A stretch of 64,000 nt of DNA from Leadbettera azotonutricia ZAS-9 (GTDB taxonomy: Bacteria > Spirochaetota > Spirochaetia > Treponematales > Breznakiellaceae), in the NCBI RefSeq assembly GCF_000214355.1, contig NC_015577.1:868001-932000 (forward strand), given 5' to 3'. The notes below the pieces were generated by a model. It made no database searches. It worked only from the letters and a program-made list of their open reading frames with translations, and had not been told where the DNA came from. Made by a program: the position numbers and the translations under genes. Below, one piece after another: positions 1 to 64,000 of the stretch (position 1 is the first letter of the stretch; each line of letters begins with the position of its first letter).

Positions 1-1
1 C

Positions 2-1153
2 ATGGCATTAATATTCCTGAGCAAAGCGTATGTACGGGATCAGCGCTTGATGCTTGAAGAATTCGCTTATGCCGCCACTGTTGTGCGAAAACCATTTATC
101 CCGGTCTGGTTGGATAGCCTTGTGGATATACAGCAAGATTGCCAAAATATAGATGGTGACCGGCATCTTCTCAGTGCTTTGGAAATGCTTACAGCCAAAT
201 ATTCATGTACTGCCATCGATGAACTCATTGCCGAGTTGGAACGATTTACGCCTGATAATACACCTTATACACCTTCAACCCCGCAGATATGCGATAAACC
301 TTGTGAGGCTTATGAGGGGGATGAGCCATATATATTCATCAGCTACGCCCATGATGACGCAATACAGGTCTATCCAGAAATAAAGGAACTATACGAATCC
401 GGCTGGGATTTGTGGTACGACGAGGGTATTAAAGTAACAGAGCGTTATTTGCCCGTTATTGCCGATAATATCAGGCATTGCTCGGTATTTGTATTAATGC
501 TGACAAATCGCTGCTTAGTTCGGCCATTCGTGATGAATTATGAACTGGAGTATGCACGCCAGCGGGGAGTTCCCATTATTCCGGTCTTGTTAGAAGAATT
601 AACTCCGCAGCCATGGTCAGAGGAAAATGCTGCGAAGCTTTTAAAGGCGGCAATTGCACCGGATGTATTAATTGAACACATAAGTCGTGCCAGCTTGACG
701 AACCGGGGAACACGTATTGCTGTTCCACCTGCCATTAAACAAAATGTAGTATACGACGTTAATCTGCCGCTGGAAATGCCGGGGTTCAAGATCCTGGTAC
801 AGGGGGATGAGATAACCATTGTAAGGTATGTTGGTGATGACAGGGATGTTGTTATTCCCAGCACAGTTACATCGGTTGATGGAAAAATAACATTTCAGGT
901 TACTGCTATTTGTGACTATGCTTTTACAGGTGGCGGCAGCGGCATTTCCGGAATTGGAGTAAATATTGACTTGATGGCTTCCGGTATGTTTAATAAGAAA
1001 ATAAAGATTAACAAAGAATCCCTTGAGAATTGTAAATTATTGACAAGTGTTACGATTCCGGACAGTATTACCAATATTGGACAAGGTGCTTTTTCAGGCT
1101 GCAAATTACTAAAGGGAACCTCTAAAAACCACTTATTAAATATCCTGACATAG
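2..1153 (+). pseudogene. 5' part of a TIR / leucine-rich-repeat / TPR protein gene, interrupted by an IS5-family element
   Basis: The reading frame is open from the window edge and the true start probably lies upstream, because the first residues already fall inside a TIR fold (ALIFLSKAYV, then the PFIPVWLD strand). A second TIR domain follows at about codons 105-200 (PYIFISYAHDDA, later LWYDEGI and VPIIPVLLEE). From about codon 260 there are BspA-type (LRR_5) repeats of the form 'IPDSITNIGQGAFSGCK'. The native sequence ends at 1113. The remaining codons are read from the insertion sequence. Deleting the element and one copy of TAAA restores the frame exactly into the segment at 2364. TIR domains act in NAD-cleaving or assembly roles in immunity and signalling, but the role of this protein is unknown. 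Confidence 0.85.
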
Positions 1154-2359
1154 CTTATTAAATAATTTTTTTTGGAATTGATAAGAAAAAAACGAAAAAT
1201 TGATATAATTGGGCTTATTTATTGCCTCATTCATTCGCTCTTGCCCACAATCGTGTGTCGTGGACAGACTCCCCTTATGCATATGCCCGCTTTCCCCTCA
1301 TAAGAAATATATACCGCCAGAAATTATAGGTCAAATTCATAAGCGCTATATTAGCGTGTGCCCGTGCCATCCCTATACTCCGGACCACTATCCCTCTCAT
1401 CGTATTCGTCATCGTGGCAAATACATGCTCAACCCGCGCCCGTATTTTCGATTTCCGCGTGTTGTTCGCTTTTTGTGTCTTTGTTAACGGCCGGTTCCGG
1501 TATCCTTTCTCATGTATCCGATTTTTTGCCTTCCTGGGTATGCATTTCTGTATCTCTTCCCCAACATAGGCACTATCCGCATACAAAATGTTATCTTTCT
1601 CATCCACCAATTTTGATAATTCCTGACTGTCATGTACTGCTGCACTGGTCGTACTGAACTTCGTTATCAGTTTGCTTTCCGCGTCTATTTTTATATGGTC
1701 TTTATATCCGTAATGCCGTTCCTTGTTTTTGGTCGCCCACCGGGCATCAATGTCCTTTTGTGACTTTTTATGCTTTTTCTTTTTTCCTTCCCATTCTTCA
1801 GGCACCTTGCCTTCCTTTATCTTCTGGTTTTCCGCCTTGCTGTTCCGCTGCCGCGGCGCATCCACAAAGGTCGCGTCCACTATGCTTCCGCTGTAGCTTA
1901 TTATTTCCTGCTCCTCAAGCTGCCTGACAAATCGGTAAAATATCGTATCCAATATGTTTGCCTTTACCAGTTCTTCCCGAAAATGCCATATCGTTTTCGC
2001 GTCGGGAACGGTATCGCACAGAGCCAATCCCAGAAACCGTTGAAAACTCAACCTGTCTTTTATTTGGTATTCGGCCTGATCGTCACTTACATTGTACAGT
2101 TTTTGCAATATCAGTATTTTAAACATCATTACGTAATCAAAGGGCGGTCTGCCTCCCGGCCCCTGCGCCTCCTTTTTCAACGTTTTATTTAATATCCCAC
2201 GAAAATTATCCCATTTAATGTATTTGTTTAATTTTTCCAGGGGATCGCCGAGCGCGCTTAATTCTTTAAGCCTATCATTTTCATCAAAAAATCCATGCTG
2301 TTTCATGAATTTATTTTATCACAGTTCAGCTTGTTTTTAAAGAGTTTTTAGAGATGCCC
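1114..2359 (-). mobile_element. IS5-family insertion sequence (about 1.25 kb)
   Basis: The element carries one transposase gene and imperfect terminal inverted repeats: left end GGGAACCTCTAAAAAC and, read inward from the right end, GGGCATCTCTAAAAAC (14 of 16 identical). It is flanked by TAAA at 1110-1113 and at 2360-2363, a 4-bp target duplication. The boundary could be shifted by one base to give CTAA, so the exact target is ambiguous. It lies inside the leucine-rich-repeat region of the TIR gene. The precise duplication and intact transposase suggest a recent insertion. Confidence 0.88.
1275..2306 (-). CDS. IS5-family DDE transposase
   Basis: This 343-residue protein cuts and joins the ends of its own element. 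It has an N-terminal DUF772-like region (RPPFDYVMMFKILILQ), a lysine-rich linker at about residues 160-190, and a DDE catalytic core. The first Asp is in IVDATFVDAP, the second in YADSAYVGEE, and the Glu is in RARVEHVFATMTN. The length is normal for the IS5 group and no frameshift is seen, so it is probably active. It is the only gene of the element. Confidence 0.93.
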   Translation of the reverse strand: MKQHGFFDENDRLKELSALGDPLEKLNKYIKWDNFRGILNKTLKKEAQGPGGRPPFDYVMMFKILILQKLYNVSDDQAEYQIKDRLSFQRFLGLALCDTVPDAKTIWHFREELVKANILDTIFYRFVRQLEEQEIISYSGSIVDATFVDAPRQRNSKAENQKIKEGKVPEEWEGKKKKHKKSQKDIDARWATKNKERHYGYKDHIKIDAESKLITKFSTTSAAVHDSQELSKLVDEKDNILYADSAYVGEEIQKCIPRKAKNRIHEKGYRNRPLTKTQKANNTRKSKIRARVEHVFATMTNTMRGIVVRSIGMARAHANIALMNLTYNFWRYIFLMRGKRAYA

Positions 2360-2363
2360 TAAA

Positions 2364-5301
2364 GAATATAACTATTCCAGACAGCATCACAAGTATTAAC
2401 GAAAATGTTTTTTTGGACTGTAAATCGCTAAAAAATATTACTATTTCGAAAAGTATTACCGGTATTGGAAACTATGCTTTTGATGGCTGCAAATCGCTAA
2501 AAAACATAATAATCCCTGACAGTATTACCAGTATTGGGCATGGTGCTTTTGATGGCTGCAAATCGATCACTAATATTATCATCCCGGGCAGTATTACCGA
2601 CATTGAAGCGAATGCTTTTAGCGGATGCAAATCACTTATTTCTGTTTTTTTGCCGGATTGTGTGACAAGTATAGGCGTATCTGCTTTTTTCAAGTGTACA
2701 TCATTAGTCAAAATCAATATCCCAGATAGTGTTAAAAGCATTGCCGCCGAAGCTTTTGCACTTTGTAAATCGCTTACAGACCTTACAATCCCGGATAGAC
2801 TTATCAATATTGGCGATAGAGCTTTTAGCGGGTGCATATCTTTAAAGAATATAACTCTCCCCGAGGGGGTTAAGATTGGCAAAGAAACATTTTTTGGCTG
2901 CCATCAATTGGGTGCGGTTTTTAATGCCGGTAAAACAACCATTTTCTGCGGACCTCAAAATTGGTACTCAAAAAAACCATATGTTATCCCTGATGGTATA
3001 ATAACAATAAATCCCGGCTCTTTTTCAAGTTGGTCATTTGTTTCAAAAATAATCCATCAAATAGCATATAAGTCCCAAGTGTTTAAATGTCGATTACCCG
3101 ATAGTATAATCATTCCCGACAGCGTGACGGAAATTACTTCCGGTACTTTTGCAGACAGTAGTAATTTAAAAGAAATCATCATCCCAAATAGTATCACAAA
3201 CATTGGCGATAAAGCTTTTAGTAAATGTAAATCTCTGAGAAGTATCATTATTCCAGACAGTGTTACAAGCATTGGTAAAGGTGCTTTTAAAGGCTGTAAA
3301 GCACTAAAGAACGTAACAATACCGGAGAGCGTCGTGAATATTGGCGAAGAAGCCTTTTTTGGCTGCAAATTGTTAAAAAATGCCGTCATACCGGATAGTA
3401 TAACGAACAATGGTTATAAGGCTTTTCATAAAACTTCGAAGGAATTGTCAATTTCTAAAAGAAATCTAGTTGATGAAGTTCAAGAACAGGAAATGGAAGT
3501 ACAAGAAGTTGAAGAGATAAAGTCCGGACAATTACTTCCAAAATGTCATGAAACACCACGGGTTTATATATGTTGTGCAAAATGGGATGTAGAGCATGTT
3601 AGTACCTTACTGACAAAACTCTACTGGGAAGGATTTAATATTTATTATACTAAAACCACAGACGAACAGGAAATTGATAACAGTCAATGTGTTTTAGCGT
3701 TTTTTTCGAATAAAACAGTAAAATCAGGACAAGCAATGAATAAATTAAAACATGCGGTGTTGCGTGATCCCTCACGGATCATCCAGGTTTTTTTGGGGGA
3801 TTGTACCGATTGGCCCGATGAAATCAGAGATAAACTACATGACAGGCAGGCTATAATCCAAAGTCTCAGTTCAGAACAGGAATTTTCCGGAAAAATACGT
3901 GACAGCCTTCGGAAGTTTGAATGCAATATTGGACATCCCAGAGGGTTTGATGTGCAAAAACATGATGACACTGTTGAGTTAGTAAAATTCACCCCGACTG
4001 ATTTTCCTCGGGTTATTATACCGGAAACATTTCTTAATCCTCCTCTGCCGCTTACCGGTATTGGTGTAAAAGCATTTATGGATTGTGAGTCTGTGATAGA
4101 TGTTACTATTCCAAAAGGGGTTATAAGAATCGGTGGGGATAATCTTTTCATCGGGGCCTTTTCAGGATGTAAATCATTGAGAAATGTCAATATTCCGGAC
4201 AGCGTTATAAGCATTGGCACAGGTGCTTTTTCTTTTTGTGAAAAGTTAAAGAATGTTATCATACCGGAAAGCGTCACTAGCATCGGGGACAGTGCTTTTG
4301 GTTACTGCTATTCGTTAAAAGATATTGTTATTCCGGGCATCATTAATAAAATTGATGCCAATGTTTTTTCCGGCTGTGAATCATTAACATGTATCATCAT
4401 CCCGGATAACGTTGAGAAAATTGGAAGCAATGCTTTCTATTGTTGCAGATCGTTAACAAGCATTGTTATCCTCAATAAAGAAACAGCTATTAGTAAAGAT
4501 ACGTTTGAATATTGCGAATTTCTGACCATATACACATCGGTTAGTAGTAAGGCCTGGAAATATGCGAAAAAGCACAATATAAAACACGGTGATTATAAAG
4601 AAGCCATTGAATATTTTAATAAAGAAATAGAAACGCATCGGCAAGTATCTCCAAAGGATTCAAAAAAGCTGCTAGAATTACTTAATGCATTGAAGGAAGT
4701 ACAAATTAGGGTATATGGCGAAGAAAACGAGGCTGTTGCCACTACATATAATACTATCGGGGCAGCATACTTCAAGACAGGCGATGTTAATACGGCTTTA
4801 GAATATGCGCAAAAATCGTTAATGCTGCAAAGAAAGGTCCTTGATAATGAGCATATCGATGTTGTAAATACATTAGAAGATATTGGAACAGTATATAAGA
4901 AAATGAAAAACTATAAAAAGGCGCTGGAGTTCTCCCAAGAGGCCATTGCCGTTAGGGAAAAAGTCCTTGGCCTTGAGCATCCTGATATTGCAACACCATA
5001 TAACAACATAGGCTTGATATATAGCGATATGGGAAACCTTGAAACAGCGCTTGAATTCTACCAAAAGGCCCTTGCTATTAGGGAAAAAGTTTTGGGCCTT
5101 GAGCACCTTGATACCGCAATATCGTATAACAACGTAGGTTGGACATACCGTACCATGGGAAACCGTGAAAAAGCGCTGGAATTCTACCAAAAAGCCCTTG
5201 TCATTAGAAAAAAGATTCTTGGCCTTGATCATCCTGATACAGTGAGGGTATTTCAAAGAATAGCCGACCTGCGTAACCTTATAGGTAATACCGGAATCTG
5301 A
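2364..5301 (+). pseudogene. 3' part of the interrupted TIR / leucine-rich-repeat / TPR protein gene
   Basis: This segment continues the gene broken at 1113; joined, the protein would exceed 1,300 residues. It begins with many LRR_5 repeats of about 23 residues (up to about 3450). A third, divergent TIR-like domain follows at about 3550-3840 (PRVYICCAKWD, IIQVFLGD). A second LRR_5 block runs from about 4000 to 4560. The end holds tetratricopeptide repeats of the kinesin-light-chain type (EKVLGLEHPD...YNNIG). A TTG at 2413 could start a shorter product, but no convincing ribosome site is visible, so the fragment may be silent. LRR_5 proteins often bind surfaces; with TIR domains an intracellular sensor is equally possible. 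A hairpin terminator follows at once. Confidence 0.82.
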
Positions 5302-5303
5302 TT

Positions 5304-5323
5304 GACCGCGCAAGCGGTCTTTT
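5304..5323 (+). terminator. Rho-independent terminator after the TIR/LRR gene
   Basis: The 6-bp stem GACCGC / GCGGTC closes a GCAA tetraloop and is followed by TTTT. It starts three bases after the stop codon. Confidence 0.7.
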
Positions 5324-5374
5324 GCACAGTGGCGATGTACTATTCATTGAAAACGACTTGCCAGAGAATTATTG

Positions 5375-5728
5375 ATGGTGTATATTATTGTCAATATGGA
5401 CAGGGAAAAATTAAAGAAATTCGCTTTGGATGAATTCAAAAAACAAGCTCCAAAGGAAATTGCAAGGGACGAAAAGAGTTTGCATGAATTTACATTAAAA
5501 AATATCAACGAACCGCTTTTGGACAAATTGGTGGACGAGTACTGCCAAAAAAATCCGGAAGAGTTCGCTGTATTGAATGTATTCGGTGTCAGCGATGAAA
5601 AATTAAAAGAAATTACAGAGAAGACTGATGTGGCAAGTACGATTGAGAGAATTGAATACAAAAAAATCGTCAACAATGCGGGGCTTGCATATCAGGGAGA
5701 TATTCTGATTGAGTTGTTGATGAAATAG
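5375..5728 (+). CDS. Small charged protein of unknown function
   Basis: I do not recognise this 117-residue protein. It is rich in Lys and Glu, largely helical in appearance, and has no signal peptide or membrane segment. ATG 5375 is preceded by AGAGAA at a workable distance; ATG 5396 (MDREKLKKF) is an alternative and gives a more typical soluble N-terminus. It stands between the TIR gene and the RyR-domain gene on the same strand, so it could belong with either. The sequence alone gives no functional clue. Confidence 0.6.
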   Translation: MVYIIVNMDREKLKKFALDEFKKQAPKEIARDEKSLHEFTLKNINEPLLDKLVDEYCQKNPEEFAVLNVFGVSDEKLKEITEKTDVASTIERIEYKKIVNNAGLAYQGDILIELLMK

Positions 5729-5840
5729 GCAATGCTATTCTTGAACAGCGGCTGCGGGGTTAAAAGCCGGCACAGGGGAAGACGGGGCCGCTTTGGGCCT
5801 TCCCATAGCCAAAACGATTTATGCTAATAGGAGAAAAACA

Positions 5841-8009
5841 ATGAACATAGAAACGCTGGTCAGTCTAATCGCCATCGCTCTTGTCCTGTTTGGAGTCTTT
5901 TTTTATTTTTTCTATAAGCCGGCAAAGAATGTTACAAAAGAGTTTCCTCGTATTGTGTTTTTCACCGCCGTTTTCATTGCAGGGTTTATGCTTAACTGGA
6001 TAGGGGGCAGCCGCTTCTATAGCGAAGGCCGCAGTCCAAGGGAAATCATAAAGATCGGTTCGGCAGTTATCACCACTTTGCAAATGTTCGTCCTTAACGC
6101 AGGAATGGATCGAATCGAAAGCCTGTCCATAGGAAATTTATTTTACGGCATTGCCTGTGTCCTCTGCTATGTTGCTGCGGTGATTTGTACCGTGCTGCTT
6201 GCCGTGCACCTATTCTTCAAAAGCCTTTGGAACACCCTGTCCTTATTCTCCCTTATACGTTCATCAAAGAAAACATGGATCATCGTCGGAAAAGGTGTTC
6301 ATCAGGAAACCCTCCTCAAAGGTCTTACGCCGGACCAACAGAGCAATACCATCATAATCCCCAATGAGACCAATGAGAAAGAAAAAAAAGAATACATTGG
6401 CCGGGGTTTCCTTGTCATCAACGGGAAATTCAATGCAGGGATGCTTAAAAAAGCAAAGTTTTTTAATTCAAAGGAAACAACCCTTAAGGAAACAGTCCTT
6501 ATTGCTATTTCTGAAGATGATGTTGAAAACCTTGAAATAGCCAGAACCATAACAGAACACCTGAAAACCCTTTCGGATAGCGCCCATGACAAATTGCGTT
6601 TCTCCGCCCGCATTATGTACACCAACATCGAAAGGGTGGAGCATTTTAAATTCAGCGAAGGCGCCGGCGGGAGGATCCAGTTTTTTAATCCCCACGAAAT
6701 AACAGCGCGCACATTTTTGTTCGACAACCCTATTGCCAAATTTATCCCCCCTGAACGTATAGACACCGAAAAAGCACTCCTAATAGGCGGTTTTGATTTT
6801 CTGCACGTCTTTATAGGCTTTGGGAAAATAAACCGTGAATTCCTTAAACAGAGCATCGCAGCGAACCAAATTTTGGGGATGGATTACCATGCCCTTGTGA
6901 TTGACAAGGACATAAAGGACAGTCAAAGCAGCTTCATGAACCAGTGCGGCGGAATTTTTGCGGGCAGAGAGGAGAGGGACAGCGGAAAGTATTTCCCGGC
7001 GCCCCAGGAAGAATACAGGATCGAGTTTATGGAATGCAGCGCTCTTTCAAAAGAAATGTATGATACGGTAATAAGCCGTGTGAAAGATGCCGATGCTTCG
7101 TCCGTGATTGTTTCTTTGGGGGATGTCCAGTTAAGCGCGGAAACCGCCATGGAATTTCGCCAGCGGTGCTACGAGGACGGCATAACTGAGGGGATACACA
7201 TCTTTGTCCGGGCCGACGAGCATTCCCCCATTGTCGCCGTGGATGTGCTCAATGGCGATGCAAAAATCAAGATAGAACCCTTCGGCTTTGAGGATGCAAT
7301 TCTTGCCCTTGACCACATTGAGGACAGGTACATGGACATCCTTGCAAAACACATTTCGGCAAACTATGCAGGCACCGGCATTATGGAACAGCCTGAAAAA
7401 ATGGAAGAGCTTATAAACCTCAAATGGTGCAAAATTACCAACTTCGATCGTGAGTCAAACTTTTCCGCTGCCCTTTCGATCCGCATAAAATTGAACATGA
7501 TGGGTTTTGACCTTGTGTATGACAAGCCTGAAATTCAGGATGCAAGTGAAGAATTCAGGCGCGTGTACGGATTTGAACAGGCCAAGAAACTGCGCGAAGC
7601 AGAGGAGATGGAACGCGATGCCGAGGGCAAAATCGCAAATACCATCCGCAACAACCTTGCCCGGCTTGAGCACCAGAGGTGGAACGCCTTTCATTTGGCA
7701 AAAGGCTGGATGCCGATGCCAAAAGACAGGGTTACAGCGGCTGCACGGAAAGACGCGCTTACAAAACAGCATGCCTGCATCACCACCTTTGAAGGCTTGG
7801 ACGAATTAACCAAACTGCAGGCAGAACTGAAATGCAAAGACAATCCAAATTTGGATTATCCAACTACCCTTAAAAAAATCGATACCATGCACTATGATTG
7901 CGATCTAATGGATTGCCTTGAAGACAATCTTAAAAGCACAAAATACCGGATTGTAAAGCTGGGTGCCGATTCCGGGATATTTGAGCATCCATGCGGGACA
8001 ATGGCGTAA
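5841..8009 (+). CDS. Membrane protein with TrkA-N-like and RyR domains
   Basis: The 722-residue product has about four N-terminal membrane helices (the first is LVSLIAIALVLFGVFFYFF). A cytoplasmic Rossmann/TrkA-N-like region follows from about residue 140 (TWIIVGKGVHQE). The C-terminal RyR domain spans about residues 590-690 (LARLEHQRWNAFHLAKGW). ATG 5841 is chosen because AGGAG lies 7 bases before it; the frame is open further upstream without a better site. In bacteria, RyR domains occur with TrkA-N domains in predicted nucleotide-dependent conflict or ion-channel proteins (family knowledge). The neighbouring TIR gene would fit, since TIR enzymes make NAD-derived signals, but any functional link is inference. 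Confidence 0.75.
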   Translation: MNIETLVSLIAIALVLFGVFFYFFYKPAKNVTKEFPRIVFFTAVFIAGFMLNWIGGSRFYSEGRSPREIIKIGSAVITTLQMFVLNAGMDRIESLSIGNLFYGIACVLCYVAAVICTVLLAVHLFFKSLWNTLSLFSLIRSSKKTWIIVGKGVHQETLLKGLTPDQQSNTIIIPNETNEKEKKEYIGRGFLVINGKFNAGMLKKAKFFNSKETTLKETVLIAISEDDVENLEIARTITEHLKTLSDSAHDKLRFSARIMYTNIERVEHFKFSEGAGGRIQFFNPHEITARTFLFDNPIAKFIPPERIDTEKALLIGGFDFLHVFIGFGKINREFLKQSIAANQILGMDYHALVIDKDIKDSQSSFMNQCGGIFAGREERDSGKYFPAPQEEYRIEFMECSALSKEMYDTVISRVKDADASSVIVSLGDVQLSAETAMEFRQRCYEDGITEGIHIFVRADEHSPIVAVDVLNGDAKIKIEPFGFEDAILALDHIEDRYMDILAKHISANYAGTGIMEQPEKMEELINLKWCKITNFDRESNFSAALSIRIKLNMMGFDLVYDKPEIQDASEEFRRVYGFEQAKKLREAEEMERDAEGKIANTIRNNLARLEHQRWNAFHLAKGWMPMPKDRVTAAARKDALTKQHACITTFEGLDELTKLQAELKCKDNPNLDYPTTLKKIDTMHYDCDLMDCLEDNLKSTKYRIVKLGADSGIFEHPCGTMA

Positions 8010-8073
8010 CTTGGTAAAGAGGATGAAAATAAACGGGATAATACATAGTAAGGGTATTTACAGGTCATCCCCC

Positions 8074-9204
8074 TCACTCCATGCCGAACATCTTTTCCTT
8101 CAGGTCAAGGTAATAAAGGTAGTCAGCTGTCTTCACATTGGGAGGGCAGCGGTGATCGCAGAAGGGGATGTATCCGCCTTTGGCGACATATTTCTCCAAA
8201 GTCTTTAGGTAAGCTTTGATGGCTTCAGGGCCTTCGCCAAGGCGCATCTTGTCCACACCGCCCATGATGCGGAGTTCCCCGTCGTACTGATCCAGAAGCT
8301 CCCCGGGGTGGGTGCAGGAATTGACTTCGTAGGGGAAGAGACAGTTGATGCCGCTCTCAAGAAAGTAGGGGATGAGGGGCCGGACATCGCCATCGCAGTC
8401 GGTGTACCAGATGTCTATGCCGTGGGCTTTAAGTTTCTTGTTGAGCCGCTTGTAGCGGGGGACGACCACATCGCGGAAAAAATCCAGCGACACTATGGGG
8501 CCGTGGTTAAAGCAGATGTCTTCCCAGCCCGAGGCATAATCAAATTTGAAATGGGGCAGGAGCTGATCCATGGCATATTCCGTGCATTGGCAGGTAGTTT
8601 CAACTATGTCCTCCACCATTTCGGGGTAATCGTAGGTGGCGTAGGCAAGGCCCTCGAAGGTGAGCATGTCCCGCACTTTTCCTATCATGGAGCCGCAGGA
8701 AATGCCCAGGGGGAAGTCACGGGTATTGTCGGCGGGTATTTTTTTCCTGATCGCTTCAATGTCGATAATGCGGCTGGGGTGTTTGAGGTTGAAATGCTCC
8801 TCTTTTACTTTCTTCCAATCTTCAGGAGTAGTAATAGAAGACTTTAGGTAATGGGGAATGGAGCTGCCTCCTCCTTCGAGGGGAACCTCAGCCAGGAGGC
8901 CATCCTCATTAATGATAACGCGTTTGTCGCCCTTGATTTCCAGCTCCCTGCTTTGAATGGGAGGGCTCATGAAATTGGCGCCTCCAAGGACATCTATCCT
9001 GTCAAAGGCGAAAAGGATATCCGCCTCCTCGTTGGTCTTAATGCCGTTGTTGACGAATAAATCCCATTGGGTGAAGTTTTCATCCCAGTAGCCGAATTCC
9101 ATATTGAAGCTGCGGTCTACTGCTTTATAATGCATTTGATTGTTGAAACGTTCCCTTCCGGTCATGGCGGACTTCCAGGGTTTGCGTATGGGTGTGATAT
9201 TCAT
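8074..9204 (-). CDS. URO-D-fold family protein, probable corrinoid-type methyltransferase of unknown substrate
   Basis: The 376-residue protein belongs to the uroporphyrinogen decarboxylase superfamily, which includes MtaA/MtbA and aromatic O-demethylase methyltransferases. Start 9204 is preceded by GGAGA at 5 bases; a longer frame begins at 9237. The usual zinc-binding H-x-C is replaced by DCDGD, and a late FCDHRCPP could supply cysteine ligands. It is therefore a divergent branch, not haem biosynthesis. It stands alone, convergent with the RyR gene and divergent from the sigma-factor remnant. Its relation to the methyltransferases at 34-42 kb is only by family. Confidence 0.7.
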   Translation of the reverse strand: MNITPIRKPWKSAMTGRERFNNQMHYKAVDRSFNMEFGYWDENFTQWDLFVNNGIKTNEEADILFAFDRIDVLGGANFMSPPIQSRELEIKGDKRVIINEDGLLAEVPLEGGGSSIPHYLKSSITTPEDWKKVKEEHFNLKHPSRIIDIEAIRKKIPADNTRDFPLGISCGSMIGKVRDMLTFEGLAYATYDYPEMVEDIVETTCQCTEYAMDQLLPHFKFDYASGWEDICFNHGPIVSLDFFRDVVVPRYKRLNKKLKAHGIDIWYTDCDGDVRPLIPYFLESGINCLFPYEVNSCTHPGELLDQYDGELRIMGGVDKMRLGEGPEAIKAYLKTLEKYVAKGGYIPFCDHRCPPNVKTADYLYYLDLKEKMFGME

Positions 9205-9270
9205 AAAATCTCCTTCTTTGTATACCGAATGGTGCAATCTTTCCTCTTTATAGTGTTATATATATAGACA

Positions 9271-9890
9271 ATGGCAATAGATATCAAGACCTGGTACGAA
9301 AAGTACGGACCTATGGTGTTCCGCCGCTGCAAGGGTATGCTGCACAGCGAGGAAGACGCCCTTGACGCGGTGCACGACGTGTTTGTGCAGCTCATGAGGG
9401 CGAAGCTCGACGATCGTTACCCTTCAAGCCTGCTTTACACCATGGCTACCAACACCTGTCTCAACAAGCTGCGCTGGAGGAAACTTCTTCAACCAGGGAT
9501 CTTGAAGATCGTTCGGTGCTGGGTGCGGGCAGCACCATACAACTGGCATACAATGTCCCTGGGGGGGAAGATTTCGGCGTGATATTTTCCATAGACGGCA
9601 GGGCTGTGGTAACCCTCCATTATCCTTATAAAGAAAATATGAGCCCCCGTCTTGTTACCGGAAAACAGGTGCTTTTGGATGAGGCTTATACCCTGGATGA
9701 TGCCCCCCTGTTCGAATGTTTCTTTTTGGTTGCCGGGGAAAAGCCCCTGGATGCCAATGTTATACTTGGGCTCGCACGAAAGCTGGCATCGCAAAATAAA
9801 TCCCCTGGAGACCCCCAGAATATTATTGATGAGAGTGCCGAGGTTTTTAAGGGCTATCATCTTAATACCTTGACTGTGATTAAAAAGTGA
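9271..9890 (+). pseudogene. Remnant of an ECF sigma factor fused out of frame to the end of an anti-sigma-like gene
   Basis: The first 70 codons are a clear sigma-70 region 2 (DALDAVHDVFVQLMRA, ATNTCLNKLRWRK). The frame then runs into unrelated residues and stops at 9582. A second frame takes over near 9474 and reads to 9890 (AYNVPGGEDFGVIFSIDGRAVVTLHYP, later LFECFFLVAGEKPL), resembling the C-terminal DUF4384-like domain of proteins found beside spirochaete sigma factors. Sigma region 4 is missing, as is the N-terminal half of the second protein. The simplest reading is an out-of-frame deletion that joined two adjacent genes. A caspase-like gene follows immediately, which may have been controlled by this pair. 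Confidence 0.65.
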
Positions 9891-9901
9891 GGAATACCAG
9901 A

Positions 9902-11908
9902 ATGAATAAAATAGCAGCAAAAATTTTAATGACAGTATTTCTGTTAGTTTCCATATTTGCAGGAAACGTAGCAGCCCAGGATGGCGGAACAAGACGCTTC
10001 GGCCTTTTTATAGGGGCCAATAACGGCGGCAGGGACAGGGTCATGCTACGCTATGCAGTGAGCGATGCCCGGTCGGTCTCTAAAGTTTTCTCGGAAATGG
10101 GAGGAATTTCGAGTAAAGACAACATGCTTCTCATTGAGCCTTCAGCCCGGGATATCAAGAGGCAGCTTGAAGCCCTTAACAAAGAACTTACAGCTTCCAA
10201 AGGCAATTTCAGGCGTACCGAATTGGTGTTTTACTATTCGGGACATGCTGACGAGAACGGCCTCCTCCTTGGGAGGGATCGTTACGATTACAAGGAACTC
10301 AGGGAAAATATCAACACCATACAATCGGATATGCGCATAGTGATTCTGGATTCCTGTTCTTCAGGGGCTTTTACCCGTGCCAAGGGCGGCGTCAAGACCC
10401 AGCCCTTCCTTATAGACAGCTCGGTTTCTGCCGAGGGTTATGCCTTCCTGACTTCCAGCGCGGCGGATGAAGCCTCCCAGGAATCTGACCGCATTGAAAG
10501 TTCCTATTTTACCCACAGCCTCGTTACCGGCCTCCGTGGCGCAGCCGATATGGTGGGCGATGGTAGGGTAACCCTTAACGAGGTCTATCATTTTGCGTAC
10601 ACAGAAACGCTTGCCAAAACCGAAACTTCGGTTTACGGCGCCCAGCACCCCAGCTACGATATGCAGATAAACGGTACAGGGGATGTGATCCTCACTGACA
10701 TTAAGGAGACTTCTGCCAGCCTCTATATCCAGGAAGATGTAGCGGGACGCATTTCCATTCGGGATTCTTCCGATTACCTTATTGCAGAAATCACCAAAAC
10801 CAGTGTCAAGGCTATGGAGCTTGGCCTTGAACCAGGTGTTTATCGCATCACTCTCCAGAGAGGGGATAATTTCTACCGTACCGAAGTGATCCTTGCCCAG
10901 AATGTAAAATCCGCGCTGAGCCTTAACAGTTTTTCTCTTATTGCCGCGGAAACCGCCAGGGCACGGGGTGACGCAGAAAATTTTGAGGGCCGGAGTGTTG
11001 AAACCCAGCCAGGAGAAGATCACTCTGCGGTAAATTTGCAGCTGCTGCCGGGCAGGGATGTTTTAGGCAAAAGCGGGGAGAAAACAGTAAACAATTTCCT
11101 TTTTGGCCTCTTCCTGGGAGAGGGGTATAGGCTTAACGGCATGGGCCTTGCTCCTATAGGGATTAAAAACAGGGGAGAAGTAACCGGCTTCCAGGCAGCA
11201 GGTATTTATACTATTGCGGACAAGGACATTTCCGGTTTCCAGTCCGCAGGTGTTTTCAACATTGCCGGGGGAAAAGTTTTGGGCCTCCAGAGTTCGGGGA
11301 TTTTCAATTTAGCCGGGAGCCTTAACGGCCTTCAGGCTGCATTGGTTAACATAAGCGGGGAAGGCAAAGGCGTCCAAATAGGGTTGGTAAATATTTCCAA
11401 AGATAACCGCATAATCCCTCTGGGCCTTGTCAATGTGGTTGAAGGCGGATTAATGTATGCCTCAATCTACATGGACGATATGGGGTTTACAAACTTTGGG
11501 TTCCGCAGCGGTACTAATCGTTTCTTTACTCTTTTTGGCATAGGGTTTCAGCCTGTTGCCCTTGCCCGGGACGCCTCAGACAAACTGTTGCTGACCCGCG
11601 TCGGTTTTGGATGGGAATGGAGTATAGGTAAGTTCTTCATAGACCTGGATTTAAACTATGTTTCCATAATTGATGTTGAAACCATCCATGCTGAAATTAG
11701 CAATCATCTCAAGAATGATCCTGCTTATTATACGACCGATAAATATTTTTCTGATAGCTTTCAAACTTCTATGGTACAGCTTAGGCTTTCAGGGGGTTAC
11801 AAAATATTTCCGCATCTGGGTGTTTTTGCGGGAATTTCTTACGACTTTATGTTCATAAGCTTGGGTTCTTCGGAGGGATACAGTTCTAATGTTTTCGAAC
11901 CATCCTGA
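9902..11908 (+). CDS. Exported caspase-like (peptidase C14) protein with LA_2272-type surface repeats
   Basis: A signal peptide (MNKIAAKILMTVFLLVSIFAGNVAAQ) leads into a caspase-fold domain at about residues 30-250. The catalytic pair is visible: His115 in YYSGHAD and Cys152 in ILDSCSSGAF. A middle region of about 100 residues resembles a PEGA-like beta domain. From about residue 400 there are repeats of the type GLAPIGIKNRGEVTGFQAAG and GLQSSGIFNLAG, as in LA_2272 surface-repeat proteins. ATG 9902 is preceded by GAGG at 8 bases. Export of a caspase fold together with a beta-rich surface domain suggests an envelope location. Its substrate is unknown. Confidence 0.8.
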   Translation: MNKIAAKILMTVFLLVSIFAGNVAAQDGGTRRFGLFIGANNGGRDRVMLRYAVSDARSVSKVFSEMGGISSKDNMLLIEPSARDIKRQLEALNKELTASKGNFRRTELVFYYSGHADENGLLLGRDRYDYKELRENINTIQSDMRIVILDSCSSGAFTRAKGGVKTQPFLIDSSVSAEGYAFLTSSAADEASQESDRIESSYFTHSLVTGLRGAADMVGDGRVTLNEVYHFAYTETLAKTETSVYGAQHPSYDMQINGTGDVILTDIKETSASLYIQEDVAGRISIRDSSDYLIAEITKTSVKAMELGLEPGVYRITLQRGDNFYRTEVILAQNVKSALSLNSFSLIAAETARARGDAENFEGRSVETQPGEDHSAVNLQLLPGRDVLGKSGEKTVNNFLFGLFLGEGYRLNGMGLAPIGIKNRGEVTGFQAAGIYTIADKDISGFQSAGVFNIAGGKVLGLQSSGIFNLAGSLNGLQAALVNISGEGKGVQIGLVNISKDNRIIPLGLVNVVEGGLMYASIYMDDMGFTNFGFRSGTNRFFTLFGIGFQPVALARDASDKLLLTRVGFGWEWSIGKFFIDLDLNYVSIIDVETIHAEISNHLKNDPAYYTTDKYFSDSFQTSMVQLRLSGGYKIFPHLGVFAGISYDFMFISLGSSEGYSSNVFEPS

Positions 11909-13478
11909 CTATGGCGTTTATCTGTTTGTCCCTTGTTAGCAGTAATAGCACTAGTCCGATTGCACCGTACAGGATAGCGTTTATTGCCAGAGGAAGGCCA
12001 AAGCTTAGGATTCGGCCTTTTCCGGTAAACAGGCCGGTGATTTTGGGGGTAATCAGCAGTATTGGCGCTATTGCTATGCAGGAAAGCACAATCAGTTTTA
12101 AGGTATAAACTGTCGCTGATTTGAATGCGCGGCCTACAGCTATGTTGGGATTCTTCTTAAGGAAGACAAGAAGCATGGCAGTGTTGACCGCGCTTGCCAG
12201 GGAAAGGGCCAAGGCAATGCCTGCCCCCCTCCAAGGTCCTGACAGAAATGCGGCGAGGCTTATATTCACCGCAAAAGAAATGATGCCGGCCAGGGTGGGC
12301 GATTTGGAGTCGCTTTGGGCATAGAAGGCAGGGGCCAATATCCTGTTTAGGGCTATAAAGTAAAGTCCAGGCATGTGGAATGAAAAAGCTGAAAGGGTGA
12401 GGCGCACCGAATCGTCATTGAAGCTTCTGGTCTGGAAGAGGAGACGTATGAGGCTTTCGCCCTGGGTCAGGGAAAAAAATGTGATGGGTATGGTGATAAG
12501 GGCTATGATATTCATGGCTGAGATAAGTCTGTTATTGTAAATTTCCCATTTGCCCGACTTGGCATATTCAGCAAGATCCGGGAGCAGCACAGTACCTATG
12601 GATACAGCAAAAATTCCCAATATCAATTCTTGCAATCTGAGCGAATACTGGAGACTCGAAACGACCCCTTCTCCTGCATTGCCTGCCAGGGCTGTGGAGA
12701 CCAAATCGTTTAACTGGTAAGCCGCCATGCCGATGATGGTGGGGCCGATTAATCTTAATATTTTCCTTGTGCCAGGGTTATTTATTGCTCTTTTAAGGCC
12801 TGTGAAGAAAAAGGCATAGCCGTTCTTTAATACAAAGGGAAGCTGTATAGCAGCTTCCAGGAATCCGCCTATGAGTATGCCTATTGCCATGGCCCTGGCA
12901 GGATTTTTGGTATAGGGGGAAAGGCCGTAGGCGCAGAGTATTGTTGCAATGTTAAGCAGTATGGGCGCAAGGCCCGAAGGTGAAAATATCCTGAGGGAAT
13001 TCAAGATCCCCTGGAAAAGGGCTGCCAGGGAAATAAAAGCAAGGAAGGGGAACATAAGGCGGGTGAGAAATACTGTTTCATCAAATTCTTCCATGCCGAA
13101 AAAATGTATTACTAATGGTGTTACTATTATTCCCAAAATAACAGTAATAGTGACAAAGAAAGTAAGGAAAGTAAAAAAGCAATTTAAAAAGTCCCTGGTT
13201 TTGTCTTTGTCGGACTCTAAAAGGTACTCTTTAAAAGTGGGTATAAAGGCTACCGCAATGGAGCCTTCTGCAAAGAGGCGGCGGAACAGGTTGGGGATCA
13301 TGAAGGCAACAGAAAAAGCGTCTGAAAGGGCTGTGGTTCCCATGAGGGCGGCTTTTGCCATTTCCCGAAGCAGGCCCAGCACCCTCGAAACCATGGTAAG
13401 GAGGCTCAGCATGGAACCGTGGCGTACCAGTGCCCTGCCCTGATGCCCTTGGGGATCAGATTCCGTTTTGTCAGCCAT
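11886..13478 (-). CDS. murJ: Lipid II flippase MurJ (MviN)
   Basis: The 530-residue polytopic membrane protein matches the MATE-like MurJ family, which flips lipid II across the inner membrane during peptidoglycan synthesis. The early motif SMVSRVLGLLREMAKAALMG and the string of about 14 hydrophobic segments are typical, as is the length. Its start overlaps the end of the GDPD gene by 8 bases, so translation is probably coupled. Its 3' end overlaps the convergent caspase-like gene by about 20 bases. Confidence 0.95.
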   Translation of the reverse strand: MADKTESDPQGHQGRALVRHGSMLSLLTMVSRVLGLLREMAKAALMGTTALSDAFSVAFMIPNLFRRLFAEGSIAVAFIPTFKEYLLESDKDKTRDFLNCFFTFLTFFVTITVILGIIVTPLVIHFFGMEEFDETVFLTRLMFPFLAFISLAALFQGILNSLRIFSPSGLAPILLNIATILCAYGLSPYTKNPARAMAIGILIGGFLEAAIQLPFVLKNGYAFFFTGLKRAINNPGTRKILRLIGPTIIGMAAYQLNDLVSTALAGNAGEGVVSSLQYSLRLQELILGIFAVSIGTVLLPDLAEYAKSGKWEIYNNRLISAMNIIALITIPITFFSLTQGESLIRLLFQTRSFNDDSVRLTLSAFSFHMPGLYFIALNRILAPAFYAQSDSKSPTLAGIISFAVNISLAAFLSGPWRGAGIALALSLASAVNTAMLLVFLKKNPNIAVGRAFKSATVYTLKLIVLSCIAIAPILLITPKITGLFTGKGRILSFGLPLAINAILYGAIGLVLLLLTRDKQINAIVRMVRKH

Positions 13479-14247
13479 ATTTTCTTACCAGCTCCAGCAT
13501 ATCCTGGGGTCTGTTGCTTATAATGCCTGTGCAGCCTGCGGCAAGCATTTTTTCCGCGATTCCTGTATCGTCGATGGTCCAGGGAACCATGGGCTTTTTT
13601 TCCAAAACTGTAAAACGGAAACGGGTAAAAGGTGTTGCCAGCTTGTGCATGGGCTTGAGGTAGTCGCACCCTGAAATGATACGGCCAAAACCCCTCCTGA
13701 GTATGAAAGGCACATCCTTGTCCGTACAGTATATAACCGCCGTTGGAATATTGGGACAGATCTTTTTAAAAGCCCTGACCGCGAAAGGGTTAAAGGAGGA
13801 CACGGCGATCGAAGCGGAAACCCTGGGGTCAAATCTTTTTAGCAGTTCTGCTAATAGGCCTGGCAGGGGATCGTCTTTGGTTTTTCGGGTTTTGAGTTCT
13901 ATGTCGATATACATGGCAGGACAGAAAGCTTCAAGCACATTTTCCATCAGGGGAGGGTATTCTCCCTTAAAAGCGGCGCTGAAATGCGATCCTGTGTCGA
14001 TGGCTTTAACTTCATCATAGCTCAGGTCTTCTATAGCCCGGCTGTCGCCCGCAGTCCGTTTGAAATTATCATCATGGGCTACTGCCAGTTTTCCGTCCCT
14101 GGTTACATGTATATCAAGCTCTATGCCGGGTGCGCCAATCTCCTGGGCTTTCAGGAAGCTTGCCATGGTGTTTTCAGGCGCAAGGGAAGAACAGCCCCGG
14201 TGGGCAAAGAGAAGGGGGCGTTGTCTTTCAGGCAGTAATTGTACCAT
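13471..14247 (-). CDS. Glycerophosphodiester phosphodiesterase
   Basis: The 258-residue TIM-barrel enzyme hydrolyses glycerophosphodiesters to glycerol-3-phosphate and an alcohol. The family signature HRG at the start (LLFAHRGCSSLAPENT), the metal-binding ELDIHVT and the HDD motif (LAVAHDDNFKRT) are all present. There is no signal peptide, so it resembles cytoplasmic UgpQ rather than periplasmic GlpQ. Its start overlaps the preceding stop (TAATG), placing it in an operon with the coiled-coil gene and murJ. Confidence 0.92.
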   Translation of the reverse strand: MVQLLPERQRPLLFAHRGCSSLAPENTMASFLKAQEIGAPGIELDIHVTRDGKLAVAHDDNFKRTAGDSRAIEDLSYDEVKAIDTGSHFSAAFKGEYPPLMENVLEAFCPAMYIDIELKTRKTKDDPLPGLLAELLKRFDPRVSASIAVSSFNPFAVRAFKKICPNIPTAVIYCTDKDVPFILRRGFGRIISGCDYLKPMHKLATPFTRFRFTVLEKKPMVPWTIDDTGIAEKMLAAGCTGIISNRPQDMLELVRKYG

Positions 14248-14741
14248 TATGGTTTCTTCATCCTTGCCTTAAGTTCCTCAAGGGCATCCTGGGCAGATTT
14301 TTCTTTTTCTAGTTTTGAGAATTCCCTGTCGGTGGCAGCAATTTTTTCATCTCCGGGCATGTGCCCCAGGGCAATTAGAAGCTCTTGCTCTAAAAGATCA
14401 GGATCTATGCTCCTCTGCCTTGCGGCAAGGAAGGGGAGCTGGCTGCGCATATTTTCAATCTGGGTTCCAAGTTCTGCAATCTCTTCTTTAAGAGTTAAAC
14501 GTTTTGCTTTTACCCTCTCCAATTCATTACGGGCTTCTTTCTGGAGAGCCTCTTCGTTTTTTTCACTTGCCAATGAAACCCGGCTTTCCCATTTACGTTC
14601 TTCTGATTCTAATTCTTCACTCTGTTTCTCGGTAAGTTTGAGGGTAGTAATAAATTGAAGTATATAATCCTTTGCCGCCAAGGGCTCCATGCCTGTAAGA
14701 TCGTCAGGCTTTTTTTCTTCCTCTGTGCCAATATCAATCAT
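14247..14741 (-). CDS. Coiled-coil protein of unknown function
   Basis: The 164-residue protein is almost entirely charged helix: long Glu/Lys/Arg/Leu heptad-like stretches at about residues 30-110 indicate a coiled coil. There is no signal or membrane segment. It overlaps the glycerate kinase stop by 8 bases and abuts the GDPD start, so it is translated within that operon. I cannot assign a function. Confidence 0.7.
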   Translation of the reverse strand: MIDIGTEEEKKPDDLTGMEPLAAKDYILQFITTLKLTEKQSEELESEERKWESRVSLASEKNEEALQKEARNELERVKAKRLTLKEEIAELGTQIENMRSQLPFLAARQRSIDPDLLEQELLIALGHMPGDEKIAATDREFSKLEKEKSAQDALEELKARMKKP

Positions 14742-15876
14742 GCAGCTTTCTTCCTATTTGAATTGCCCTGATTAAATTTTCAGCAGCCAGGACAAGATCC
14801 CTCTTGCTGTCCCTGATCATGGCATCAAGGCCTATCTGCCCGCAGGCAATGGAAACGGCATAATCAAACGACGAGAGCAGGGCTCCTGCATCCCCGCCCA
14901 GGGCGCCTGAAAGCAGGGCAACCGGCTTTCCGGCTTTCCGGCTTTCCCGCGCTACCACCGAGCAGAGCTTGCCCCCGGCTGTCTGGCCATCGGTCATGCC
15001 CTCGCCGGTGATCACGAGATCCGCTTCCTTAAGCCTGTTGAAGAAACCCGCATAGCGCATTACCAGCATAGCCCCTGATTCCATTTTTGCATTGAGGCAT
15101 ATACGAAGGGCAGCCCCGACTCCGCCCGCAGCCCCATCACCGGGCTGTTCGGTATCTTTCGCGAGCCCTGCCTTGATCCAGGCTGCCCCAAGTTTGGCAA
15201 GCCCTGCATCCAAAGTTTTGACCATCCCTGGGGTCGCGCCTTTTTGGGGGCCGAAAGTCGCGGAAGCGCCTTTTGGGCCTGTAAGCGGGTTTGTTACATC
15301 GCAGGCTGCTTTTATTGAAATGTTTTTTAAACGCTTGTCCGCACCGCTTGCATCCACAGAGGCTATTTTTGCAAGGACTTCGCCGCCTCTGCCGACAGCT
15401 TCGCCTTTTTCATCAAGAAAGCGAAAGCCCAGGGCTTCGAGCATGCCTATGCCCCCATCGTTTGTGGCGCTTCCCCCTATGCCTATGATGAGCTCCTTTG
15501 CCCCCGTATCCAGGGCAGCCTTGATAAGCTCCCCTGTACCGTAACTCGTGGCTTTTAGGGGGTCGAGCTCTTCCCGCTTGAGGAGTTCAATGCCCGAGGC
15601 GCTTGCCATATCCATCACCGCTGCCCTGCCATCCTCAATAAGGCCGAAGGCTGCTTCAATTTTTTTGCCCAGAGGGCCTGTAACGGTTACGGCGATAAAA
15701 CGCCCCCCTGCCGCTTCGGTGACAGCCCGAGCCGTGCCTTCACCGCCGTCGGCCAGGGGGATTTTGAAAACTTGAGCGCCTTTGTCAGCCCTGGTTATGC
15801 CTTCTTCGATAGCAGAACAGGCTTCGGGGGCGCTCATATTCCCCTTGAATGAATCGGGCGAAACAATAATTTTCAT
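14734..15876 (-). CDS. glxK: Glycerate kinase (GlxK/GarK type)
   Basis: The 380-residue enzyme phosphorylates D-glycerate to 2-phosphoglycerate. Family motifs are clear: N-terminal IIVSPDSFKGNMSA, the IPLADGGEGT loop, and IGIGGSATNDGG in the nucleotide-binding region. The length is normal. It is the first gene of the minus-strand run to murJ. A TATACAGTATATATATG sequence at the start suggests a promoter close to, or overlapping, a very short leader. Confidence 0.95.
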   Translation of the reverse strand: MKIIVSPDSFKGNMSAPEACSAIEEGITRADKGAQVFKIPLADGGEGTARAVTEAAGGRFIAVTVTGPLGKKIEAAFGLIEDGRAAVMDMASASGIELLKREELDPLKATSYGTGELIKAALDTGAKELIIGIGGSATNDGGIGMLEALGFRFLDEKGEAVGRGGEVLAKIASVDASGADKRLKNISIKAACDVTNPLTGPKGASATFGPQKGATPGMVKTLDAGLAKLGAAWIKAGLAKDTEQPGDGAAGGVGAALRICLNAKMESGAMLVMRYAGFFNRLKEADLVITGEGMTDGQTAGGKLCSVVARESRKAGKPVALLSGALGGDAGALLSSFDYAVSIACGQIGLDAMIRDSKRDLVLAAENLIRAIQIGRKLHD

Positions 15877-15913
15877 ATATATACTGTATGCGGAAGGGGC
15901 TTCCTTGGCAAGA

Positions 15914-16606
15914 TTACAATTCTCCGGAATTCATCTTCTTTCGTATGGTTTTCCAGACAGGCATGAATTTGTTGAGGTAACTGTAGAAACGCTTGTTGTG
16001 CCCAACTTCGATGATGTGGATCATTTCGTGGAGTATGACATATTCAAAACATTCGGGGCTTTTTTTGGCAAGCTCCGAATTGAGCCGCAGGGTTTGCCTC
16101 TCGCTGTTGCAGCTCCCCCAATGGGATTTCATCTTCCGGACATAAAGCCCCAGCACTTCAACCTTAAGAAGAGGTTCCCATTTTTTGATGATTAAAGGGG
16201 CGGCTTCTTTCACGGCATTGCGGTACCATTTGTCCAGAAGTTCCTGTTTCTTTGCGGTGGTGGCGCCTGGTCGCACTTTCATTTTTATGCACCCATCGCT
16301 TATAGTGATTTTCGGGTTCCCCGGCTTTTCAACGATTTCAAGATCAAGGGCTTTGCCCCAAACATAGACTTTTTCGCCTTCTTTAAGGGAGCCTGCAGCC
16401 TTTGAATTGCTGCGGAATTTTTCCCTGTGCTTTTCTATCCAGGGAAGCTTGGAAACCACGAAACCGCGTATCAGTTCAGCGGACGTATTGAGGGGGACTG
16501 CTGCAAGCACCCTGCCGTCGGGCGGATAGACAGTGATGCGCATATTCTTCATGCGCCTGTATTCTACTTCTATAAAAATGTTCCCCAGCGTAAGACCTTG
16601 TGCCAA
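15914..16606 (-). CDS. YgjP-like zinc metalloprotease (DUF45)
   Basis: This 230-residue protein carries the zinc-binding HExxH motif in LHEMIHIIEVGHNKRF near the C-terminus, and the SHWGSC motif typical of the YgjP/SprT-like DUF45 family. Its N-terminal half is beta-rich (MRITVYPPDGRVLAAVP). A TTG start at 16606 is preferred because GGGAG lies 8 bases before it; TTG 16612 is too close to that site. The family is probably proteolytic, but its substrates are unknown. It is a monocistronic minus-strand gene. Confidence 0.85.
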   Translation of the reverse strand: MAQGLTLGNIFIEVEYRRMKNMRITVYPPDGRVLAAVPLNTSAELIRGFVVSKLPWIEKHREKFRSNSKAAGSLKEGEKVYVWGKALDLEIVEKPGNPKITISDGCIKMKVRPGATTAKKQELLDKWYRNAVKEAAPLIIKKWEPLLKVEVLGLYVRKMKSHWGSCNSERQTLRLNSELAKKSPECFEYVILHEMIHIIEVGHNKRFYSYLNKFMPVWKTIRKKMNSGEL

Positions 16607-16660
16607 GATCAAGCTCCCTTGGGCTATTGTATAACGGCTGGTAAAATTTTGCGAGGGGTT

Positions 16661-17443
16661 TTAGAGGTTATACTCCACCTGAGGCTGAGAGATTGCTATG
16701 TGCAGCACTTCCAGGATTTTCTTGCGCAGCTCTATAAAATCGTCGTTGTTCCGATCCCGTTCCCCCAGGTTCACGTCAAATATATCGGTGATTTGGCCCG
16801 GACGGGGGGTCATGATTACAATGCGGGTACTTAAGGATATGGCTTCATCCACATCGTGGGTAACCATAACCATGGTAGTATTGGTTTTTGTCCATACATC
16901 GAGAAGCAGGGCCTGGAGTTCTATGCGTTTAAAGGCATCCAGGGCTCCCAGTGGTTCGTCCAGGAGCAGTACTTTGGGTTCGTTTATCAAGGCCCGGATT
17001 ATGGCTACCCGCTGGGCCATGCCGCCGGAGATTTCATGGGGATAGGATTTTTCAAAACCCGTAAGGCCAATCATGTCAATGTAATTTTTTACCTGGTCCT
17101 CCCGGCCTTTGTATATGCCCCGAGCCTTAAGCCCCATAGCCACATTGTCGTGGACCGAAGCCCAAGGGAACAGGGTGGACTGCTGAAACACATAGCCTTG
17201 CTCATGGCTGGGCCTGGTAATTTCCTGGCCTTCAATGGCAAGGCTCCCCGACTGCGGGCGATCAAGCCCGGCGATGAGCCTGAGCAGGGTAGTCTTTCCA
17301 CAGCCTGACGGGCCTACTATGGAAACAAATTCGCCTTTGGCGATCTCGAGGTCAATGTCCTTCAGTGCATACAGGGGGTTCCCGTTTGTATCCCGGTATA
17401 CCCGGTTGACCTTCTTTATATCGATAAAAACATTTCCGCTCAT
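16661..17443 (-). CDS. NitT/TauT-type ABC transporter ATP-binding protein (set 1)
   Basis: The 260-residue ATPase has Walker A GPSGCGKTT (residues 44-52), signature SGGMAQR, Walker B VLLLDEPLGALD and the switch histidine in MVTHDVDE. Closest relatives are SsuB, TauB and NrtD, which energise import of sulfonates, taurine or nitrate. Its start overlaps the permease stop by 4 bases (ATGA), so the three transporter genes form one operon. The position opposite metY-marDK suggests it imports an organic sulfur compound or another precursor for that pathway; this is inference. Confidence 0.92.
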   Translation of the reverse strand: MSGNVFIDIKKVNRVYRDTNGNPLYALKDIDLEIAKGEFVSIVGPSGCGKTTLLRLIAGLDRPQSGSLAIEGQEITRPSHEQGYVFQQSTLFPWASVHDNVAMGLKARGIYKGREDQVKNYIDMIGLTGFEKSYPHEISGGMAQRVAIIRALINEPKVLLLDEPLGALDAFKRIELQALLLDVWTKTNTTMVMVTHDVDEAISLSTRIVIMTPRPGQITDIFDVNLGERDRNNDDFIELRKKILEVLHIAISQPQVEYNL

Positions 17444-18441
17444 TTCAAAATCCCCCTTTGCCAGCGAAGCACAGAACTGCGTATGGCACCGATGAGCGCA
17501 AGGATGAGCGCAAATTCCACAGCGATGATAATGATGGCAGCGTATACCTTTGAGTAGGCACCCCAGCCCTTTGCCCAGTTGATGTAGTATCCCAGCCCTG
17601 CTTTGGCACCCACCATTTCCGACACAATCAGGGTGGTGAAGGAAAATGCGGTAGCGGTCATAATGCCCGTAAACATGGAGGGCATGGCATGGGGTATGGC
17701 GATGCGGACCAGGAGAAACCGGTTGTCGGCACCCAGGGTTTTTGCTACGTCAAAAAATGATTTTGGCGTTGCAATGATCCCTGCGGCCATCATGGAAGAA
17801 ACAGGAAACCAGGATGAAATGAAAATCAAGAATATGCCGGTAGTAAAACTGCTAGGCAGTATTGCCAGGGCCACAGGGAGCCATGCCACTGCGGGAATGA
17901 TGCCTGTAACCTTGATAATGGGTGACAGCCAATAATCCCACTGGCGGTTCCATCCGATGAGGATCCCTGTGACAAGCCCCAGTACAGTGCCGGTGATCAT
18001 GCCCACGAAAAAGAGGCGCATCGAATAGAGGGTGCTCCGCAGCAATAGGAAGCGGTCATCGTACATCACGCTGAAAATTCCCGCAAAACCTGGAAAATAG
18101 GGCAGAGGGAAAATAGCGCTTTTGGTGGTGAGCAGTTCCCATATTGCCAGGGTCAAGCCCCCAGCCAAAATAAACTGTGCCTTATGGAACAGCTTCTTGC
18201 GGGTATCCGGCCTTCCAAGAGTATAGAAATATAAAAACAGCAGTACTGCCACAAAAACGGCAAGAATTGCCTGGTAGAACCTGGGTTCTTTGACATCTTC
18301 CACTGAGGGGATAAACACAGTTACTGCTAACACCGCGGCAAGAGCCAAAACGGCTGCCCAGAACCAGATTTGAGTTTTTGGTTTCCAGTAGACAGGATCC
18401 TCCGCTATCTTCGGATCGTTATACCATTTCTGCTTTGCCAC
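17440..18441 (-). CDS. NitT/TauT-type ABC transporter permease (set 1)
   Basis: The 333-residue membrane protein has two extra N-terminal hydrophobic segments before the usual six-helix BPD_transp_1 domain. The coupling motif is recognisable in the region KTLGADNRFLLVRIAIPHAMP. A GTG start at 18441 has AAGGAAG 6 bases upstream. The product pairs with the ATPase downstream and the binding protein upstream to form an importer. Such N-terminal extensions occur in anaerobe members of the family. The substrate cannot be read from the permease. Confidence 0.9.
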   Translation of the reverse strand: MAKQKWYNDPKIAEDPVYWKPKTQIWFWAAVLALAAVLAVTVFIPSVEDVKEPRFYQAILAVFVAVLLFLYFYTLGRPDTRKKLFHKAQFILAGGLTLAIWELLTTKSAIFPLPYFPGFAGIFSVMYDDRFLLLRSTLYSMRLFFVGMITGTVLGLVTGILIGWNRQWDYWLSPIIKVTGIIPAVAWLPVALAILPSSFTTGIFLIFISSWFPVSSMMAAGIIATPKSFFDVAKTLGADNRFLLVRIAIPHAMPSMFTGIMTATAFSFTTLIVSEMVGAKAGLGYYINWAKGWGAYSKVYAAIIIIAVEFALILALIGAIRSSVLRWQRGILK

Positions 18442-18455
18442 GGTTATTCTTCCTT

Positions 18456-19469
18456 TTACTTCTTCTTCGCCGCTGCTTCCAGGGCAAAGATATCAACGTA
18501 TATATCATCAACAAATTTCTGCACATTCAGATCCGCAGGCAAATAACCAATCTCGGTTAATTTCTGGGCAAAGTAGAATGCGTCATCCTTGGCCCGCGCA
18601 TTGGCTGCCGAACCGGAGTGCTGGTCGTAATGGTAGTGGCCAAGCAGGCCGGTTACCAGGGCAGTGTCTTCTGTAGCCACGGATTTATTGCTGATAAGAA
18701 GCTGCGCGGCTTCACCGGGATTTGCGCCTATCCAGGCAACAGCCTTGTGGTAGCCACGGAGCGCCGCAGCCACGGCGCCGGGATTTTCCCGCACCACTTT
18801 GCCGGAAGCAAAGAGGAAGCAGCAAGCTCTCCCTGCGAACAGAGGGTGCTCGCTGATATCAACCAGGACCCGGTATTTCCCGGTATTTTGCAGAGTCGTC
18901 GCAAAGGGATCCCAAAGGGCAGCCACATCAACCTCACCCTTTTCCACGGACTGGACGATCTGGTCGTTGGGATAGGGAATCCAGGTGATTTCGGTCTGGG
19001 GGTTTATCCCCACGCTCCCTGCGGCAACAGAGGCCACCGACATTGGGGTTCCGCCGATTTCATCAACCGCGATGGTTTTTCCCTTCAGATCCTGCAAGTT
19101 CCTAATGGGGGAATCCACGGGTACCAGGATTTTTATGCAACCTTCGTGGAGGCCGCCGATGAGCTTTACGTCAAGCCCATTGTATACACCGGGGAAATAT
19201 TGGAAATCCCCATTTTCGATGATGGTCTTTCCCGCTGCCAGGGCCGCGCGTTCAGCTTCAAAGGTGCTGCCGCTTACCAGGGTGATATTGACCCCTTCTT
19301 CAGCAAAGAAACCCTTCAGCTTGGCTATGGATGTGGGAGATCCGCAGGTAGACCCCGAATAGCCGATGTCAAATGATCCATAGGGAAATTGGCTGTCCTT
19401 CTTCCCGCCGGCGAATACTACTGACGAGAACAGCAGAGCCCCCGCCAATACCGCAAATACACGTTTCAT
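18456..19469 (-). CDS. NMT1/SsuA-type periplasmic substrate-binding protein (set 1)
   Basis: The 337-residue protein has a signal peptide (MKRVFAVLAGALLFSSVVFA) followed by GGKKD, typical of treponemal binding proteins. The mature part matches the NMT1/SsuA fold (FDIGYSGSTCGSP, LKGFFAEEGVNI, GEVDVAALWDPFA). It should capture the ligand and hand it to the permease. The leader AGGAGGCTTTTATG is identical over 14 bases to that of metY, which lies divergently about 600 bp away. The ligand is not known; sulfonate-like or thioether compounds are plausible from context. Confidence 0.9.
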   Translation of the reverse strand: MKRVFAVLAGALLFSSVVFAGGKKDSQFPYGSFDIGYSGSTCGSPTSIAKLKGFFAEEGVNITLVSGSTFEAERAALAAGKTIIENGDFQYFPGVYNGLDVKLIGGLHEGCIKILVPVDSPIRNLQDLKGKTIAVDEIGGTPMSVASVAAGSVGINPQTEITWIPYPNDQIVQSVEKGEVDVAALWDPFATTLQNTGKYRVLVDISEHPLFAGRACCFLFASGKVVRENPGAVAAALRGYHKAVAWIGANPGEAAQLLISNKSVATEDTALVTGLLGHYHYDQHSGSAANARAKDDAFYFAQKLTEIGYLPADLNVQKFVDDIYVDIFALEAAAKKK

Positions 19470-19497
19470 AAAAGCCTCCTATTGGCTGTACCGGAAT

Positions 19498-19529
19498 AGT
19501 ATAGAATTCCGATATTTTTAATATGGTAT
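19498..19529 (-). promoter_or_regulatory. Promoter/operator of transporter set 1
   Basis: On the minus strand TATACT (19503-19498) is a good -10 box, but no -35 box stands 17 bases upstream. Instead the interrupted pair ATTCC / GGTAT (plus strand 19506-19510 and 19525-19529, 14 bases apart) covers that place. Similar pairs precede DUF2325 and the second transporter, so a regulator probably binds here. Confidence 0.5.
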
Positions 19530-19580
19530 AAGATATAATGAATGCTTCGGAATATGTCAAGCGAATTTTGAAAAAATTAT

Positions 19581-19594
19581 TAGAATTCCGATAT
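19581..19594. repeat. Second copy of the TAGAATTCCGATAT element
   Basis: The 14-mer TAGAATTCCGATAT at 19502-19515 recurs exactly at 19581-19594, just beyond the DUF2325 stop codon. It repeats the left half of the putative operator without a clear right half. Confidence 0.6.
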
Positions 19595-19597
19595 ATT

Positions 19598-19873
19598 TTA
19601 TAAGTTTTTCAGAATATTCTTCAGCGCATCGCAACTCCCGCAGTGGGACTGCACAAGAGGGATATGGTTCTGGGCTGCCTTGCTTTTAGCCGCCAGCGCC
19701 ATGGAATGGGAAACCAAATTTGTAAAAAGGACAATTAAGTCAGGATTTCCAATACGATCAGAAAAATGTCCTTCATAATTTGTGAAAATTTTTGCTTTGC
19801 AGCGATATTCCTTACAGATACGCTTGTACCGGCATCCCATGCACTCGTTTCCGCCAATTATTACTATGTTCAT
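19598..19873 (-). CDS. DUF2325 cysteine-rich small protein
   Basis: The 91-residue protein begins with the DUF2325 signature NIVIIGGNE and resembles a single Rossmann-like half-domain. It has six cysteines: Cys11, Cys14, Cys20 and Cys25 near the start, and Cys78 and Cys81 in HCGSC. These could bind a metal or an iron-sulfur cluster, or form a redox switch. GGAGG stands 7 bases before the ATG. It is transcribed with, or just upstream of, the transporter set 1. DUF2325 has no firm function; a role in metal or sulfur homeostasis is only suggested by the neighbours. Confidence 0.75.
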   Translation of the reverse strand: MNIVIIGGNECMGCRYKRICKEYRCKAKIFTNYEGHFSDRIGNPDLIVLFTNLVSHSMALAAKSKAAQNHIPLVQSHCGSCDALKNILKNL

Positions 19874-19904
19874 GCTAGCCTCCGTTTTAGGTCTTTAATA
19901 TTAC

Positions 19905-19930
19905 TAATACCATGTATTTACTAGGTATTA
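19905..19930. promoter_or_regulatory. Inverted repeat upstream of DUF2325 (candidate operator)
   Basis: The perfect arms TAATACC (19905-19911) and GGTATTA (19924-19930) are separated by 12 bases. Size and layout resemble sites of Rrf2-type regulators such as CymR or IscR, but no such regulator gene lies in the window. Confidence 0.5.
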
Positions 19931-19997
19931 TGTTGAATATATTGTATCTGATACTGCCTGTCAAGCATTTATTGCGTTTTTCCGCAAAAATCTTATA

Positions 19998-20053
19998 ATT
20001 CCGATCTTTTTTATATGAATAACCTTGACAAGGAGGGGCTATTTAAATATCCT
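19998..20053 (+). promoter_or_regulatory. metY-marDK promoter with upstream element
   Basis: TTGACA (20025-20030), a 17-base spacer and TATCCT (20048-20053) form a good sigma-70 promoter. ATTCCGAT at 19998-20005, with ATATGAAT at 20013-20020 as an imperfect right arm, lies directly upstream of the -35 box, a place suited to an activator. Confidence 0.6.
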
Positions 20054-20098
20054 ACTATTACCTTATGAATTATATGTTTTAATGAACAGGAGGCTTTT

Positions 20099-21409
20099 AT
20101 GCCGGATACGAATTATCATTTCGATACCTTAAAAATACGGGCGGCCTACGATCCCGCCCAGCACAGTCAGGCGGTTTCGCCGCCTATTTACCAGACTGCA
20201 TCCTACGAATTTCGGGACACAAAAAACGCTGATGGGCTTTTTGCATTGACCGAGGCGGGTTTTCTTTACAGCCGGGTAAACAACCCCACGGTGGATGTGC
20301 TGGAACGGCGGGTTGCGGCCCTGGGCGGGGGCAGCGGGGCCATTGCCCTGGGTTCCGGCATGGCGGCCATATCCTACACCATCCTTACCCTGGCGGAAAA
20401 GGGCGGCCGTATCCTGACCAGCCCCTACCTCTACGGCGGCAGTTCCGACGCCTTTAGGAGGATCTTCCCCAATTTCAACATTCATTTCGATCATTCTCCC
20501 AATATCGATGATGTTACGGCGCTGGAAAAGGATATCAAACCCGATACCAAGGCCATCTTCGTGGAATCCGTGAGCAATCCCACCGGCGCGGTGGCGGATC
20601 TTGAGGCCCTGGCCAATCTGGCCCATAAGCACGGCATCCCCCTGGTGGTGGACAATACTTTTGCCACCCCCTATCTCCTCAACCCCATCAAGTACGGCGC
20701 CGACATTGTGGTCTATTCCGCCACCAAGGCCCTGAACGGCCACGGCAATGTGATTGCCGGTTTAATAGTAGAATCCGGCCGTTTCCCCTGGGATAACGGG
20801 AAGTTCCCCCAGTTGGAGCACACCGAGTATGTACTGCGGGATCGCGCCACAGGAAGGGAACGGAATTTTCTGGAAGCCGCTCCTGACGCGCCCTTTGTAA
20901 CCCGTGTCCGCCTGACCTATCTTAACTACTTCGGCGCTGCCCTGGGGCCCTTTGACGCCTACCTTGCCCTGATCGGCATCGAGACCCTTTCGGAGCGCCT
21001 GGATAAACAAGTTTCCAATGCAAAGAAGATTGTAGCCTGGCTGGAAAAAAACCCCCATGCGGCCTGGGTAAAATATGCGGGTATTCCCTCCAATCCCTAT
21101 TATAAGCTGGCCCAAAAATATCTCCCCAGGGGAGTGCCAGGGATTTTCTCCTTCGGCTTTAACGGTACCGTGGAACAAAGCGAAGCCTTCCTTGACGCCA
21201 TAGAACTGTGGAGCTACCATGTCAACGTTGGGGATGCCCGTTCGCTCATCGTGAATTCACCCAAGACCACCCATGGTGAGCTTACACCTGAGGAACTCAA
21301 GGCTGCTGATATTGAGCCTAATCTGATCCGTCTTTCCCTTGGCCTGGAAGACGCCGAAGATCTTATAGCGGATTTGGATCAGGCCTTCAAAAAAGTCTTT
21401 GGAGAATAA
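20099..21409 (+). CDS. metY: O-acetylhomoserine sulfhydrylase
   Basis: The 436-residue PLP enzyme of the Cys/Met metabolism family joins O-acetylhomoserine with sulfide or methanethiol, giving homocysteine or methionine. The PLP lysine lies in VYSATKALNGHG, and NNPTVDVLERRVAALGGG and DNTFATPYLLNP are typical. AGGAGG stands 5 bases before ATG 20099. It is the first gene of an operon with the nitrogenase-like pair, 2 bases upstream of it. In known Mar clusters this enzyme is the natural consumer of the methanethiol released, which is the main contextual argument for naming the downstream pair marDK. Confidence 0.93.
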   Translation: MPDTNYHFDTLKIRAAYDPAQHSQAVSPPIYQTASYEFRDTKNADGLFALTEAGFLYSRVNNPTVDVLERRVAALGGGSGAIALGSGMAAISYTILTLAEKGGRILTSPYLYGGSSDAFRRIFPNFNIHFDHSPNIDDVTALEKDIKPDTKAIFVESVSNPTGAVADLEALANLAHKHGIPLVVDNTFATPYLLNPIKYGADIVVYSATKALNGHGNVIAGLIVESGRFPWDNGKFPQLEHTEYVLRDRATGRERNFLEAAPDAPFVTRVRLTYLNYFGAALGPFDAYLALIGIETLSERLDKQVSNAKKIVAWLEKNPHAAWVKYAGIPSNPYYKLAQKYLPRGVPGIFSFGFNGTVEQSEAFLDAIELWSYHVNVGDARSLIVNSPKTTHGELTPEELKAADIEPNLIRLSLGLEDAEDLIADLDQAFKKVFGE

Positions 21410-21411
21410 CA

Positions 21412-22878
21412 ATGACCACAGTTAATTTAAAAGCAGCTTCGGTACCGGTCCGTGAAACCCGGCTTGGTTCCATCACCGGCTTTACAGGGACTGCAGAGGA
21501 ATTGGTAGGCCAGGCCCGGAAGGGCTGTTTAAAAGAAAAGAACCGCTCCTTCAGCCAATGCCTGGGCTGCTCCACCTCCAATGCCGCCTGTACCCTCATC
21601 CTGATCCAGGATGCCGCAGTGATAAGCCATGGCCCTGTGGGCTGCGCAGGCTGCCTCCACGAATACGCCTTTACCTACAGGGTAAACGGTGTGCACCGGA
21701 ATGTCTTTGAACCCACGGAGCGGCGCATCTTTAGTACTAATATGGATGAACGGGACACGGTTTACGGAGGCGTGCAAAAACTGGAAGACGCCATCCATGA
21801 AGTGCACCGGCGGGTACATCCCAAGGCCATCTTTGTCATTACCACCTGTGCGTCAGGGATCATCGGCGACGATGTGGAGACCACCGCCAACGAAGCGGAA
21901 GATGAACTCGGCATCCCCGTAGTGGCGGTATTCTGCGAGGGCTTCCGTTCCAAGATTTGGACCAGCGGCTTTGACGCGGGTTACCACGGGATTGCCCGGA
22001 AGCTCATCAAAAAAGCTGAAAAGAAACAGGAAGACCTGATCAACATAGTCAACTTCTGGGGGGCGGACTTTATCGGCGGATGGTTTAAGCGGCTCGGCCT
22101 GCGCGCCAACTACCTTACCCCCTTTGCCACGGTGGAACAGATCGCCGCATCCTCGGAGGCGGTGGCGACCATGCAGGTCTGCGCAACCCTGGGCTCTTAC
22201 CTTGGGGCCAGCCTGGAACAGGAATTCGGCGTACCTGAAATAAAAGTGTCCCCGCCCTACGGCATAGTTCAGACCCAGCGTTGGTTTAGGGAACTGGGCC
22301 GCCTCACCAACAGGGCCGAGGCGGTAGAAGTTTTTCTGCGGGAAGAAGAAGAAAAGTGGCTGCCTGAAATAGAAACACTGCGCGAAAAACTCAAGGGAAA
22401 AACCGCCTATGTTACTGCGGGCGCCTCTCACGGCCATTCCCTTTTGGCACTGCTCCGTGAATTGGGCATGAAGCCCCAGGGCGCGGCTATTTTCCACCAT
22501 GACCCCCTCTACGATAACGGGGAAGTGGCCGCAGACACCCTGCAGAATGTGGTGAACGACTACGGTGATATAAAGCATTACAATGTCTGCAACAAGCAGG
22601 AATTTGAACTGGTGAATGTCCTCAACCGTCTGCGTCCCGATATACTTCTGGCCCGCCACGGGGGCATGACCCTCTGGGGCGCCAAGTTCGGCATCCCTTC
22701 GCTCTTAATTGGGGATGAACATTTTGGCATGGGATACCAGGGTCTGGTCCAGTACGGCAAGCGTATTCTGGACACTATGGAAAACGACGAGTTTGTAAAG
22801 AACTTTGAAAAACACGCGGTCAATCCCTACACCAAATGGTGGCTTGAGCAGGATGCCTACACCTTTTTGGAGAAATAA
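21412..22878 (+). CDS. marD: Nitrogenase-like alpha subunit, probable methylthio-alkane reductase MarD
   Basis: The 488-residue protein is a NifD homologue. The three P-cluster cysteines are at Cys53 (LGCSTS), Cys78 (HGPVGC) and Cys146 (TTCASGIIGDD). Cys257 in MQVCATLG aligns with the FeMo-cofactor ligand alpha-Cys275. By counting from the shared CEGF motif (Cys175), the places of alpha-Gln191 and alpha-His195 are Trp183 and Phe187, so N2 reduction is unlikely. The cofactor-histidine region (LIGDEHFGMGYQG) holds His437, not clearly aligned with alpha-His442. Operon position after metY supports reductive release of methanethiol from thioethers. Group IV membership is secure; the exact substrate is inferred. 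Confidence 0.8.
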   Translation: MTTVNLKAASVPVRETRLGSITGFTGTAEELVGQARKGCLKEKNRSFSQCLGCSTSNAACTLILIQDAAVISHGPVGCAGCLHEYAFTYRVNGVHRNVFEPTERRIFSTNMDERDTVYGGVQKLEDAIHEVHRRVHPKAIFVITTCASGIIGDDVETTANEAEDELGIPVVAVFCEGFRSKIWTSGFDAGYHGIARKLIKKAEKKQEDLINIVNFWGADFIGGWFKRLGLRANYLTPFATVEQIAASSEAVATMQVCATLGSYLGASLEQEFGVPEIKVSPPYGIVQTQRWFRELGRLTNRAEAVEVFLREEEEKWLPEIETLREKLKGKTAYVTAGASHGHSLLALLRELGMKPQGAAIFHHDPLYDNGEVAADTLQNVVNDYGDIKHYNVCNKQEFELVNVLNRLRPDILLARHGGMTLWGAKFGIPSLLIGDEHFGMGYQGLVQYGKRILDTMENDEFVKNFEKHAVNPYTKWWLEQDAYTFLEK

Positions 22879-22881
22879 ACG

Positions 22882-24234
22882 ATGTCCGGATTAATTGAAC
22901 AACAGCGCTTCATGTGTTCCATAGGGGCCATGCAGTCCGTGGTGGCTATACCCAGGGCTCTCCCCATTCTGCATTCCGGGCCGGGCTGCGGAACCATGGT
23001 GGCAGGATTTTTCGAACGATCCACCGGCTATTCCGGGGGATACACCGCCCCCTGCACAAACTTTTCCGAAACCGAAGTGATCTTCGGCGGGGTGCAGAAG
23101 CTGGAAAATCTTATCCGCCACTCCTACAAGGTATTGGACAGCGATTTACAGGTAGTACTCACAGGCTGTACCGCCTCCATTGTGGGTGATGATGTCGGGC
23201 AGGTGGTCAGGCAGTTTGTTGATGAGGGGAAGCCCATCGTATACGCCGATACCCCGGGCTTTAAATACACCAACTATGAGGCGCACAGTGTTATTGTCAA
23301 TGCCATCATCGATCAATACACAGACCGCTTCAACGAAGAGCGAAAACTAAAGGCTTCCTTGGAGCCCAGGGACGCAAAACTGGTAAACCTCTTTGCTTCA
23401 ATCCCCTATCAGGACCCCTTCTGGAAGGGAAATTTATCGGAGTATAAACGGCTTATCGAGGGTATCGGCCTTAAGGTACAGATACTGTTCGGCCCCCATG
23501 CCCAAGGTGTCGCGGAATGGCAAAACATACCGCAGGCGAATTTCAATGTATTGATTTCCCCCTGGTATGGCCAGGACATTGTGAAGCATTTAGAGGAAAA
23601 GTACGATCAACCCTATTTTCAATTCCCCTATATACCCATAGGCGGAAACGAGACGACCCGCTTTTTGCGGGAACTTGCGCTCTATGCAAATGAGCACGGA
23701 GCGGAACTTGATTCCGGGGCAGTAGAGTCCTTCATCAAAAAAGAAGAGGAAACCTTCTACGAAGAAATTGATAACCTGGCGACCTTCCTCCTGGAATTCC
23801 GCTACGGCCTGCCGGGCTATGTGCATATACTCCACGACGCGTCCTACGTTTTGGGCATGGCAAAGTTTCTCCTCCACGAAACAGGCATAGTCCCCAAAGA
23901 ACTGTTCATCACCGACAAAACCCCCGAAGAGTATCAGCAGAACATTTTGGATATCAGCGCAGGCATTTCCGACAAGAAAAAAATCCCCCTGTACTTTCAA
24001 CCGGATGCAGGGCTTGCCCAAGCAACCATACTCGCGGCGAACCACGAAGGCCGGGGCCTCATAATCGGCAGCGGCTGGGACAAAGATGTCGCCCGGAAAA
24101 AGAACTGCGATTTCCTCTCTGCCTCCCTGCCTTCCCCCTACCGTCTGGTGATGACCACAGGCTATGCAGGTTATCGCGGGGGATTACGGCTTATCGAGGA
24201 TATTTACAACCAGGCCCTGAGCACTTACCGGTAA
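22882..24234 (+). CDS. marK: Nitrogenase-like beta subunit, probable methylthio-alkane reductase MarK
   Basis: The 450-residue NifK homologue retains the P-cluster cysteines Cys12 (FMCSIGAM), Cys36 (SGPGCGT) and Cys96 (TGCTASIVGDD). The N-terminus is much shorter than in molybdenum NifK. It should form a D2K2 heterotetramer with the product of the gene 3 bases upstream, holding the P-cluster at the interface. The operon ends here: the next gene is AT-rich and seems foreign. The electron donor NifH-like protein is not adjacent but 5 kb away, behind mobile elements. Confidence 0.82.
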   Translation: MSGLIEQQRFMCSIGAMQSVVAIPRALPILHSGPGCGTMVAGFFERSTGYSGGYTAPCTNFSETEVIFGGVQKLENLIRHSYKVLDSDLQVVLTGCTASIVGDDVGQVVRQFVDEGKPIVYADTPGFKYTNYEAHSVIVNAIIDQYTDRFNEERKLKASLEPRDAKLVNLFASIPYQDPFWKGNLSEYKRLIEGIGLKVQILFGPHAQGVAEWQNIPQANFNVLISPWYGQDIVKHLEEKYDQPYFQFPYIPIGGNETTRFLRELALYANEHGAELDSGAVESFIKKEEETFYEEIDNLATFLLEFRYGLPGYVHILHDASYVLGMAKFLLHETGIVPKELFITDKTPEEYQQNILDISAGISDKKKIPLYFQPDAGLAQATILAANHEGRGLIIGSGWDKDVARKKNCDFLSASLPSPYRLVMTTGYAGYRGGLRLIEDIYNQALSTYR

Positions 24235-24254
24235 GCTTAAAATAAAGGGTTCCT

Positions 24255-24725
24255 ATGGATAATATTGAATATAAGAAATTAGAAAATAATGAAATAACAC
24301 AAACAAAAGATTTAATAATGGAATATATAAAATGGTTGAATATGGATTTATGTTTTCAAAATATTGACGATGAATTAAATAATTTCCCGCAAAAATATAA
24401 AGAACCGGATGGAACTTTTATTATAGCAAAAGATAATAATTTAGTTGTAGGATGTGTTGGATTAAGGAAAATTAAAAATGAAATTTGTGAAATCAAGAGA
24501 CTGTTTGTAAAAGATAAATATAAAGGGAAAAATATTGGGAAAAAATTAGTTGAAATAATAATAGAAGAAGGACAAAACAAAGGTTATAAAAAAATGAGAC
24601 TTGACACTTTAAATATAATGGAAACAGCAGTTGCTATATATAAAAAATATGGATTTTATGAAATAGAACCATATACATATAATCCAGAAAAAGGTGTAAT
24701 TTATTTAGAAAAAATATTATGGTAA
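24255..24725 (+). CDS. GNAT-family N-acetyltransferase, AT-rich
   Basis: The 156-residue protein has the GNAT fold, with the acetyl-CoA-binding stretch VKDKYKGKNIGKKLVEIII and the later MRLDTLNIMETAVAIYKKYGF. Its substrate is unknown. The gene is strikingly rich in A and T and in AAA/ATA codons, unlike marK directly upstream, so it was probably acquired from a low-G+C genome. It marks the left edge of the accessory island that separates marDK from nifB-nifH. Confidence 0.88.
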   Translation: MDNIEYKKLENNEITQTKDLIMEYIKWLNMDLCFQNIDDELNNFPQKYKEPDGTFIIAKDNNLVVGCVGLRKIKNEICEIKRLFVKDKYKGKNIGKKLVEIIIEEGQNKGYKKMRLDTLNIMETAVAIYKKYGFYEIEPYTYNPEKGVIYLEKILW

Positions 24726-24850
24726 AATGCAAAGAAAACGAATCGGGCCAAGGCCTATTCTTAACGGTGAATCTTGCGGAACAATTGCTGCCCGGGACAT
24801 TCGAGTGGATGCCCAATAAAATAATGGAAACTCAAATAGATTGCCGTTAA
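24719..24850 (+). pseudogene. N-terminal scrap of an IS1182-like transposase
   Basis: A 43-codon frame overlaps the GNAT stop and contains LFLTVNLAEQLLPGTFEW and IMETQID, which resemble the conserved opening of IS1182-type transposases. The frame ends at TAA and no later part of such a transposase follows. It is a decayed end of an older element. Confidence 0.5.
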
Positions 24851-24924
24851 ACATTTACAAAATTCGGGCATTTTTTTACACATCAATATATAAGAAAAAT
24901 ACTATATAGCACTTATCCCCGTAG

Positions 24925-24979
24925 AATTCATCAAATAAGATGAATTTAATACAGCAAATTCATCAAATAAGATGAGTTA
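24925..24979. repeat. Two tandem copies of a short inverted repeat
   Basis: TTCATC-AAATAA-GATGAA at 24927-24944 recurs 32 bases later as TTCATC-AAATAA-GATGAG. The stretch 24851-25042 is otherwise AT-rich and holds no gene that I can see. Confidence 0.6.
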
Positions 24980-25042
24980 ATAAAATACTTAAAAAAAAGA
25001 GTAATTCAGAAAAAAATAAATGAAGCAGACTTGCCCCGGGGT

Positions 25043-26381
25043 GGACGTGTCCGAATTTTTGTGTAAATGGCAATGAATTATTTAGAACGGAACCCGTTCA
25101 TTGCCAAAAATAATAGCGAATTGGTTGAGCGCCATCCCCCAATCCCGTACCGGCATTGTCCATTTCTCTGACGCATTCCTAATTGCCAAATACAATATCT
25201 TAAATATAGCATCATCGTTCGGAAATGTCGAGCGGTTTTTTGTGACTTTTCGCAGCTGGTAATTTAATGACTCAATTGCATTTGTCGTGTAAATTGCCTT
25301 GCGGATTTCAGGCGGGTATTTAAAGAACTCGCTTAAGTCATCCCAGTGGGTATCCCAGGACTGGTATATCATCGGGTACTTGGCATCCCATATCTTGCCG
25401 AATTCTTCCAGTGCGTCACGGCCGGCTTCCTCGGTGGCTGCCGAATATATGGCCTTAAGATCGGCACAGATTTTTTTCAGGTCTTTCCAGGAAACAAACT
25501 TGGTGGAATTACGCACCATGTGGACAATGCACAATTGGATACGGGTCTTGGGAAATACTGCCCGAACCGCTTCGGGGAAACCGGTAAGGCCGTCCATGCA
25601 AGCGATGAGTATGTCTTCCACTCCCCGGTTCTTTATTTCGTTCAGGACGCCCATCCAGAACTTAGCCCCTTCGTTCTCCGCTATCCAAAGGCCCAATACC
25701 TCCTTCTGACCCTCGAAATTCACTCCCAGAGCCACATAGACGCTCTTGGTACAGCTTTTCCCGTCCTGTTTGGTCTTGACCCTCAGGGCGTCCAAATACA
25801 CGATGGCATAAGATTTTTCCAGCTGCCGATTCTGCCACTCCTTCACTTCTTCCATCACCGCTGCAGTGACACGGCTTATCAATTCAGGGGAGACTTCCAC
25901 GTTATATATTTTTTCCAGGTGTGATTTAATATCCCGGTCGGTCATCCCAAAGGAATACATCGAAATAACCTGGTCGTTAAATATAGGGAGCCGTCTTTGG
26001 TGTTTCGCCAGTATCTTGGGTTCGAACGTTCCATTGCGGTCCCGTGGTACCTGTATCACTGCACTCTGATTCTCTGTCAGGACTGTCTTTTCACTGTACC
26101 CGTTTCGGCTGTCCCCCGAATTGTCCCCGGCGTTGGAATTCTTTTCATACCCCAAATGCTCGTCCATTTCAGCATTCATGACACGGCTTAGCAGCTTCCC
26201 TGTCAGATGCTTTAATAATCCTTCCTGTCCAAGGATTTCTTCCTGGGTCATTCCTTTAAGGTCTATCTGATCGAGTATTTGGTCGATCAGATCCTTCTCT
26301 TTCAGTTTTCGTGTACTGGCCATTTTGTCTCCTTGGTATTTCTACCATATTTTGGCCATTTACACAAACTTCAGGACAGGC
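25043..26381 (-). mobile_element. IS256-family insertion sequence (about 1.34 kb)
   Basis: A single transposase gene lies between imperfect inverted ends that share TTTGTGTAAATGGC and, further out, TGTCC. The element is flanked by the 9-bp direct repeat CCCCGGGGT at 25034-25042 and 26382-26390, in keeping with the 8-9 bp duplications of IS256 elements. It inserted just beyond the HxlR stop codon. Confidence 0.85.
25082..26323 (-). CDS. IS256-family transposase
   Basis: The 413-residue DDE transposase is of the mutator-like IS256 type. Recognisable parts are the N-terminal helical region (RVMNAEMDEHLGYEK), the first catalytic Asp in VYLDALRVK, the second in IACMDGLTGFPEAV, and the final Glu in TTNAIESLNYQLRKV. 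Length is normal and the frame is intact, so it is probably functional. Confidence 0.95.
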   Translation of the reverse strand: MASTRKLKEKDLIDQILDQIDLKGMTQEEILGQEGLLKHLTGKLLSRVMNAEMDEHLGYEKNSNAGDNSGDSRNGYSEKTVLTENQSAVIQVPRDRNGTFEPKILAKHQRRLPIFNDQVISMYSFGMTDRDIKSHLEKIYNVEVSPELISRVTAAVMEEVKEWQNRQLEKSYAIVYLDALRVKTKQDGKSCTKSVYVALGVNFEGQKEVLGLWIAENEGAKFWMGVLNEIKNRGVEDILIACMDGLTGFPEAVRAVFPKTRIQLCIVHMVRNSTKFVSWKDLKKICADLKAIYSAATEEAGRDALEEFGKIWDAKYPMIYQSWDTHWDDLSEFFKYPPEIRKAIYTTNAIESLNYQLRKVTKNRSTFPNDDAIFKILYLAIRNASEKWTMPVRDWGMALNQFAIIFGNERVPF

Positions 26382-26396
26382 CCCCGGGGTTGTTAA

Positions 26397-26735
26397 TTAA
26401 TTTTCTTCATTGGCCAATTTTTTCTTATATTCTTCACCCCATTTCCACATAGCATCGTGGATAGGTTTTAAACTAAGACCTAAGTCTGTTAAAGAATACT
26501 CAACCCTCGGCGGGACTTCCGCATATACTTCCCTGTGAATTAAACCATTTTCCTCCATAATGCGAAGATGATCTGTCAACACTTTTTGAGATATTCCTGT
26601 AAGGGATTTTTTAAGAACCCCAAAACGTTTTGTGCCAGTTAGCAAATCACGGACAATGAGCATTTTCCAACGGTCGCCTACGAGCATTAAAGTCGTTTCC
26701 ACAGGACATGGGGGTAGTGTATATCGTTTTAACAT
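26397..26735 (-). CDS. HxlR-family transcriptional regulator
   Basis: The 112-residue winged-helix protein has the family opening CPVETTLMLVGDRWKMLIVRDLL and the HTH stretch GISQKVLTDHLRIMEENGLI. Cys10 stands at the position of the sensing cysteine in redox- or quinone-responsive members. It is divergent from the interrupted FMN-binding gene, the usual target layout for HxlR. Two candidate operators lie in the shared region. Confidence 0.92.
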   Translation of the reverse strand: MLKRYTLPPCPVETTLMLVGDRWKMLIVRDLLTGTKRFGVLKKSLTGISQKVLTDHLRIMEENGLIHREVYAEVPPRVEYSLTDLGLSLKPIHDAMWKWGEEYKKKLANEEN

Positions 26736-26751
26736 TTTTATTCTCCCAATG

Positions 26752-26850
26752 GTTACCCAAAAGTAACTGCCTTTTTTCCAATAGTTACTCCAAAGATACC
26801 GCCTCTTTACCCATATTTTTGTTGACTATTGAAATAAGCACTTATATCAT
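26752..26850 (+). promoter_or_regulatory. HxlR operators and promoter of the interrupted flavin-reductase-like gene
   Basis: GTTAC-N6-GTAAC (26752-26767) and the related GTTAC-N6-GATAC (26784-26799) are 32 bp apart, three helical turns. Downstream, TTGACT (26822-26827), 17 bases and TATCAT (26845-26850) form a promoter directed at the gene starting at 26904. Confidence 0.55.
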
Positions 26851-26922
26851 AATGCTAGAGCCTAAAAATATCAAGGCTTAAAAAAATTAACAAGGAGAAT
26901 TGTATGTTTGATTTTGAATCTA

Positions 26923-28139
26923 GAGCCGATTTCAAAATCAAAATAGATTGAAAAAATGAGGACAACCCGCTAAGATAATTTGAACCACCAAAATATCAAA
27001 GGGAGAGTCCTCATATGAAGAGCATAACACAAATCATCGGCGGGAAACAAGGTCTTTTTGAAGGGTTCCATGAATTACAGCAGTTTTTCGAGGAACATTT
27101 AGGCGGCGAACACAGGAATTTTATCTTAATACTGCAAGTCATAGAAAGCTGCTCTCCTCGCCTGATTCATACCTACCGGGGTGTCGGAAGGAAGGCGTAT
27201 GATTATATGAATTTCTTCCGGGCCTTTTTTGCGGTGAACCATTTTGGCATACCGAACATGAAGGCGCTTGTGGAAACATTACGGTCAGACCCCAATCTAC
27301 GCCAGCTCTGCGGATTTAAAAAAGTCCCCAGCAGGACAACATTTTCACGGCGTCTTAACGATATCAGTAAGGCGGATGTACTGAATGATATATTGGATGA
27401 ATTAGTAAGACAGGCATACAAAGATTTACCGGTTATCCATATCTGCCGGGATTCAACCGCGATAGAATCCCGGGAAAGTCCGAAGGAGAAAACCAAGGGA
27501 ACAGTCCCAAAAGCGCTTAAAAAGCGGGGAAGAAGGCCCAAAGACGCTCCAAAAACGATAAAAGAACCAACCGTTCTTGCGCAACAGGCCAAAAAGGATA
27601 TTTCTGAAATCACGAGGGAATTAAACCAGGAATGCGCCTGGGGCTGCAAGAAAAACAGTCAGGGCAAGGTGAGTTATTGGAAAGGATACAAATTGCATCT
27701 TGATGTTACCGACACAGGGTTTCCGGTAAGCGCCTTTGTAAGCGGGGCAAATGTCCATGACAGCCAGGCGGCGATACTGCTGGAGAAAATGACCATGGGG
27801 AAAGTCAGACATTTATATTCTGTAATGGATGCGGCCTATGACGCAAAAGACATTAAACAATTTATACGCCGTCACCGCCGGGTTCCCGTTATCGATCCCA
27901 ATTCCAGAAATGATAAAATCTGCGCACCCCTTGATCCGGCGAAACAGGAACGGTATAAAATTCGCACGACAGTCGAACGGGCCTATTCGCATTTAAAAGA
28001 CAATTTGATACCGGGGAAAATATATGTCAAAGGCAATCGCAAGGTTACTTTTGTCTTGATGATTGCCGTACTATGTTTGGCGGCGCAAAAATATCTACAC
28101 TACTTTAAGCCTTGTTTGGCTTGATTTTGAAATCGGCTC
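26923..28139 (+). mobile_element. IS5/IS1182-like insertion sequence (about 1.2 kb)
   Basis: Perfect 19-bp terminal inverted repeats (GAGCCGATTTCAAAATCAA at 26923-26941 and its complement at 28121-28139) bound one transposase gene. The element is flanked by TCTA at 26919-26922 and 28140-28143. Perfect ends, an intact transposase and an exact duplication suggest a recent insertion. Confidence 0.93.
27015..28124 (+). CDS. DDE transposase of the IS5/IS1182-like group
   Basis: The 369-residue protein has an N-terminal DUF772-like part and a DDE core: Asp in ICRDSTAIES, Asp in SVMDAAYDAKD, Glu in RTTVERAYSHLKDN. A basic insert (KKRGRRPKD) lies between the first two. The last codons overlap the right inverted repeat. 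The family assignment between IS5 and IS1182 is not certain. Confidence 0.88.
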   Translation: MKSITQIIGGKQGLFEGFHELQQFFEEHLGGEHRNFILILQVIESCSPRLIHTYRGVGRKAYDYMNFFRAFFAVNHFGIPNMKALVETLRSDPNLRQLCGFKKVPSRTTFSRRLNDISKADVLNDILDELVRQAYKDLPVIHICRDSTAIESRESPKEKTKGTVPKALKKRGRRPKDAPKTIKEPTVLAQQAKKDISEITRELNQECAWGCKKNSQGKVSYWKGYKLHLDVTDTGFPVSAFVSGANVHDSQAAILLEKMTMGKVRHLYSVMDAAYDAKDIKQFIRRHRRVPVIDPNSRNDKICAPLDPAKQERYKIRTTVERAYSHLKDNLIPGKIYVKGNRKVTFVLMIAVLCLAAQKYLHYFKPCLA

Positions 28140-28525
28140 TCTATTTTAAAAGCAAATCCAAATGGGGTTTTAGCAACACAGGAGGGTATGAAGGTAAAAA
28201 CCCGGATATTCCAATTCCTATTTGCCGATGGGAAAAAAGTGTATTTCGGCACGAGCAGTGAAAAGCCAGTGTATGCCCAACTGCAAGTCAATCCGCAGGT
28301 ATCTTTCTGCACATATCCCAAGGATTTTAGTTCTGTGGTGTCAATCAACGGCAAAGTGATTTTTGTTGAGGATATAAAACTCAAAACACGGGTCTTGGAT
28401 GAAAATCCCGGAATTAAAGGTATTTACAAAACACCTGATAACCCAACCTTTAAAATATTTTACATTGATACAGAAGAAGTGGAAACATTCAGTTTTTCGG
28501 AAGGACCAAAGACGCATACATTGCG

Positions 28526-29446
28526 CTAACCGTGCGAGAAAGTCTGCTCCATCTTTTTATATTCTGCGGTCTGCAATTCCTCAGGCAGAAGATCCGCGAT
28601 TGTCATATCCCCCTTGCCAGGTATGCCGCAGGCGTCGGCACGGCAGTGCTGGCAGTGCCGGAATACGGGAAGTGATTTTTCCGCTTCTTCTCTGGCAAGG
28701 GCAAGTTCAAAGCAGTCGGGTGGAGAAAAATCAGCAAATTCATGCTGGGGTATAAGGGGGATGATGTTAACAATTCCCGCCCCCAGATCCTTCACTGTTC
28801 GCGCAATTTCGCCGATATGACTGCCGTTGATTGTCGGAATCAATACTATGTTGATTTTGATTAACAGCCCCAGGTCCGCCGCCTTCCGTATGCCCTGTTT
28901 TTGGGCCCCGATGAGAATGGCGGCGCCTTCGACACCCTCATGCACAACTCCGTCCAGGATGACGCGGGAACATATTTTATCCAAAATAACAGGATCAACG
29001 GCGTTTACGGTTACGGTAAGGGTTTGTACACCGGCCGCAGCAATATCATCAGCGTAGCGTTCAAGAAGGAGGCCATTAGTACTCAAACAATTGATAAGGT
29101 TTGGGAGCTTTTGGTGTATAAGCGTAAATGTTTCAAGGGCATGGGGACTTGCGAGGGTATCACCGGGGCCGGCGATCCCGGCAACGGTAATTTCAGGGTA
29201 TAGTTCCAATGCCCTCTCCACGAGGCTTACCGCCGTTTCGCTTTTGAGGATCTTGGCGGTTACCCCGGGACGCTGTTCGGTTTTGTTGAAAGTCCGTTTG
29301 CAGAAGCGGCACTGGATATTGCAGACAGGACTAACCGGAAGATGAATCCTCCCATGGTTCATATTGGCTTCCCCTGAGAAACAGGGATGCTGGTTGGCAA
29401 CATGGGAAAATTGTTCTCCTAGTACCGGTATTTGACCACAGGGCAT
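28526..29446 (-). CDS. nifB: NifB-like radical SAM protein (nitrogenase-type cofactor synthesis)
   Basis: The 306-residue enzyme carries the radical SAM cluster motif CNIQCRFC (Cys42, Cys46, Cys49), the preceding HPCFSGEA with NifB's extra cluster ligand Cys22, the AGPGD SAM-binding motif and the C-terminal HCQHCRADACG. NifB fuses two [4Fe-4S] clusters around a carbon from SAM to make the 8Fe cofactor core. The NifX-like tail of many NifB proteins is absent. It starts 15 bases after nifH with AGAGGA before the ATG. No nifEN scaffold is present, so its product probably goes directly to the DK-like proteins, as described for Mar. Confidence 0.9.
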   Translation of the reverse strand: MPCGQIPVLGEQFSHVANQHPCFSGEANMNHGRIHLPVSPVCNIQCRFCKRTFNKTEQRPGVTAKILKSETAVSLVERALELYPEITVAGIAGPGDTLASPHALETFTLIHQKLPNLINCLSTNGLLLERYADDIAAAGVQTLTVTVNAVDPVILDKICSRVILDGVVHEGVEGAAILIGAQKQGIRKAADLGLLIKINIVLIPTINGSHIGEIARTVKDLGAGIVNIIPLIPQHEFADFSPPDCFELALAREEAEKSLPVFRHCQHCRADACGIPGKGDMTIADLLPEELQTAEYKKMEQTFSHG

Positions 29447-29461
29447 ATTTTATCCTCTCTC

Positions 29462-30340
29462 TTAAATATTTGGCGCTAATTCATTCCGGATTTCGCCGGT
29501 TTGCAATGCCAGTAAATATTTACCCCATTTGCTTGCCCAATCCCGAAGCTCCTGCACTCCCAGGGGCGCCGGGGTTTTTGAGTTAGTGTGGTTTGAGATC
29601 TTTTCGGCAAGGCTTGTGTACACTTTTGCCTGAGCTGAATCGGGGGCTGCTTCTATCGTTGTTTTTCCCTGAAGTTCGCATTGGGTTACGGTGACGGATC
29701 GTGGTATGTATTCGACTACCTGGGTTTTGGTAACCTCCACAAAATCATCTATGATTTCTTTTGAATAAGGCTGGTTTATGGAATTGGCTATTACCCCGCC
29801 GAGCAATGCCCCTCCCGAATTGGAATATTTTTGTATACCTTTAAAAAGATTATTGGCGGCATAGAGGGCCATGAAGTCGGCGGACGAAACGGTAAATACA
29901 TGCTCTGCGATTCCTTCACGGATGGGTACGGCAAAACCGCCGCATACGACATCTCCAAGTACATCGTAGATCACATAATCCAGATCAAGTTCTTCGAAGA
30001 TACGCTGCTGCTTAAAAAGTTCAACCGCAGTGATGATACCCCGTCCCGCACAGCCGACACCCGGCGAAGGCCCTCCCGCTTCCACGCAGTAGATGCCGTT
30101 GAATCCCTTAAAAATAACATCGTGGGCATTTACCTGATTTTTTTCCCTCAAGGTGTCCAATACCGTGGGGATATAGGTTCCATCCCGCAGGGTGTTGGTA
30201 GAATCGCTTTTAGGATCGCAGCCAAACTGCATCACCTTGTAACCCAGTTTGGACAGGGCTGCGCTCAGATTTGATGTGGTGGTGGACTTTCCTATGCCGC
30301 CCTTGCCATAAATCGCGATTTGCTTTGCTTTAATTGCCAT
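29462..30340 (-). CDS. marH: NifH-like iron protein (nitrogenase-like reductase), probable MarH
   Basis: The 292-residue ATPase has the P-loop GKGGIGKST (residues 12-20), the two cluster-binding cysteines Cys97 (GVGCAGRG) and Cys133 (VVCGGFAVP), and Arg100 at the ADP-ribosylation position. As a dimer with one [4Fe-4S] cluster it should pass electrons to NifDK-like partners with ATP hydrolysis. A C-terminal extension ([18 protein letters not shown]) is like that of group IV proteins. It is the only NifH in the window and must serve marDK at 21-24 kb and probably the second pair at 35-38 kb. It is expressed with cysK and nifB. Confidence 0.88.
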
Positions 30341-30387
30341 TGTTAATCCTTTTAATAGTATTGATGCACTTGATATTTAGTCTTACC

Positions 30388-31338
30388 TTACAAACTCGGG
30401 CGTTCCAGGGGATCGAAAAGCTGGGTGGACAGGTAACGTTCTCCTGTATCCGGAAGCAGCGCGACCACCAGTTTGTTTTCGAATTCCTCACGCCGGGCCA
30501 ACTGAACCGCCGCAAAGGCCGCAGCGCCTGAAGAAATGCCTACCAGAAGCCCTTCTTTGGCCGCCAGCCGCTGGGCGGCGCTGAAAGCTTCTTCGGAACG
30601 GACCTTGTAAATCTCGTTATATATGGAAGTATTCAGCACTTGAGGAACAAAACCCGCGCCAATGCCCTGAATTTTATGGGGTCCCGGCGCTGAACCGGAA
30701 AGTACCGGTGAATCGAAAGGTTCCACCGCAGCGATATATACGCCGGGGTTTTTCTCCTTCAGGGCTTCCCCTACACCGGTAACTGTCCCGCCGGTACCGA
30801 CTCCGCCCACGAATGCGGCAACTGTCCCGTCAGTATCCCGCCAGATCTCCTCCGCAGTAGTCCGCCGGTGTATTTCGGGGTTCGCCGGATTGTTGAACTG
30901 CTGGGGAATAAAGGAATCGGGAATCTGGGCGTTAAGTTCCTCCGCCTTTCTGATAGCCCCCTTCATGCCGTCCTTTCCGGGGGTAAGAACCAATTCGGCG
31001 TTCAGAGCAGCCAGAAGTTTCCGCCTTTCCACGCTCATGGAGTCCGGCATGGTGAGGATGAGCCGATAGCCCTTTGAGGCAGCGACAAAAGCAAGGCCTA
31101 CCCCGGTATTGCCGCTGGTGGGTTCGATTATCACTGTTCCTTTTTTAAGAAGCCCCTTTTTCTCTGCGTCCTCTATCATGGCAAGGGCAATCCGGTCTTT
31201 GACACTGCCGGCAGGGTTAAAGTATTCAAGCTTCACCACGAGCCGGGCCTTAAGCCCCAGGCCTTCGCTGAAACGCCCTACTTCAAGAAGGGGTGTATTC
31301 CCTATCAATTCGGTCAGTGAATTCGCTATTTTTGGCAT
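30388..31338 (-). CDS. cysK: Cysteine synthase (O-acetylserine sulfhydrylase)
   Basis: The 316-residue PLP enzyme makes cysteine from O-acetylserine and sulfide. Motifs present are the PLP lysine in [11 protein letters not shown], the substrate loop [10 protein letters not shown] and the phosphate-binding loop [11 protein letters not shown]. The length is normal. It is the first gene of cysK-nifH-nifB. The coupling suggests that sulfur for methionine, cysteine and iron-sulfur clusters is controlled together. A serine or homoserine ester preference other than O-acetylserine cannot be excluded. Confidence 0.93.
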
Positions 31339-31369
31339 ATTCTTTTATCTCCTGTTCTATATATATGTA

Positions 31370-31398
31370 AGTCTATGGAAAAACTAGGAATTGGTCAA
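31370..31398 (-). promoter_or_regulatory. cysK-nifH-nifB promoter
   Basis: Read on the minus strand, TTGACC (31398-31393), a 17-base spacer and TAGACT (31375-31370) form a promoter 32-60 bases before the start codon. ATTCCTA inside the spacer resembles the left half of the putative shared operator, without a convincing right half. Confidence 0.6.
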
Positions 31399-31432
31399 TC
31401 CCTTCGGGATAGGCTCTTATAGGGAAGGGATT
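31397..31432. other. Inverted repeat between cysK and the second transporter operon
   Basis: AATCCCTTC (31397-31405) and GAAGGGATT (31424-31432) form a 9-bp perfect stem with an 18-base loop. It touches the cysK -35 box, so it could be an operator or a transcript structure for the divergent region. Confidence 0.45.
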
Positions 31433-31507
31433 AACTGGCCGCTAGAGCAATTATGGAACAGATCTTATGTGATTTTTCATTATTTTTCTATTTTTTTTAC
31501 ATTTCCC

Positions 31508-31556
31508 TTGACAAAACTTTTTACTTAAGCTAAATTCCTATTAAAATGATAGGTAT
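31508..31556 (+). promoter_or_regulatory. Promoter/operator of the nitrogenase-like/corrinoid operon
   Basis: TTGACA (31508-31513), 17 bases and TAAATT (31531-31536) form a promoter. ATTCC (31534-31538) and GGTAT (31552-31556), 13 bases apart with CCTAT/ATAGG as perfect inner arms, overlap the -10 box and the likely start point, a place suited to a repressor. The start of the first gene is 40 bases further on. Confidence 0.6.
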
Positions 31557-31595
31557 AATATTATATATATTCTATCAATTTAATAGGAGATGTGT

Positions 31596-32666
31596 ATGAA
31601 AAAGCGTATTTTATGCGTTCTGTTCGCATTGGCTGTTCTTGCCCCCCTTCTTATGGCAGGCGGAAAAAGCGAATCTCAAAGCCAACCCAAGGCGCCCTCG
31701 GAGCTGATCCCATTCAGGCTCGGGCATCTGAACTCTACCGCCCATCTTTTGGCCTTTGTGGCCCAGGAGGAAGGCTACTTTAAGGAAGAAGGTCTGGCGG
31801 CGGAGTTGACCCAGTTTTCCAGCGCGGCGGAGCTTGCGGCAGGGCTGGAGTCCAACAAACTGGATGTGGCCTTTATCGGTTCTGTGCCGGCTATTACCTT
31901 CCAGGCCACAGGGCATGATCTCACCATCTTTGGCGGGGCCATGACCAATGGTCACGGGTATGTGATCAAATCTGAATTGGTTCCGGCAGGTTTTAAGGAA
32001 GGGGATGTCAGCGTTTTCAAGGGCCGGAATATAGCTTCGGTTAAAAACAGCGTTCAGGATTATGAGCTTTTGGTACTGCTTAAAAACAACAACTTTACCA
32101 TAGGCAAAGATGTTAATGTTGTTTATTTCAATAATCAGACCGAAGCCTATAATGCCCTTCAGAGCAAGGAAATTGATGCAGTCTCCGTGTATTCGCCTTA
32201 TGCCTCCCGCGCAAAAAGCGAAGGGTATACAGTGGTTTATTATTGCAATGAAAAGACCGAATTCCATGATCAGCCCTGCTGCCGCCAGGTGGCCTCTACT
32301 GCAGCCCTCAAGGCGAACCCTGCTTTGTTTCAGGCCGCGGAACGGGCTTTCCTCAAGGCCTATAAATTCTCCCAGGAAAATCATTCCAAGACCGTCGATG
32401 ATGTGAACAAATATATCCCCCTTGCCCGCGACCTGGTGGAATATGAAGTTTACGGCGGCCACAGTATTTCCAAGCCTGACCCTGACAAGCATGCAACGGT
32501 GGCTCTCAAGGAAGGGGTGGTGAACTTTGGTTATACCAATGATTATGATATTGACCTTCTTTATAACACCGCTATCTACAAGGCGGCTTTGGATGAACTG
32601 GTGAAGGCGAATCCCAACGACAGGATTTATTCCGAACTGGTTACTCATTTCAATCAGTATCAATAG
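31596..32666 (+). CDS. NMT1/SsuA-type substrate-binding protein (set 2)
   Basis: The 356-residue protein has a signal peptide (MKKRILCVLFALAVLAPLLMA) followed by GGKSES. The mature fold is that of NitT/TauT binding proteins (FRLGHLNSTAHLLAFVAQEEGYF, LESNKLDVAFIGSVPA). ATG 31596 is chosen because AGGAGA ends 5 bases before it; ATG 31590 overlaps that site. HDQPCCRQ near residue 230 is an unusual cysteine pair. It heads the long plus-strand run and probably brings in the substrate of the methyltransferase/nitrogenase-like enzymes downstream; the ligand cannot be read from sequence. Confidence 0.88.
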   Translation: MKKRILCVLFALAVLAPLLMAGGKSESQSQPKAPSELIPFRLGHLNSTAHLLAFVAQEEGYFKEEGLAAELTQFSSAAELAAGLESNKLDVAFIGSVPAITFQATGHDLTIFGGAMTNGHGYVIKSELVPAGFKEGDVSVFKGRNIASVKNSVQDYELLVLLKNNNFTIGKDVNVVYFNNQTEAYNALQSKEIDAVSVYSPYASRAKSEGYTVVYYCNEKTEFHDQPCCRQVASTAALKANPALFQAAERAFLKAYKFSQENHSKTVDDVNKYIPLARDLVEYEVYGGHSISKPDPDKHATVALKEGVVNFGYTNDYDIDLLYNTAIYKAALDELVKANPNDRIYSELVTHFNQYQ

Positions 32667-32696
32667 TAGCACTTAAAAAGTGAATCTTTTGGAGCG

Positions 32697-32729
32697 GCCG
32701 CAATGCTCTCCTTTCCTCCACATTGCGGC
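32697..32729 (+). other. Intercistronic hairpin between binding protein and ATPase genes
   Basis: GCCGCAATG (32697-32705) and CATTGCGGC (32721-32729) form a perfect 9-bp stem with a 15-base loop. No strong T-run follows. It could stabilise the upstream mRNA and raise binding-protein yield, or attenuate the rest of the operon. Confidence 0.65.
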
Positions 32730-32752
32730 TGTTCCTTTAATTCAAAGAAAAC

Positions 32753-33589
32753 ATGATGAACAAGATCGAGGTTGATAATTTGAGTGTCAGCTATAATGAG
32801 GGAAATAAACGGTTTACTGCTCTGACCGGTATATCCTTCACGGTACAGGCGGGAGAATTTATCAGCATTATAGGATCCTCGGGCTGTGGTAAAAGTACCC
32901 TCCTTAATGTTTTGGGGGGACTTATAGCGCCAAGTAGCGGAAGGGTTGCCATTGATGGTATTCCTGTTGCCGGTCCCGGTAAAAACCGCAGTATGGTTTT
33001 TCAGCATTATTCTCTTTTCCCCTGGATGACAGCCAGGAACAATGTTGTTTTTGGCATAAAGCATGCCGCAACCAAATTATCCGGTAAAGAAATAGTCAGC
33101 CGGGCAAACAGCTTTCTTGAAAAAGTAGGACTTGAAAATTTTAAAGATAAATTTCCTGCCCAGCTTTCGGGCGGAATGAAGCAACGGGTTGCGATTGCCC
33201 GAGCCTTGGCAATGGATACGGAAATACTTCTTATGGACGAACCTTTCGGTGCAGTTGATGCAAAAAACCGTACATTGCTTCAGGAGCTTTTGCTTAAACT
33301 TTGGGAAGGAAATAGTGACGATACTATATTTCCCATTGGCGAAAATGTTTCTCAGCCTCCCCGGGAACGGAAGACCGTGGTATTTATAACTCACGATATT
33401 GATGAGGCTATTCTTTTATCCGACAGAATCATCATGTTTGCCAACAGTCCGGGAAGAATTTTCAAAGAGCTGGAGGTTCATTTTCCCCGTCCCCGCAGCC
33501 GTTCGTCCCTGGTACAGACAGAAGAATATACGAAGCTCCGCAATGAACTCCTCACCCTTTTTTATAAAGATTTCGGGAGTAATATATGA
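32753..33589 (+). CDS. NitT/TauT-type ABC transporter ATP-binding protein (set 2)
   Basis: The 278-residue ATPase has Walker A GSSGCGKST, signature SGGMKQR, Walker B ILLMDEPFGAVD and the switch histidine in FITHDIDE. An insert of about 20 residues (GNSDDTIFPIGENVSQPP) before the switch is unusual compared with set 1. ATG 32753 and 32756 are both possible, with no clear ribosome site. Its stop overlaps the permease start (ATGA). It energises import with the permease next door. Confidence 0.9.
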   Translation: MMNKIEVDNLSVSYNEGNKRFTALTGISFTVQAGEFISIIGSSGCGKSTLLNVLGGLIAPSSGRVAIDGIPVAGPGKNRSMVFQHYSLFPWMTARNNVVFGIKHAATKLSGKEIVSRANSFLEKVGLENFKDKFPAQLSGGMKQRVAIARALAMDTEILLMDEPFGAVDAKNRTLLQELLLKLWEGNSDDTIFPIGENVSQPPRERKTVVFITHDIDEAILLSDRIIMFANSPGRIFKELEVHFPRPRSRSSLVQTEEYTKLRNELLTLFYKDFGSNI

Positions 33590-34521
33590 CCGAAAAAACT
33601 ATAAGCATAAAAAAGCGTTTCCTGCGGATATGCCATGGACTGTTTATTGTTTTCCTCCTGATTCAATTATTCCCGGATAAAATAAGCAAAGAATCTTTTG
33701 CATATTACAGTATCATTTTCGCATCTTTACTGGAAATTTTAATTCTGGCGGTTTCTCTTTTCACCAAAAAAGAAAAGTCTTTGAATCTCATTATTGATAT
33801 TGTAAGTTTTGTCTATGTATTTCTCATTTTGTGGACTTTGGGTACTGCAAAATTCAATATACTAAAAGCATCGTTTTTTCCGCCCCCGGGAGCTGTCTTC
33901 GAACAGGCCCTGCGTGACAGAGGCGCAATCTTTGTAAATATAAGGACATCCCTCGGTATTGTTATTCAGGGTTATTTTCTGGCCCTGGTTATTGCCATAC
34001 CTTTGGGTCTTTTTATGGGGTGGAGTATCAGAACAGGAAACGCAGCCACCTATATTTCAAAATTTCTGGGTTCCATACCGCCTGTGGTTTACATACCCTA
34101 TGGTATTGCGTTGCTCCCCACTTTCCGTTCTGTTTCGGTGATGGTGATATTTCTCGCTTCTTTCTGGCCCGCCCTGGCAGGTACCATGAGCGGCGTCCTC
34201 AATGTGGAGCGGCAAATAATTGATTCAGCAAAATCCTTGAACGTGCATAAAGCATCCATGCTTTTTCAAATAATACTGCCTGCAAGCCTGCCCCAGATTT
34301 TTATCGGGTGCAATCAGGGTTTGAGCGTATCTTTTATATTGCTTACGTCAGCAGAAATGATAGGCGCCCGCAGCGGGCTTGGCTATTATGTTAAGAATTT
34401 TTCCGACCTGGGAGATTATACCCGGATTATTGTGGGGGTTTTAGTAATCGGCATCGTGGTTACTGTGATCGTATTCTTTTTTAACAAGCTCCAAAGTTTT
34501 TTATTGCGATGGAAGAATTAA
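33586..34521 (+). CDS. NitT/TauT-type ABC transporter permease (set 2)
   Basis: The 311-residue membrane protein has three N-terminal hydrophobic segments before a six-helix permease domain. The coupling loop is visible in DSAKSLNVHKASMLFQIILPASLP. It overlaps the ATPase gene by 4 bases and is followed 10 bases later by the methyltransferase gene, so transport and methyl transfer are co-transcribed. This operon link is the best hint that the imported molecule is a methylated substrate. Confidence 0.9.
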   Translation: MTEKTISIKKRFLRICHGLFIVFLLIQLFPDKISKESFAYYSIIFASLLEILILAVSLFTKKEKSLNLIIDIVSFVYVFLILWTLGTAKFNILKASFFPPPGAVFEQALRDRGAIFVNIRTSLGIVIQGYFLALVIAIPLGLFMGWSIRTGNAATYISKFLGSIPPVVYIPYGIALLPTFRSVSVMVIFLASFWPALAGTMSGVLNVERQIIDSAKSLNVHKASMLFQIILPASLPQIFIGCNQGLSVSFILLTSAEMIGARSGLGYYVKNFSDLGDYTRIIVGVLVIGIVVTVIVFFFNKLQSFLLRWKN

Positions 34522-34531
34522 GGAGGAATTG

Positions 34532-35575
34532 ATGAATTCAAAAGAAATAATCCAGAATTTACTGGAACTCAAACCGACTCCCCGCCAGCCTGCGACCTTG
34601 ATGTCCGCAGGGGCTTGGGCGTTGAACAGTAATGGTCTAAGTCTAGAGCGCGCCCTGGCTGCACCGGTTGAGGAAACAGCTGATATTTTGTACCGTGCTT
34701 ACAACGAGGTTGGTTCCGATATTGTCTGGGCAATGTCCGGGTATAACAATATTGTTATCGGGGCCATAGGGGGTAAAATAAAATTCCGTACCAAGGGAAC
34801 CCCTGATGTTATCGAAATCCTTGTCAAAAAACCTTCAGACGTTGACACCATCAATACAGATGTCATAAAAAATGATGAAAGGGTACAAACTTTGTTGAAA
34901 GTAACCAAACTTTTGGCAGAAAAAGTAAAAGGCGAAAATTATGTAGCTTTGACACGCTGGGGCCCATTTACTCTGGCAGGGCTTTTGTATGGTGCCGAAA
35001 ACCTGATGCGGGATATTTACCGCAATCCAGATTCGGTCCGGCATATTCTGGATTTTACCGCTGATCTGTACCTTAAATATGCCCAGCTCTATATTGATAA
35101 TGGAGTGGATTTTTTTCTTTTGGCTGAACCTACTACTTCAGGGGATATGATTTCGAGGAAGCACTTTGAAACCTTTGCCGTACCGGCTTTTAAAAAGGTC
35201 TTTACAGAACTTCGTAAAAAAAGAGTGAGAACCGCCCTTCATATCTGTGGAAATATTGAAAACCGCCTGGATCTTCTGGCTGACATCGGCGCGGAGCTAA
35301 TTTCAGTGGATTATAAGGTGAGTTTAAAAAAATGCAGGGACACCTTTGATGGTAAAATCGCCTTTGCCGGTAACATGAATCCTGTTGCCGTTATGCAGCG
35401 TGAATCACCCGAAGGGGTAGTCAAGGCTTGCGAAGAATGTATAGCCGCTGCCGGTGAAGGATTGGGCTATCTTCTCATGCCCGGCTGCGATATTCCGCCT
35501 GCTACACCCGCCACAAACATAAAAGCCATGACCCAAACCGGCAAGTCACATATATTTGGAGGAAATAATGAGTAA
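34532..35575 (+). CDS. URO-D-fold (MtaA/MtbA-like) methyltransferase
   Basis: The 347-residue protein is of the uroporphyrinogen decarboxylase superfamily. The zinc ligands of methylcobamide methyltransferases are conserved: His237 and Cys239 in ALHICGN, and Cys319 in MPGCDI. AGGAGG lies 5 bases before ATG 34532. Members either move a methyl group from a donor to a corrinoid protein or from the corrinoid to an acceptor. As the first enzyme after the importer and upstream of the nitrogenase-like pair, it may be the substrate-specific step. Its stop overlaps the next start by 8 bases, implying coupled translation. Confidence 0.85.
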   Translation: MNSKEIIQNLLELKPTPRQPATLMSAGAWALNSNGLSLERALAAPVEETADILYRAYNEVGSDIVWAMSGYNNIVIGAIGGKIKFRTKGTPDVIEILVKKPSDVDTINTDVIKNDERVQTLLKVTKLLAEKVKGENYVALTRWGPFTLAGLLYGAENLMRDIYRNPDSVRHILDFTADLYLKYAQLYIDNGVDFFLLAEPTTSGDMISRKHFETFAVPAFKKVFTELRKKRVRTALHICGNIENRLDLLADIGAELISVDYKVSLKKCRDTFDGKIAFAGNMNPVAVMQRESPEGVVKACEECIAAAGEGLGYLLMPGCDIPPATPATNIKAMTQTGKSHIFGGNNE

Positions 35576-37073
35576 TTTACCAACCAAGGTAGCTCCCAAA
35601 CGGGAAGACCGCCTCAAATCGTGTATCACTTTTGGGGGTACTCTCTGTAGCCTGCGGCAAGAGCTTGGCTGCGGCTGCCTTAATGACGGAGAGCGGGAAT
35701 TTTCCCAGGGGAACATCTGCCTCATGTTGCCCGGGATAGCCATGCTTAACAGCCTGCCGGATAATGTAAACCTCCTCCATGGGGCCGTAGGCTGTGGGGT
35801 TTGTTCCCATTCCCAAAATGCCAATACCCGCTCGGGTAACGCCGCGCGTTTCGGCGCCATTAAGGACGGTATTTGGCTTTCAACCGCCATGAACGAAGCT
35901 GATGTCATTGGCGGCGGCGAAGGAAAACTAAGGCGTGCTATTATCGAAGCGGACAGGGTCTACCGGCCCAAGACAATTACGGTTGTTGCAAGCTGCGTAC
36001 CGGGAATTACCGGCGATGATGTAGACGGGATAATTGATAATGTGCAGTCCCTGGTTCAGGCCCGGGTAATTCCTGTTCACTGCGAGGGATTTAAAACAAA
36101 AATATGGGCTACCGCCTATGACGCTGTTTACCATGGTCTGGCGGGAAAGACACTGGAGAATCCGGCTTATCAGAAAAAAATTGTAGAAGATGATCTGGAT
36201 GCCTTTAAGGTTGAACAGCTCAGGAAATACACGGTAAATCTTTTCAATGTATCGAGCATGGGGAAAGTAGATGAAGATGAACTTACCCGCCTTCTTGGCT
36301 GTCTCGGCTATCAGGTAAATGTGTTCCCGGTGTTTGCAGAACCCGAAAAAATGTACCGCATCAAATATGCAGCCCTGAGCGTCAGCACCTGCCCCACTCA
36401 CGATGATTATTTCCTTAAATATTTTGAAAAGGAATACAACATACCCTATATTCTCAAGCACATGCCCATTGGCATTGAAAATACAAATGAATGGCTCCGT
36501 GATGTAGGAAAGTTTTTCCATAAGGAAGACGCCACAGAAAAACTTATAGAAAATGAGAACGCTAAACTAAACGCGGGTCTTGCAAAGTACCGTGAATTTT
36601 TTAAAGGTAAGAAAGTTTTTGTCAATGCCGGGGAATTCCGCGCTTTGGCCACGGCAAATCTGCTTGTGGAAATGGGGTTTGAAATCGCCGCAATACGTTC
36701 CTTCCATCATGACGAATTTGCTTTGGAAGAATATGAAAAACTACATAAAATTGCCGGTGATTTCCCCTTTAATGTGGCTAATTGCCAGCCCTTTGAGGAA
36801 GCCAACCTTCTTAAAAAAATAAAACCTGATTTGTTTCTGGGACATTGGAATGGCAATTCCACTGCAGCCAAACTGGGCATTCCTTCTCATGTAATTTACA
36901 ATACAGGTCTTTCTTATATCGGATACCGTGGGGCTTACGAAATCGCCCGCCGCTTGTACCGGCAGCTTTCAAATCCAGCATTTGCGCAGAAATTAAGCAA
37001 ATATGTAAGGCTTCCGTACCGTGAAACATGGTATAAAGAAGATCCCTTCAAGTATATCAAAGGGGGCGAATAA
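35568..37073 (+). CDS. Nitrogenase-like alpha (NifD-like) subunit of the corrinoid-linked operon
   Basis: The 501-residue NifD homologue keeps three P-cluster-type cysteines: Cys51 (GNICLM), Cys76 (GAVGCGVC) and Cys143 (ASCVPGITGDD). Cys275 (VSTCPTHDD) aligns with the cofactor-ligand cysteine. Counting from CEGF (Cys172), the positions of alpha-Gln191 and alpha-His195 are Trp180 and Tyr184. The alpha-His442 region (VIYNTGLSYIGYRG) has no histidine. The motif KIWATAYDAVYHGLA closely matches KIWTSGFDAGYHGIA of MarD, so the two are paralogues of one clade. GGAGGAA precedes ATG 35568. It is not a conventional nitrogenase; the substrate is unknown. Confidence 0.85.
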   Translation: MSNLPTKVAPKREDRLKSCITFGGTLCSLRQELGCGCLNDGEREFSQGNICLMLPGIAMLNSLPDNVNLLHGAVGCGVCSHSQNANTRSGNAARFGAIKDGIWLSTAMNEADVIGGGEGKLRRAIIEADRVYRPKTITVVASCVPGITGDDVDGIIDNVQSLVQARVIPVHCEGFKTKIWATAYDAVYHGLAGKTLENPAYQKKIVEDDLDAFKVEQLRKYTVNLFNVSSMGKVDEDELTRLLGCLGYQVNVFPVFAEPEKMYRIKYAALSVSTCPTHDDYFLKYFEKEYNIPYILKHMPIGIENTNEWLRDVGKFFHKEDATEKLIENENAKLNAGLAKYREFFKGKKVFVNAGEFRALATANLLVEMGFEIAAIRSFHHDEFALEEYEKLHKIAGDFPFNVANCQPFEEANLLKKIKPDLFLGHWNGNSTAAKLGIPSHVIYNTGLSYIGYRGAYEIARRLYRQLSNPAFAQKLSKYVRLPYRETWYKEDPFKYIKGGE

Positions 37074-38470
37074 TGGCTGCTATAACTACCGAAACAAAAG
37101 TACAAAATTATACTGCTGATCACAACTATATTGAGCGGCCCCGCTATTTCTGTTCTTTCGGCGGCGCCCTTTCTACTCTGGAAGCCTTGCCCGAAACAAT
37201 TCCGGTGCTCCATGCGGCCGGTGGCTGCGCGGGAAGCATAGCCTGGGGACAAAACGGCGGCTCCGGTTTGCAGGTAGGGGGATATTGCGGAGGCCTCGCC
37301 GTACCCAGCTCCAATATAGGCGAAAAAGAAGTAATTTTCGGCGGATCAAACAGACTCACCCAGGAAATCCGCAATACCCTTGAAGTAATGGACGGCCGTC
37401 TTTTTGTGGTCATTACAAGCTGCGTTACGGAAATGATAGGCGACGATGTGCAGGCAGTGGTTTCCGAAATCAATTCGGAAATAGAAGAAAAAGAGATCGA
37501 TGCAGGACTGGTTTTTGCCCGTACCGGTGGTTTTAAAGGCAATTCCTATTACGGGTATGATATTGTACTAAGCGCAATTGCAAATCAATATGTGCAGAAA
37601 CCAATAAAAAAAGCTAAGGGCCTGGTGAATATTTTTGGCATTGTGCCCTATATGGACAGTTTTTGGCGGGGCAATCTGGAAGGGGTCCGTAAAACCCTGG
37701 AACTTCTGGGGCTGAAAGTGAATACTTTTTTTACCGATGAAGACTCCCTTGATGGCTTAAAAAAATCAGGCGAAGCGGAACTCAATATTGTAGTTTCCGA
37801 TTTATACGGCATTGAAGCGGCTCAAGCCTATAAGGACCGTTTCGGAGTCCCCTATATTGTATCTTCCCTTCCTGTGGGTCCTACGGCAAGCGCCAATCTT
37901 CTGCGCCAAACTGCGTCAGCCCTGCAGCTTGATATTGACGTGGAAAGGATTATCGAAAATGAAAACCGCAAATTCTACCGTTACCTCGAACCATTGACTG
38001 ATCTTTATTTTGACGCAGACCTTCAACGCTATGCAGTAATAGTAGCGGATGTAAATTACGCTGTGGCAGTTACCCGCTTCCTTTTCGATGATCTGGGCTG
38101 GATTCCCGTCCTTACCCAGTTTACCGAAATCCTGAACGAAGATCAGCAAAAAAATCTGGCGGCAAAACTTTCCGGGCCCGGGGGAATAAATCCCCTGGCA
38201 GTATTCGATACCAATGCCTCTGAAACCGGCCGTTACCTTCTCGATATTTACCCCCGGCGTGAAACCGACCTCTATGTGGACAGCCTGACGCCGGCCTTTG
38301 TCATCGGCAGTTCCCTTGAACGGGATTTGGCATTAAAACTTGGGGCTCCGCACCTTTCAGTGAGTTTTCCTGTTGCAAACCGTGCAGTGCTGAACCGGGG
38401 CTATACGGGATTTTCCGGCGGCCTCACCCTGGCCGAAGATCTGCTCAGCGCTGCGGTAGCCGCGCGCTAA
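37073..38470 (+). CDS. Nitrogenase-like beta (NifK-like) subunit of the corrinoid-linked operon
   Basis: The 465-residue NifK homologue keeps P-cluster-type cysteines Cys27 (RYFCSFGGA), Cys52 (AAGGCAGS) and Cys117 (TSCVTEMIGDD). Its start overlaps the NifD-like stop (TAATG), so equimolar coupled synthesis is likely. It should form a heterotetramer with the upstream product. The final part (LNRGYTGFSGGLTLAED) is like MarK's (GYAGYRGGLRLIED). The corrinoid-protein gene follows 12 bases later. Confidence 0.85.
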   Translation: MAAITTETKVQNYTADHNYIERPRYFCSFGGALSTLEALPETIPVLHAAGGCAGSIAWGQNGGSGLQVGGYCGGLAVPSSNIGEKEVIFGGSNRLTQEIRNTLEVMDGRLFVVITSCVTEMIGDDVQAVVSEINSEIEEKEIDAGLVFARTGGFKGNSYYGYDIVLSAIANQYVQKPIKKAKGLVNIFGIVPYMDSFWRGNLEGVRKTLELLGLKVNTFFTDEDSLDGLKKSGEAELNIVVSDLYGIEAAQAYKDRFGVPYIVSSLPVGPTASANLLRQTASALQLDIDVERIIENENRKFYRYLEPLTDLYFDADLQRYAVIVADVNYAVAVTRFLFDDLGWIPVLTQFTEILNEDQQKNLAAKLSGPGGINPLAVFDTNASETGRYLLDIYPRRETDLYVDSLTPAFVIGSSLERDLALKLGAPHLSVSFPVANRAVLNRGYTGFSGGLTLAEDLLSAAVAAR

Positions 38471-38482
38471 AGGAATAAAAAA

Positions 38483-39145
38483 ATGAGTGCAGAAGAATTA
38501 TATGTCAAATTGGCAGACGCCGTAGTGGACATGGACGAAGCAGAGGCGGTGAAACTTTCCAATCAGGCAGTGGAAGAAAAAGTTGAAGCTTATGACGCAA
38601 TCGACAAAGGGCTGGCCAAAGGCATGGAACGGGCAGGAAAACTCTTCGAAGAAGAGGAATATTTTGTGCCCGAACTCATCATCTGTTCCGATGCGATGAA
38701 TGCCGGTATCGCAATCCTCAAGCCCCATCTGAAGCAGGGTGAAACCGCTATCCGCCATCGCGGCGTGATTGGTGTCATTGAGGGAGACACCCACGACATA
38801 GGCAAGAATCTCGTCAAGATTATGCTTGAGTCCTCGGGCTTTGATATACTGGATTTGGGCCGTGATGTACCGCCTCAGACTTTTGTGGATAAGGCCATAG
38901 AATACAATGCAGATTTAATACTTCTTTCTTCATTAATGACTACCACCATGGACGCCATGGCGGACGTAGTAAAGATCCTTGAGAAGCAGGGAGTACGCAA
39001 TCAATTCAAGGTGGCTGTCGGAGGCGGCCCCATTTCCAAAGCCTTTGCCGATCGCATAGGCGCCGACGGTTATGGGAAAAACGCTACCGAAGCAGTACGC
39101 CTGGCTCAAAGCCTGGTGAGCGCAAACCAAGGTTTGGTAAAATAA
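38483..39145 (+). CDS. Corrinoid (cobalamin-binding) methyltransferase protein
   Basis: The 220-residue protein has a helical cap domain (residues 1-90) and a B12-binding Rossmann domain. The signature EGDTHDIGKNLVKIML gives Asp102-x-His104-x-x-Gly107, with His104 the lower cobalt ligand. It is like MtbC/MttC/MtvC proteins that shuttle a methyl group on Co. Length and architecture are standard. It sits between the nitrogenase-like pair and an MtaA-like gene, overlapping the latter (TAATG). It should be the common carrier for the methyltransferases in this operon. Confidence 0.95.
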   Translation: MSAEELYVKLADAVVDMDEAEAVKLSNQAVEEKVEAYDAIDKGLAKGMERAGKLFEEEEYFVPELIICSDAMNAGIAILKPHLKQGETAIRHRGVIGVIEGDTHDIGKNLVKIMLESSGFDILDLGRDVPPQTFVDKAIEYNADLILLSSLMTTTMDAMADVVKILEKQGVRNQFKVAVGGGPISKAFADRIGADGYGKNATEAVRLAQSLVSANQGLVK

Positions 39146-40179
39146 TGGCAGATGTGTTTTCCCCCAGGGAAAGGCTGCTGCGGAAACTAAACAAGCAGGG
39201 AACAGACCGTCCCCCTGTAATTTGTCCCGGGGGTATGATGAACGCCGCCATTGTGGACGTGATGACGAAAACCGGCCATGCCCTTCCGGAAGCCCACCAT
39301 GAAGGCGCTTTGATGGGGGATCTCGCCTATGATGTATATGAACAAACAGGCTTTGAAAATATCGGCATACCTTTCTGCATGACCATAGAGAGCGAAGCCC
39401 TGGGCAGCGCGGTGGATTATGGTTCTCTTAAATGTGAACCCAAGATAAAGCAAGAAGCCTTTCCGTCCGTGAAAGATGTGATCTTCTCGCCGTCTAATTC
39501 AATAGAAAAAAACAGCCGCGCCGCAGCAGTAATAAGCGCAGTGAACAATCTTTCGAAAAAATATCCCGATATCCCGGTGATAGGCAGCCTTACCGGCCCT
39601 GTCAGTACTGCGGCGTCTCTGGTAGATCCTATGACTTTTTTTAAGGAACTGCGGCAGAATAAGGACGGCGCCCATCGGCTGCTTGCTTATGTTACCGGGG
39701 AACTAATCGTCTGGGCTAAATTGATTGCTGATAACGGGGCTGCGGCCATATCTATCGCAGACCCTACGGCAACCGGAGAAATATTGGGGCCCAAGTTTTT
39801 TGAGGAATACGCCCTTCACTATATAAATCTGTTAATCGAATCCATTCATGGAATGGGCCTCCCGGTTATCGTGCATATCTGCGGAGATGTCCGTGTTGTG
39901 AAGCAGCATCTCTATAATCTAAAAGGCGATTCTCTCAGCGTGGATGCCATGGTAAACCTTGAGGAATTAAAAAATGAAAAACAGGATCTCACCACCATGG
40001 GAAACCTGAGTACCTATCTCCTTGAATCGGGAGTGCCTAAAACCATAGGCGCCGGAGCTGCAGCCCTGTTAAGAAAGAATATTGATATTATCGCTCCGGC
40101 CTGCGGCCTTTCCACCTCTACTCCTCTCGAAAATATCCGCACCTTTACCGAAACCATAAAATCCACGGCAAGGGCATAA
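39145..40179 (+). CDS. MtaA/MtbA-like methylcobamide methyltransferase
   Basis: The 344-residue URO-D-fold protein carries His244 and Cys246 (VHICGD) and Cys320 (PACGLS), the zinc ligands that activate a thiol acceptor in MtaA and MtbA. In organisms without coenzyme M, related proteins use other acceptors such as tetrahydrofolate or act on the donor side. It directly follows the corrinoid-protein gene and precedes the activase, the arrangement of a complete corrinoid methyl-transfer module. The acceptor here is unknown. Confidence 0.88.
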   Translation: MADVFSPRERLLRKLNKQGTDRPPVICPGGMMNAAIVDVMTKTGHALPEAHHEGALMGDLAYDVYEQTGFENIGIPFCMTIESEALGSAVDYGSLKCEPKIKQEAFPSVKDVIFSPSNSIEKNSRAAAVISAVNNLSKKYPDIPVIGSLTGPVSTAASLVDPMTFFKELRQNKDGAHRLLAYVTGELIVWAKLIADNGAAAISIADPTATGEILGPKFFEEYALHYINLLIESIHGMGLPVIVHICGDVRVVKQHLYNLKGDSLSVDAMVNLEELKNEKQDLTTMGNLSTYLLESGVPKTIGAGAAALLRKNIDIIAPACGLSTSTPLENIRTFTETIKSTARA

Positions 40180-40180
40180 A

Positions 40181-41800
40181 ATGCCGCAGATAAATTTCGT
40201 ATACCAGGGGAAAACCGTTGATATCGAAAATGAGAAAACAATCCTTGAGGCCGCGCGTCTTGCGGGTGTAACCATAGAATCTCCCTGCAACGGAATTGGT
40301 TCCTGCGGCAAATGCAAGGTGGGGACTTCCGGCGGGGTAGTACTGGCCTGCCAGCATCATGTCCGCGAAGATATGGAAGTCATCGTTAAGGATTACAACG
40401 ATGAAAACAAAAGCCTTCAGATATTATCAGAGGGCAGCAATTTTGATTATGATATTCAGCCCTTTATAACTAAAAGAGTATCCGGCAGTAAAACTGAAGT
40501 TTATGGCGGAGGAAAGCTTTTGGGAATTGAAGATGGGGATACTTCGTCTTTTATATACGGCCTTGCCATCGATATTGGTACAACAACATTAGTAACGGCC
40601 CTGGTTGATTTAAGCAATGGTAAAACCCTGGCTTCAGAATCAACTCTGAACCCCCAGGCAGCCTATGCCCAGGATGTATTGGGCCGTATTCACTTTGCTT
40701 CCAAAGATGACGGCCTCGCGGTTCTTTACAATTCTTTTATAGAAGTTCTTGTAACCATGATCCTCGCCCTCACAAAAAAAGCCGGTCTAAAGAGAGAACA
40801 TATTTACGAGCTTGTCTATTCGGGCAATACAACCATGTTGCACATTGCCACTAATACAGATCCTTATTCTCTGGGGCAGTTTCCCTATACCCCAAATCTT
40901 TTTGGAGCCGAGCACCTGTCCGCTAAGGATCTTCATATTTCCCCCTTCGGCATTATTTGGCTCCCTCCCATTATCTCTGCTTATGTAGGAGCAGATATCA
41001 CCTCGGGAATTTTGGCTTCTGCCCTGAATAAGAAAAAGGGAACCACGGTTTTTATTGACATTGGCACTAATGGCGAAATGGTATTGGCCAAAGATGGGAG
41101 GCTGGCAGCTTCATCAACTGCGGCAGGACCCGCATTCGAGGGAATGAATATCAGCTGCGGTATGAGGGCCAGTCAGGGCGCTATTGAATCTTTCAGTATT
41201 GCCGACGGTGTCTTTTCTTTTGGAGTCATTGGATATAACCCGCCTTGGGGAGGGGAAACGCCCATCACCGGTATATGCGGAAGCGGCCTCCTGGACATAG
41301 CAGGGGAACTGGTAAGAACAGGTCTCATCGGCAAAAACGGCCGTTTTATCAATCCTGGAAATGAAAATAACGCTACTCCCCTGATAAGCCGGATACGTCC
41401 CCATGAGGGTAAAAATGCATTCTTTGTTACTGATGATATATACCTGAGTCAAAAAGATATACGCCAAATTCAACTTGCAAAAGGCGCCATAAGATGCGGC
41501 ATAGAAATGCTTCTTACTCATTTTAATATGAACGCAGCTGATATTGACTCACTGGAAATAGCCGGTTCCTTTGGTTATCACCTTAACGAGGCAAGCCTTC
41601 TCAACATCGGCCTCCTGCCTGCTGCATTTGCCGGTAAAACTGCCTTTGTAGGTAATACTTCCATGTCAGGAGCAACGGCTTTCCTGCTGAATACCACCTT
41701 TCGTTCCCAAATGACTGAGCTGGTAAAGGAGATAGATGTAGTTGAACTAGCCAATGATGAAAATTTTGAAAAGAATTTCATTAAACACTTGAGTTTTTGA
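40181..41800 (+). CDS. RamA/ASKHA-type corrinoid activation protein with [2Fe-2S] domain
   Basis: The 539-residue protein begins with a ferredoxin-like domain whose cysteines Cys36, Cys42, Cys45 and Cys57 (SPCNGIGSCGKCKV, LACQHH) bind a [2Fe-2S] cluster. The rest is an ASKHA ATPase domain of the DUF4445 type (IDIGTTTLVTALVDL, FIDIGTNGEMVLAKDG, ICGSGLLDIAGELV). Such proteins use ATP to reduce inactive Co(II) corrinoid to Co(I). Presence in the operon means Co(II) reduction need not be the job of the nitrogenase-like pair. One base separates it from the upstream gene. Confidence 0.93.
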   Translation: MPQINFVYQGKTVDIENEKTILEAARLAGVTIESPCNGIGSCGKCKVGTSGGVVLACQHHVREDMEVIVKDYNDENKSLQILSEGSNFDYDIQPFITKRVSGSKTEVYGGGKLLGIEDGDTSSFIYGLAIDIGTTTLVTALVDLSNGKTLASESTLNPQAAYAQDVLGRIHFASKDDGLAVLYNSFIEVLVTMILALTKKAGLKREHIYELVYSGNTTMLHIATNTDPYSLGQFPYTPNLFGAEHLSAKDLHISPFGIIWLPPIISAYVGADITSGILASALNKKKGTTVFIDIGTNGEMVLAKDGRLAASSTAAGPAFEGMNISCGMRASQGAIESFSIADGVFSFGVIGYNPPWGGETPITGICGSGLLDIAGELVRTGLIGKNGRFINPGNENNATPLISRIRPHEGKNAFFVTDDIYLSQKDIRQIQLAKGAIRCGIEMLLTHFNMNAADIDSLEIAGSFGYHLNEASLLNIGLLPAAFAGKTAFVGNTSMSGATAFLLNTTFRSQMTELVKEIDVVELANDENFEKNFIKHLSF

Positions 41801-41805
41801 TTATT

Positions 41806-42645
41806 ATGCGCATTGATATACCTGTAGAAAAAAACATTTTTGATTTAAACGCCTATTGTTCGGGTCATATTACGGGCAGCAGAAACCCAACCGATCTTGA
41901 TACGCACTCCGGCATCGACGCATTTCCTTATAATTTTGTTACCGAAGCCCTGGCATTGGGCGCCACGACAGAAAAGACCGCCGGAGGTTTTGAAACTTTA
42001 CAATATCTTTTTTCCGATCCTGATGATCTTTTAAATCTTCCTCTCATGGACGAGCAGCCTCCTGTTATTCATCTTCTTGAAATGATTGAAAAGGCTCCCC
42101 CTGAAAAAATAATTTTGCTAAAAGTCAATGGCCCTTATTCGATTCTGGCCTCCCTGATTTCTCCGCATTTATTCTACCGCTGGCTTGCAAAAAACAAAGT
42201 TCAGGTTCATGCAGCCCTCGAAAGAATCAATACCGGCCTTGTTTCATATATTCTCAAGGCTGCAGCAAAGGGAGTTAAAATTCTCTCCCTGGCCGACCCT
42301 TACGCCAATCCTGAAATTTTAGGGGAAAAGCATTACCGCGAATTTGCCGCTTCTTATCTTGTAAAATTATTGAAAGAAATTACAAACAAAACGCCGGGAT
42401 TGGTTATCCATCTTTGCCCGCACAATTCCCTCATTCTTGAAAAATACGGATTTTTGAAGAGCCGTGCTGAATATACCGCCGCAGTCCCGCCTGTGCAAAC
42501 TAAAACCGAAGCTTTGGCTTCGGATGAGTCCTACATCAATCTGCTTATTGCCCTAACCCTGCTGAAAAATTCAGTCCTTTTGGGACATCAGTGTATTTAT
42601 TCTGAAAAACCATTCAGTTATAAATACTTGCTTTTATCTGGATAA
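41806..42645 (+). CDS. Short, divergent URO-D-fold protein
   Basis: The 279-residue protein is related to the URO-D superfamily but shorter than its neighbours. His202 and Cys204 (VIHLCPHN) and Cys263 (LLGHQCIYS) could reproduce the zinc site. ATG 41806 is taken; the frame opens at TTG 41797, overlapping the preceding stop. It is the last gene of the run. It may be a second acceptor-specific methyltransferase or a non-catalytic partner. No terminator is clear in the 48 bases before the convergent regulator gene. Confidence 0.7.
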   Translation: MRIDIPVEKNIFDLNAYCSGHITGSRNPTDLDTHSGIDAFPYNFVTEALALGATTEKTAGGFETLQYLFSDPDDLLNLPLMDEQPPVIHLLEMIEKAPPEKIILLKVNGPYSILASLISPHLFYRWLAKNKVQVHAALERINTGLVSYILKAAAKGVKILSLADPYANPEILGEKHYREFAASYLVKLLKEITNKTPGLVIHLCPHNSLILEKYGFLKSRAEYTAAVPPVQTKTEALASDESYINLLIALTLLKNSVLLGHQCIYSEKPFSYKYLLLSG

Positions 42646-42693
42646 GATCCCCGATATACAATAATAGAAGTGGAAATATATTGAAGATCCAGA

Positions 42694-43605
42694 TTAAAAT
42701 TCTTCGTATCTGCCTGTCTGTGAAATATCGTAGCCGCCGAGAATTTCAAGATCCTGTTTAAACTCCGGTGAACCGACATAGCTCGAAATACTTCTCACTG
42801 CGGAAGTATTTTTATCTGAAAGACGGAATACAAAATCGTACCATTCAAGCTGCAGGGGGATAAAGTTAATGTCCTTTATGCTTTCGGCGCCTCTGGCACA
42901 GCCGCAGCCCAGATCCGCCCCGCCCTTTGCAACGATACCGGCGCAGGCCAGGTGGGAACTCGACTCCCGGGTATAGCCCTGTATATCCGAAGTGTCTATA
43001 TCCAGCCCTGCCAGTTTCTGATCCAGCAGTATCCGGGTGCCGCAGCCTTTTTCGCGGTTGATCATGGTGATCCCGGGTCTGGCAAGATCCTGCCAGTCTT
43101 TTATATTGAGGGGGTTGTTTTCCTTTACATAGAATCCCTGCATACGCCCTGCAAGGCGCAGTACGCCTACCCGTAATCCCGGAAGCAGACGGTGCATATA
43201 AGGATAGTTATAGGTATCGGTTTCCGCATCCCAGAGGTGAGAGGCCGCCATGGTGATCCTGCCGTTGTAGAGGGCAAAAAGACTGTTGTAACAACCCATG
43301 TAGGAACGGAGGACAGCTTCCCCGGTTCCGGCTATTTTGGACATCATGAGATCGATACAGGCATCCTGACCCGAAATAATGATAGATGTACCGCGTTCAG
43401 CAGGAAGTTCTGCCGGAGCAGACTTTGTCCCGGGGCCTGTTTTGCTTGCCTCCAGGTAGGAATTTATATCCGCTTGGGAAACCCGCACCTGTTTCCCCAC
43501 TCTGGAGGAAGACAACTCTCCCCGCTTGATAAGTCCATAAACCGTTAATTTTTTAATTCGCAGCTGATGGGCCACATCCTCCGCGGTTAATAAGGTAGAT
43601 ACCAT
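42694..43605 (-). CDS. Regulator with excisionase-type HTH and periplasmic-binding-like sensor domain
   Basis: The 303-residue protein joins a MerR/excisionase-like HTH (LTAEDVAHQLRIKKLTVYGLIKRGEL, residues 6-31) to a cytoplasmic PBP_like domain (from about residue 70). The latter contains NREKGCGTRILLDQ, typical of molybdate/tungstate-binding regulator modules. It probably senses an oxyanion or other small ligand. It is the last gene of the convergent operon. Control of that operon or of the corrinoid/nitrogenase-like genes is inferred from position. Confidence 0.78.
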   Translation of the reverse strand: MVSTLLTAEDVAHQLRIKKLTVYGLIKRGELSSSRVGKQVRVSQADINSYLEASKTGPGTKSAPAELPAERGTSIIISGQDACIDLMMSKIAGTGEAVLRSYMGCYNSLFALYNGRITMAASHLWDAETDTYNYPYMHRLLPGLRVGVLRLAGRMQGFYVKENNPLNIKDWQDLARPGITMINREKGCGTRILLDQKLAGLDIDTSDIQGYTRESSSHLACAGIVAKGGADLGCGCARGAESIKDINFIPLQLEWYDFVFRLSDKNTSAVRSISSYVGSPEFKQDLEILGGYDISQTGRYEEF

Positions 43606-43611
43606 AAAAAA

Positions 43612-44655
43612 TTATACCTTTTTAAAAAGAGAATTACAATTAAAAATGGGCCGTTCATCGTAAAAAACAGTTTCCAATTCATTGACCCTTTGGGCGATAT
43701 CTTTTTCATACAGGTAGTCCCAGCCTACCCAGCGCAGTTTTGCCCCCTCGGGCAGATCGTGGTGGACTTCGGGGTTCACATGAGCGAACCAGCCTTCTGC
43801 CATGGTTCGGCCCAGATCTTTGCCAAAGAGAAAGTCTGCACAGGCGTTTTGCTTTTCATCGTCCCCCTTTCTGAAAAGGGCGTACATGGGGTTAAGGACG
43901 GCTCCGTCTTCAGGCCAGATGAGTTCGAGGTAGTCACGCTTGGGAACCGCATGGGCGAAAAACCAGGAGATAAAGTAGACGCAGCAGCCGTCCCGGTTCC
44001 CCACTGCATTGGCCGCCATTTCCGGGGCCCTGCCCACAAAGCCTATATTGCGGGCCAGAGCGCGTATGCCCGCTTCCCCCTGCTCCTTGTGGATTTCCAT
44101 AAGCAGTAATTCTGAAATATCTTCCCATTTAAAACCCGTTCCCACACTTCCGGCATATTCGGATTTGGTGAGGTCGCGGATGCAGCGGGGAACAGGCCGG
44201 CCCTTCAGCCGCTGATGGTTCACCAGGAGTGCATAAGGCAAAGCGCCGAAAATATGAAAGAGGGAACGGGGGTCTTGAAGCGTCAGATCTCTGAAAAGCG
44301 AATTTGCCGGAGCAGCCTGGGGCCGCCCGGCAAACCATGTGCGTTTTTCCGGGTTTTTGAGCAGATCTCCCTGGAAAAATTCCCCATATCCAGAATCGCT
44401 TACCGCCAGGGGGAATTTTTCTTTTGACTCCACGGTAGAAATATTGTAATAAACATCCACACCGCAGCCCCCCATGGGTACCACGCCCCGAATTGGAGCT
44501 TTGTTTTCATTCCCGCAGCTTTTATTGTACTGCTCCTCATAGTCCTGCCAGGCTTTTGAAAACCGATCCTTGATGGGACAATGAACATAGCCCAAAAAAT
44601 CCAAATCTTCCCGTTTGGAGTCGGGGATCATTTCGAAAACTGTGTACTTTTTCAT
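43612..44655 (-). CDS. Cytosolic binding-protein-like protein (Fe3+/type 2 SBP fold)
   Basis: The 347-residue protein resembles extracellular solute-binding proteins of the iron or thiamine type (FFQGDLLKNPEKRTWFAG, WPEDGAVLNPMYALFRKG) but has no signal peptide or lipobox. A cytoplasmic location is therefore likely. It has cysteines at VPMGGCGVD and NRDGCCVYF. It lies between the regulator and an ABC-like ATPase with gaps of only 1-6 bases. A role as a carrier of a metal or oxyanion inside the cell is inferred. No exact family is known to me. Confidence 0.6.
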   Translation of the reverse strand: MKKYTVFEMIPDSKREDLDFLGYVHCPIKDRFSKAWQDYEEQYNKSCGNENKAPIRGVVPMGGCGVDVYYNISTVESKEKFPLAVSDSGYGEFFQGDLLKNPEKRTWFAGRPQAAPANSLFRDLTLQDPRSLFHIFGALPYALLVNHQRLKGRPVPRCIRDLTKSEYAGSVGTGFKWEDISELLLMEIHKEQGEAGIRALARNIGFVGRAPEMAANAVGNRDGCCVYFISWFFAHAVPKRDYLELIWPEDGAVLNPMYALFRKGDDEKQNACADFLFGKDLGRTMAEGWFAHVNPEVHHDLPEGAKLRWVGWDYLYEKDIAQRVNELETVFYDERPIFNCNSLFKKV

Positions 44656-44656
44656 A

Positions 44657-45448
44657 TTACTTTCCTTTATAATATAGATATTCGTTCATATCAAAATCGA
44701 GGGTTTTCCCTTCCCTGAGTTTTTCACGGAGGGTTAAAAATTTTCCGTTAAGCTCAGATAGTAAAACCGCGTTCGCTCGTTCTGCCGCAGAGGTTTCTAT
44801 AACGGCCTGAACCGCGCCGTTGCGTATGCAAAGGCGCTTCTCCCCCAGAAGCGCCAGAACCGGATCATGAGTTGATAGTATTACTATTTTATCTTCTGCT
44901 ACCAGAAGATCCAGGCTTTTCTGCCGGTCAACACCGGCGTTTTCAAGCTCGTCGATAAGCACCACCGGGGAGGGGCTTAAAAGGGCAGTATCGGCTATCA
45001 TCAGGGAACGGCTCTGGCCCCCTGAAAGCTGGGTTAGGGGAGTGTCCGCAGACAGGGCTTCTCCGGTAAGGGTATTGGCGGAAGCAACTATACGATCCAC
45101 CAGTACTTCCGGATTATTATCACTGCCGGCGCGGCATTCTCCGTGCATTAAAATAAATTCCCTAACCGAAAGATCCATCACAAAGTTCATGTTTTGTGAA
45201 AGCTGGGCCGTCATACGGGTTTCCAGGGAGTAACGCATTTCAGTATCCGGAACTTTTTGATCCACCAGGATTTGCCTGCCTGTAGGAGTGTCTTTTTGGG
45301 CAAGGCAGCTCAGGTCTTCCAAAAAGCGGCTTTTCCCTGCGCCCGTAGGACCCACAATACAAAGGATATCCCCGGGATGTAAAGTCAGGTTCAGATTTTC
45401 AGGGCGCCCTTCTTTGTCATGGCCGCCATAGACAGTAATACTAAGCAT
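44657..45448 (-). CDS. Soluble ABC-type ATPase of the metal-handling operon
   Basis: The 263-residue protein has Walker A GPTGAGKS, signature LSGGQSRSL, Walker B VVLIDELENAG and the switch histidine in STHDPVL. No permease is encoded nearby, so it may work as a soluble ATPase or with a membrane partner elsewhere. Start 45448 is supported by AGAGGG at 6 bases and an 8-base overlap with the GTPase stop; a longer frame begins at 45502. Its Walker B has EL instead of the common EP, which is unusual for importers. Confidence 0.8.
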   Translation of the reverse strand: MLSITVYGGHDKEGRPENLNLTLHPGDILCIVGPTGAGKSRFLEDLSCLAQKDTPTGRQILVDQKVPDTEMRYSLETRMTAQLSQNMNFVMDLSVREFILMHGECRAGSDNNPEVLVDRIVASANTLTGEALSADTPLTQLSGGQSRSLMIADTALLSPSPVVLIDELENAGVDRQKSLDLLVAEDKIVILSTHDPVLALLGEKRLCIRNGAVQAVIETSAAERANAVLLSELNGKFLTLREKLREGKTLDFDMNEYLYYKGK

Positions 45449-46163
45449 GCGTACCCTCTGCCGGAAGTCCCTGGGGAATGGCAATTTTTTGGTGCAGCAC
45501 ACTGTTGGTCTCGTAATCCGGGCCTATGCGGGTTTCGCCCAGACAGTATGAACAGAGGGCCTGGGGTAAGGGAAAACGGATTTGAGCGTGTTCCAGGCTC
45601 GTGGTTTCCGGAGCATCAGTGACAAACCGGGCAAGTTCAAAAGCTCCCTCCCCGGTAAGGCCGTTTACAAAAAGGAAGCGGGCGTTTTTGTTTGCCTTCC
45701 TGGCGCGGAAGGCAAAAACTTCCCGCTCCGCCTGGGAAACAATATCACCTTTAGTAATAACCACCATATCTGCGTAGAGCAGCATGGGACCGATCTTTTT
45801 AGGTGTGTTAACCCCCGAAAGGCAGTCAATGACGCAGAGGGATCTGATACCCCGTATGTGAGGTGAACAGCGGTTGCAGAGCCCTGCGCTCTCGGAAAAA
45901 AGAAAATCGAGTTTCTGCGAAATTCCCCATTGAAGGCAGTCTTCAATATTAGTAATAAAATAATGATCCGGACAGAGGCTGCCGGAAATGCCCGTGAGTA
46001 CCGGGATATTCCGTCTGCGGTACTGTTCGTCATCGGCAGTGGAGATGCAGTCGAATTTCACGGCCCCCACGGAAAAGCCCTGGGCTATGAGACATTCGGC
46101 AGTTTTGATGGCCGCAGAGGTCTTCCCTGCTGAAGGGGGTCCTGCAAATGTTACCAGTTTCAA
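45441..46163 (-). CDS. G3E-type (CobW/HypB/UreG-like) P-loop GTPase
   Basis: The 240-residue protein opens with MKLVTFAGPPSAGKTSA, a P-loop, and has VVITKGDIV for base recognition. Cysteines cluster in SAGLCNRCSP and in CSYCLGET near the C-terminus, likely metal ligands. G3E proteins deliver Ni, Co or Zn during enzyme maturation. A TTG start at 46163 is chosen because AGGAGG lies 5 bases before it; the frame is open to 46187. The start overlaps the methyltransferase stop (TTGA). Cobalt or iron handling for the corrinoid or nitrogenase-like enzymes is a reasonable inference. Confidence 0.78.
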   Translation of the reverse strand: MKLVTFAGPPSAGKTSAAIKTAECLIAQGFSVGAVKFDCISTADDEQYRRRNIPVLTGISGSLCPDHYFITNIEDCLQWGISQKLDFLFSESAGLCNRCSPHIRGIRSLCVIDCLSGVNTPKKIGPMLLYADMVVITKGDIVSQAEREVFAFRARKANKNARFLFVNGLTGEGAFELARFVTDAPETTSLEHAQIRFPLPQALCSYCLGETRIGPDYETNSVLHQKIAIPQGLPAEGTHA

Positions 46164-46801
46164 GACAGCCTCCTCAGGACAAGCCAATCTCCGCTGGCCT
46201 CGTGAATCACCGTATAACTCTGTATGCCCATAGCGTCCAAAACCAGGGCGTAATCATCAGGAGAAAACCCCTCGGTTTTTTTGCGCCGCTGTTCGCCCCA
46301 GTCAAGGCCGTTACGCTCCGACATCTCCCGGTAAATCTGCGTTTTAAGTTCCAGCGATCCGTAACCTCCGCCTAGTACCGCCGCTCCGTCCGGCGCAAGG
46401 ACGCGCCAAATTTCAGCCAGGCTTTTCTCCTTGTCCCAAAACCACATAGCCCCCCGGCTGAGTATCAAATCTGCCGAAGCGGAATCCAAAGGCATGGCGT
46501 GAACATCAGCGCAGAGAGTTTTGACCTGCGGCCTCCCTGCTATCCTTTTTTCCGCAAGCTCTATTGCATGGGGGTTTGAATCCAGAAGTATAAGGGAGCC
46601 TTCAAAACCTTTTTCAAGAGCCGCCAGTCCCAAATGCCCGCCCCCGCAGCCCACATCGATGCAGACACCCTTGCGTATACCTGCCAGTTCCAGAAGGCGG
46701 CCGGAAATTACCGGATAAATGGGCTTAAAGACTTCTTCGGCAATCTGATCAAATTCACGGGCTTTTACAGCGGCCTTGCCGTCATCCTCATTCTTTTCCA
46801 A
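46160..46801 (-). CDS. Class I SAM-dependent methyltransferase
   Basis: The product has the SAM-binding motif CIDVGCGGGHLG, the acidic LLDSNPHAIELA and the DLILSRGAMWFW post-motif, typical of class I (UbiE/Coq5-like) methyltransferases. The substrate is unknown. TTG 46801 gives a protein of 213 residues with a 14-base overlap onto the DUF364 gene; TTG 46825 is an alternative start. Neither has a strong ribosome site, so translation is probably coupled. It lies between DUF364 and the GTPase in the operon. Confidence 0.8.
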   Translation of the reverse strand: MEKNEDDGKAAVKAREFDQIAEEVFKPIYPVISGRLLELAGIRKGVCIDVGCGGGHLGLAALEKGFEGSLILLDSNPHAIELAEKRIAGRPQVKTLCADVHAMPLDSASADLILSRGAMWFWDKEKSLAEIWRVLAPDGAAVLGGGYGSLELKTQIYREMSERNGLDWGEQRRKKTEGFSPDDYALVLDAMGIQSYTVIHEASGDWLVLRRLS

Positions 46802-47537
46802 GGCCCACCCGCTTTCCGGCGTCAAAAATGCCGGCTGTGTTATTCTCGCCCCTTACCACCGCCGCACAGAGTTCCGGGTCGCTTACCGCAAAACCCTGAA
46901 GATCCAGTATGCCAAAACCAAAGAGCACAGGAGCCAACGGTACACTGGGCCCGACAAGTATCAGGCCGCAATGGCGCGAAAGTTCCAGAAGCCGCAGAAG
47001 GGTTTTGTTGATAAGGGTAACGCCCGTGGCAAAAACAAAATCCTGATAGGGAAGGAGAAATTCACAGGCTGAATCGGGGTAATCCCCTTTTTGGGGCCGT
47101 TTTTCAAGGATAGAAAGCTCACAGAGGGGAGCTAAAGTCCTTTCCAGATGGGGAAAATGTCCAATTACCGTAACTTTCTTACCTCGCGCCCGTTCTTTCC
47201 ATGCATCAAAGGCGTTCATATCAGGTTTTTGAAGGCATTTTTTCACTGTATCCTGATCAGGTGAGTTGTACCACGCATTGATTGCCGCTATACCCAGGCT
47301 TGCTTCGCCAAAATTCCACGATTTGGCAACCTGGGCCAGTTCCTGCAAGGCCATTCCTGCCAAATTCGGAGACAAAATCCGCGGTCTGGTCTCGTCTTCA
47401 GGGCTTTTTACCAAGGTCATGGCAAGCCCCAGGCCCTTACCTGAACGTACCATTGTCCAGTGAGGGCCTTCAAAAGCTTCATCCACCCTGGCTTCAGGAG
47501 GAATTCCTTCTATCAATATATCATAGAGTTCCCACAT
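46788..47537 (-). CDS. DUF4213/DUF364 putative metal-chelate protein
   Basis: The 249-residue protein matches the DUF364 family, with an N-terminal DUF4213-like part. Its signature is in LILVGPSVPLAPVLFGFGI. The family has been described as a possible heavy-metal chelation domain and often lies beside metal or nitrogenase-like genes. It is the first gene of the convergent operon. No strong ribosome site or promoter was found in the AT-rich 100 bases before it, although TATGAT (read on the minus strand, near 47557) could be a -10 box. Confidence 0.78.
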   Translation of the reverse strand: MWELYDILIEGIPPEARVDEAFEGPHWTMVRSGKGLGLAMTLVKSPEDETRPRILSPNLAGMALQELAQVAKSWNFGEASLGIAAINAWYNSPDQDTVKKCLQKPDMNAFDAWKERARGKKVTVIGHFPHLERTLAPLCELSILEKRPQKGDYPDSACEFLLPYQDFVFATGVTLINKTLLRLLELSRHCGLILVGPSVPLAPVLFGFGILDLQGFAVSDPELCAAVVRGENNTAGIFDAGKRVGLGKE

Positions 47538-47637
47538 ACTGAAACTAACATATCATAATAGAAACAAACAATTCTAGTAGTTTTATAAAAAAACAATATA
47601 AAACAAATATAAACATAATGGACCAGTACAATACCGC

Positions 47638-47666
47638 TTGACACTTTCTGATCAGTTCAATATTAT
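47638..47666 (+). promoter_or_regulatory. Promoter of the surface lipoprotein-TonB-importer run
   Basis: TTGACA (47638-47643), a 17-base spacer and TATTAT (47661-47666) form a near-consensus sigma-70 promoter. It is 31 bases before the first start codon. No cobalamin riboswitch sequence was recognised in the leader. Confidence 0.75.
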
Positions 47667-47697
47667 GCCCTTAGTATATCTTTTAAAGGAGGATATT

Positions 47698-48789
47698 ATG
47701 GTTTTTAGAATGGATTCAAAGGCCCACAAGGGCTTTGTGAGGGTTTTTGGTTTTGCCCTGGTGTTGGCAGCGGCATTGATAATTGGTGGGTGTTCGACGG
47801 ATGGGGATGATCCTGGACCCACAAAGGTACCAGTGACCTGGAAACCGGCGACGTTCCCGTTCGGAGTTACCCAAGGTTTTGAGAATGTTGCTTATGGAAA
47901 CGGCGTGTTCGTAGCCACCACCAAAACTGCTGGAAAAATATTCTGGTCAGAAGATGGGGTAGCATGGAAAGAAGCGAACACAGATTACGCCGATTTTGTA
48001 GATGCGGCCAGAAACTTTGTTTTTTTTGTTAATAATGGATTTTTAACGGCGGGCCGTACTAATGTTGGTAATTGGGCCAAATCCACTGATGGAAAAACAT
48101 GGAGCGATGTTACAGCAGCACCTTTGGCGCAGGCTGCAGGGGGTGCTGCTTACGGCAATGGTACCTATGTTGTAGGTTCTAACGGATCCAAAGTATTTAT
48201 CAGTACTGACTTTACAAGCTGGACAGAGAAAGCCACCGGTATAGGCAGCGCCGAGACAGGAGGGGTCATTAATTGGGTTAATGGCGTTGCCTATGGAAAC
48301 GGAAAATTTGTCATAACCGGCATGAATGCTAAAATTGGTTATTCTAATGACAATGGCGATACGTGGGTTGATTCTACACCCCTGGACAATGAGGGAGGTA
48401 AATTATTTGGCGGTGCCACCGGTAGTAGCGGTAATCAAGGTGCCGTAAATCAAGTTGTATTCGGTAATGGACTGTTTATGGCTGTCGGGGGGAATCCCAT
48501 TCCCAGTACGCAAATTGCAGCTACTTCGTCAGACGGAATTACGTGGAAACAAACCGATGATATAAAAGTAACTGGGACCGGTAATTACATACATGTGGGT
48601 TATGGTGCGGGCGTATACATCATCGCACACGAAAGTGGCGGAACAGTTCCGGCTTCATATTCAACCGATGCATTCACATGGACAGAGATTGATCAGACCA
48701 ACCTTACAGGTGTTAACGGTATTGCCTACGGCGCCGGTAAATTTGTAATGGTTGGTAGTGGTGGTATAGTTTATTCAATACCCGAGTAA
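47698..48789 (+). CDS. Lipoprotein with six-fold beta-propeller-like repeats
   Basis: The 363-residue protein has a lipoprotein signal ending in LIIGGC. The mature part has about six repeats, each with AYGNGxFV and a 'W-S-x-D-G-x-x-W' element (WSEDGVAWKEA, STDGKTWSDVT, SNDNGDTWVDS, TSSDGITWKQT). This is the BNR/sialidase-like propeller pattern. AAGGAGG precedes ATG 47698. It is probably anchored at the cell surface. A binding function linked to the TonB-dependent receptor downstream is possible, but the ligand is unknown. Confidence 0.8.
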   Translation: MVFRMDSKAHKGFVRVFGFALVLAAALIIGGCSTDGDDPGPTKVPVTWKPATFPFGVTQGFENVAYGNGVFVATTKTAGKIFWSEDGVAWKEANTDYADFVDAARNFVFFVNNGFLTAGRTNVGNWAKSTDGKTWSDVTAAPLAQAAGGAAYGNGTYVVGSNGSKVFISTDFTSWTEKATGIGSAETGGVINWVNGVAYGNGKFVITGMNAKIGYSNDNGDTWVDSTPLDNEGGKLFGGATGSSGNQGAVNQVVFGNGLFMAVGGNPIPSTQIAATSSDGITWKQTDDIKVTGTGNYIHVGYGAGVYIIAHESGGTVPASYSTDAFTWTEIDQTNLTGVNGIAYGAGKFVMVGSGGIVYSIPE

Positions 48790-48792
48790 ACT

Positions 48793-50664
48793 GTGAAAAT
48801 ACACCTTGTAACCGGAACTCGTCCGACTGTTTGGACGGCTTTGTTTGCCCTGGCGTTGGTTTTCAGCGCCGTGTTCTTTCCGGGCTGCCCTTCCGAGACC
48901 CGCGGCGATGACATAACCCATCTTCTTCCCGGTCCCCGTTCCATACAGGTCACCGCAAGAAACGAGTCGCTTGTCCTGCAGTGGACAAAGATCGTCCCTG
49001 CACAGGGCATCGTTCCGTATTACGGGGTGTATTATAGTTCCGCATCAGCTATCCCCGAATCTGCCATAAAATGGGATGATGTCCATGCTGGCTCATCCCA
49101 GCTGGTAACATCCACCATCACCGGTCTTGTTAACGAAATTTCTCACTATGTATGGGTAAAGGCGATATATCCCGGCCTGGGGAACTCGGACTTTACCCCT
49201 GTTGAAGTGGGAATACCAATCCCGCCGCCTCAAAAGCCCGGATCCTTAACCGTTATTCCCGGCGAAGAAATGCTGGAAATTACCTGGACCACAGTAGCAC
49301 ACGCTTTTACCTATGAGGTGTATTACAAAGCCGATGGAACAGGCGTCGAACCCCCGCCTGACACGGCTGAAACCATGAAGACGGTTTCCAATCCGGGAAT
49401 AGTGCTACTCGGATTAACCAACACGACAAACTATGCAATTTGGGTCAGGGCCCTTAATACCGCAGGGAATTCCCCTGCTTATTCAACAAGCGACGGAATA
49501 CCCCAACTCGCAGTCAGCGTCCCTGGCTCTGGCAAAACGCCGGATAAACCAAGCGTTGTACCGGGAAACAACAAACTTGCCCTTACCTGGAATCAGGTTT
49601 TAGGCATATCGTCATACAAATTGTATTACAATACGTCTAACGATTTTTCTACTGCAACACCGGTTGCGGGAACCATCCCGGCCAATGCCCCTGCGGTAAG
49701 CGCCGAAATTACCGGGCTTGTCAATGATATGCCCTACTATGTATGGGTTGCCTCATTAAATTTGCAGGGAGAATCACCTGCAAGTGAATCCGCAAGCGGC
49801 ACTCCCAAGGCAAAAGATCCCATTAATTTCAGTAACCTCAAATTTGCATTGGGAACAGCCTCGGCAGAATATATCTTTGCAGTCGATCTTCCTCCGAGTG
49901 TTTTTTTCCCCGATGGCAGGCCCAATACCGACCGCCTGACCCGTGTGCAGGAGACCGCCCTGGGAAATCTCTTTACCGATGGCGTGGCGTGGTATGTCAG
50001 AAATAAACTTAATGAGCCTATTGACTTTGTATTCATTAACGGCGGCCTGATAGACAATGTACTCCCCAGGGGTACTGTTACCGTGGGGACTGTCGCGGGC
50101 ATAACCCAGCCGGATGCCCGGACAGATAAAATCTTCCTGCTTACCATGAAGGGAGACAAGCTGAAACTGTTTTTTGAAGACATGGCGGGCAAAGAAACAA
50201 CTATTGAGCCTGGTGATGTTTCCGGTGTAGTACATACCGGCAGGGGCGGCCCTCACAACACCGGCTTCTTCGGTACCGTATCAAAAGAAGTACGGTATAC
50301 CCTTCAATATTATAAAGCTCCGGAATTTACCGAGGGAGACCCTGCAATAAGTTCCGATATCAGCGAGCCTTATTATCACGGGTTTATCAAACCGGGAACC
50401 CTCACGATTAATGGCGTACCCATTAATGATAGTCAAGACTATCGTATCTGTACCACCGATTATCTTGCCGCAGGAGAGTACTTCACCGGGCTATATACCG
50501 ATGGAACTGATGAAAAGTCATTCAGCATTCCCTTCTGGCATGGTGTAGCGGAATATATCTATGATCAGGGAACAATAACACCATACCTTGATGGTCGTAT
50601 CAAAATTGAAGGTGGTGTTCCCCTGCCCCCGCCCTGGATTCCGGGTGATCTGGTAAAGCCTTGA
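48793..50664 (+). CDS. Lipoprotein with fibronectin-III repeats and 5'-nucleotidase C-terminal domain
   Basis: A GTG start at 48793, 3 bases after the upstream stop, gives 623 residues with a lipobox FFPGC at about residue 30. Three FN3-type domains follow up to about residue 340 (repeated 'NxLxLxW...YxVYY...ITGLVNxxxYYVWV'). The C-terminal part is the 5'-nucleotidase C-terminal domain (ETALGNLFTDG, FVFINGGLIDN, LLTMKGDKLK). The metallophosphatase domain that normally precedes it is absent, so catalysis is doubtful. The domain may have been kept for nucleotide or nucleotide-loop binding. It lies directly before the receptor gene. Confidence 0.82.
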   Translation: MKIHLVTGTRPTVWTALFALALVFSAVFFPGCPSETRGDDITHLLPGPRSIQVTARNESLVLQWTKIVPAQGIVPYYGVYYSSASAIPESAIKWDDVHAGSSQLVTSTITGLVNEISHYVWVKAIYPGLGNSDFTPVEVGIPIPPPQKPGSLTVIPGEEMLEITWTTVAHAFTYEVYYKADGTGVEPPPDTAETMKTVSNPGIVLLGLTNTTNYAIWVRALNTAGNSPAYSTSDGIPQLAVSVPGSGKTPDKPSVVPGNNKLALTWNQVLGISSYKLYYNTSNDFSTATPVAGTIPANAPAVSAEITGLVNDMPYYVWVASLNLQGESPASESASGTPKAKDPINFSNLKFALGTASAEYIFAVDLPPSVFFPDGRPNTDRLTRVQETALGNLFTDGVAWYVRNKLNEPIDFVFINGGLIDNVLPRGTVTVGTVAGITQPDARTDKIFLLTMKGDKLKLFFEDMAGKETTIEPGDVSGVVHTGRGGPHNTGFFGTVSKEVRYTLQYYKAPEFTEGDPAISSDISEPYYHGFIKPGTLTINGVPINDSQDYRICTTDYLAAGEYFTGLYTDGTDEKSFSIPFWHGVAEYIYDQGTITPYLDGRIKIEGGVPLPPPWIPGDLVKP

Positions 50665-50684
50665 ACCGGCGATCTACGTAGTGA

Positions 50685-52823
50685 ATGAAGAATAGTAAAC
50701 TGCGAAAAAAATATTTTTATCTCTCCGGACCTATGATTCGATGCGCCTTATTTGTATTTGTGTTTTTTCTCTCTTCATTTATTCCTTGTTTTGCCCAGGG
50801 GATAGATACTGTTGAGGAACCCCTTGCAAGGGACGAAGTTTTCAGACTCCCTGAGGCCGAGGTGACCGCTGATCGCGATACTCCGGAATTGGTTACCCGT
50901 GAAGAAATGGACAGGGAAGGGGCAAATGATCTTTGGGAGGCGGTCAAGTCCGTACCGGGGGTAATCCTCTCCGGAGGCGGCAGACGCAACGATTCTAATT
51001 TTTCAGTACGGGGCTTCGGTTCTGATAGTGTGCCTGTTTTTGTGGATGGCATCATAGCGGCTAACCCCTACAGGGGCGAAGGAGACAGCGCCCGGCTTCT
51101 TACTGGGGATATGGAAAGCATCGAAATAAAGAAAGGGTTCAGTTCGGAACTGCTGGGGGCAAATACCCTGGGCGGAGCGGTTCTTCTGCGTACCGCAAAA
51201 CCAAAAAACCCTTTTGAAGCATCCCTTAAAACCAGTTTTGATTTCGATAGTGTCTTTCATTATGCCGATTCCACCAGCGTGGCAAGCATAGGAACCAAAC
51301 TGGATTTCTTTTATGCCAAGGCGGTGTTTCAGTACCGGGATGTGGATCACTTTAGGCTTCCCGGCAGTTTTGAGCCCACAGCGAAGAACCCCCAGGAAAA
51401 GGGAGACAGGCTTTGGTCTGATTCTGATGATATAAAGCTCACCCTTATGGCAGGTGTGACCCCCATTTCGGATATGGATATCTGGCTGACTTATGTATAC
51501 CAGGATGCGGACAAGGGGTATTCGCCTCCGGATGTCACAACTTCAGATTTTTCTATTTGGCACTGGCCGGTGTGGAAGCGGTACAGCGTTTCTCTTAACA
51601 GTACCTTTGGTATTGGTCCATTTTCATTTGACGCCCTGTTTTATTTTGACAAATACGACAACCGCCTTGATGAATATTACCACTGGAAGGCTTACGAGTT
51701 GGGTATTCATGCCCCGCATTCGGATTATGATGAATATTCTCTGGGAGGCCGCCTTATTGGGAAATGGGAGATAAACAGCTGGAATATGCTGCAGGGAGCG
51801 GCCACTTATAAAAAAGAAGATCATCGCGGTTTACGCGGCGACATGGTGAATGAGAATGAGCTAACCGAGGAAATGCACGTTAATGAAGATACCTGGTCTT
51901 TGGGCGCTGAATATTCGATAAACCCATGGGAGCCTCTGACCATAAAGGCGGGGTTGGGATTGGACAGCCTCATACCCAATGAATACTGGAATGATGAAAA
52001 TGAATACAACAAGCTTCTGGATGCGGATTACTTTATTGTTAAAACCCAAAAAATGTTTCTCTATACATGGCAAGCTGGTGTTTTTTATAAATTTCCCAAA
52101 AGTGAAGAAGGTTCCCGGAATCATGAACTTCGGTTTACCTATGCACGAAAGAATCATTTCCCAAATATGGCCCAGCGTTACTCAACCCGGTTCGGCACAA
52201 GCCTGCCCAATCCCAACCTGGGGCCCGAGATCGCCAATCACTTTGAATTGGGATACTATTTCAATTTCAACAACAGCGAAAAATTTATTTCAGCCTTCAC
52301 CCTGAATACCGCTGTGTATTACAGCATTGTAGACGGGAAAATTGTAACTGTAGAATGGCCGAATCCCCACTATTCAAGCGCGTCCGTGGATCTTTCCAGG
52401 AACCTCGATTCAACATCATTTTGGGGTTTTGAATTGGCTCCGGAACTCTCTTTGAAAGATTTTTTAAGCTCTGGCCTGGCTTTTTCCTGGAATCGTTATA
52501 CAATCAATCACAGTCAGAATGGCATAGAAGCCCTAACATATTATCCTGAAATTACGCTTAATGGGTATGTAGTTTATAAACCGATCAAACTGCTTTCAAT
52601 TATTCCCCGAGTAGAATACATCGGTTCCCGCTATGCGGATACCGAAGGGAAATCCGAACTTGATTCCTATTTCCTGGCGCATCTTAAAGTAAATGCCGAC
52701 ATTGGCAAATATTTCAGCCTTTCGGCAGGTGTCGAAAATATCTTTGATACCTATTATGAGATCCGCCAATACTCTCCCATGGCGGGGCGCAGTTTTACAT
52801 TCTCCTTTACGGCGAGGTATTAG
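50685..52823 (+). CDS. TonB-dependent outer-membrane receptor
   Basis: The 712-residue protein has a signal peptide ending FAQG, a TonB box-like stretch, a plug domain (LWEAVKSVPGVILSGGGRR, NFSVRGFGSDSVPVFVDGI, GGAVLLRTAKP) and a C-terminal 22-strand barrel ending in SFTFSFTARY with the terminal aromatic. It imports a large ligand such as cobalamin, haem or a metal chelate. TonB follows at once, then a periplasmic importer of the B12/siderophore type. The order suits corrinoid uptake for the operon at 31-42 kb, but iron-chelate uptake is just as consistent. Confidence 0.93.
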   Translation: MKNSKLRKKYFYLSGPMIRCALFVFVFFLSSFIPCFAQGIDTVEEPLARDEVFRLPEAEVTADRDTPELVTREEMDREGANDLWEAVKSVPGVILSGGGRRNDSNFSVRGFGSDSVPVFVDGIIAANPYRGEGDSARLLTGDMESIEIKKGFSSELLGANTLGGAVLLRTAKPKNPFEASLKTSFDFDSVFHYADSTSVASIGTKLDFFYAKAVFQYRDVDHFRLPGSFEPTAKNPQEKGDRLWSDSDDIKLTLMAGVTPISDMDIWLTYVYQDADKGYSPPDVTTSDFSIWHWPVWKRYSVSLNSTFGIGPFSFDALFYFDKYDNRLDEYYHWKAYELGIHAPHSDYDEYSLGGRLIGKWEINSWNMLQGAATYKKEDHRGLRGDMVNENELTEEMHVNEDTWSLGAEYSINPWEPLTIKAGLGLDSLIPNEYWNDENEYNKLLDADYFIVKTQKMFLYTWQAGVFYKFPKSEEGSRNHELRFTYARKNHFPNMAQRYSTRFGTSLPNPNLGPEIANHFELGYYFNFNNSEKFISAFTLNTAVYYSIVDGKIVTVEWPNPHYSSASVDLSRNLDSTSFWGFELAPELSLKDFLSSGLAFSWNRYTINHSQNGIEALTYYPEITLNGYVVYKPIKLLSIIPRVEYIGSRYADTEGKSELDSYFLAHLKVNADIGKYFSLSAGVENIFDTYYEIRQYSPMAGRSFTFSFTARY

Positions 52824-52824
52824 G

Positions 52825-53484
52825 ATGAAATCAAAAATTGGATTGTTGCAATTTATGTTTCTTTTTTCCATTATTCTCCATGGGGGTATTTTTCTTTTCT
52901 TCGCCTTCAATCCTGACACCCATCAGAAAAAGGAGGCCGGGGAAACAAAGCCTTTTTCCCTGGTGAACATTGTTCTGCTGGAACCCGAAGAACCAGCACC
53001 GGCGTCCCTGACTGTCTTTCAGGATATTCAAACAGAGGAATATATCCCCCTTGATGAAATTCCTGAAATTTTACAGGAGGCAGCCTTTGTTGAAAATGAT
53101 ACAGGCAGCAGCTCCGTCATTCCCGCAGAAAATGATAGTAAAAGTGCGAATATGGGAGCCGCAAGGGATACTTCCACGCAAAATACAGTAAACACTGCTG
53201 TGCGCAAGGCTTATCTGGATCGTAATTTGAAGGATATACAGCGCAGGATTCGGGACAGGCTGATTTATCCTTCCCAGGCCAGGCGGGCGGGTATACGGGG
53301 AACTGTGGAACTGTCTTTTATCATGCTGATAAACGGTTCGGTAAGAGATGTACAGGTACTGACAAGCAGCGGTCAGGAAATGCTCGACATTGCCGCCATC
53401 GAGACCATTTATGCCGCCGCCCCCTTTAGGCCGCCCCCCGAAGAAATGAAGCTGATTATTCCCATTACCTATAGCTTAAAATAG
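52825..53484 (+). CDS. tonB: TonB energy-transducing protein
   Basis: The 219-residue protein has one N-terminal membrane helix (LLQFMFLFSIILHGGIFLFFAF), a long periplasmic linker and a C-terminal TonB domain (YPSQARRAGIRGTVELSFIM, INGSVRDVQVLTSSG, FRPPPEEM). It passes proton-motive energy to the receptor upstream. ATG 52825 lies one base after the receptor stop; a longer frame in the receptor is disregarded. No exbB/exbD pair is present here, so those must be elsewhere. Confidence 0.93.
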   Translation: MKSKIGLLQFMFLFSIILHGGIFLFFAFNPDTHQKKEAGETKPFSLVNIVLLEPEEPAPASLTVFQDIQTEEYIPLDEIPEILQEAAFVENDTGSSSVIPAENDSKSANMGAARDTSTQNTVNTAVRKAYLDRNLKDIQRRIRDRLIYPSQARRAGIRGTVELSFIMLINGSVRDVQVLTSSGQEMLDIAAIETIYAAAPFRPPPEEMKLIIPITYSLK

Positions 53485-53495
53485 AAAGGAGCATT

Positions 53496-53512
53496 GGGAA
53501 CCGTTGGTTCCC
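53496..53512 (+). other. Intercistronic hairpin between tonB and the binding-protein gene
   Basis: GGGAACC / GGTTCCC form a perfect 7-bp stem with a GTT loop. It lacks a following T-run, so it is more likely an mRNA-stability or partial attenuation element than a terminator. Confidence 0.55.
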
Positions 53513-53560
53513 TTCCGATTAAACCTTTGCAGTTAACGCTGCGTATATATAGGAGCATAT

Positions 53561-54631
53561 ATGAAGTCTTTTAAAGTTTTGTTTTGCCTTTTGTTTCTGT
53601 TTGGTGTTTTGAATCTCTATGCCGCACCGAGACAGGAGGCCCCGGTTTCTGCGCCCGCAACGCGGCTTTTTACCGACTCTGCAGGACGAACTGTAAAGCT
53701 GCCCCAGAATATCAGGCGCATTGTTCCGTCCGGTGCTTTGGCCCTGATGTTTCTGCAAGCCATCGCCCCTGATATGATCTGCGCCATACCCTCGGCCTTT
53801 ACCGCTGAACAGGGAGAGTTCATTCCGCAATCTCTGCAGAAGCTTCCTATAGTAGGGCAGTTTTACGGTGCAGCCAATCTCAATCCCGAGGAGATTGCCG
53901 CCATTGGTCCCGATATTATCATTGATGTGGGTGAACCTAAAGATACCATTGCCCAGGACATGGATAGTATTTCTGCTTCCATAGCCATACCAACAGTACA
54001 CATTACCGCCACCCTCGAGAGTACCCCTGAAGCCTTCCGTATGCTGGGTGTCCTTCTGGATAGGCAGGCCCAGGGAAACGCTCTGGCTGATTTTAGTCAG
54101 CGTACTCTGGATTCAGCGCAGGGGATTATGAACCGGGTGGGGAATAATAAAAAGGCAGTGCTTTACTGTCTTGGCAAGGGCGGAACCAATGTACTGGCCG
54201 CAGGATCTTTCCATGCGGAAATACTGGACTGGATGACCAATAATCAGGCGAAGGTTGATAACCCTGCATCCAGGGGCAGCGGCAACGAAACAGACCTGGA
54301 ACAGATCAGCCTGTGGAATCCTGAAATTATCCTTTTCGGCGCCGACAGCGTTTATGCACAGGCGGCTTCTGATCCTGCCTGGAAACAACTCCGGGCTATT
54401 AAGAATGGCGCTTACTATGAAGTTCCCCAGGGGCCCTATAACTGGATGGGGTCGCCCCCTTCGATAAACCGTTATTTGGGAATGCTTTGGCTGGGAACCA
54501 TCCTGTACCCTGAATATGTACAGTACGATCTCTATACTGAAGCTGCGGAATATTACAAGCTATTCTATGGGTATACCCTTTCACAGGAGCGCTTTAACAG
54601 GATTATGGTTAACAGTATTCATGGTAAATAG
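53561..54631 (+). CDS. BtuF/FepB-type periplasmic binding protein
   Basis: The 356-residue protein has a signal peptide (MKSFKVLFCLLFLFGVLNLYA) and the two-lobed class III fold of cobalamin and siderophore binders (LFTDSAGRTVKLPQNIRRIV, LNPEEIAAIGPDIIID, DLEQISLWNPEIILFG). GGAG lies 7 bases before the ATG. It should deliver the ligand brought in by the receptor to the permease. The sequence alone does not separate cobalamin from iron or other metal chelates. Confidence 0.9.
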   Translation: MKSFKVLFCLLFLFGVLNLYAAPRQEAPVSAPATRLFTDSAGRTVKLPQNIRRIVPSGALALMFLQAIAPDMICAIPSAFTAEQGEFIPQSLQKLPIVGQFYGAANLNPEEIAAIGPDIIIDVGEPKDTIAQDMDSISASIAIPTVHITATLESTPEAFRMLGVLLDRQAQGNALADFSQRTLDSAQGIMNRVGNNKKAVLYCLGKGGTNVLAAGSFHAEILDWMTNNQAKVDNPASRGSGNETDLEQISLWNPEIILFGADSVYAQAASDPAWKQLRAIKNGAYYEVPQGPYNWMGSPPSINRYLGMLWLGTILYPEYVQYDLYTEAAEYYKLFYGYTLSQERFNRIMVNSIHGK

Positions 54632-55622
54632 AAAAATTGCCCCATCATCACTAATACTGCTACTGGCAATTTTATTGGCCATAGCAGTGATACTCTCTCT
54701 GTCCATGGGGCGTTATCCTATTCCGGTAAAATCCTTGTTGCTGCGGATATTCGGGGGCCGGTTTGAATCGGCCCAGATGGAGGCCATCTTTTTCACTGTC
54801 CGGCTTCCCCGGATCATTCTGGCCTGCCTTGTGGGTTGTTCTCTGGCAGCGGCAGGTGCAAGTTTTCAGGGAGTGTTTCAGAATCCCCTGGCGGCTCCTG
54901 ATATACTGGGGGCATCCAGCGGGGCTGCGACAGGCGCTGCGGCGGCTATACTGCTCAGGCTGCCCCGGCCTCTTATCACCCTGTCCGCCTTTTGTTCCAG
55001 CCTGGTTTGCATAGCCCTAGTGATGTTTATCGGAAACAATGCCAAAGGGAAAAAAGTAGTCGGCCTCATTCTGGCGGGGATGATGGTATCTTCTCTTTGC
55101 AGCGCGGGTATTTCCTTTATGAAGCTCATAGCAGATCCGAATAATGTACTCCCGGAAATCACCTACTGGCTTATGGGGTCTCTGGCAAAAACCAGGATGA
55201 CGGATGTTAACTTTGTCCTGGTACCCATACTCATTGGCCTTATTCCTCTTCTTATTTTCCGTTGGAGGATCAACCTCCTTACCCTGAGCGAAGAAGAAGC
55301 TCAATCCATGGGGGTTCATGTCAAACGCACAAGAACTTGTGTGATCCTTGGGGCAACCCTCATCACTGCGGCTTCGGTTTCGGTGAGCGGCATTATAGGA
55401 TGGGCAGGACTGGTGATTCCCCACCTGACCCGGCGCATGACAGGCAACGATTACCGGATTCTCATGCCGGCTTCCATGCTTCTGGGAGCGCTTTTCCTTC
55501 TTTTAATTGATGATTTTTCCCGTAATTTTTTTGCTACTGAAATTCCCCTGGGCATACTCACCGCTCTTATCGGAGCGCCTTTCTTCCTTTGGCTCCTTAC
55601 CAGAAAAGGGGATCTCTGGTGA
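54621..55622 (+). CDS. BtuC/FecCD-type ABC transporter permease
   Basis: The 333-residue protein has about ten membrane helices of the FecCD/BtuC family (FFTVRLPRIILACLVGCSLAAAGASFQGVFQNPLAAPDILG and HLTRRMTGND are diagnostic in part). ATG 54621 overlaps the binding-protein stop by 11 bases; a longer frame starting at 54516 is ignored. The stop overlaps the GTG of the ATPase gene. It forms the channel of the importer. Confidence 0.92.
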   Translation: MVNRKIAPSSLILLLAILLAIAVILSLSMGRYPIPVKSLLLRIFGGRFESAQMEAIFFTVRLPRIILACLVGCSLAAAGASFQGVFQNPLAAPDILGASSGAATGAAAAILLRLPRPLITLSAFCSSLVCIALVMFIGNNAKGKKVVGLILAGMMVSSLCSAGISFMKLIADPNNVLPEITYWLMGSLAKTRMTDVNFVLVPILIGLIPLLIFRWRINLLTLSEEEAQSMGVHVKRTRTCVILGATLITAASVSVSGIIGWAGLVIPHLTRRMTGNDYRILMPASMLLGALFLLLIDDFSRNFFATEIPLGILTALIGAPFFLWLLTRKGDLW

Positions 55623-56407
55623 ACAGTAAAAAACTGGAAGTACAAAACCTCAGCTTTGCCTACGGTCCCCGTACTATTTTAAGGGACTTAAATTTTTATG
55701 TCGGGAAGGGAGAACTCATGGCCATGCTGGGCCCCAATGGCGCCGGCAAGAGTACCTTGTTCCGCTGCATCATGGGATTTGAAAAAAACTTTGAAGGCCA
55801 GGTACTTCTATCCGGGGAAAATATCCGCGGCAAAAGTCCCGAAGCCCTGGCAAAAAATATCGCCTATGTGCCCCAGTCCCATCATCCGGGTTTTAATTAT
55901 TCTGCATTTGATATGACCCTTATGGGAACTGCCGCCATGGAAAAAGAATGGGTCCAGCCCGGAAAGAAGCAGACAAAAGCCGCCGCCGATGCTCTGAAAC
56001 AACTGGGCATTTATGAATTCAGGGACAGGGGCTTCCGTCTTTTAAGCGGCGGTGAACAGCAGTTGGTGCTGATCGCCAGGGCTCTGGCTCAACAGGCGGA
56101 AATTCTTATCATGGATGAACCCACCGCCAACCTTGATTACGGCAACCAGTTCAGGGTTCTCTTTAAAATCCAGGAACTCTGCCGTCAGGGTTACAGCATC
56201 ATGTATAGTACCCACAATCCGAACCATGCTTTTATGTTTGCCCATAAGGCCCTGGTGCTTCATGAATCCCGGATTGCCGCTCTGGGAACGCCTGAGGAAG
56301 TCCTGACAGAAGAATTAATCCATAGGCTCTATGGGGTTCCGGTTCTGATACACCGGGACAGCCTGGGCAATTTAAGCTGCAGCCCCTGTAACAATTCCGG
56401 TTTATAG
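55619..56407 (+). CDS. BtuD/FecE-type ABC transporter ATP-binding protein
   Basis: The 262-residue ATPase has Walker A GPNGAGKST, the Q-loop region YVPQSHH, signature LSGGEQQLV, Walker B ILIMDEPTANLD and the switch histidine in YSTHNPNHA. A GTG start at 55619 (AGGGG 8 bases upstream) overlaps the permease stop. It completes the importer. A cysteine pair near the C-terminus (SCSPCN) is not a family feature. Confidence 0.93.
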   Translation: MNSKKLEVQNLSFAYGPRTILRDLNFYVGKGELMAMLGPNGAGKSTLFRCIMGFEKNFEGQVLLSGENIRGKSPEALAKNIAYVPQSHHPGFNYSAFDMTLMGTAAMEKEWVQPGKKQTKAAADALKQLGIYEFRDRGFRLLSGGEQQLVLIARALAQQAEILIMDEPTANLDYGNQFRVLFKIQELCRQGYSIMYSTHNPNHAFMFAHKALVLHESRIAALGTPEEVLTEELIHRLYGVPVLIHRDSLGNLSCSPCNNSGL

Positions 56408-56447
56408 ATATAGTGACTGTATAAGGCCATAGCGCAGGAGGGGAATC

Positions 56448-57647
56448 ATCAGCAATCGTCTTTTCATTCCGGTGCTGTTTTTTTATATCCTCATTTTCAG
56501 CTTCCCCGCTTTTAGCCAGGATGCGGGCGTTTTTCTTTCGGCATTGGAAACCGGCCCCTATACTCTGGTGAAACGTTCCGACTGGTCCCGCTATGATAAC
56601 GGGAAGTACAAAGGCCATGTGTATCGGGAAGTCCGGGCCTCCATTGCCCCTTCGCCGGGGCCGCAGGATCAGGGGTTTTTGTATCAGGGCAATTTTTTGG
56701 TTTTGGAAGAAACCCTCAGAGACCTTAGGCAAAGCGCCCAGGCAGTAGACGCCGTCATCCCTGTGAGCTTCCGGGTTTACAGTGATGGAAGCCTTCAAAT
56801 AGATGATGATCGAGGCTTCCCCCATCTGAGGGGTTTCCCTGCCTTTCCAAAGGAAAAGCTCATCCCCAGCGACAAATGGACTGCTCCCGGCAGCCGCGCT
56901 CTTGATCCCTTAAATCAGGGGCAGCCCGCCCTCATCCCCTTTATCGCCGAATATCAATACCTGGGGACAGAGCTTTACAAGGATGTTCCGGTATACCGCA
57001 TAGCCGCCAAATATGCCCTCCGCTACCAGGGGCCCTCTGAAAATGATGAAGAAAATTTCCGGCCACCGGACTTCAAAGTCCAGGGAACCCATTTGGTTGA
57101 CATCCTTCTCCGCGTCTCCGACGGTCTCCTCATGATGATGCGCGACAACCTGGATGAAACCTACACCTGGCCCGGCGGCGTTAGCATCCGCTTTCGGGGC
57201 TTTACCCTCACCTTCGGCCAAAGCAAGATCCCCTTTAACCCCGAGCCGGCAATTGCGTTCCTCAAGACAGAACGAAAAGATATTGAAGTAAACACCGTTC
57301 CCGAGGGCATACGCCTCACCATCAAGGACATACGCTTTGCCCCCGATTCCGACGCCTTCCTGCCCGAGGAACAGCCCCGTTTGGATAGTATCGCCCAAAC
57401 CCTAAAGCAAATCCCGGATCGCACAATTCTGGTGGAAGGCCACACTGCCGCCGTAGGCCGCCCTGACGGCGAACTGGAGCTTTCGGTTCAGCGGGCCCAG
57501 CGCATGGTGGAGGAGCTAACCCGCCGCGGCCTTGGTGCGGATCGTTTTATCTACAAAGGCTGGGGCGGCGCAAAACCCCTGGGCGACAACGCCACCAACG
57601 AAGGCCGCCGCCTGAACCGCCGGGTGGAGATCACTATTTTGGAATGA
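56448..57647 (+). CDS. OmpA-family envelope protein (possible non-AUG AUC start)
   Basis: The C-terminal ~110 residues are an OmpA peptidoglycan-binding domain (IRFAPDSDAFLPEEQPRLDSIA, VEGHTAAVGRPDGELELSVQRAQ, GGAKPLGDNATNEGRRLNRRVEI). The middle region is beta-rich and not recognised. A strong GGAGG (56437-56441) stands 6 bases before ATC 56448, and reading from there gives the signal peptide SNRLFIPVLFFYILIFSFPAFSQ with a basic residue. No ATG, GTG or TTG fits that site. GTG 56472 would remove the basic part of the signal. An AUC start or a point mutation is therefore possible. Confidence 0.78.
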   Translation: MSNRLFIPVLFFYILIFSFPAFSQDAGVFLSALETGPYTLVKRSDWSRYDNGKYKGHVYREVRASIAPSPGPQDQGFLYQGNFLVLEETLRDLRQSAQAVDAVIPVSFRVYSDGSLQIDDDRGFPHLRGFPAFPKEKLIPSDKWTAPGSRALDPLNQGQPALIPFIAEYQYLGTELYKDVPVYRIAAKYALRYQGPSENDEENFRPPDFKVQGTHLVDILLRVSDGLLMMMRDNLDETYTWPGGVSIRFRGFTLTFGQSKIPFNPEPAIAFLKTERKDIEVNTVPEGIRLTIKDIRFAPDSDAFLPEEQPRLDSIAQTLKQIPDRTILVEGHTAAVGRPDGELELSVQRAQRMVEELTRRGLGADRFIYKGWGGAKPLGDNATNEGRRLNRRVEITILE

Positions 57648-57682
57648 ATAGGGTAAAACTTTTAGAATTAATAATCACAGTG

Positions 57683-57712
57683 CCATACCCTGTCACACAG
57701 GGTATGGTGTTT
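57683..57712. terminator. Bidirectional terminator between the OmpA-like and ferritin genes
   Basis: CCATACCCTG (57683-57692) pairs with CAGGGTATGG (57698-57707) around a 5-base loop, followed by TGTTTT. It lies between two convergent genes. Confidence 0.85.
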
Positions 57713-57722
57713 TAGCGAAATT

Positions 57723-58247
57723 CTATGCCGTAGCCCCGGCCCCTGCAAAGGGATCAACAAAGGTCCGGGTCGCAAGCTCCGAATCCAGGTGAAATATAAG
57801 CACGGGATTGCTGCCCATGAGCTTTATCTTGGCAAGAATTTCATCGACATTTTTTTCTTCTTCAACCTGCTCATTGACATACCACATGATAAAATTATAG
57901 GTAGCATGATCCTTTTCACCCGCCGCAAGGGAGGCAATATTGTTTATGCTGGCCGTCACGCCCTGTTCGTGGGACAGAACCTTTTCAAAAAGTTCTGTAA
58001 TGTCCCGCCATGTGGAGGGCGGAGCCTTCACTTCCGGCAAAACAGGGGAGGCGCCGCGCTCAAGGATATGCTGGTATATGTGAACGGCATGGGCCCTTTC
58101 TTCCTGGGCCTGCACATACAGCCAGTTTGCGATTCCTTTGTACCCCGCCCTGTCCGCATAAGCCGACATACCCAGATAGAGATACGCCGAATAAAATTCT
58201 CCGTTTAATTGACTGCTTAACGCCTTTACCAAGGGTTCACTTAACAT
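57723..58247 (-). CDS. Ferritin
   Basis: The 174-residue four-helix protein stores iron. Ferroxidase-site residues are visible in LNGEFYSAYLYLGM, VQAQEERAHAVHIYQHI and VNEQVEEEKNVDEI. It is like bacterial Ftn rather than haem-binding bacterioferritin, as no Met ligand context was seen. Length is normal. It lies downstream of groL but after two terminators, so it has its own promoter. Iron storage would support the iron-rich nitrogenase-like proteins, a general remark only. Confidence 0.95.
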   Translation of the reverse strand: MLSEPLVKALSSQLNGEFYSAYLYLGMSAYADRAGYKGIANWLYVQAQEERAHAVHIYQHILERGASPVLPEVKAPPSTWRDITELFEKVLSHEQGVTASINNIASLAAGEKDHATYNFIMWYVNEQVEEEKNVDEILAKIKLMGSNPVLIFHLDSELATRTFVDPFAGAGATA

Positions 58248-58337
58248 TTTTTGCCTCCACCATCCGCATTTTGCTTTTATTGATTATTAGGCATACCGTT
58301 GCAAAAGTCAATGTGCGCTGCGGGGAAATCCATAAAC

Positions 58338-58370
58338 CAAAAAAAGGCCGCCCCTTTTCGGAGCAGCCTT
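58338..58370 (-). terminator. Second terminator downstream of groL
   Basis: On the minus strand AAGGCTGCTCC pairs with GGGGCGGCCTT around GAAAA, followed by seven T. It lies 40 bases past the first groL terminator. Confidence 0.75.
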
Positions 58371-58390
58371 CCTATACTCTACGCTAAACT

Positions 58391-58412
58391 AAAAAATCGC
58401 TTGCGATTTTTT
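58391..58412 (-). terminator. First terminator of groL, overlapping the stop codon
   Basis: AAAAAATCGC and GCGATTTTTT form a 10-bp stem with a two-base loop. On the minus strand it ends in a T-run. The hairpin begins within the groL stop codon. Confidence 0.75.
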
Positions 58413-60057
58413 AGTAATCCATGCCGCCCATACCACCCATGCCGCCGCCGGGGGGCATGGAGGGCGCTTCCTTCTTCTCGGGAATGTCCGTGATGGCACA
58501 TTCGGTGGTGAGGAGGAGGCTTGCAATGGAGGCTGCGTTCTGCAGGGCAGAGCGGGTTACTTTGGCGGGGTCGATGATGCCGGCCTTTACCATGTCTACC
58601 CATTCCATCTTGGCAGCGTCGAAGCCGATGCCTTTCTTTTCGGTCTTGGCCCGTTCCGCAATGACCGCGCCGTCAACACCGGCGTTTTCGGCTATCTGGC
58701 GGATGGGTTCTTCCAGGGCACGCTTCACAATTTTGAAGCCGACTTTTTCGTCGTCTGTAAGGCCGGAAACATCGGCCTTGTCCAGGGCAATGGCGGCCTG
58801 AATCAGGGCGAGTTCGCCGCCGGGGACTATGCCTTCGTCGATGGCTGCGCGGGTGGCGCTCAGGGCGTCTTCGACGCGGTGCTTCTTCTCTTTGAGTTCC
58901 ACTTCGGTAGCGGCGCCGACGTTGATGACGGCCACGCCGCCTGCGAGTTTGGCGAGGCGCTCCTGGAGCTTCTCGCGGTCATAGTCGGAGCTGGTGTCTT
59001 CAATCTGGGCCTTGATCTGGGCGATGCGGTCCTGGATGTCCTTAGCCTTGCCTGCGCCGTTGATGATGGTGGTGTTGTCTTTGTCGATCTTTACGGTCTT
59101 GGCCTTGCCGAGCTGGGAAATGTCGGTGTTTTCGAGCTTGATGCCCAGTTCTTCGGTAACGACTTCGCCGCCTGTCAGGATGGCGATATCTTCGAGCATG
59201 GCCTTGCGCCTGTCGCCGAAACCGGGAGCCTTGACCGCCACGGTCTTGAGGGTGCCCCGGAGGCTGTTCAGAACCAGGGTTGAAAGGGCCTCGCCGTCAA
59301 CATCTTCAGCGATGATGAGGAGGGGCTTGCCTGACTGGGCAACTTTTTCCAGCAGGGGCAGCATGTCCTTCATTGAAGAAACTTTCTTGTCGTGGATGAG
59401 GATGTAGACATCTTCGTACACGGTGCTCATGGTGTCCCGGTCGGTTACGAAGTAGGCGGAAATGTAGCCGCGGTCAAACTGCATGCCTTCCACAAACTCG
59501 ATGGTGGTGTCCATGGTTTTGGACTCTTCAACAGTGATGACCCCGTCTTTCCCGACCTTGTCCATGGCCTCGGCAATGGTGTTGCCGATTTCTGCATCGT
59601 TGTTGGCGGAAACCGAGGCAACGTGGGAAATTTCTTCCTTGTCCTTGATCTCCTTGGCGTTCTTTTTGATTTCTGCGACCGCGATTTCCACGGCCTTGTC
59701 GATGCCCCGCTTCAGTTCGATGGGGGTCATGCCTGCGGCTACCGACTTGAGGCCTTCCTTAACCAGGGAGTAGGCAAGTACGGTCGCGGTGGTGGTGCCG
59801 TCGCCGGCCACGTCGTTGGTCTTGGTGGCCACTTCTTTGAGAAGCTGGGCGCCCATGTTTTCGTAGGGGTCGGCCAGTTCCACTTCTTTGGCAACCGAAA
59901 CGCCGTCTTTGGTCACCGTGGGGGCGCCGAATTTCTTGTCCAGAAGGACATTCCGGCCCTTGGGACCCAGGGTTACTTTGACAGCCCTGGAGATTTGCTC
60001 CACACCCGCCAGCAGCTTGCGGCGGCCTTCTTCGTTGAACAGTAACTGTTTCGCCAT
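58411..60057 (-). CDS. groL: 60-kDa chaperonin GroEL
   Basis: The 548-residue subunit of the 14-mer folding chamber is recognised throughout: [22 protein letters not shown], the nucleotide motif [13 protein letters not shown], and the [11 protein letters not shown] tail. ATG 60057 follows AGGAGAAGAGAATT; the frame is open to 60174 without a better start. groES is not adjacent, which occurs in spirochaetes. No CIRCE (HrcA) inverted repeat was found in the leader. Confidence 0.97.
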
Positions 60058-60079
60058 AATTCTCTTCTCCTCTTTAACA

Positions 60080-60108
60080 CCGGTTTTTTGATTGATGTTT
60101 TTAACCGG
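60080..60108. other. Inverted repeat in the groL leader
   Basis: CCGGTT (60080-60085) and AACCGG (60103-60108) flank 17 bases, about 25 bases before the groL start. The wider intergenic space 60058-60325 holds TTGCCG and TATTTT as a possible minus-strand promoter, and no gene. Confidence 0.4.
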
Positions 60109-60325
60109 TATAATATGAAATTGATTAGATTCCGGAAACCATACGGTTTCAAGCCAAGGGTTTATTAGTCCCAAGGCTCACCTATAAAATACTAAATTTG
60201 AAGCCTGAACGGCAATAGGAAAATGATGTTTTTTTCACCTTTCTTCACTGTTTTGCCCTGTATTTGACTTTTTCCTGAAATTAGGGCATGATAGGGCTGT
60301 TCACGGCTATGCCGAAGGGGGTCTT

Positions 60326-61324
60326 ATGGATAAATTGCGTATGGGTGTACTGGGCTGCTCGGGCCACTATTCTCTCCGGGTATCAACTCCGCTTAAATCT
60401 TCTCTATTGATAGAGCCTTATGCGGTCGCTTCCAGGGACGCTGCCAAGGCCAAAAAATACGCCAAAACCTGGGGGTTTGAGAAATCCTACGGTTCTTACG
60501 AGGATCTCCTCTCTGATCCCAATGTGGATTTTGTCTACATTCCCCTGCCGAACCACCTTCATCTTCAATATATAAAGAAAGCTGCCGATGCGGGAAAGGC
60601 CATACTCTGCGAAAAGCCCCTTTGCCTCAACGCAAAAGAGGCTGCCCAGGCCGCCTCTTACTGTCAAAAGAAGAAAGTCCCTCTCATGGAAGCCTTTATG
60701 TATCGTTTCCACCCCCAATGGATCAGGGCCTATGAGATTGCCCGCTCAGGGGAGCTGGGAGAAGTCATGGGGACCGGGGGTGTTTTCTCCTACGACAACA
60801 AGGATCCTTCCAATATAAGGAACATTGCCTCTGCCGGGGGTGGGGCCTTGCTGGACATAGGCTGCTACACGGTCTCCTCTGCCCGCTATCTCATGGGGGC
60901 TGAACCTAAAAAGGTCGTTGCCAATGCACTGCGGGATTCCGCCTTCAAAACCGACACCTATGTTTCGGCAATCCTCGACTTTGGGAACGGCAAGTCATCA
61001 ACCTTTACCATTGGAACCCAGATCTTCCCCTACCAGAGGGTCACCGCCTATGGAACAGGGGGCGATCTGTCCATAGATGTTCCCTTCAATATGTACGGCG
61101 ATGTACCCGGGGTGGTAACAGTTTCCCAGGGGGTGGGTACCAGGGTGATACAGACCGAAATAGCCGACCAGTATCTTCTTGAATTTGACTCTTTTGCCCA
61201 GGCCCTCATCGAAAAGACCGAGGTTCCTACTCCAATCCAGGATGCCATCAACAATATGGCGGTTATTGATGCTCTTTTTGCTTCGGCCTCTTCCGGCAAA
61301 TGGGAAGCGGTGGCAAAGCTCTAG
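60326..61324 (+). CDS. Gfo/Idh/MocA-family NAD(P)-dependent oxidoreductase
   Basis: The 332-residue protein has the N-terminal Rossmann fold (MGVLGCSGHYS, then YAVASRDAAKAKKYA), the family motif ILCEKPLCLNAKEA with the catalytic Lys, and a C-terminal alpha/beta dimerisation domain (GGGALLDIGCYTVSSARYL). Members oxidise or reduce sugars, cyclitols and related compounds; the substrate here is unknown. It starts after GGGGGTCTT and is followed 5 bases later by rnhA. Confidence 0.93.
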   Translation: MDKLRMGVLGCSGHYSLRVSTPLKSSLLIEPYAVASRDAAKAKKYAKTWGFEKSYGSYEDLLSDPNVDFVYIPLPNHLHLQYIKKAADAGKAILCEKPLCLNAKEAAQAASYCQKKKVPLMEAFMYRFHPQWIRAYEIARSGELGEVMGTGGVFSYDNKDPSNIRNIASAGGGALLDIGCYTVSSARYLMGAEPKKVVANALRDSAFKTDTYVSAILDFGNGKSSTFTIGTQIFPYQRVTAYGTGGDLSIDVPFNMYGDVPGVVTVSQGVGTRVIQTEIADQYLLEFDSFAQALIEKTEVPTPIQDAINNMAVIDALFASASSGKWEAVAKL

Positions 61325-61329
61325 GCTTT

Positions 61330-61788
61330 ATGGCGCTTACGATATACACCGATGGGGGCTGCTCCGGCAACCCCGGCCCTGGCGGTTGGGCTTTCGTCAT
61401 ACTGCAAGACACTTTCCAGGGCATAAATGTGCTGGCCGAGCGATCCGGGGCTGAAAAAAGCACCACCAACAACCGCATGGAGCTTATGGCTGCCATTGCC
61501 TCCCTGGAAACCCTCAAAACCCTTACGGACGCGCCCAGAAAGCTCACTCTTTGCACCGATTCACAGTATCTCCAAAAAGGGATGACCGAATGGCTCAAGG
61601 GCTGGAAAGCCAAGGGCTGGCGGACCTCCGACAAGCAGCCGGTCAGGAACCAGGATCTTTGGCAGAGGCTGGACAGCATTTCGGGCGAATTTTCCATTGC
61701 CTGGGTCTGGGTCAAAGGCCACGCGGGCAACACCTACAATGAACGCTGCGATGCCATGACCCAGGAAGCAATAGCCTCTATCGGCTAA
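61330..61788 (+). CDS. rnhA: Ribonuclease HI
   Basis: The 152-residue enzyme cuts RNA in RNA-DNA hybrids. The DEDD residues are visible: Asp in IYTDGGCSGNPGPGGWA, Glu in TNNRMELMAAI, Asp in LCTDSQYLQKG, and Asp in NERCDAMTQ. The basic protrusion is present (WLKGWKAKGWRTSDKQ). ATG 61330 is 5 bases after the oxidoreductase stop; an ATG-less longer frame is disregarded. Confidence 0.96.
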   Translation: MALTIYTDGGCSGNPGPGGWAFVILQDTFQGINVLAERSGAEKSTTNNRMELMAAIASLETLKTLTDAPRKLTLCTDSQYLQKGMTEWLKGWKAKGWRTSDKQPVRNQDLWQRLDSISGEFSIAWVWVKGHAGNTYNERCDAMTQEAIASIG

Positions 61789-61824
61789 ATTTCTTAAAAA
61801 ATTAGTGTAAATTTATTTCTCATC

Positions 61825-61853
61825 TTGTTGATTCTTCAAAAGTGTGATATATT
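61825..61853 (+). promoter_or_regulatory. Promoter of the lipoprotein-LysM pair
   Basis: TTGTTG (61825-61830), a 17-base spacer and TATATT (61848-61853) give a likely sigma-70 promoter 60 bases before the start codon. Confidence 0.6.
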
Positions 61854-61913
61854 AATCATCGGATAAATGATTGTATTTCGCGGAGATTTGCATATCATTT
61901 GAAGGAGATGCCT

Positions 61914-63014
61914 ATGAAGAGTAAGTATATACGTTATTTTGTGCTGGGTTTGTTGATTTTGACTGCGGCAGTGTCTTGCAAAAGCACGCAGCCTGCCACC
62001 GAAGCCCCTCCTCCTGATGAAGCCCTCGATCCTAATGATGGTCCTCCCGATCAAGCTGCCCTGAACGATCTCAATGCTGCAGTGGATAAAGCTGTTATTG
62101 CCCGCCAGCTGGTCATTGATTTCAACGGCCCTGCCTATTTCCCCCCGGATTGGAATGCTGCTGAATCCCTCTACAGCCAGGCTGAAAGCGGAAAATCCAC
62201 TGCCAACCTGCGTTCCACCAGGGATTCGACTGCCCGGTACAATGCCGCGGCCGGAGCTTACAGGGCTTTGGCTGACAAAACCATACCCCAATATGCCCAG
62301 GATCTGGAAAGCGATGTTGTCGGCATCAGGGATAAAGCCCTTGCCGCAGGCGCGAATTACCTTGCTCAGGATTATCTCTATGAAGCTGACAATAAAGCCG
62401 TTGAAGCCTATACAGCCTACCAGTCCAATGACTACTACAATGCCAGGGATACAGCCTTTGCTGCCCGGGATATGTACGAAGCCCTTGCCACAGGCGTGAA
62501 TGCCTACAAGGTAAGGCTCGAAATCGAAGACCGGGGTTTTGTACGTTATGATCCCAGCGCCATCGAAACCGCCGATTCCGTTGGTCTTTCCGCCATTGAT
62601 GATTACGATGCCGGAAACATTGCCAGCGCCAGGAGCAAGGCGGAAGACGCCCTTTCTCAATACAACAAGTCCTTGGCTAAGGGCAAAGAATCCTATGCTT
62701 CCGATACCGGGGCAGCGGCTGCCGCAGAACGCCAGCGATCCCTGGACCTCAAGGCCAATGTAGCGGTGCGTCAGGACTACGATGCTGCCAATGCGGTTTA
62801 TAACCGGGCAGTGACCTCCTTTAGGGGCAGGAATTACGATGATGCCGGCAATCTCTACAATCAATCGCGGATACTCTTCGAGGCGGTAACCACGTCCGCC
62901 AGGGAAAAACGCCGCATTGCCGAAGAAGCCCTCAGAGAAGCGGAGCTTAAAATGGTAGAAAGCGACGGGACAGCCCGCAACGCTGAAATAATTCTGGAAG
63001 GAGGCGCGCAATGA
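61914..63014 (+). CDS. Treponemal lipoprotein with repeated helical segments
   Basis: The 366-residue protein has a lipobox LTAAVSC at about residue 22 and a proline-rich stretch after it. The rest is Ala-rich helix with repeated 'YxxAxxAYxxx-DYYNARDxAxxA' segments, like TPR or helical-bundle lipoproteins found in treponemes. AAGGAG lies 6 bases before ATG 61914. It overlaps the LysM gene by 4 bases (ATGA). Both probably act in the periplasm on the cell wall; the precise role is unknown. Confidence 0.8.
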   Translation: MKSKYIRYFVLGLLILTAAVSCKSTQPATEAPPPDEALDPNDGPPDQAALNDLNAAVDKAVIARQLVIDFNGPAYFPPDWNAAESLYSQAESGKSTANLRSTRDSTARYNAAAGAYRALADKTIPQYAQDLESDVVGIRDKALAAGANYLAQDYLYEADNKAVEAYTAYQSNDYYNARDTAFAARDMYEALATGVNAYKVRLEIEDRGFVRYDPSAIETADSVGLSAIDDYDAGNIASARSKAEDALSQYNKSLAKGKESYASDTGAAAAAERQRSLDLKANVAVRQDYDAANAVYNRAVTSFRGRNYDDAGNLYNQSRILFEAVTTSAREKRRIAEEALREAELKMVESDGTARNAEIILEGGAQ

Positions 63015-63961
63015 AACGCGTAATTACCCTTGGATTGCTGGTTATCCTGGCTTTTGGGACCCAGGGGGTCTTCGCCCAGGAAATGGCAGATTTGCCTGAA
63101 CCGGTATTTTTCGATACTGCAGCCCAGAAGGCCCCGGTTTTGTACAAAGATGCAGGTTTCTGGCTTCCCGATTTCGATGAGGTAGTTTATTATCTCTGGA
63201 ATTTCGATTATGCCTCTACAGACAGGGCAGACTTTTATTCCATAGCTTCCCTGGCTGCAGCCGCTTCATCGGATTCTGCTATCCCGGGCAGCATACGGAA
63301 CAACAAGTACTTTATCGAAAGCGTAAGGCTTACCAATCTGGCACAGGCTGCCTTTGAAGACGGGGACTACGATCTTTCCACCCAGTATTCCCAGCAGGCT
63401 GTTTACCAGGCTCAGCTTTCAGATGAATATGTGACCCTCCAGCTCAAGATCAAGGCTGCCAACGACGCTATTGCTGCTGCCAAAGCCCGCCTTGATTGGG
63501 CAAATTCCTCAGCCGTGAACGCTTCGAGCCGTTACCCCACCGAGTATACCAATGCCCGGAACTCATATAACGACGCCATCGGCTATCGCGGTTCAGAACG
63601 CTGGGACGACGCTGTTGACGCTGCCAACCGGGTAATTAATGCCCTGGCATACGTTACCGAGGCCCCTCCGAACCAGCCGCCTTCACAGCCCCAACCGGGC
63701 CCCACGCCCCTGCCTGCCCAATACACCGTCAGGCCCTGGGCAATCTCCAAGGATTGCCTCTGGAACATTGCGGGCCGCCCCTGGGCTTATGGCGATCCCA
63801 AGCAGTGGAAGCTGCTCTACAACGCCAACAAGGCCAAGCTGCCCCAGCCCAATAACCCCGACCTCATTCACCCCGGCATGGTTCTGGATATCCCCAGCAT
63901 CAAGGGTGAAACCCGTTCAGGCATGTGGGATGCGGGCGCCACCTATAGCCCCCTGCGCTAA
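63011..63961 (+). CDS. Exported LysM-domain protein
   Basis: The 316-residue protein has a signal peptide (MKRVITLGLLVILAFGTQGVFAQ), Ala-rich helices similar to the upstream lipoprotein (AAFEDGDYDLSTQYSQQAVYQ), a Pro/Gln linker at about residues 225-240 and a C-terminal LysM domain (YTVRPWAISKDCLWNIAG, LLYNANKAKLPQPNNPDLIHPGMVLDIP). LysM binds peptidoglycan. With the overlapping lipoprotein gene it probably forms a cell-wall-associated pair. The 39 bases after it show no feature. Confidence 0.88.
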   Translation: MKRVITLGLLVILAFGTQGVFAQEMADLPEPVFFDTAAQKAPVLYKDAGFWLPDFDEVVYYLWNFDYASTDRADFYSIASLAAAASSDSAIPGSIRNNKYFIESVRLTNLAQAAFEDGDYDLSTQYSQQAVYQAQLSDEYVTLQLKIKAANDAIAAAKARLDWANSSAVNASSRYPTEYTNARNSYNDAIGYRGSERWDDAVDAANRVINALAYVTEAPPNQPPSQPQPGPTPLPAQYTVRPWAISKDCLWNIAGRPWAYGDPKQWKLLYNANKAKLPQPNNPDLIHPGMVLDIPSIKGETRSGMWDAGATYSPLR

Positions 63962-64000
63962 GATCTAATCGTTAAGCATTTGAAGGCCGCCGGGACATTC

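Follow-up and report, generated by a model that had tools for sequence, protein, structure and literature searches.

The question raised by this locus is what six tightly packed genes, among them an ABC ATPase without a permease partner and a binding protein without an export signal, do next to an operon for corrinoid and nitrogenase-like proteins. The window, i.e. the whole 64,000-nucleotide stretch analysed here, is part of the complete 3.86-Mb genome of the spirochaete Leadbettera azotonutricia ZAS-9. Our answer, to which we give a probability of about one half, is that the operon is the spirochaete version of a cytosolic metal-allocation module, whose client would most likely be the assembly line of molybdenum nitrogenase. 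Molybdenum is the metal favoured by this reading, iron being less likely.

Organization of the operon

The six genes (Table 1) either overlap or follow one another within 0-6 bp, the refined starts being TTG at 46163 for the GTPase and ATG at 45448 for the ABC ATPase. The original prediction had these six families overlapping or abutting one another, which the minus-strand ORF coordinates and Pfam matches bear out, and placed them convergent with the corrinoid/nitrogenase-like operon, which also holds, the two 3' ends lying 48 bp apart (42645/42694). Treated there as a set, the six genes do form a real operon, but the exact combination is not conserved: termite-gut relatives retain DUF364-methyltransferase-GTPase-ABC-SBP (substrate-binding protein), and no PBP_like regulator turned up in the loci retrieved from them. 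On the plus strand, 47638-56407 holds an uptake cluster, the conserved partner described below, which had been overlooked.

Table 1. Genes discussed in the text, with positions in the window (L numbers denote loci holding homologues).
Feature	Positions	Strand	Matches and remarks
Convergent neighbour, outside the module: SsuABC-like, MtaA-like, nitrogenase-like D/K, corrinoid protein, MtaA-like, RamA-like, MtaA-like	31590..42645	+	NCBIfam
HTH_17 + PBP_like one-component regulator, putative oxyanion sensor	42694..43605	-	PF12728, PF12727
Cytosolic substrate-binding protein (SBP_bac_6), ferric-binding-protein fold, invariant C26	43612..44655	-	PF13343 E=1e-45
Soluble ABC ATPase (ABC_tran)	44657..45448	-	PF00005; no permease partner in operon
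UreG/HypB-like GTPase, motifs CPDH, ESAGLCNRC, C-terminal CSYC	45441..46163	-	PF02492
Class I SAM methyltransferase (Methyltransf_11)	46160..46801	-	PF08241 E=1e-17; TTG start assumed
DUF4213/DUF364 protein, first gene of the operon	46788..47537	-	PF04016 E=2e-29, PF13938; 3l5o (Dhaf4260) E=5e-59
Probable lipoprotein, divergent from DUF364	47638..48789	+	No Pfam match; 51% in L027, 33% in L021
fn3 + 5'-nucleotidase C-terminal-domain protein	48793..50664	+	PF02872, PF00041; 71% in L027, 53% in L021
TonB-dependent outer-membrane receptor	50685..52823	+	PF00593, PF07715; 58% in L021
TonB-like protein	52693..53484	+	PF03544
FecB-type periplasmic binding protein	53561..54631	+	PF01497; 67% in L025
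FecCD-type permease	54516..55622	+	PF01032 E=2e-88; 73% in L025, 59% in L021, 55% in L174
FecE-type ATPase	55589..56407	+	PF00005; 59% in L025, 52% in L021

A conserved core of GTPase, ABC ATPase and binding protein

The SBP, the GTPase and the soluble ABC ATPase constitute a conserved, uncharacterised module of hundreds of anaerobes. At least 554 relatives were found in our scan, and no description of the module in the literature on DUF364, DUF1858, AnfO with the GTPase or molybdate-responsive PBP regulators. Since this trio is widespread, with GTPases 55-83% identical in many phyla, the operon is not a chance assembly; in the Bacteroidia class sample a single genome out of 346 has the GTPase. 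The tree of the GTPases has two clades. Clade 1, or the HCP clade, accompanies the hybrid cluster protein (HCP), adjacent in 10 of 29 clade-1 loci, and a HypA-like zinc-ribbon gene is present in it; the window copy belongs to clade 2. A DUF1858 domain on the SBP was dropped as a marker of the HCP clade, since several clade-2 SBPs (L035, L050, L063, L074, L089) also start so, as judged by eye. GTPase and ABC ATPase form one fused protein in Clostridium. In G010, a 98% complete genome with no nitrogenase-family match, the operon has lost the GTPase P-loop region and about one third or more of the ABC gene, which speaks for nitrogenase as the client.

The window GTPase scores above the PF02492 cut-off and carries the P-loop and guanine motifs GPPSAGKTS and TKGD ([TSN]KxD in 109 of 110 sequences), together with the potential metal-binding motif CPDH, found in all 110 sequences and aligned to the CPH of UreG. 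It does not reach the HypB and UreG equivalog cut-offs (32.9 of 121.2 bits for TIGR00073, 29.6 of 204.2 for TIGR00101), and neither hydrogenase nor urease genes were seen in the module's recurring neighbourhoods. In 97 sequences of the ABC ATPase, Walker A, LSGGQ, Walker B and the H-loop are invariant or nearly so. The regulator matches the C-terminus of MoeA-type PRK14498 (E=8e-50) and has homologues, 39-45% identical, beside the module in five loci (L031, L035, L041, L046, L061); the fold of its PBP_like domain is matched about equally by ModA, TupA, PstS and LysR effector domains.

Neither the window SBP nor the readable SBPs of both clades have an export signal or lipobox, as judged by inspection and hydropathy rather than by a dedicated signal predictor; they begin directly at the first strand or at a DUF1858 domain. 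Since the signal is absent wherever the start is readable, its absence is a defining trait. The signal-less protein had been singled out as odd, and it does lack the signal, but this is general for the family and hence no oddity. The predicted model (AF2, pLDDT 86) has the type II PBP fold (Z 20.3, rmsd 3.5 over 283 residues to 2pt2), closest to iron binders and not to molybdate binders. The cysteine C26, in a CP(x)K motif, is invariant in 28 sequences.

Association with metal uptake and nitrogenase

Within the window, the module has its conserved partner in the TonB/FecBCD cluster that diverges from it (50685-56407). In L021 a homologue of the TonB receptor lies just upstream of FecC-FecE-FecB-GTPase-ABC, in L025 a FecB homologue divergently adjoins DUF364, and FecCD is adjacent in 22 of 63 clade-2 loci as against 0 of 29 clade-1 loci. 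No NCBIfam match at E<=1e-10 was found for the window FecB.

Nitrogenase-family proteins are present in 51 of 53 clade-2 genomes (43 at nitrogenase grade, E<=1e-100) versus 2 of 29 HCP-clade genomes (p=4e-17), and in an evenly drawn sample of the class Clostridia (n=343) true nif genes occur in 6/7 clade-2 genomes versus 18/336 others (p=4e-7). Against the association, G391 carries a clade-2 copy without nif, and two Syntrophomonas genomes (G091, G104) have only weak nitrogenase-like proteins. In Clostridium the GTPase-ABC fusion, SBP, PBP_like and AnfO genes stand directly upstream of nifH-I1-I2-D-K-E-N, at a locus that also includes ModABC, a homocitrate-synthase domain and FecC/E/B; the nif genes of the window's genome lie at 2.96 Mb, away from the operon. 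Since bacteria without nitrogenase-family genes hardly ever carry clade 2, the operon probably handles metal for nitrogen fixation and not for the enzymes next door. The module is not needed for nitrogenase generally: of the 24 nif genomes in the Clostridia-class sample, 16 are without any clade-2 or divergent copy, and in the spirochaete sample the module is missing from 3 of 5.

MoaC was not found in the complete genome of the window, nor in 18 of 52 clade-2 genomes in all (this one included), 16 of the 18 having nitrogenase-family proteins. With nif present and MoaC absent, nitrogenase is probably the only molybdenum client of the window's genome, and Moco enzymes were rejected as sole explanation because of the same 18 genomes. 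Mop is near 9 of 63 clade-2 loci versus 0 of 29 clade-1 loci (p=0.05). Adjacency of ModABC was discarded as a clade marker, the difference being not significant (10/63 clade-2 versus 3/29 HCP-clade loci, the latter having ModA genes nearby). Specificity for the alternative (V or Fe-only) nitrogenases was likewise rejected, AnfG/VnfG being present in no more than 13 of the 76 genomes searched, although in the Clostridia-class sample the module accompanies AnfG/VnfG in all four genomes that have them. NifQ is the molybdenum donor to FeMo-co. It is absent from 47 of 53 genomes searched and was found only in Pseudomonadota, with no match (PF04891) in G000; a strict replacement of NifQ was rejected, five Pseudomonadota having both NifQ and the clade-2 module. 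Metal delivery, with which several of the families had been linked at the outset, fits the UreG/HypB-like GTPase with its CPDH, the ferric-binding-protein fold, the FecBCD/TonB, ModABC and Mop neighbours and the tight co-occurrence with nitrogenase-family proteins.

Alternative explanations

A doubtful but sizeable alternative is an iron or Fe-S chaperone, which would feed ferrous iron or repair complex Fe-S clusters (HCP in clade 1, nitrogenase in clade 2), molybdenum genes being mere neighbours because nitrogenase also needs this metal. The likeness of the SBP model to FutA/FbpA iron binders (Z about 20), the FecBCD/TonB neighbours and the precedent of FutA1, which is intracellular (PMC6254336), speak for it, and on one point iron is favoured over molybdenum: HCP, the companion of the sister clade, is an Fe-S-O protein. 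The restriction of Mop to clade 2, a regulator domain common to MoeA fusions and the assembly of nitrogenase without the module in most nif genomes of the Clostridia-class sample speak against it. Chelate handling seems rather improbable: DUF364 and the methyltransferase would make or break a small metallophore from which GTPase, ABC ATPase and SBP strip the metal, nitrogenase being only its main consumer. In Spirochaetota, Verrucomicrobiota and Clostridia, DUF364, the methyltransferase, FecBCD and the TonB receptor do turn up repeatedly near the GTPase, the methyltransferase also in clade-2 loci L035, L037, L043, L047, L056, L171, L173 and L174, and a role in chelator synthesis was proposed with the DUF364 structure (PMC2954201); but DUF364 is in only 13 of 63 clade-2 loci, and no synthetase or ligase was recognised in the operon.

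The original prediction, that the genes serve cofactor assembly, metal trafficking or repair on behalf of the adjacent corrinoid/nitrogenase-like (Mar-like) operon, now appears quite unlikely. The two operons are adjacent and convergent in the window, and G059 and G065 have both, with the same gene order of the neighbour in G065 and, as far as its contig reaches, in G059. However, a related nitrogenase-like D protein is encoded in 16 genomes of the same family, of which 14 lack the module (in G012, without it, the D protein is 72% identical); among the 16, only the window's genome and G030 have both. In G065 the two are not adjacent but on different contigs, and the biochemically studied MarDK contains [Fe8S9C] without molybdenum or homocitrate (PMC12552129). 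We give hardly any credence to an ordinary or degenerate ABC importer from which permease and signal peptide have disappeared. The SBP and ATPase do belong to importer families, but SBPs of both clades are signal-less with C26 invariant, the GTPase always adjoins SBP/ABC and may be fused to the latter, and the catalytic motifs are intact. An importer joins a permease with ATPase and SBP; the operon has no permease, and the nearby FecCD permease is paired with its own FecE ATPase.

Proposed function and comparison with known systems

In the molybdenum allocation that we propose, the TonB receptor and FecBCD importer would bring in the metal or a metal chelate, which DUF364 and the methyltransferase may modify or release. 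The cytosolic SBP would hold the metal, aided by its CP(x)K cysteine, the GTPase and soluble ABC ATPase could act as one nucleotide-driven machine passing it to the client, presumably the nitrogenase assembly line encoded at 2.96 Mb, and the HTH/PBP_like protein may sense the metal oxyanion. To our knowledge, molybdenum (or iron) delivery to FeMo-co assembly in anaerobic diazotrophs without NifQ is not settled. Tentatively, an undescribed GTP- and ATP-driven metallochaperone with a cytosolic SBP might supply molybdenum for FeMo-co in such anaerobes, its sister clade doing a like job for the hybrid cluster protein. Compact, conserved and nucleotide-driven, the module follows nitrogenase through some eight phyla and is nif-linked and fused in Clostridium, which makes the question testable by deletion in a tractable host. 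If our reading is true, the module would clearly exemplify a binding protein of the periplasmic type that works inside the cytosol, and it would be a candidate component in nitrogenase engineering.

As regards the neighbours, type I mlp gene clusters combine MtaA-like proteins, a corrinoid protein and Ram with group IV-A nitrogenase-like genes (Kountz & Balskus, PMC10418091). The stretch 34529-42645 (+), which has at least two Mlps together with a corrinoid protein and Ram, all on one strand, is such a cluster, and the nitrogenase-like D/K enzyme of the convergent operon resembles the molybdenum-free MarDK; the six-gene operon is encoded on the opposite strand, and the genes that define the type are all absent from it. 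The DUF364 protein, with both PF04016 and PF13938, belongs to the Dhaf4260 family. The uptake cluster shares a FecCD-type permease with importers of the MolBC-A/ModABC kind, MolBC-A being a type II molybdate importer (PMC4031551). With FbpA/FutA the SBP has in common the type II PBP fold over residues 17-336, but it is without export signal and places Cys26 about where FbpA has His9, a position deduced from aligned ranges. The job proposed here, molybdenum supply to nitrogenase, would be that of NifQ, with no sequence relation between the two. The ATP-driven MCR activation complex with its A2 component, which acts with nitrogenase-type [8Fe-9S-C] clusters (PMC12176620), may be compared by functional analogy only, its partners being different. 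UreG and HypB share with the window GTPase the G3E-type P-loop fold, CPDH at the CPH of UreG and TKGD at the NKxD position, whereas the ESAGLCNRC and C-terminal CSYC motifs and the partnership with a soluble ABC ATPase and a cytosolic SBP set the window's family apart.

The operon and its core proteins

The six genes occupy the position given in the original prediction and the same families were recovered for them; neighbouring genes either overlap or are separated by no more than 6 bp. The window (868001-932000) belongs to a single-contig genome of 3,855,671 bases, 99.99% complete, where the operon and the convergent corrinoid/nitrogenase-like operon lie end to end, 48 bp apart.

Coordinates of the features discussed (window positions, except for the nitrogenase)
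Feature	Position	Strand	Content
Six-gene operon	42694-47537	minus	binding protein (SBP), GTPase and soluble ABC ATPase as core (the module)
Convergent operon	31590-42645	plus	SsuABC-like, three MtaA-like proteins, nitrogenase-like D/K (second pair), corrinoid protein, RamA-like
First D/K pair	21412-24234		nitrogenase-like D/K
Gene beside first D/K pair	20099-21409		O-acetylhomoserine sulfhydrylase
Minus-strand set	28526-31338	minus	NifB-like radical SAM protein, NifH homologue, cysteine synthase
Region with T/G-rich element	47538-47640		TTTGTTTGGTTT-like, before DUF364 start
Fec genes of divergent uptake cluster	53561-56407	plus	FecB/FecC/FecE
Nitrogenase	C1:2,960,120-2,965,667		

A genome scan with the GTPase as query gave at least 554 related loci, of which 80 were retained; gene calls in the fetched loci are mechanical, and the usual order in most retained loci is SBP-GTPase-ABC. 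No export signal was seen, by eye and hydropathy, on the SBPs wherever the start was readable, and many carry an N-terminal DUF1858 domain in its place. Across an alignment of 28 SBPs (30% mean column identity) a single cysteine, C26, never varies; it belongs to a CP(x)K motif. The AF2 model of the SBP (pLDDT 86, pTM 0.87) has the fold of ferric-binding proteins, with FutA1 at Z 20.3 over 283 residues, the equivalence of C26 and His9 of FbpA being taken from aligned ranges and not from coordinates. The ABC ATPase retains its catalytic motifs. In three Clostridium loci it is fused to the GTPase as a single protein of 512-522 residues, which argues for a physical complex of the two.

Association with nitrogenase

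In a maximum-likelihood tree of 87 GTPases, clade 1 (30 rows, support 99/96) is marked by the hybrid cluster protein (HCP) and a HypA-like zinc-ribbon gene; clade 2 is a working name for all remaining rows, the window included, and does not imply monophyly. The nitrogenase family PF00148 was found in 51 of 53 clade-2 genomes versus 2 of 29 clade-1 genomes (Fisher p=4e-17, kinship uncorrected), in a set picked by similarity to the window in which one of the 53 (G011) carries a divergent GTPase. Since that set was so picked and uncorrected, an even draw of 343 genomes was made from the class to which Clostridium G087 belongs. Clade 2 occurred in 7 of them, among these G087, on which the draw was centred; 6 of the 7 had nitrogenase above the TIGR01862 cut-off, versus 18 of the 336 genomes lacking clade 2 (p=4e-7), and clade 1 occurred in 11 genomes, one with nif. 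Among the 24 nif genomes, clade 2 was present in 6, a divergent GTPase in 2 more and neither in 16; the module is therefore accessory, and nitrogenase does not require it.

The 98% complete G010 has no nitrogenase-family match and carries a decayed operon, in which neither residues 1-49 of the GTPase nor residues 1-31 and 54-139 of the ABC protein were found, a further hint of a nitrogenase link. At this locus (L022) DUF364 is preceded by short tandem repeats. In G064, a MAG whose completeness is not known, the module genes are intact and no nitrogenase-family match was found.

Gene neighbourhoods

FecCD importers adjoin 22 of 63 clade-2 loci versus none of 29 clade-1 loci, counts which, like those of co-occurrence, vary with the thresholds chosen. 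The 63 loci also include TonB receptors (14), DUF364 (13) and Mop proteins (9). HCP adjoins 10 of the 29 clade-1 loci (L018, L019, L055, L065, L078, L082, L084, L090, L091 and L099) and no clade-2 locus, and the HypA-like gene 14 of the 29; clade 1 is an uncharacterised HCP-linked system. ModABC was ruled out as a mark separating the clades, because true ModA genes occur in both.

The window's FecB/FecC/FecE are 59-73% identical to a set lying divergently beside DUF364 at L025 and, together with the TonB receptor, 52-59% identical to genes directly upstream of the GTPase at L021. This divergent cluster, absent from the original prediction, is the module's conserved partner. In Clostridium sp. 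LS the GTPase-ABC fusion follows ModABC, which is on the opposite strand; after the fusion come SBP, PBP_like regulator, AnfO and one unknown gene, then nifH-I1-I2-D-K-E-N and a homocitrate-synthase-domain protein, and finally another PBP_like regulator, another Mod-like transporter and FecC/E/B. The window shares this association with Fec genes.

By eye, the T/G-rich element recurs before the DUF364 start in the window and at L024, L026, L027, L029 and L030, and may belong to a promoter or regulator site that these loci have in common. A GTPase-ABC-DUF364 cluster in G212 (L172) adjoins radical SAM-like and ThiC-like genes, the latter of which, judged by eye, may be BzaA/BzaB, for the lower ligand of B12. 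Divergent GTPase relatives occur at L160, L161, L162, L164, L165, L166 and L023, some adjoining SsuABC-like transporters; G407 and G415, which both carry such relatives, have nitrogenase.

The candidate metal

From sequence, synteny and co-occurrence we infer every function proposed here for the module. The window's genome has no MoaC, so that its nitrogenase is probably the sole Mo enzyme there; MoaC is missing in 18 of 52 clade-2 genomes, 16 of which have nitrogenase-family proteins. This lack, together with the Mop and PBP_like regulator neighbours and the failure to find NifQ in the genomes searched other than Pseudomonadota, points to molybdenum. Iron would agree with the SBP fold, the FecBCD type of importer and the association of the sister clade with HCP; importers of the FecBCD structural type can transport molybdate, as MolBC-A does (PMC4031551). 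Molybdenum is favoured over iron about two to one.

Comparison with known systems

The original prediction tied the module to the neighbouring corrinoid/nitrogenase-like enzymes and proposed co-occurrence with the second D/K pair as a check. Among 59 relatives, nitrogenase-like D was detected at E<1e-50 in 16 same-family genomes, of which only the window's genome and G030 carry the module; many of the 16 are incomplete MAGs, so a single absence is weak, but 14 absences of 16 are clear. G012 (92% completeness) has a D protein 72% identical and lacks the module, and G011 has the divergent GTPase only. The link is not supported. In G065 both the module and the nitrogenase-like operon are present, on separate contigs; this operon is 65-78% identical to that of the window (49% for the last MtaA-like gene). 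It is partly present in G059 (80-94% identity), where the contig ends.

The two D proteins of the window share about 32%. The first D/K pair and the sulfhydrylase look like a methylthio-alkane reductase set, and the minus-strand set could serve both pairs; its three genes occur with a D/K pair in G063 and G065. The convergent operon matches published type I mlp gene clusters, of which the non-selenium branch has group IV-A nitrogenase-like (MarHDK-like) genes (PMC10418091); MarDK as studied holds an [Fe8S9C] cluster without homocitrate or Mo (PMC12552129). In the module, CPDH and ESAG-C-RC are present in 110 of 110 GTPases collected, a partly circular count as about 23 were picked via the second motif. 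The GTPase is UreG/HypB-like, and its CPDH falls on the CPH site of UreG.
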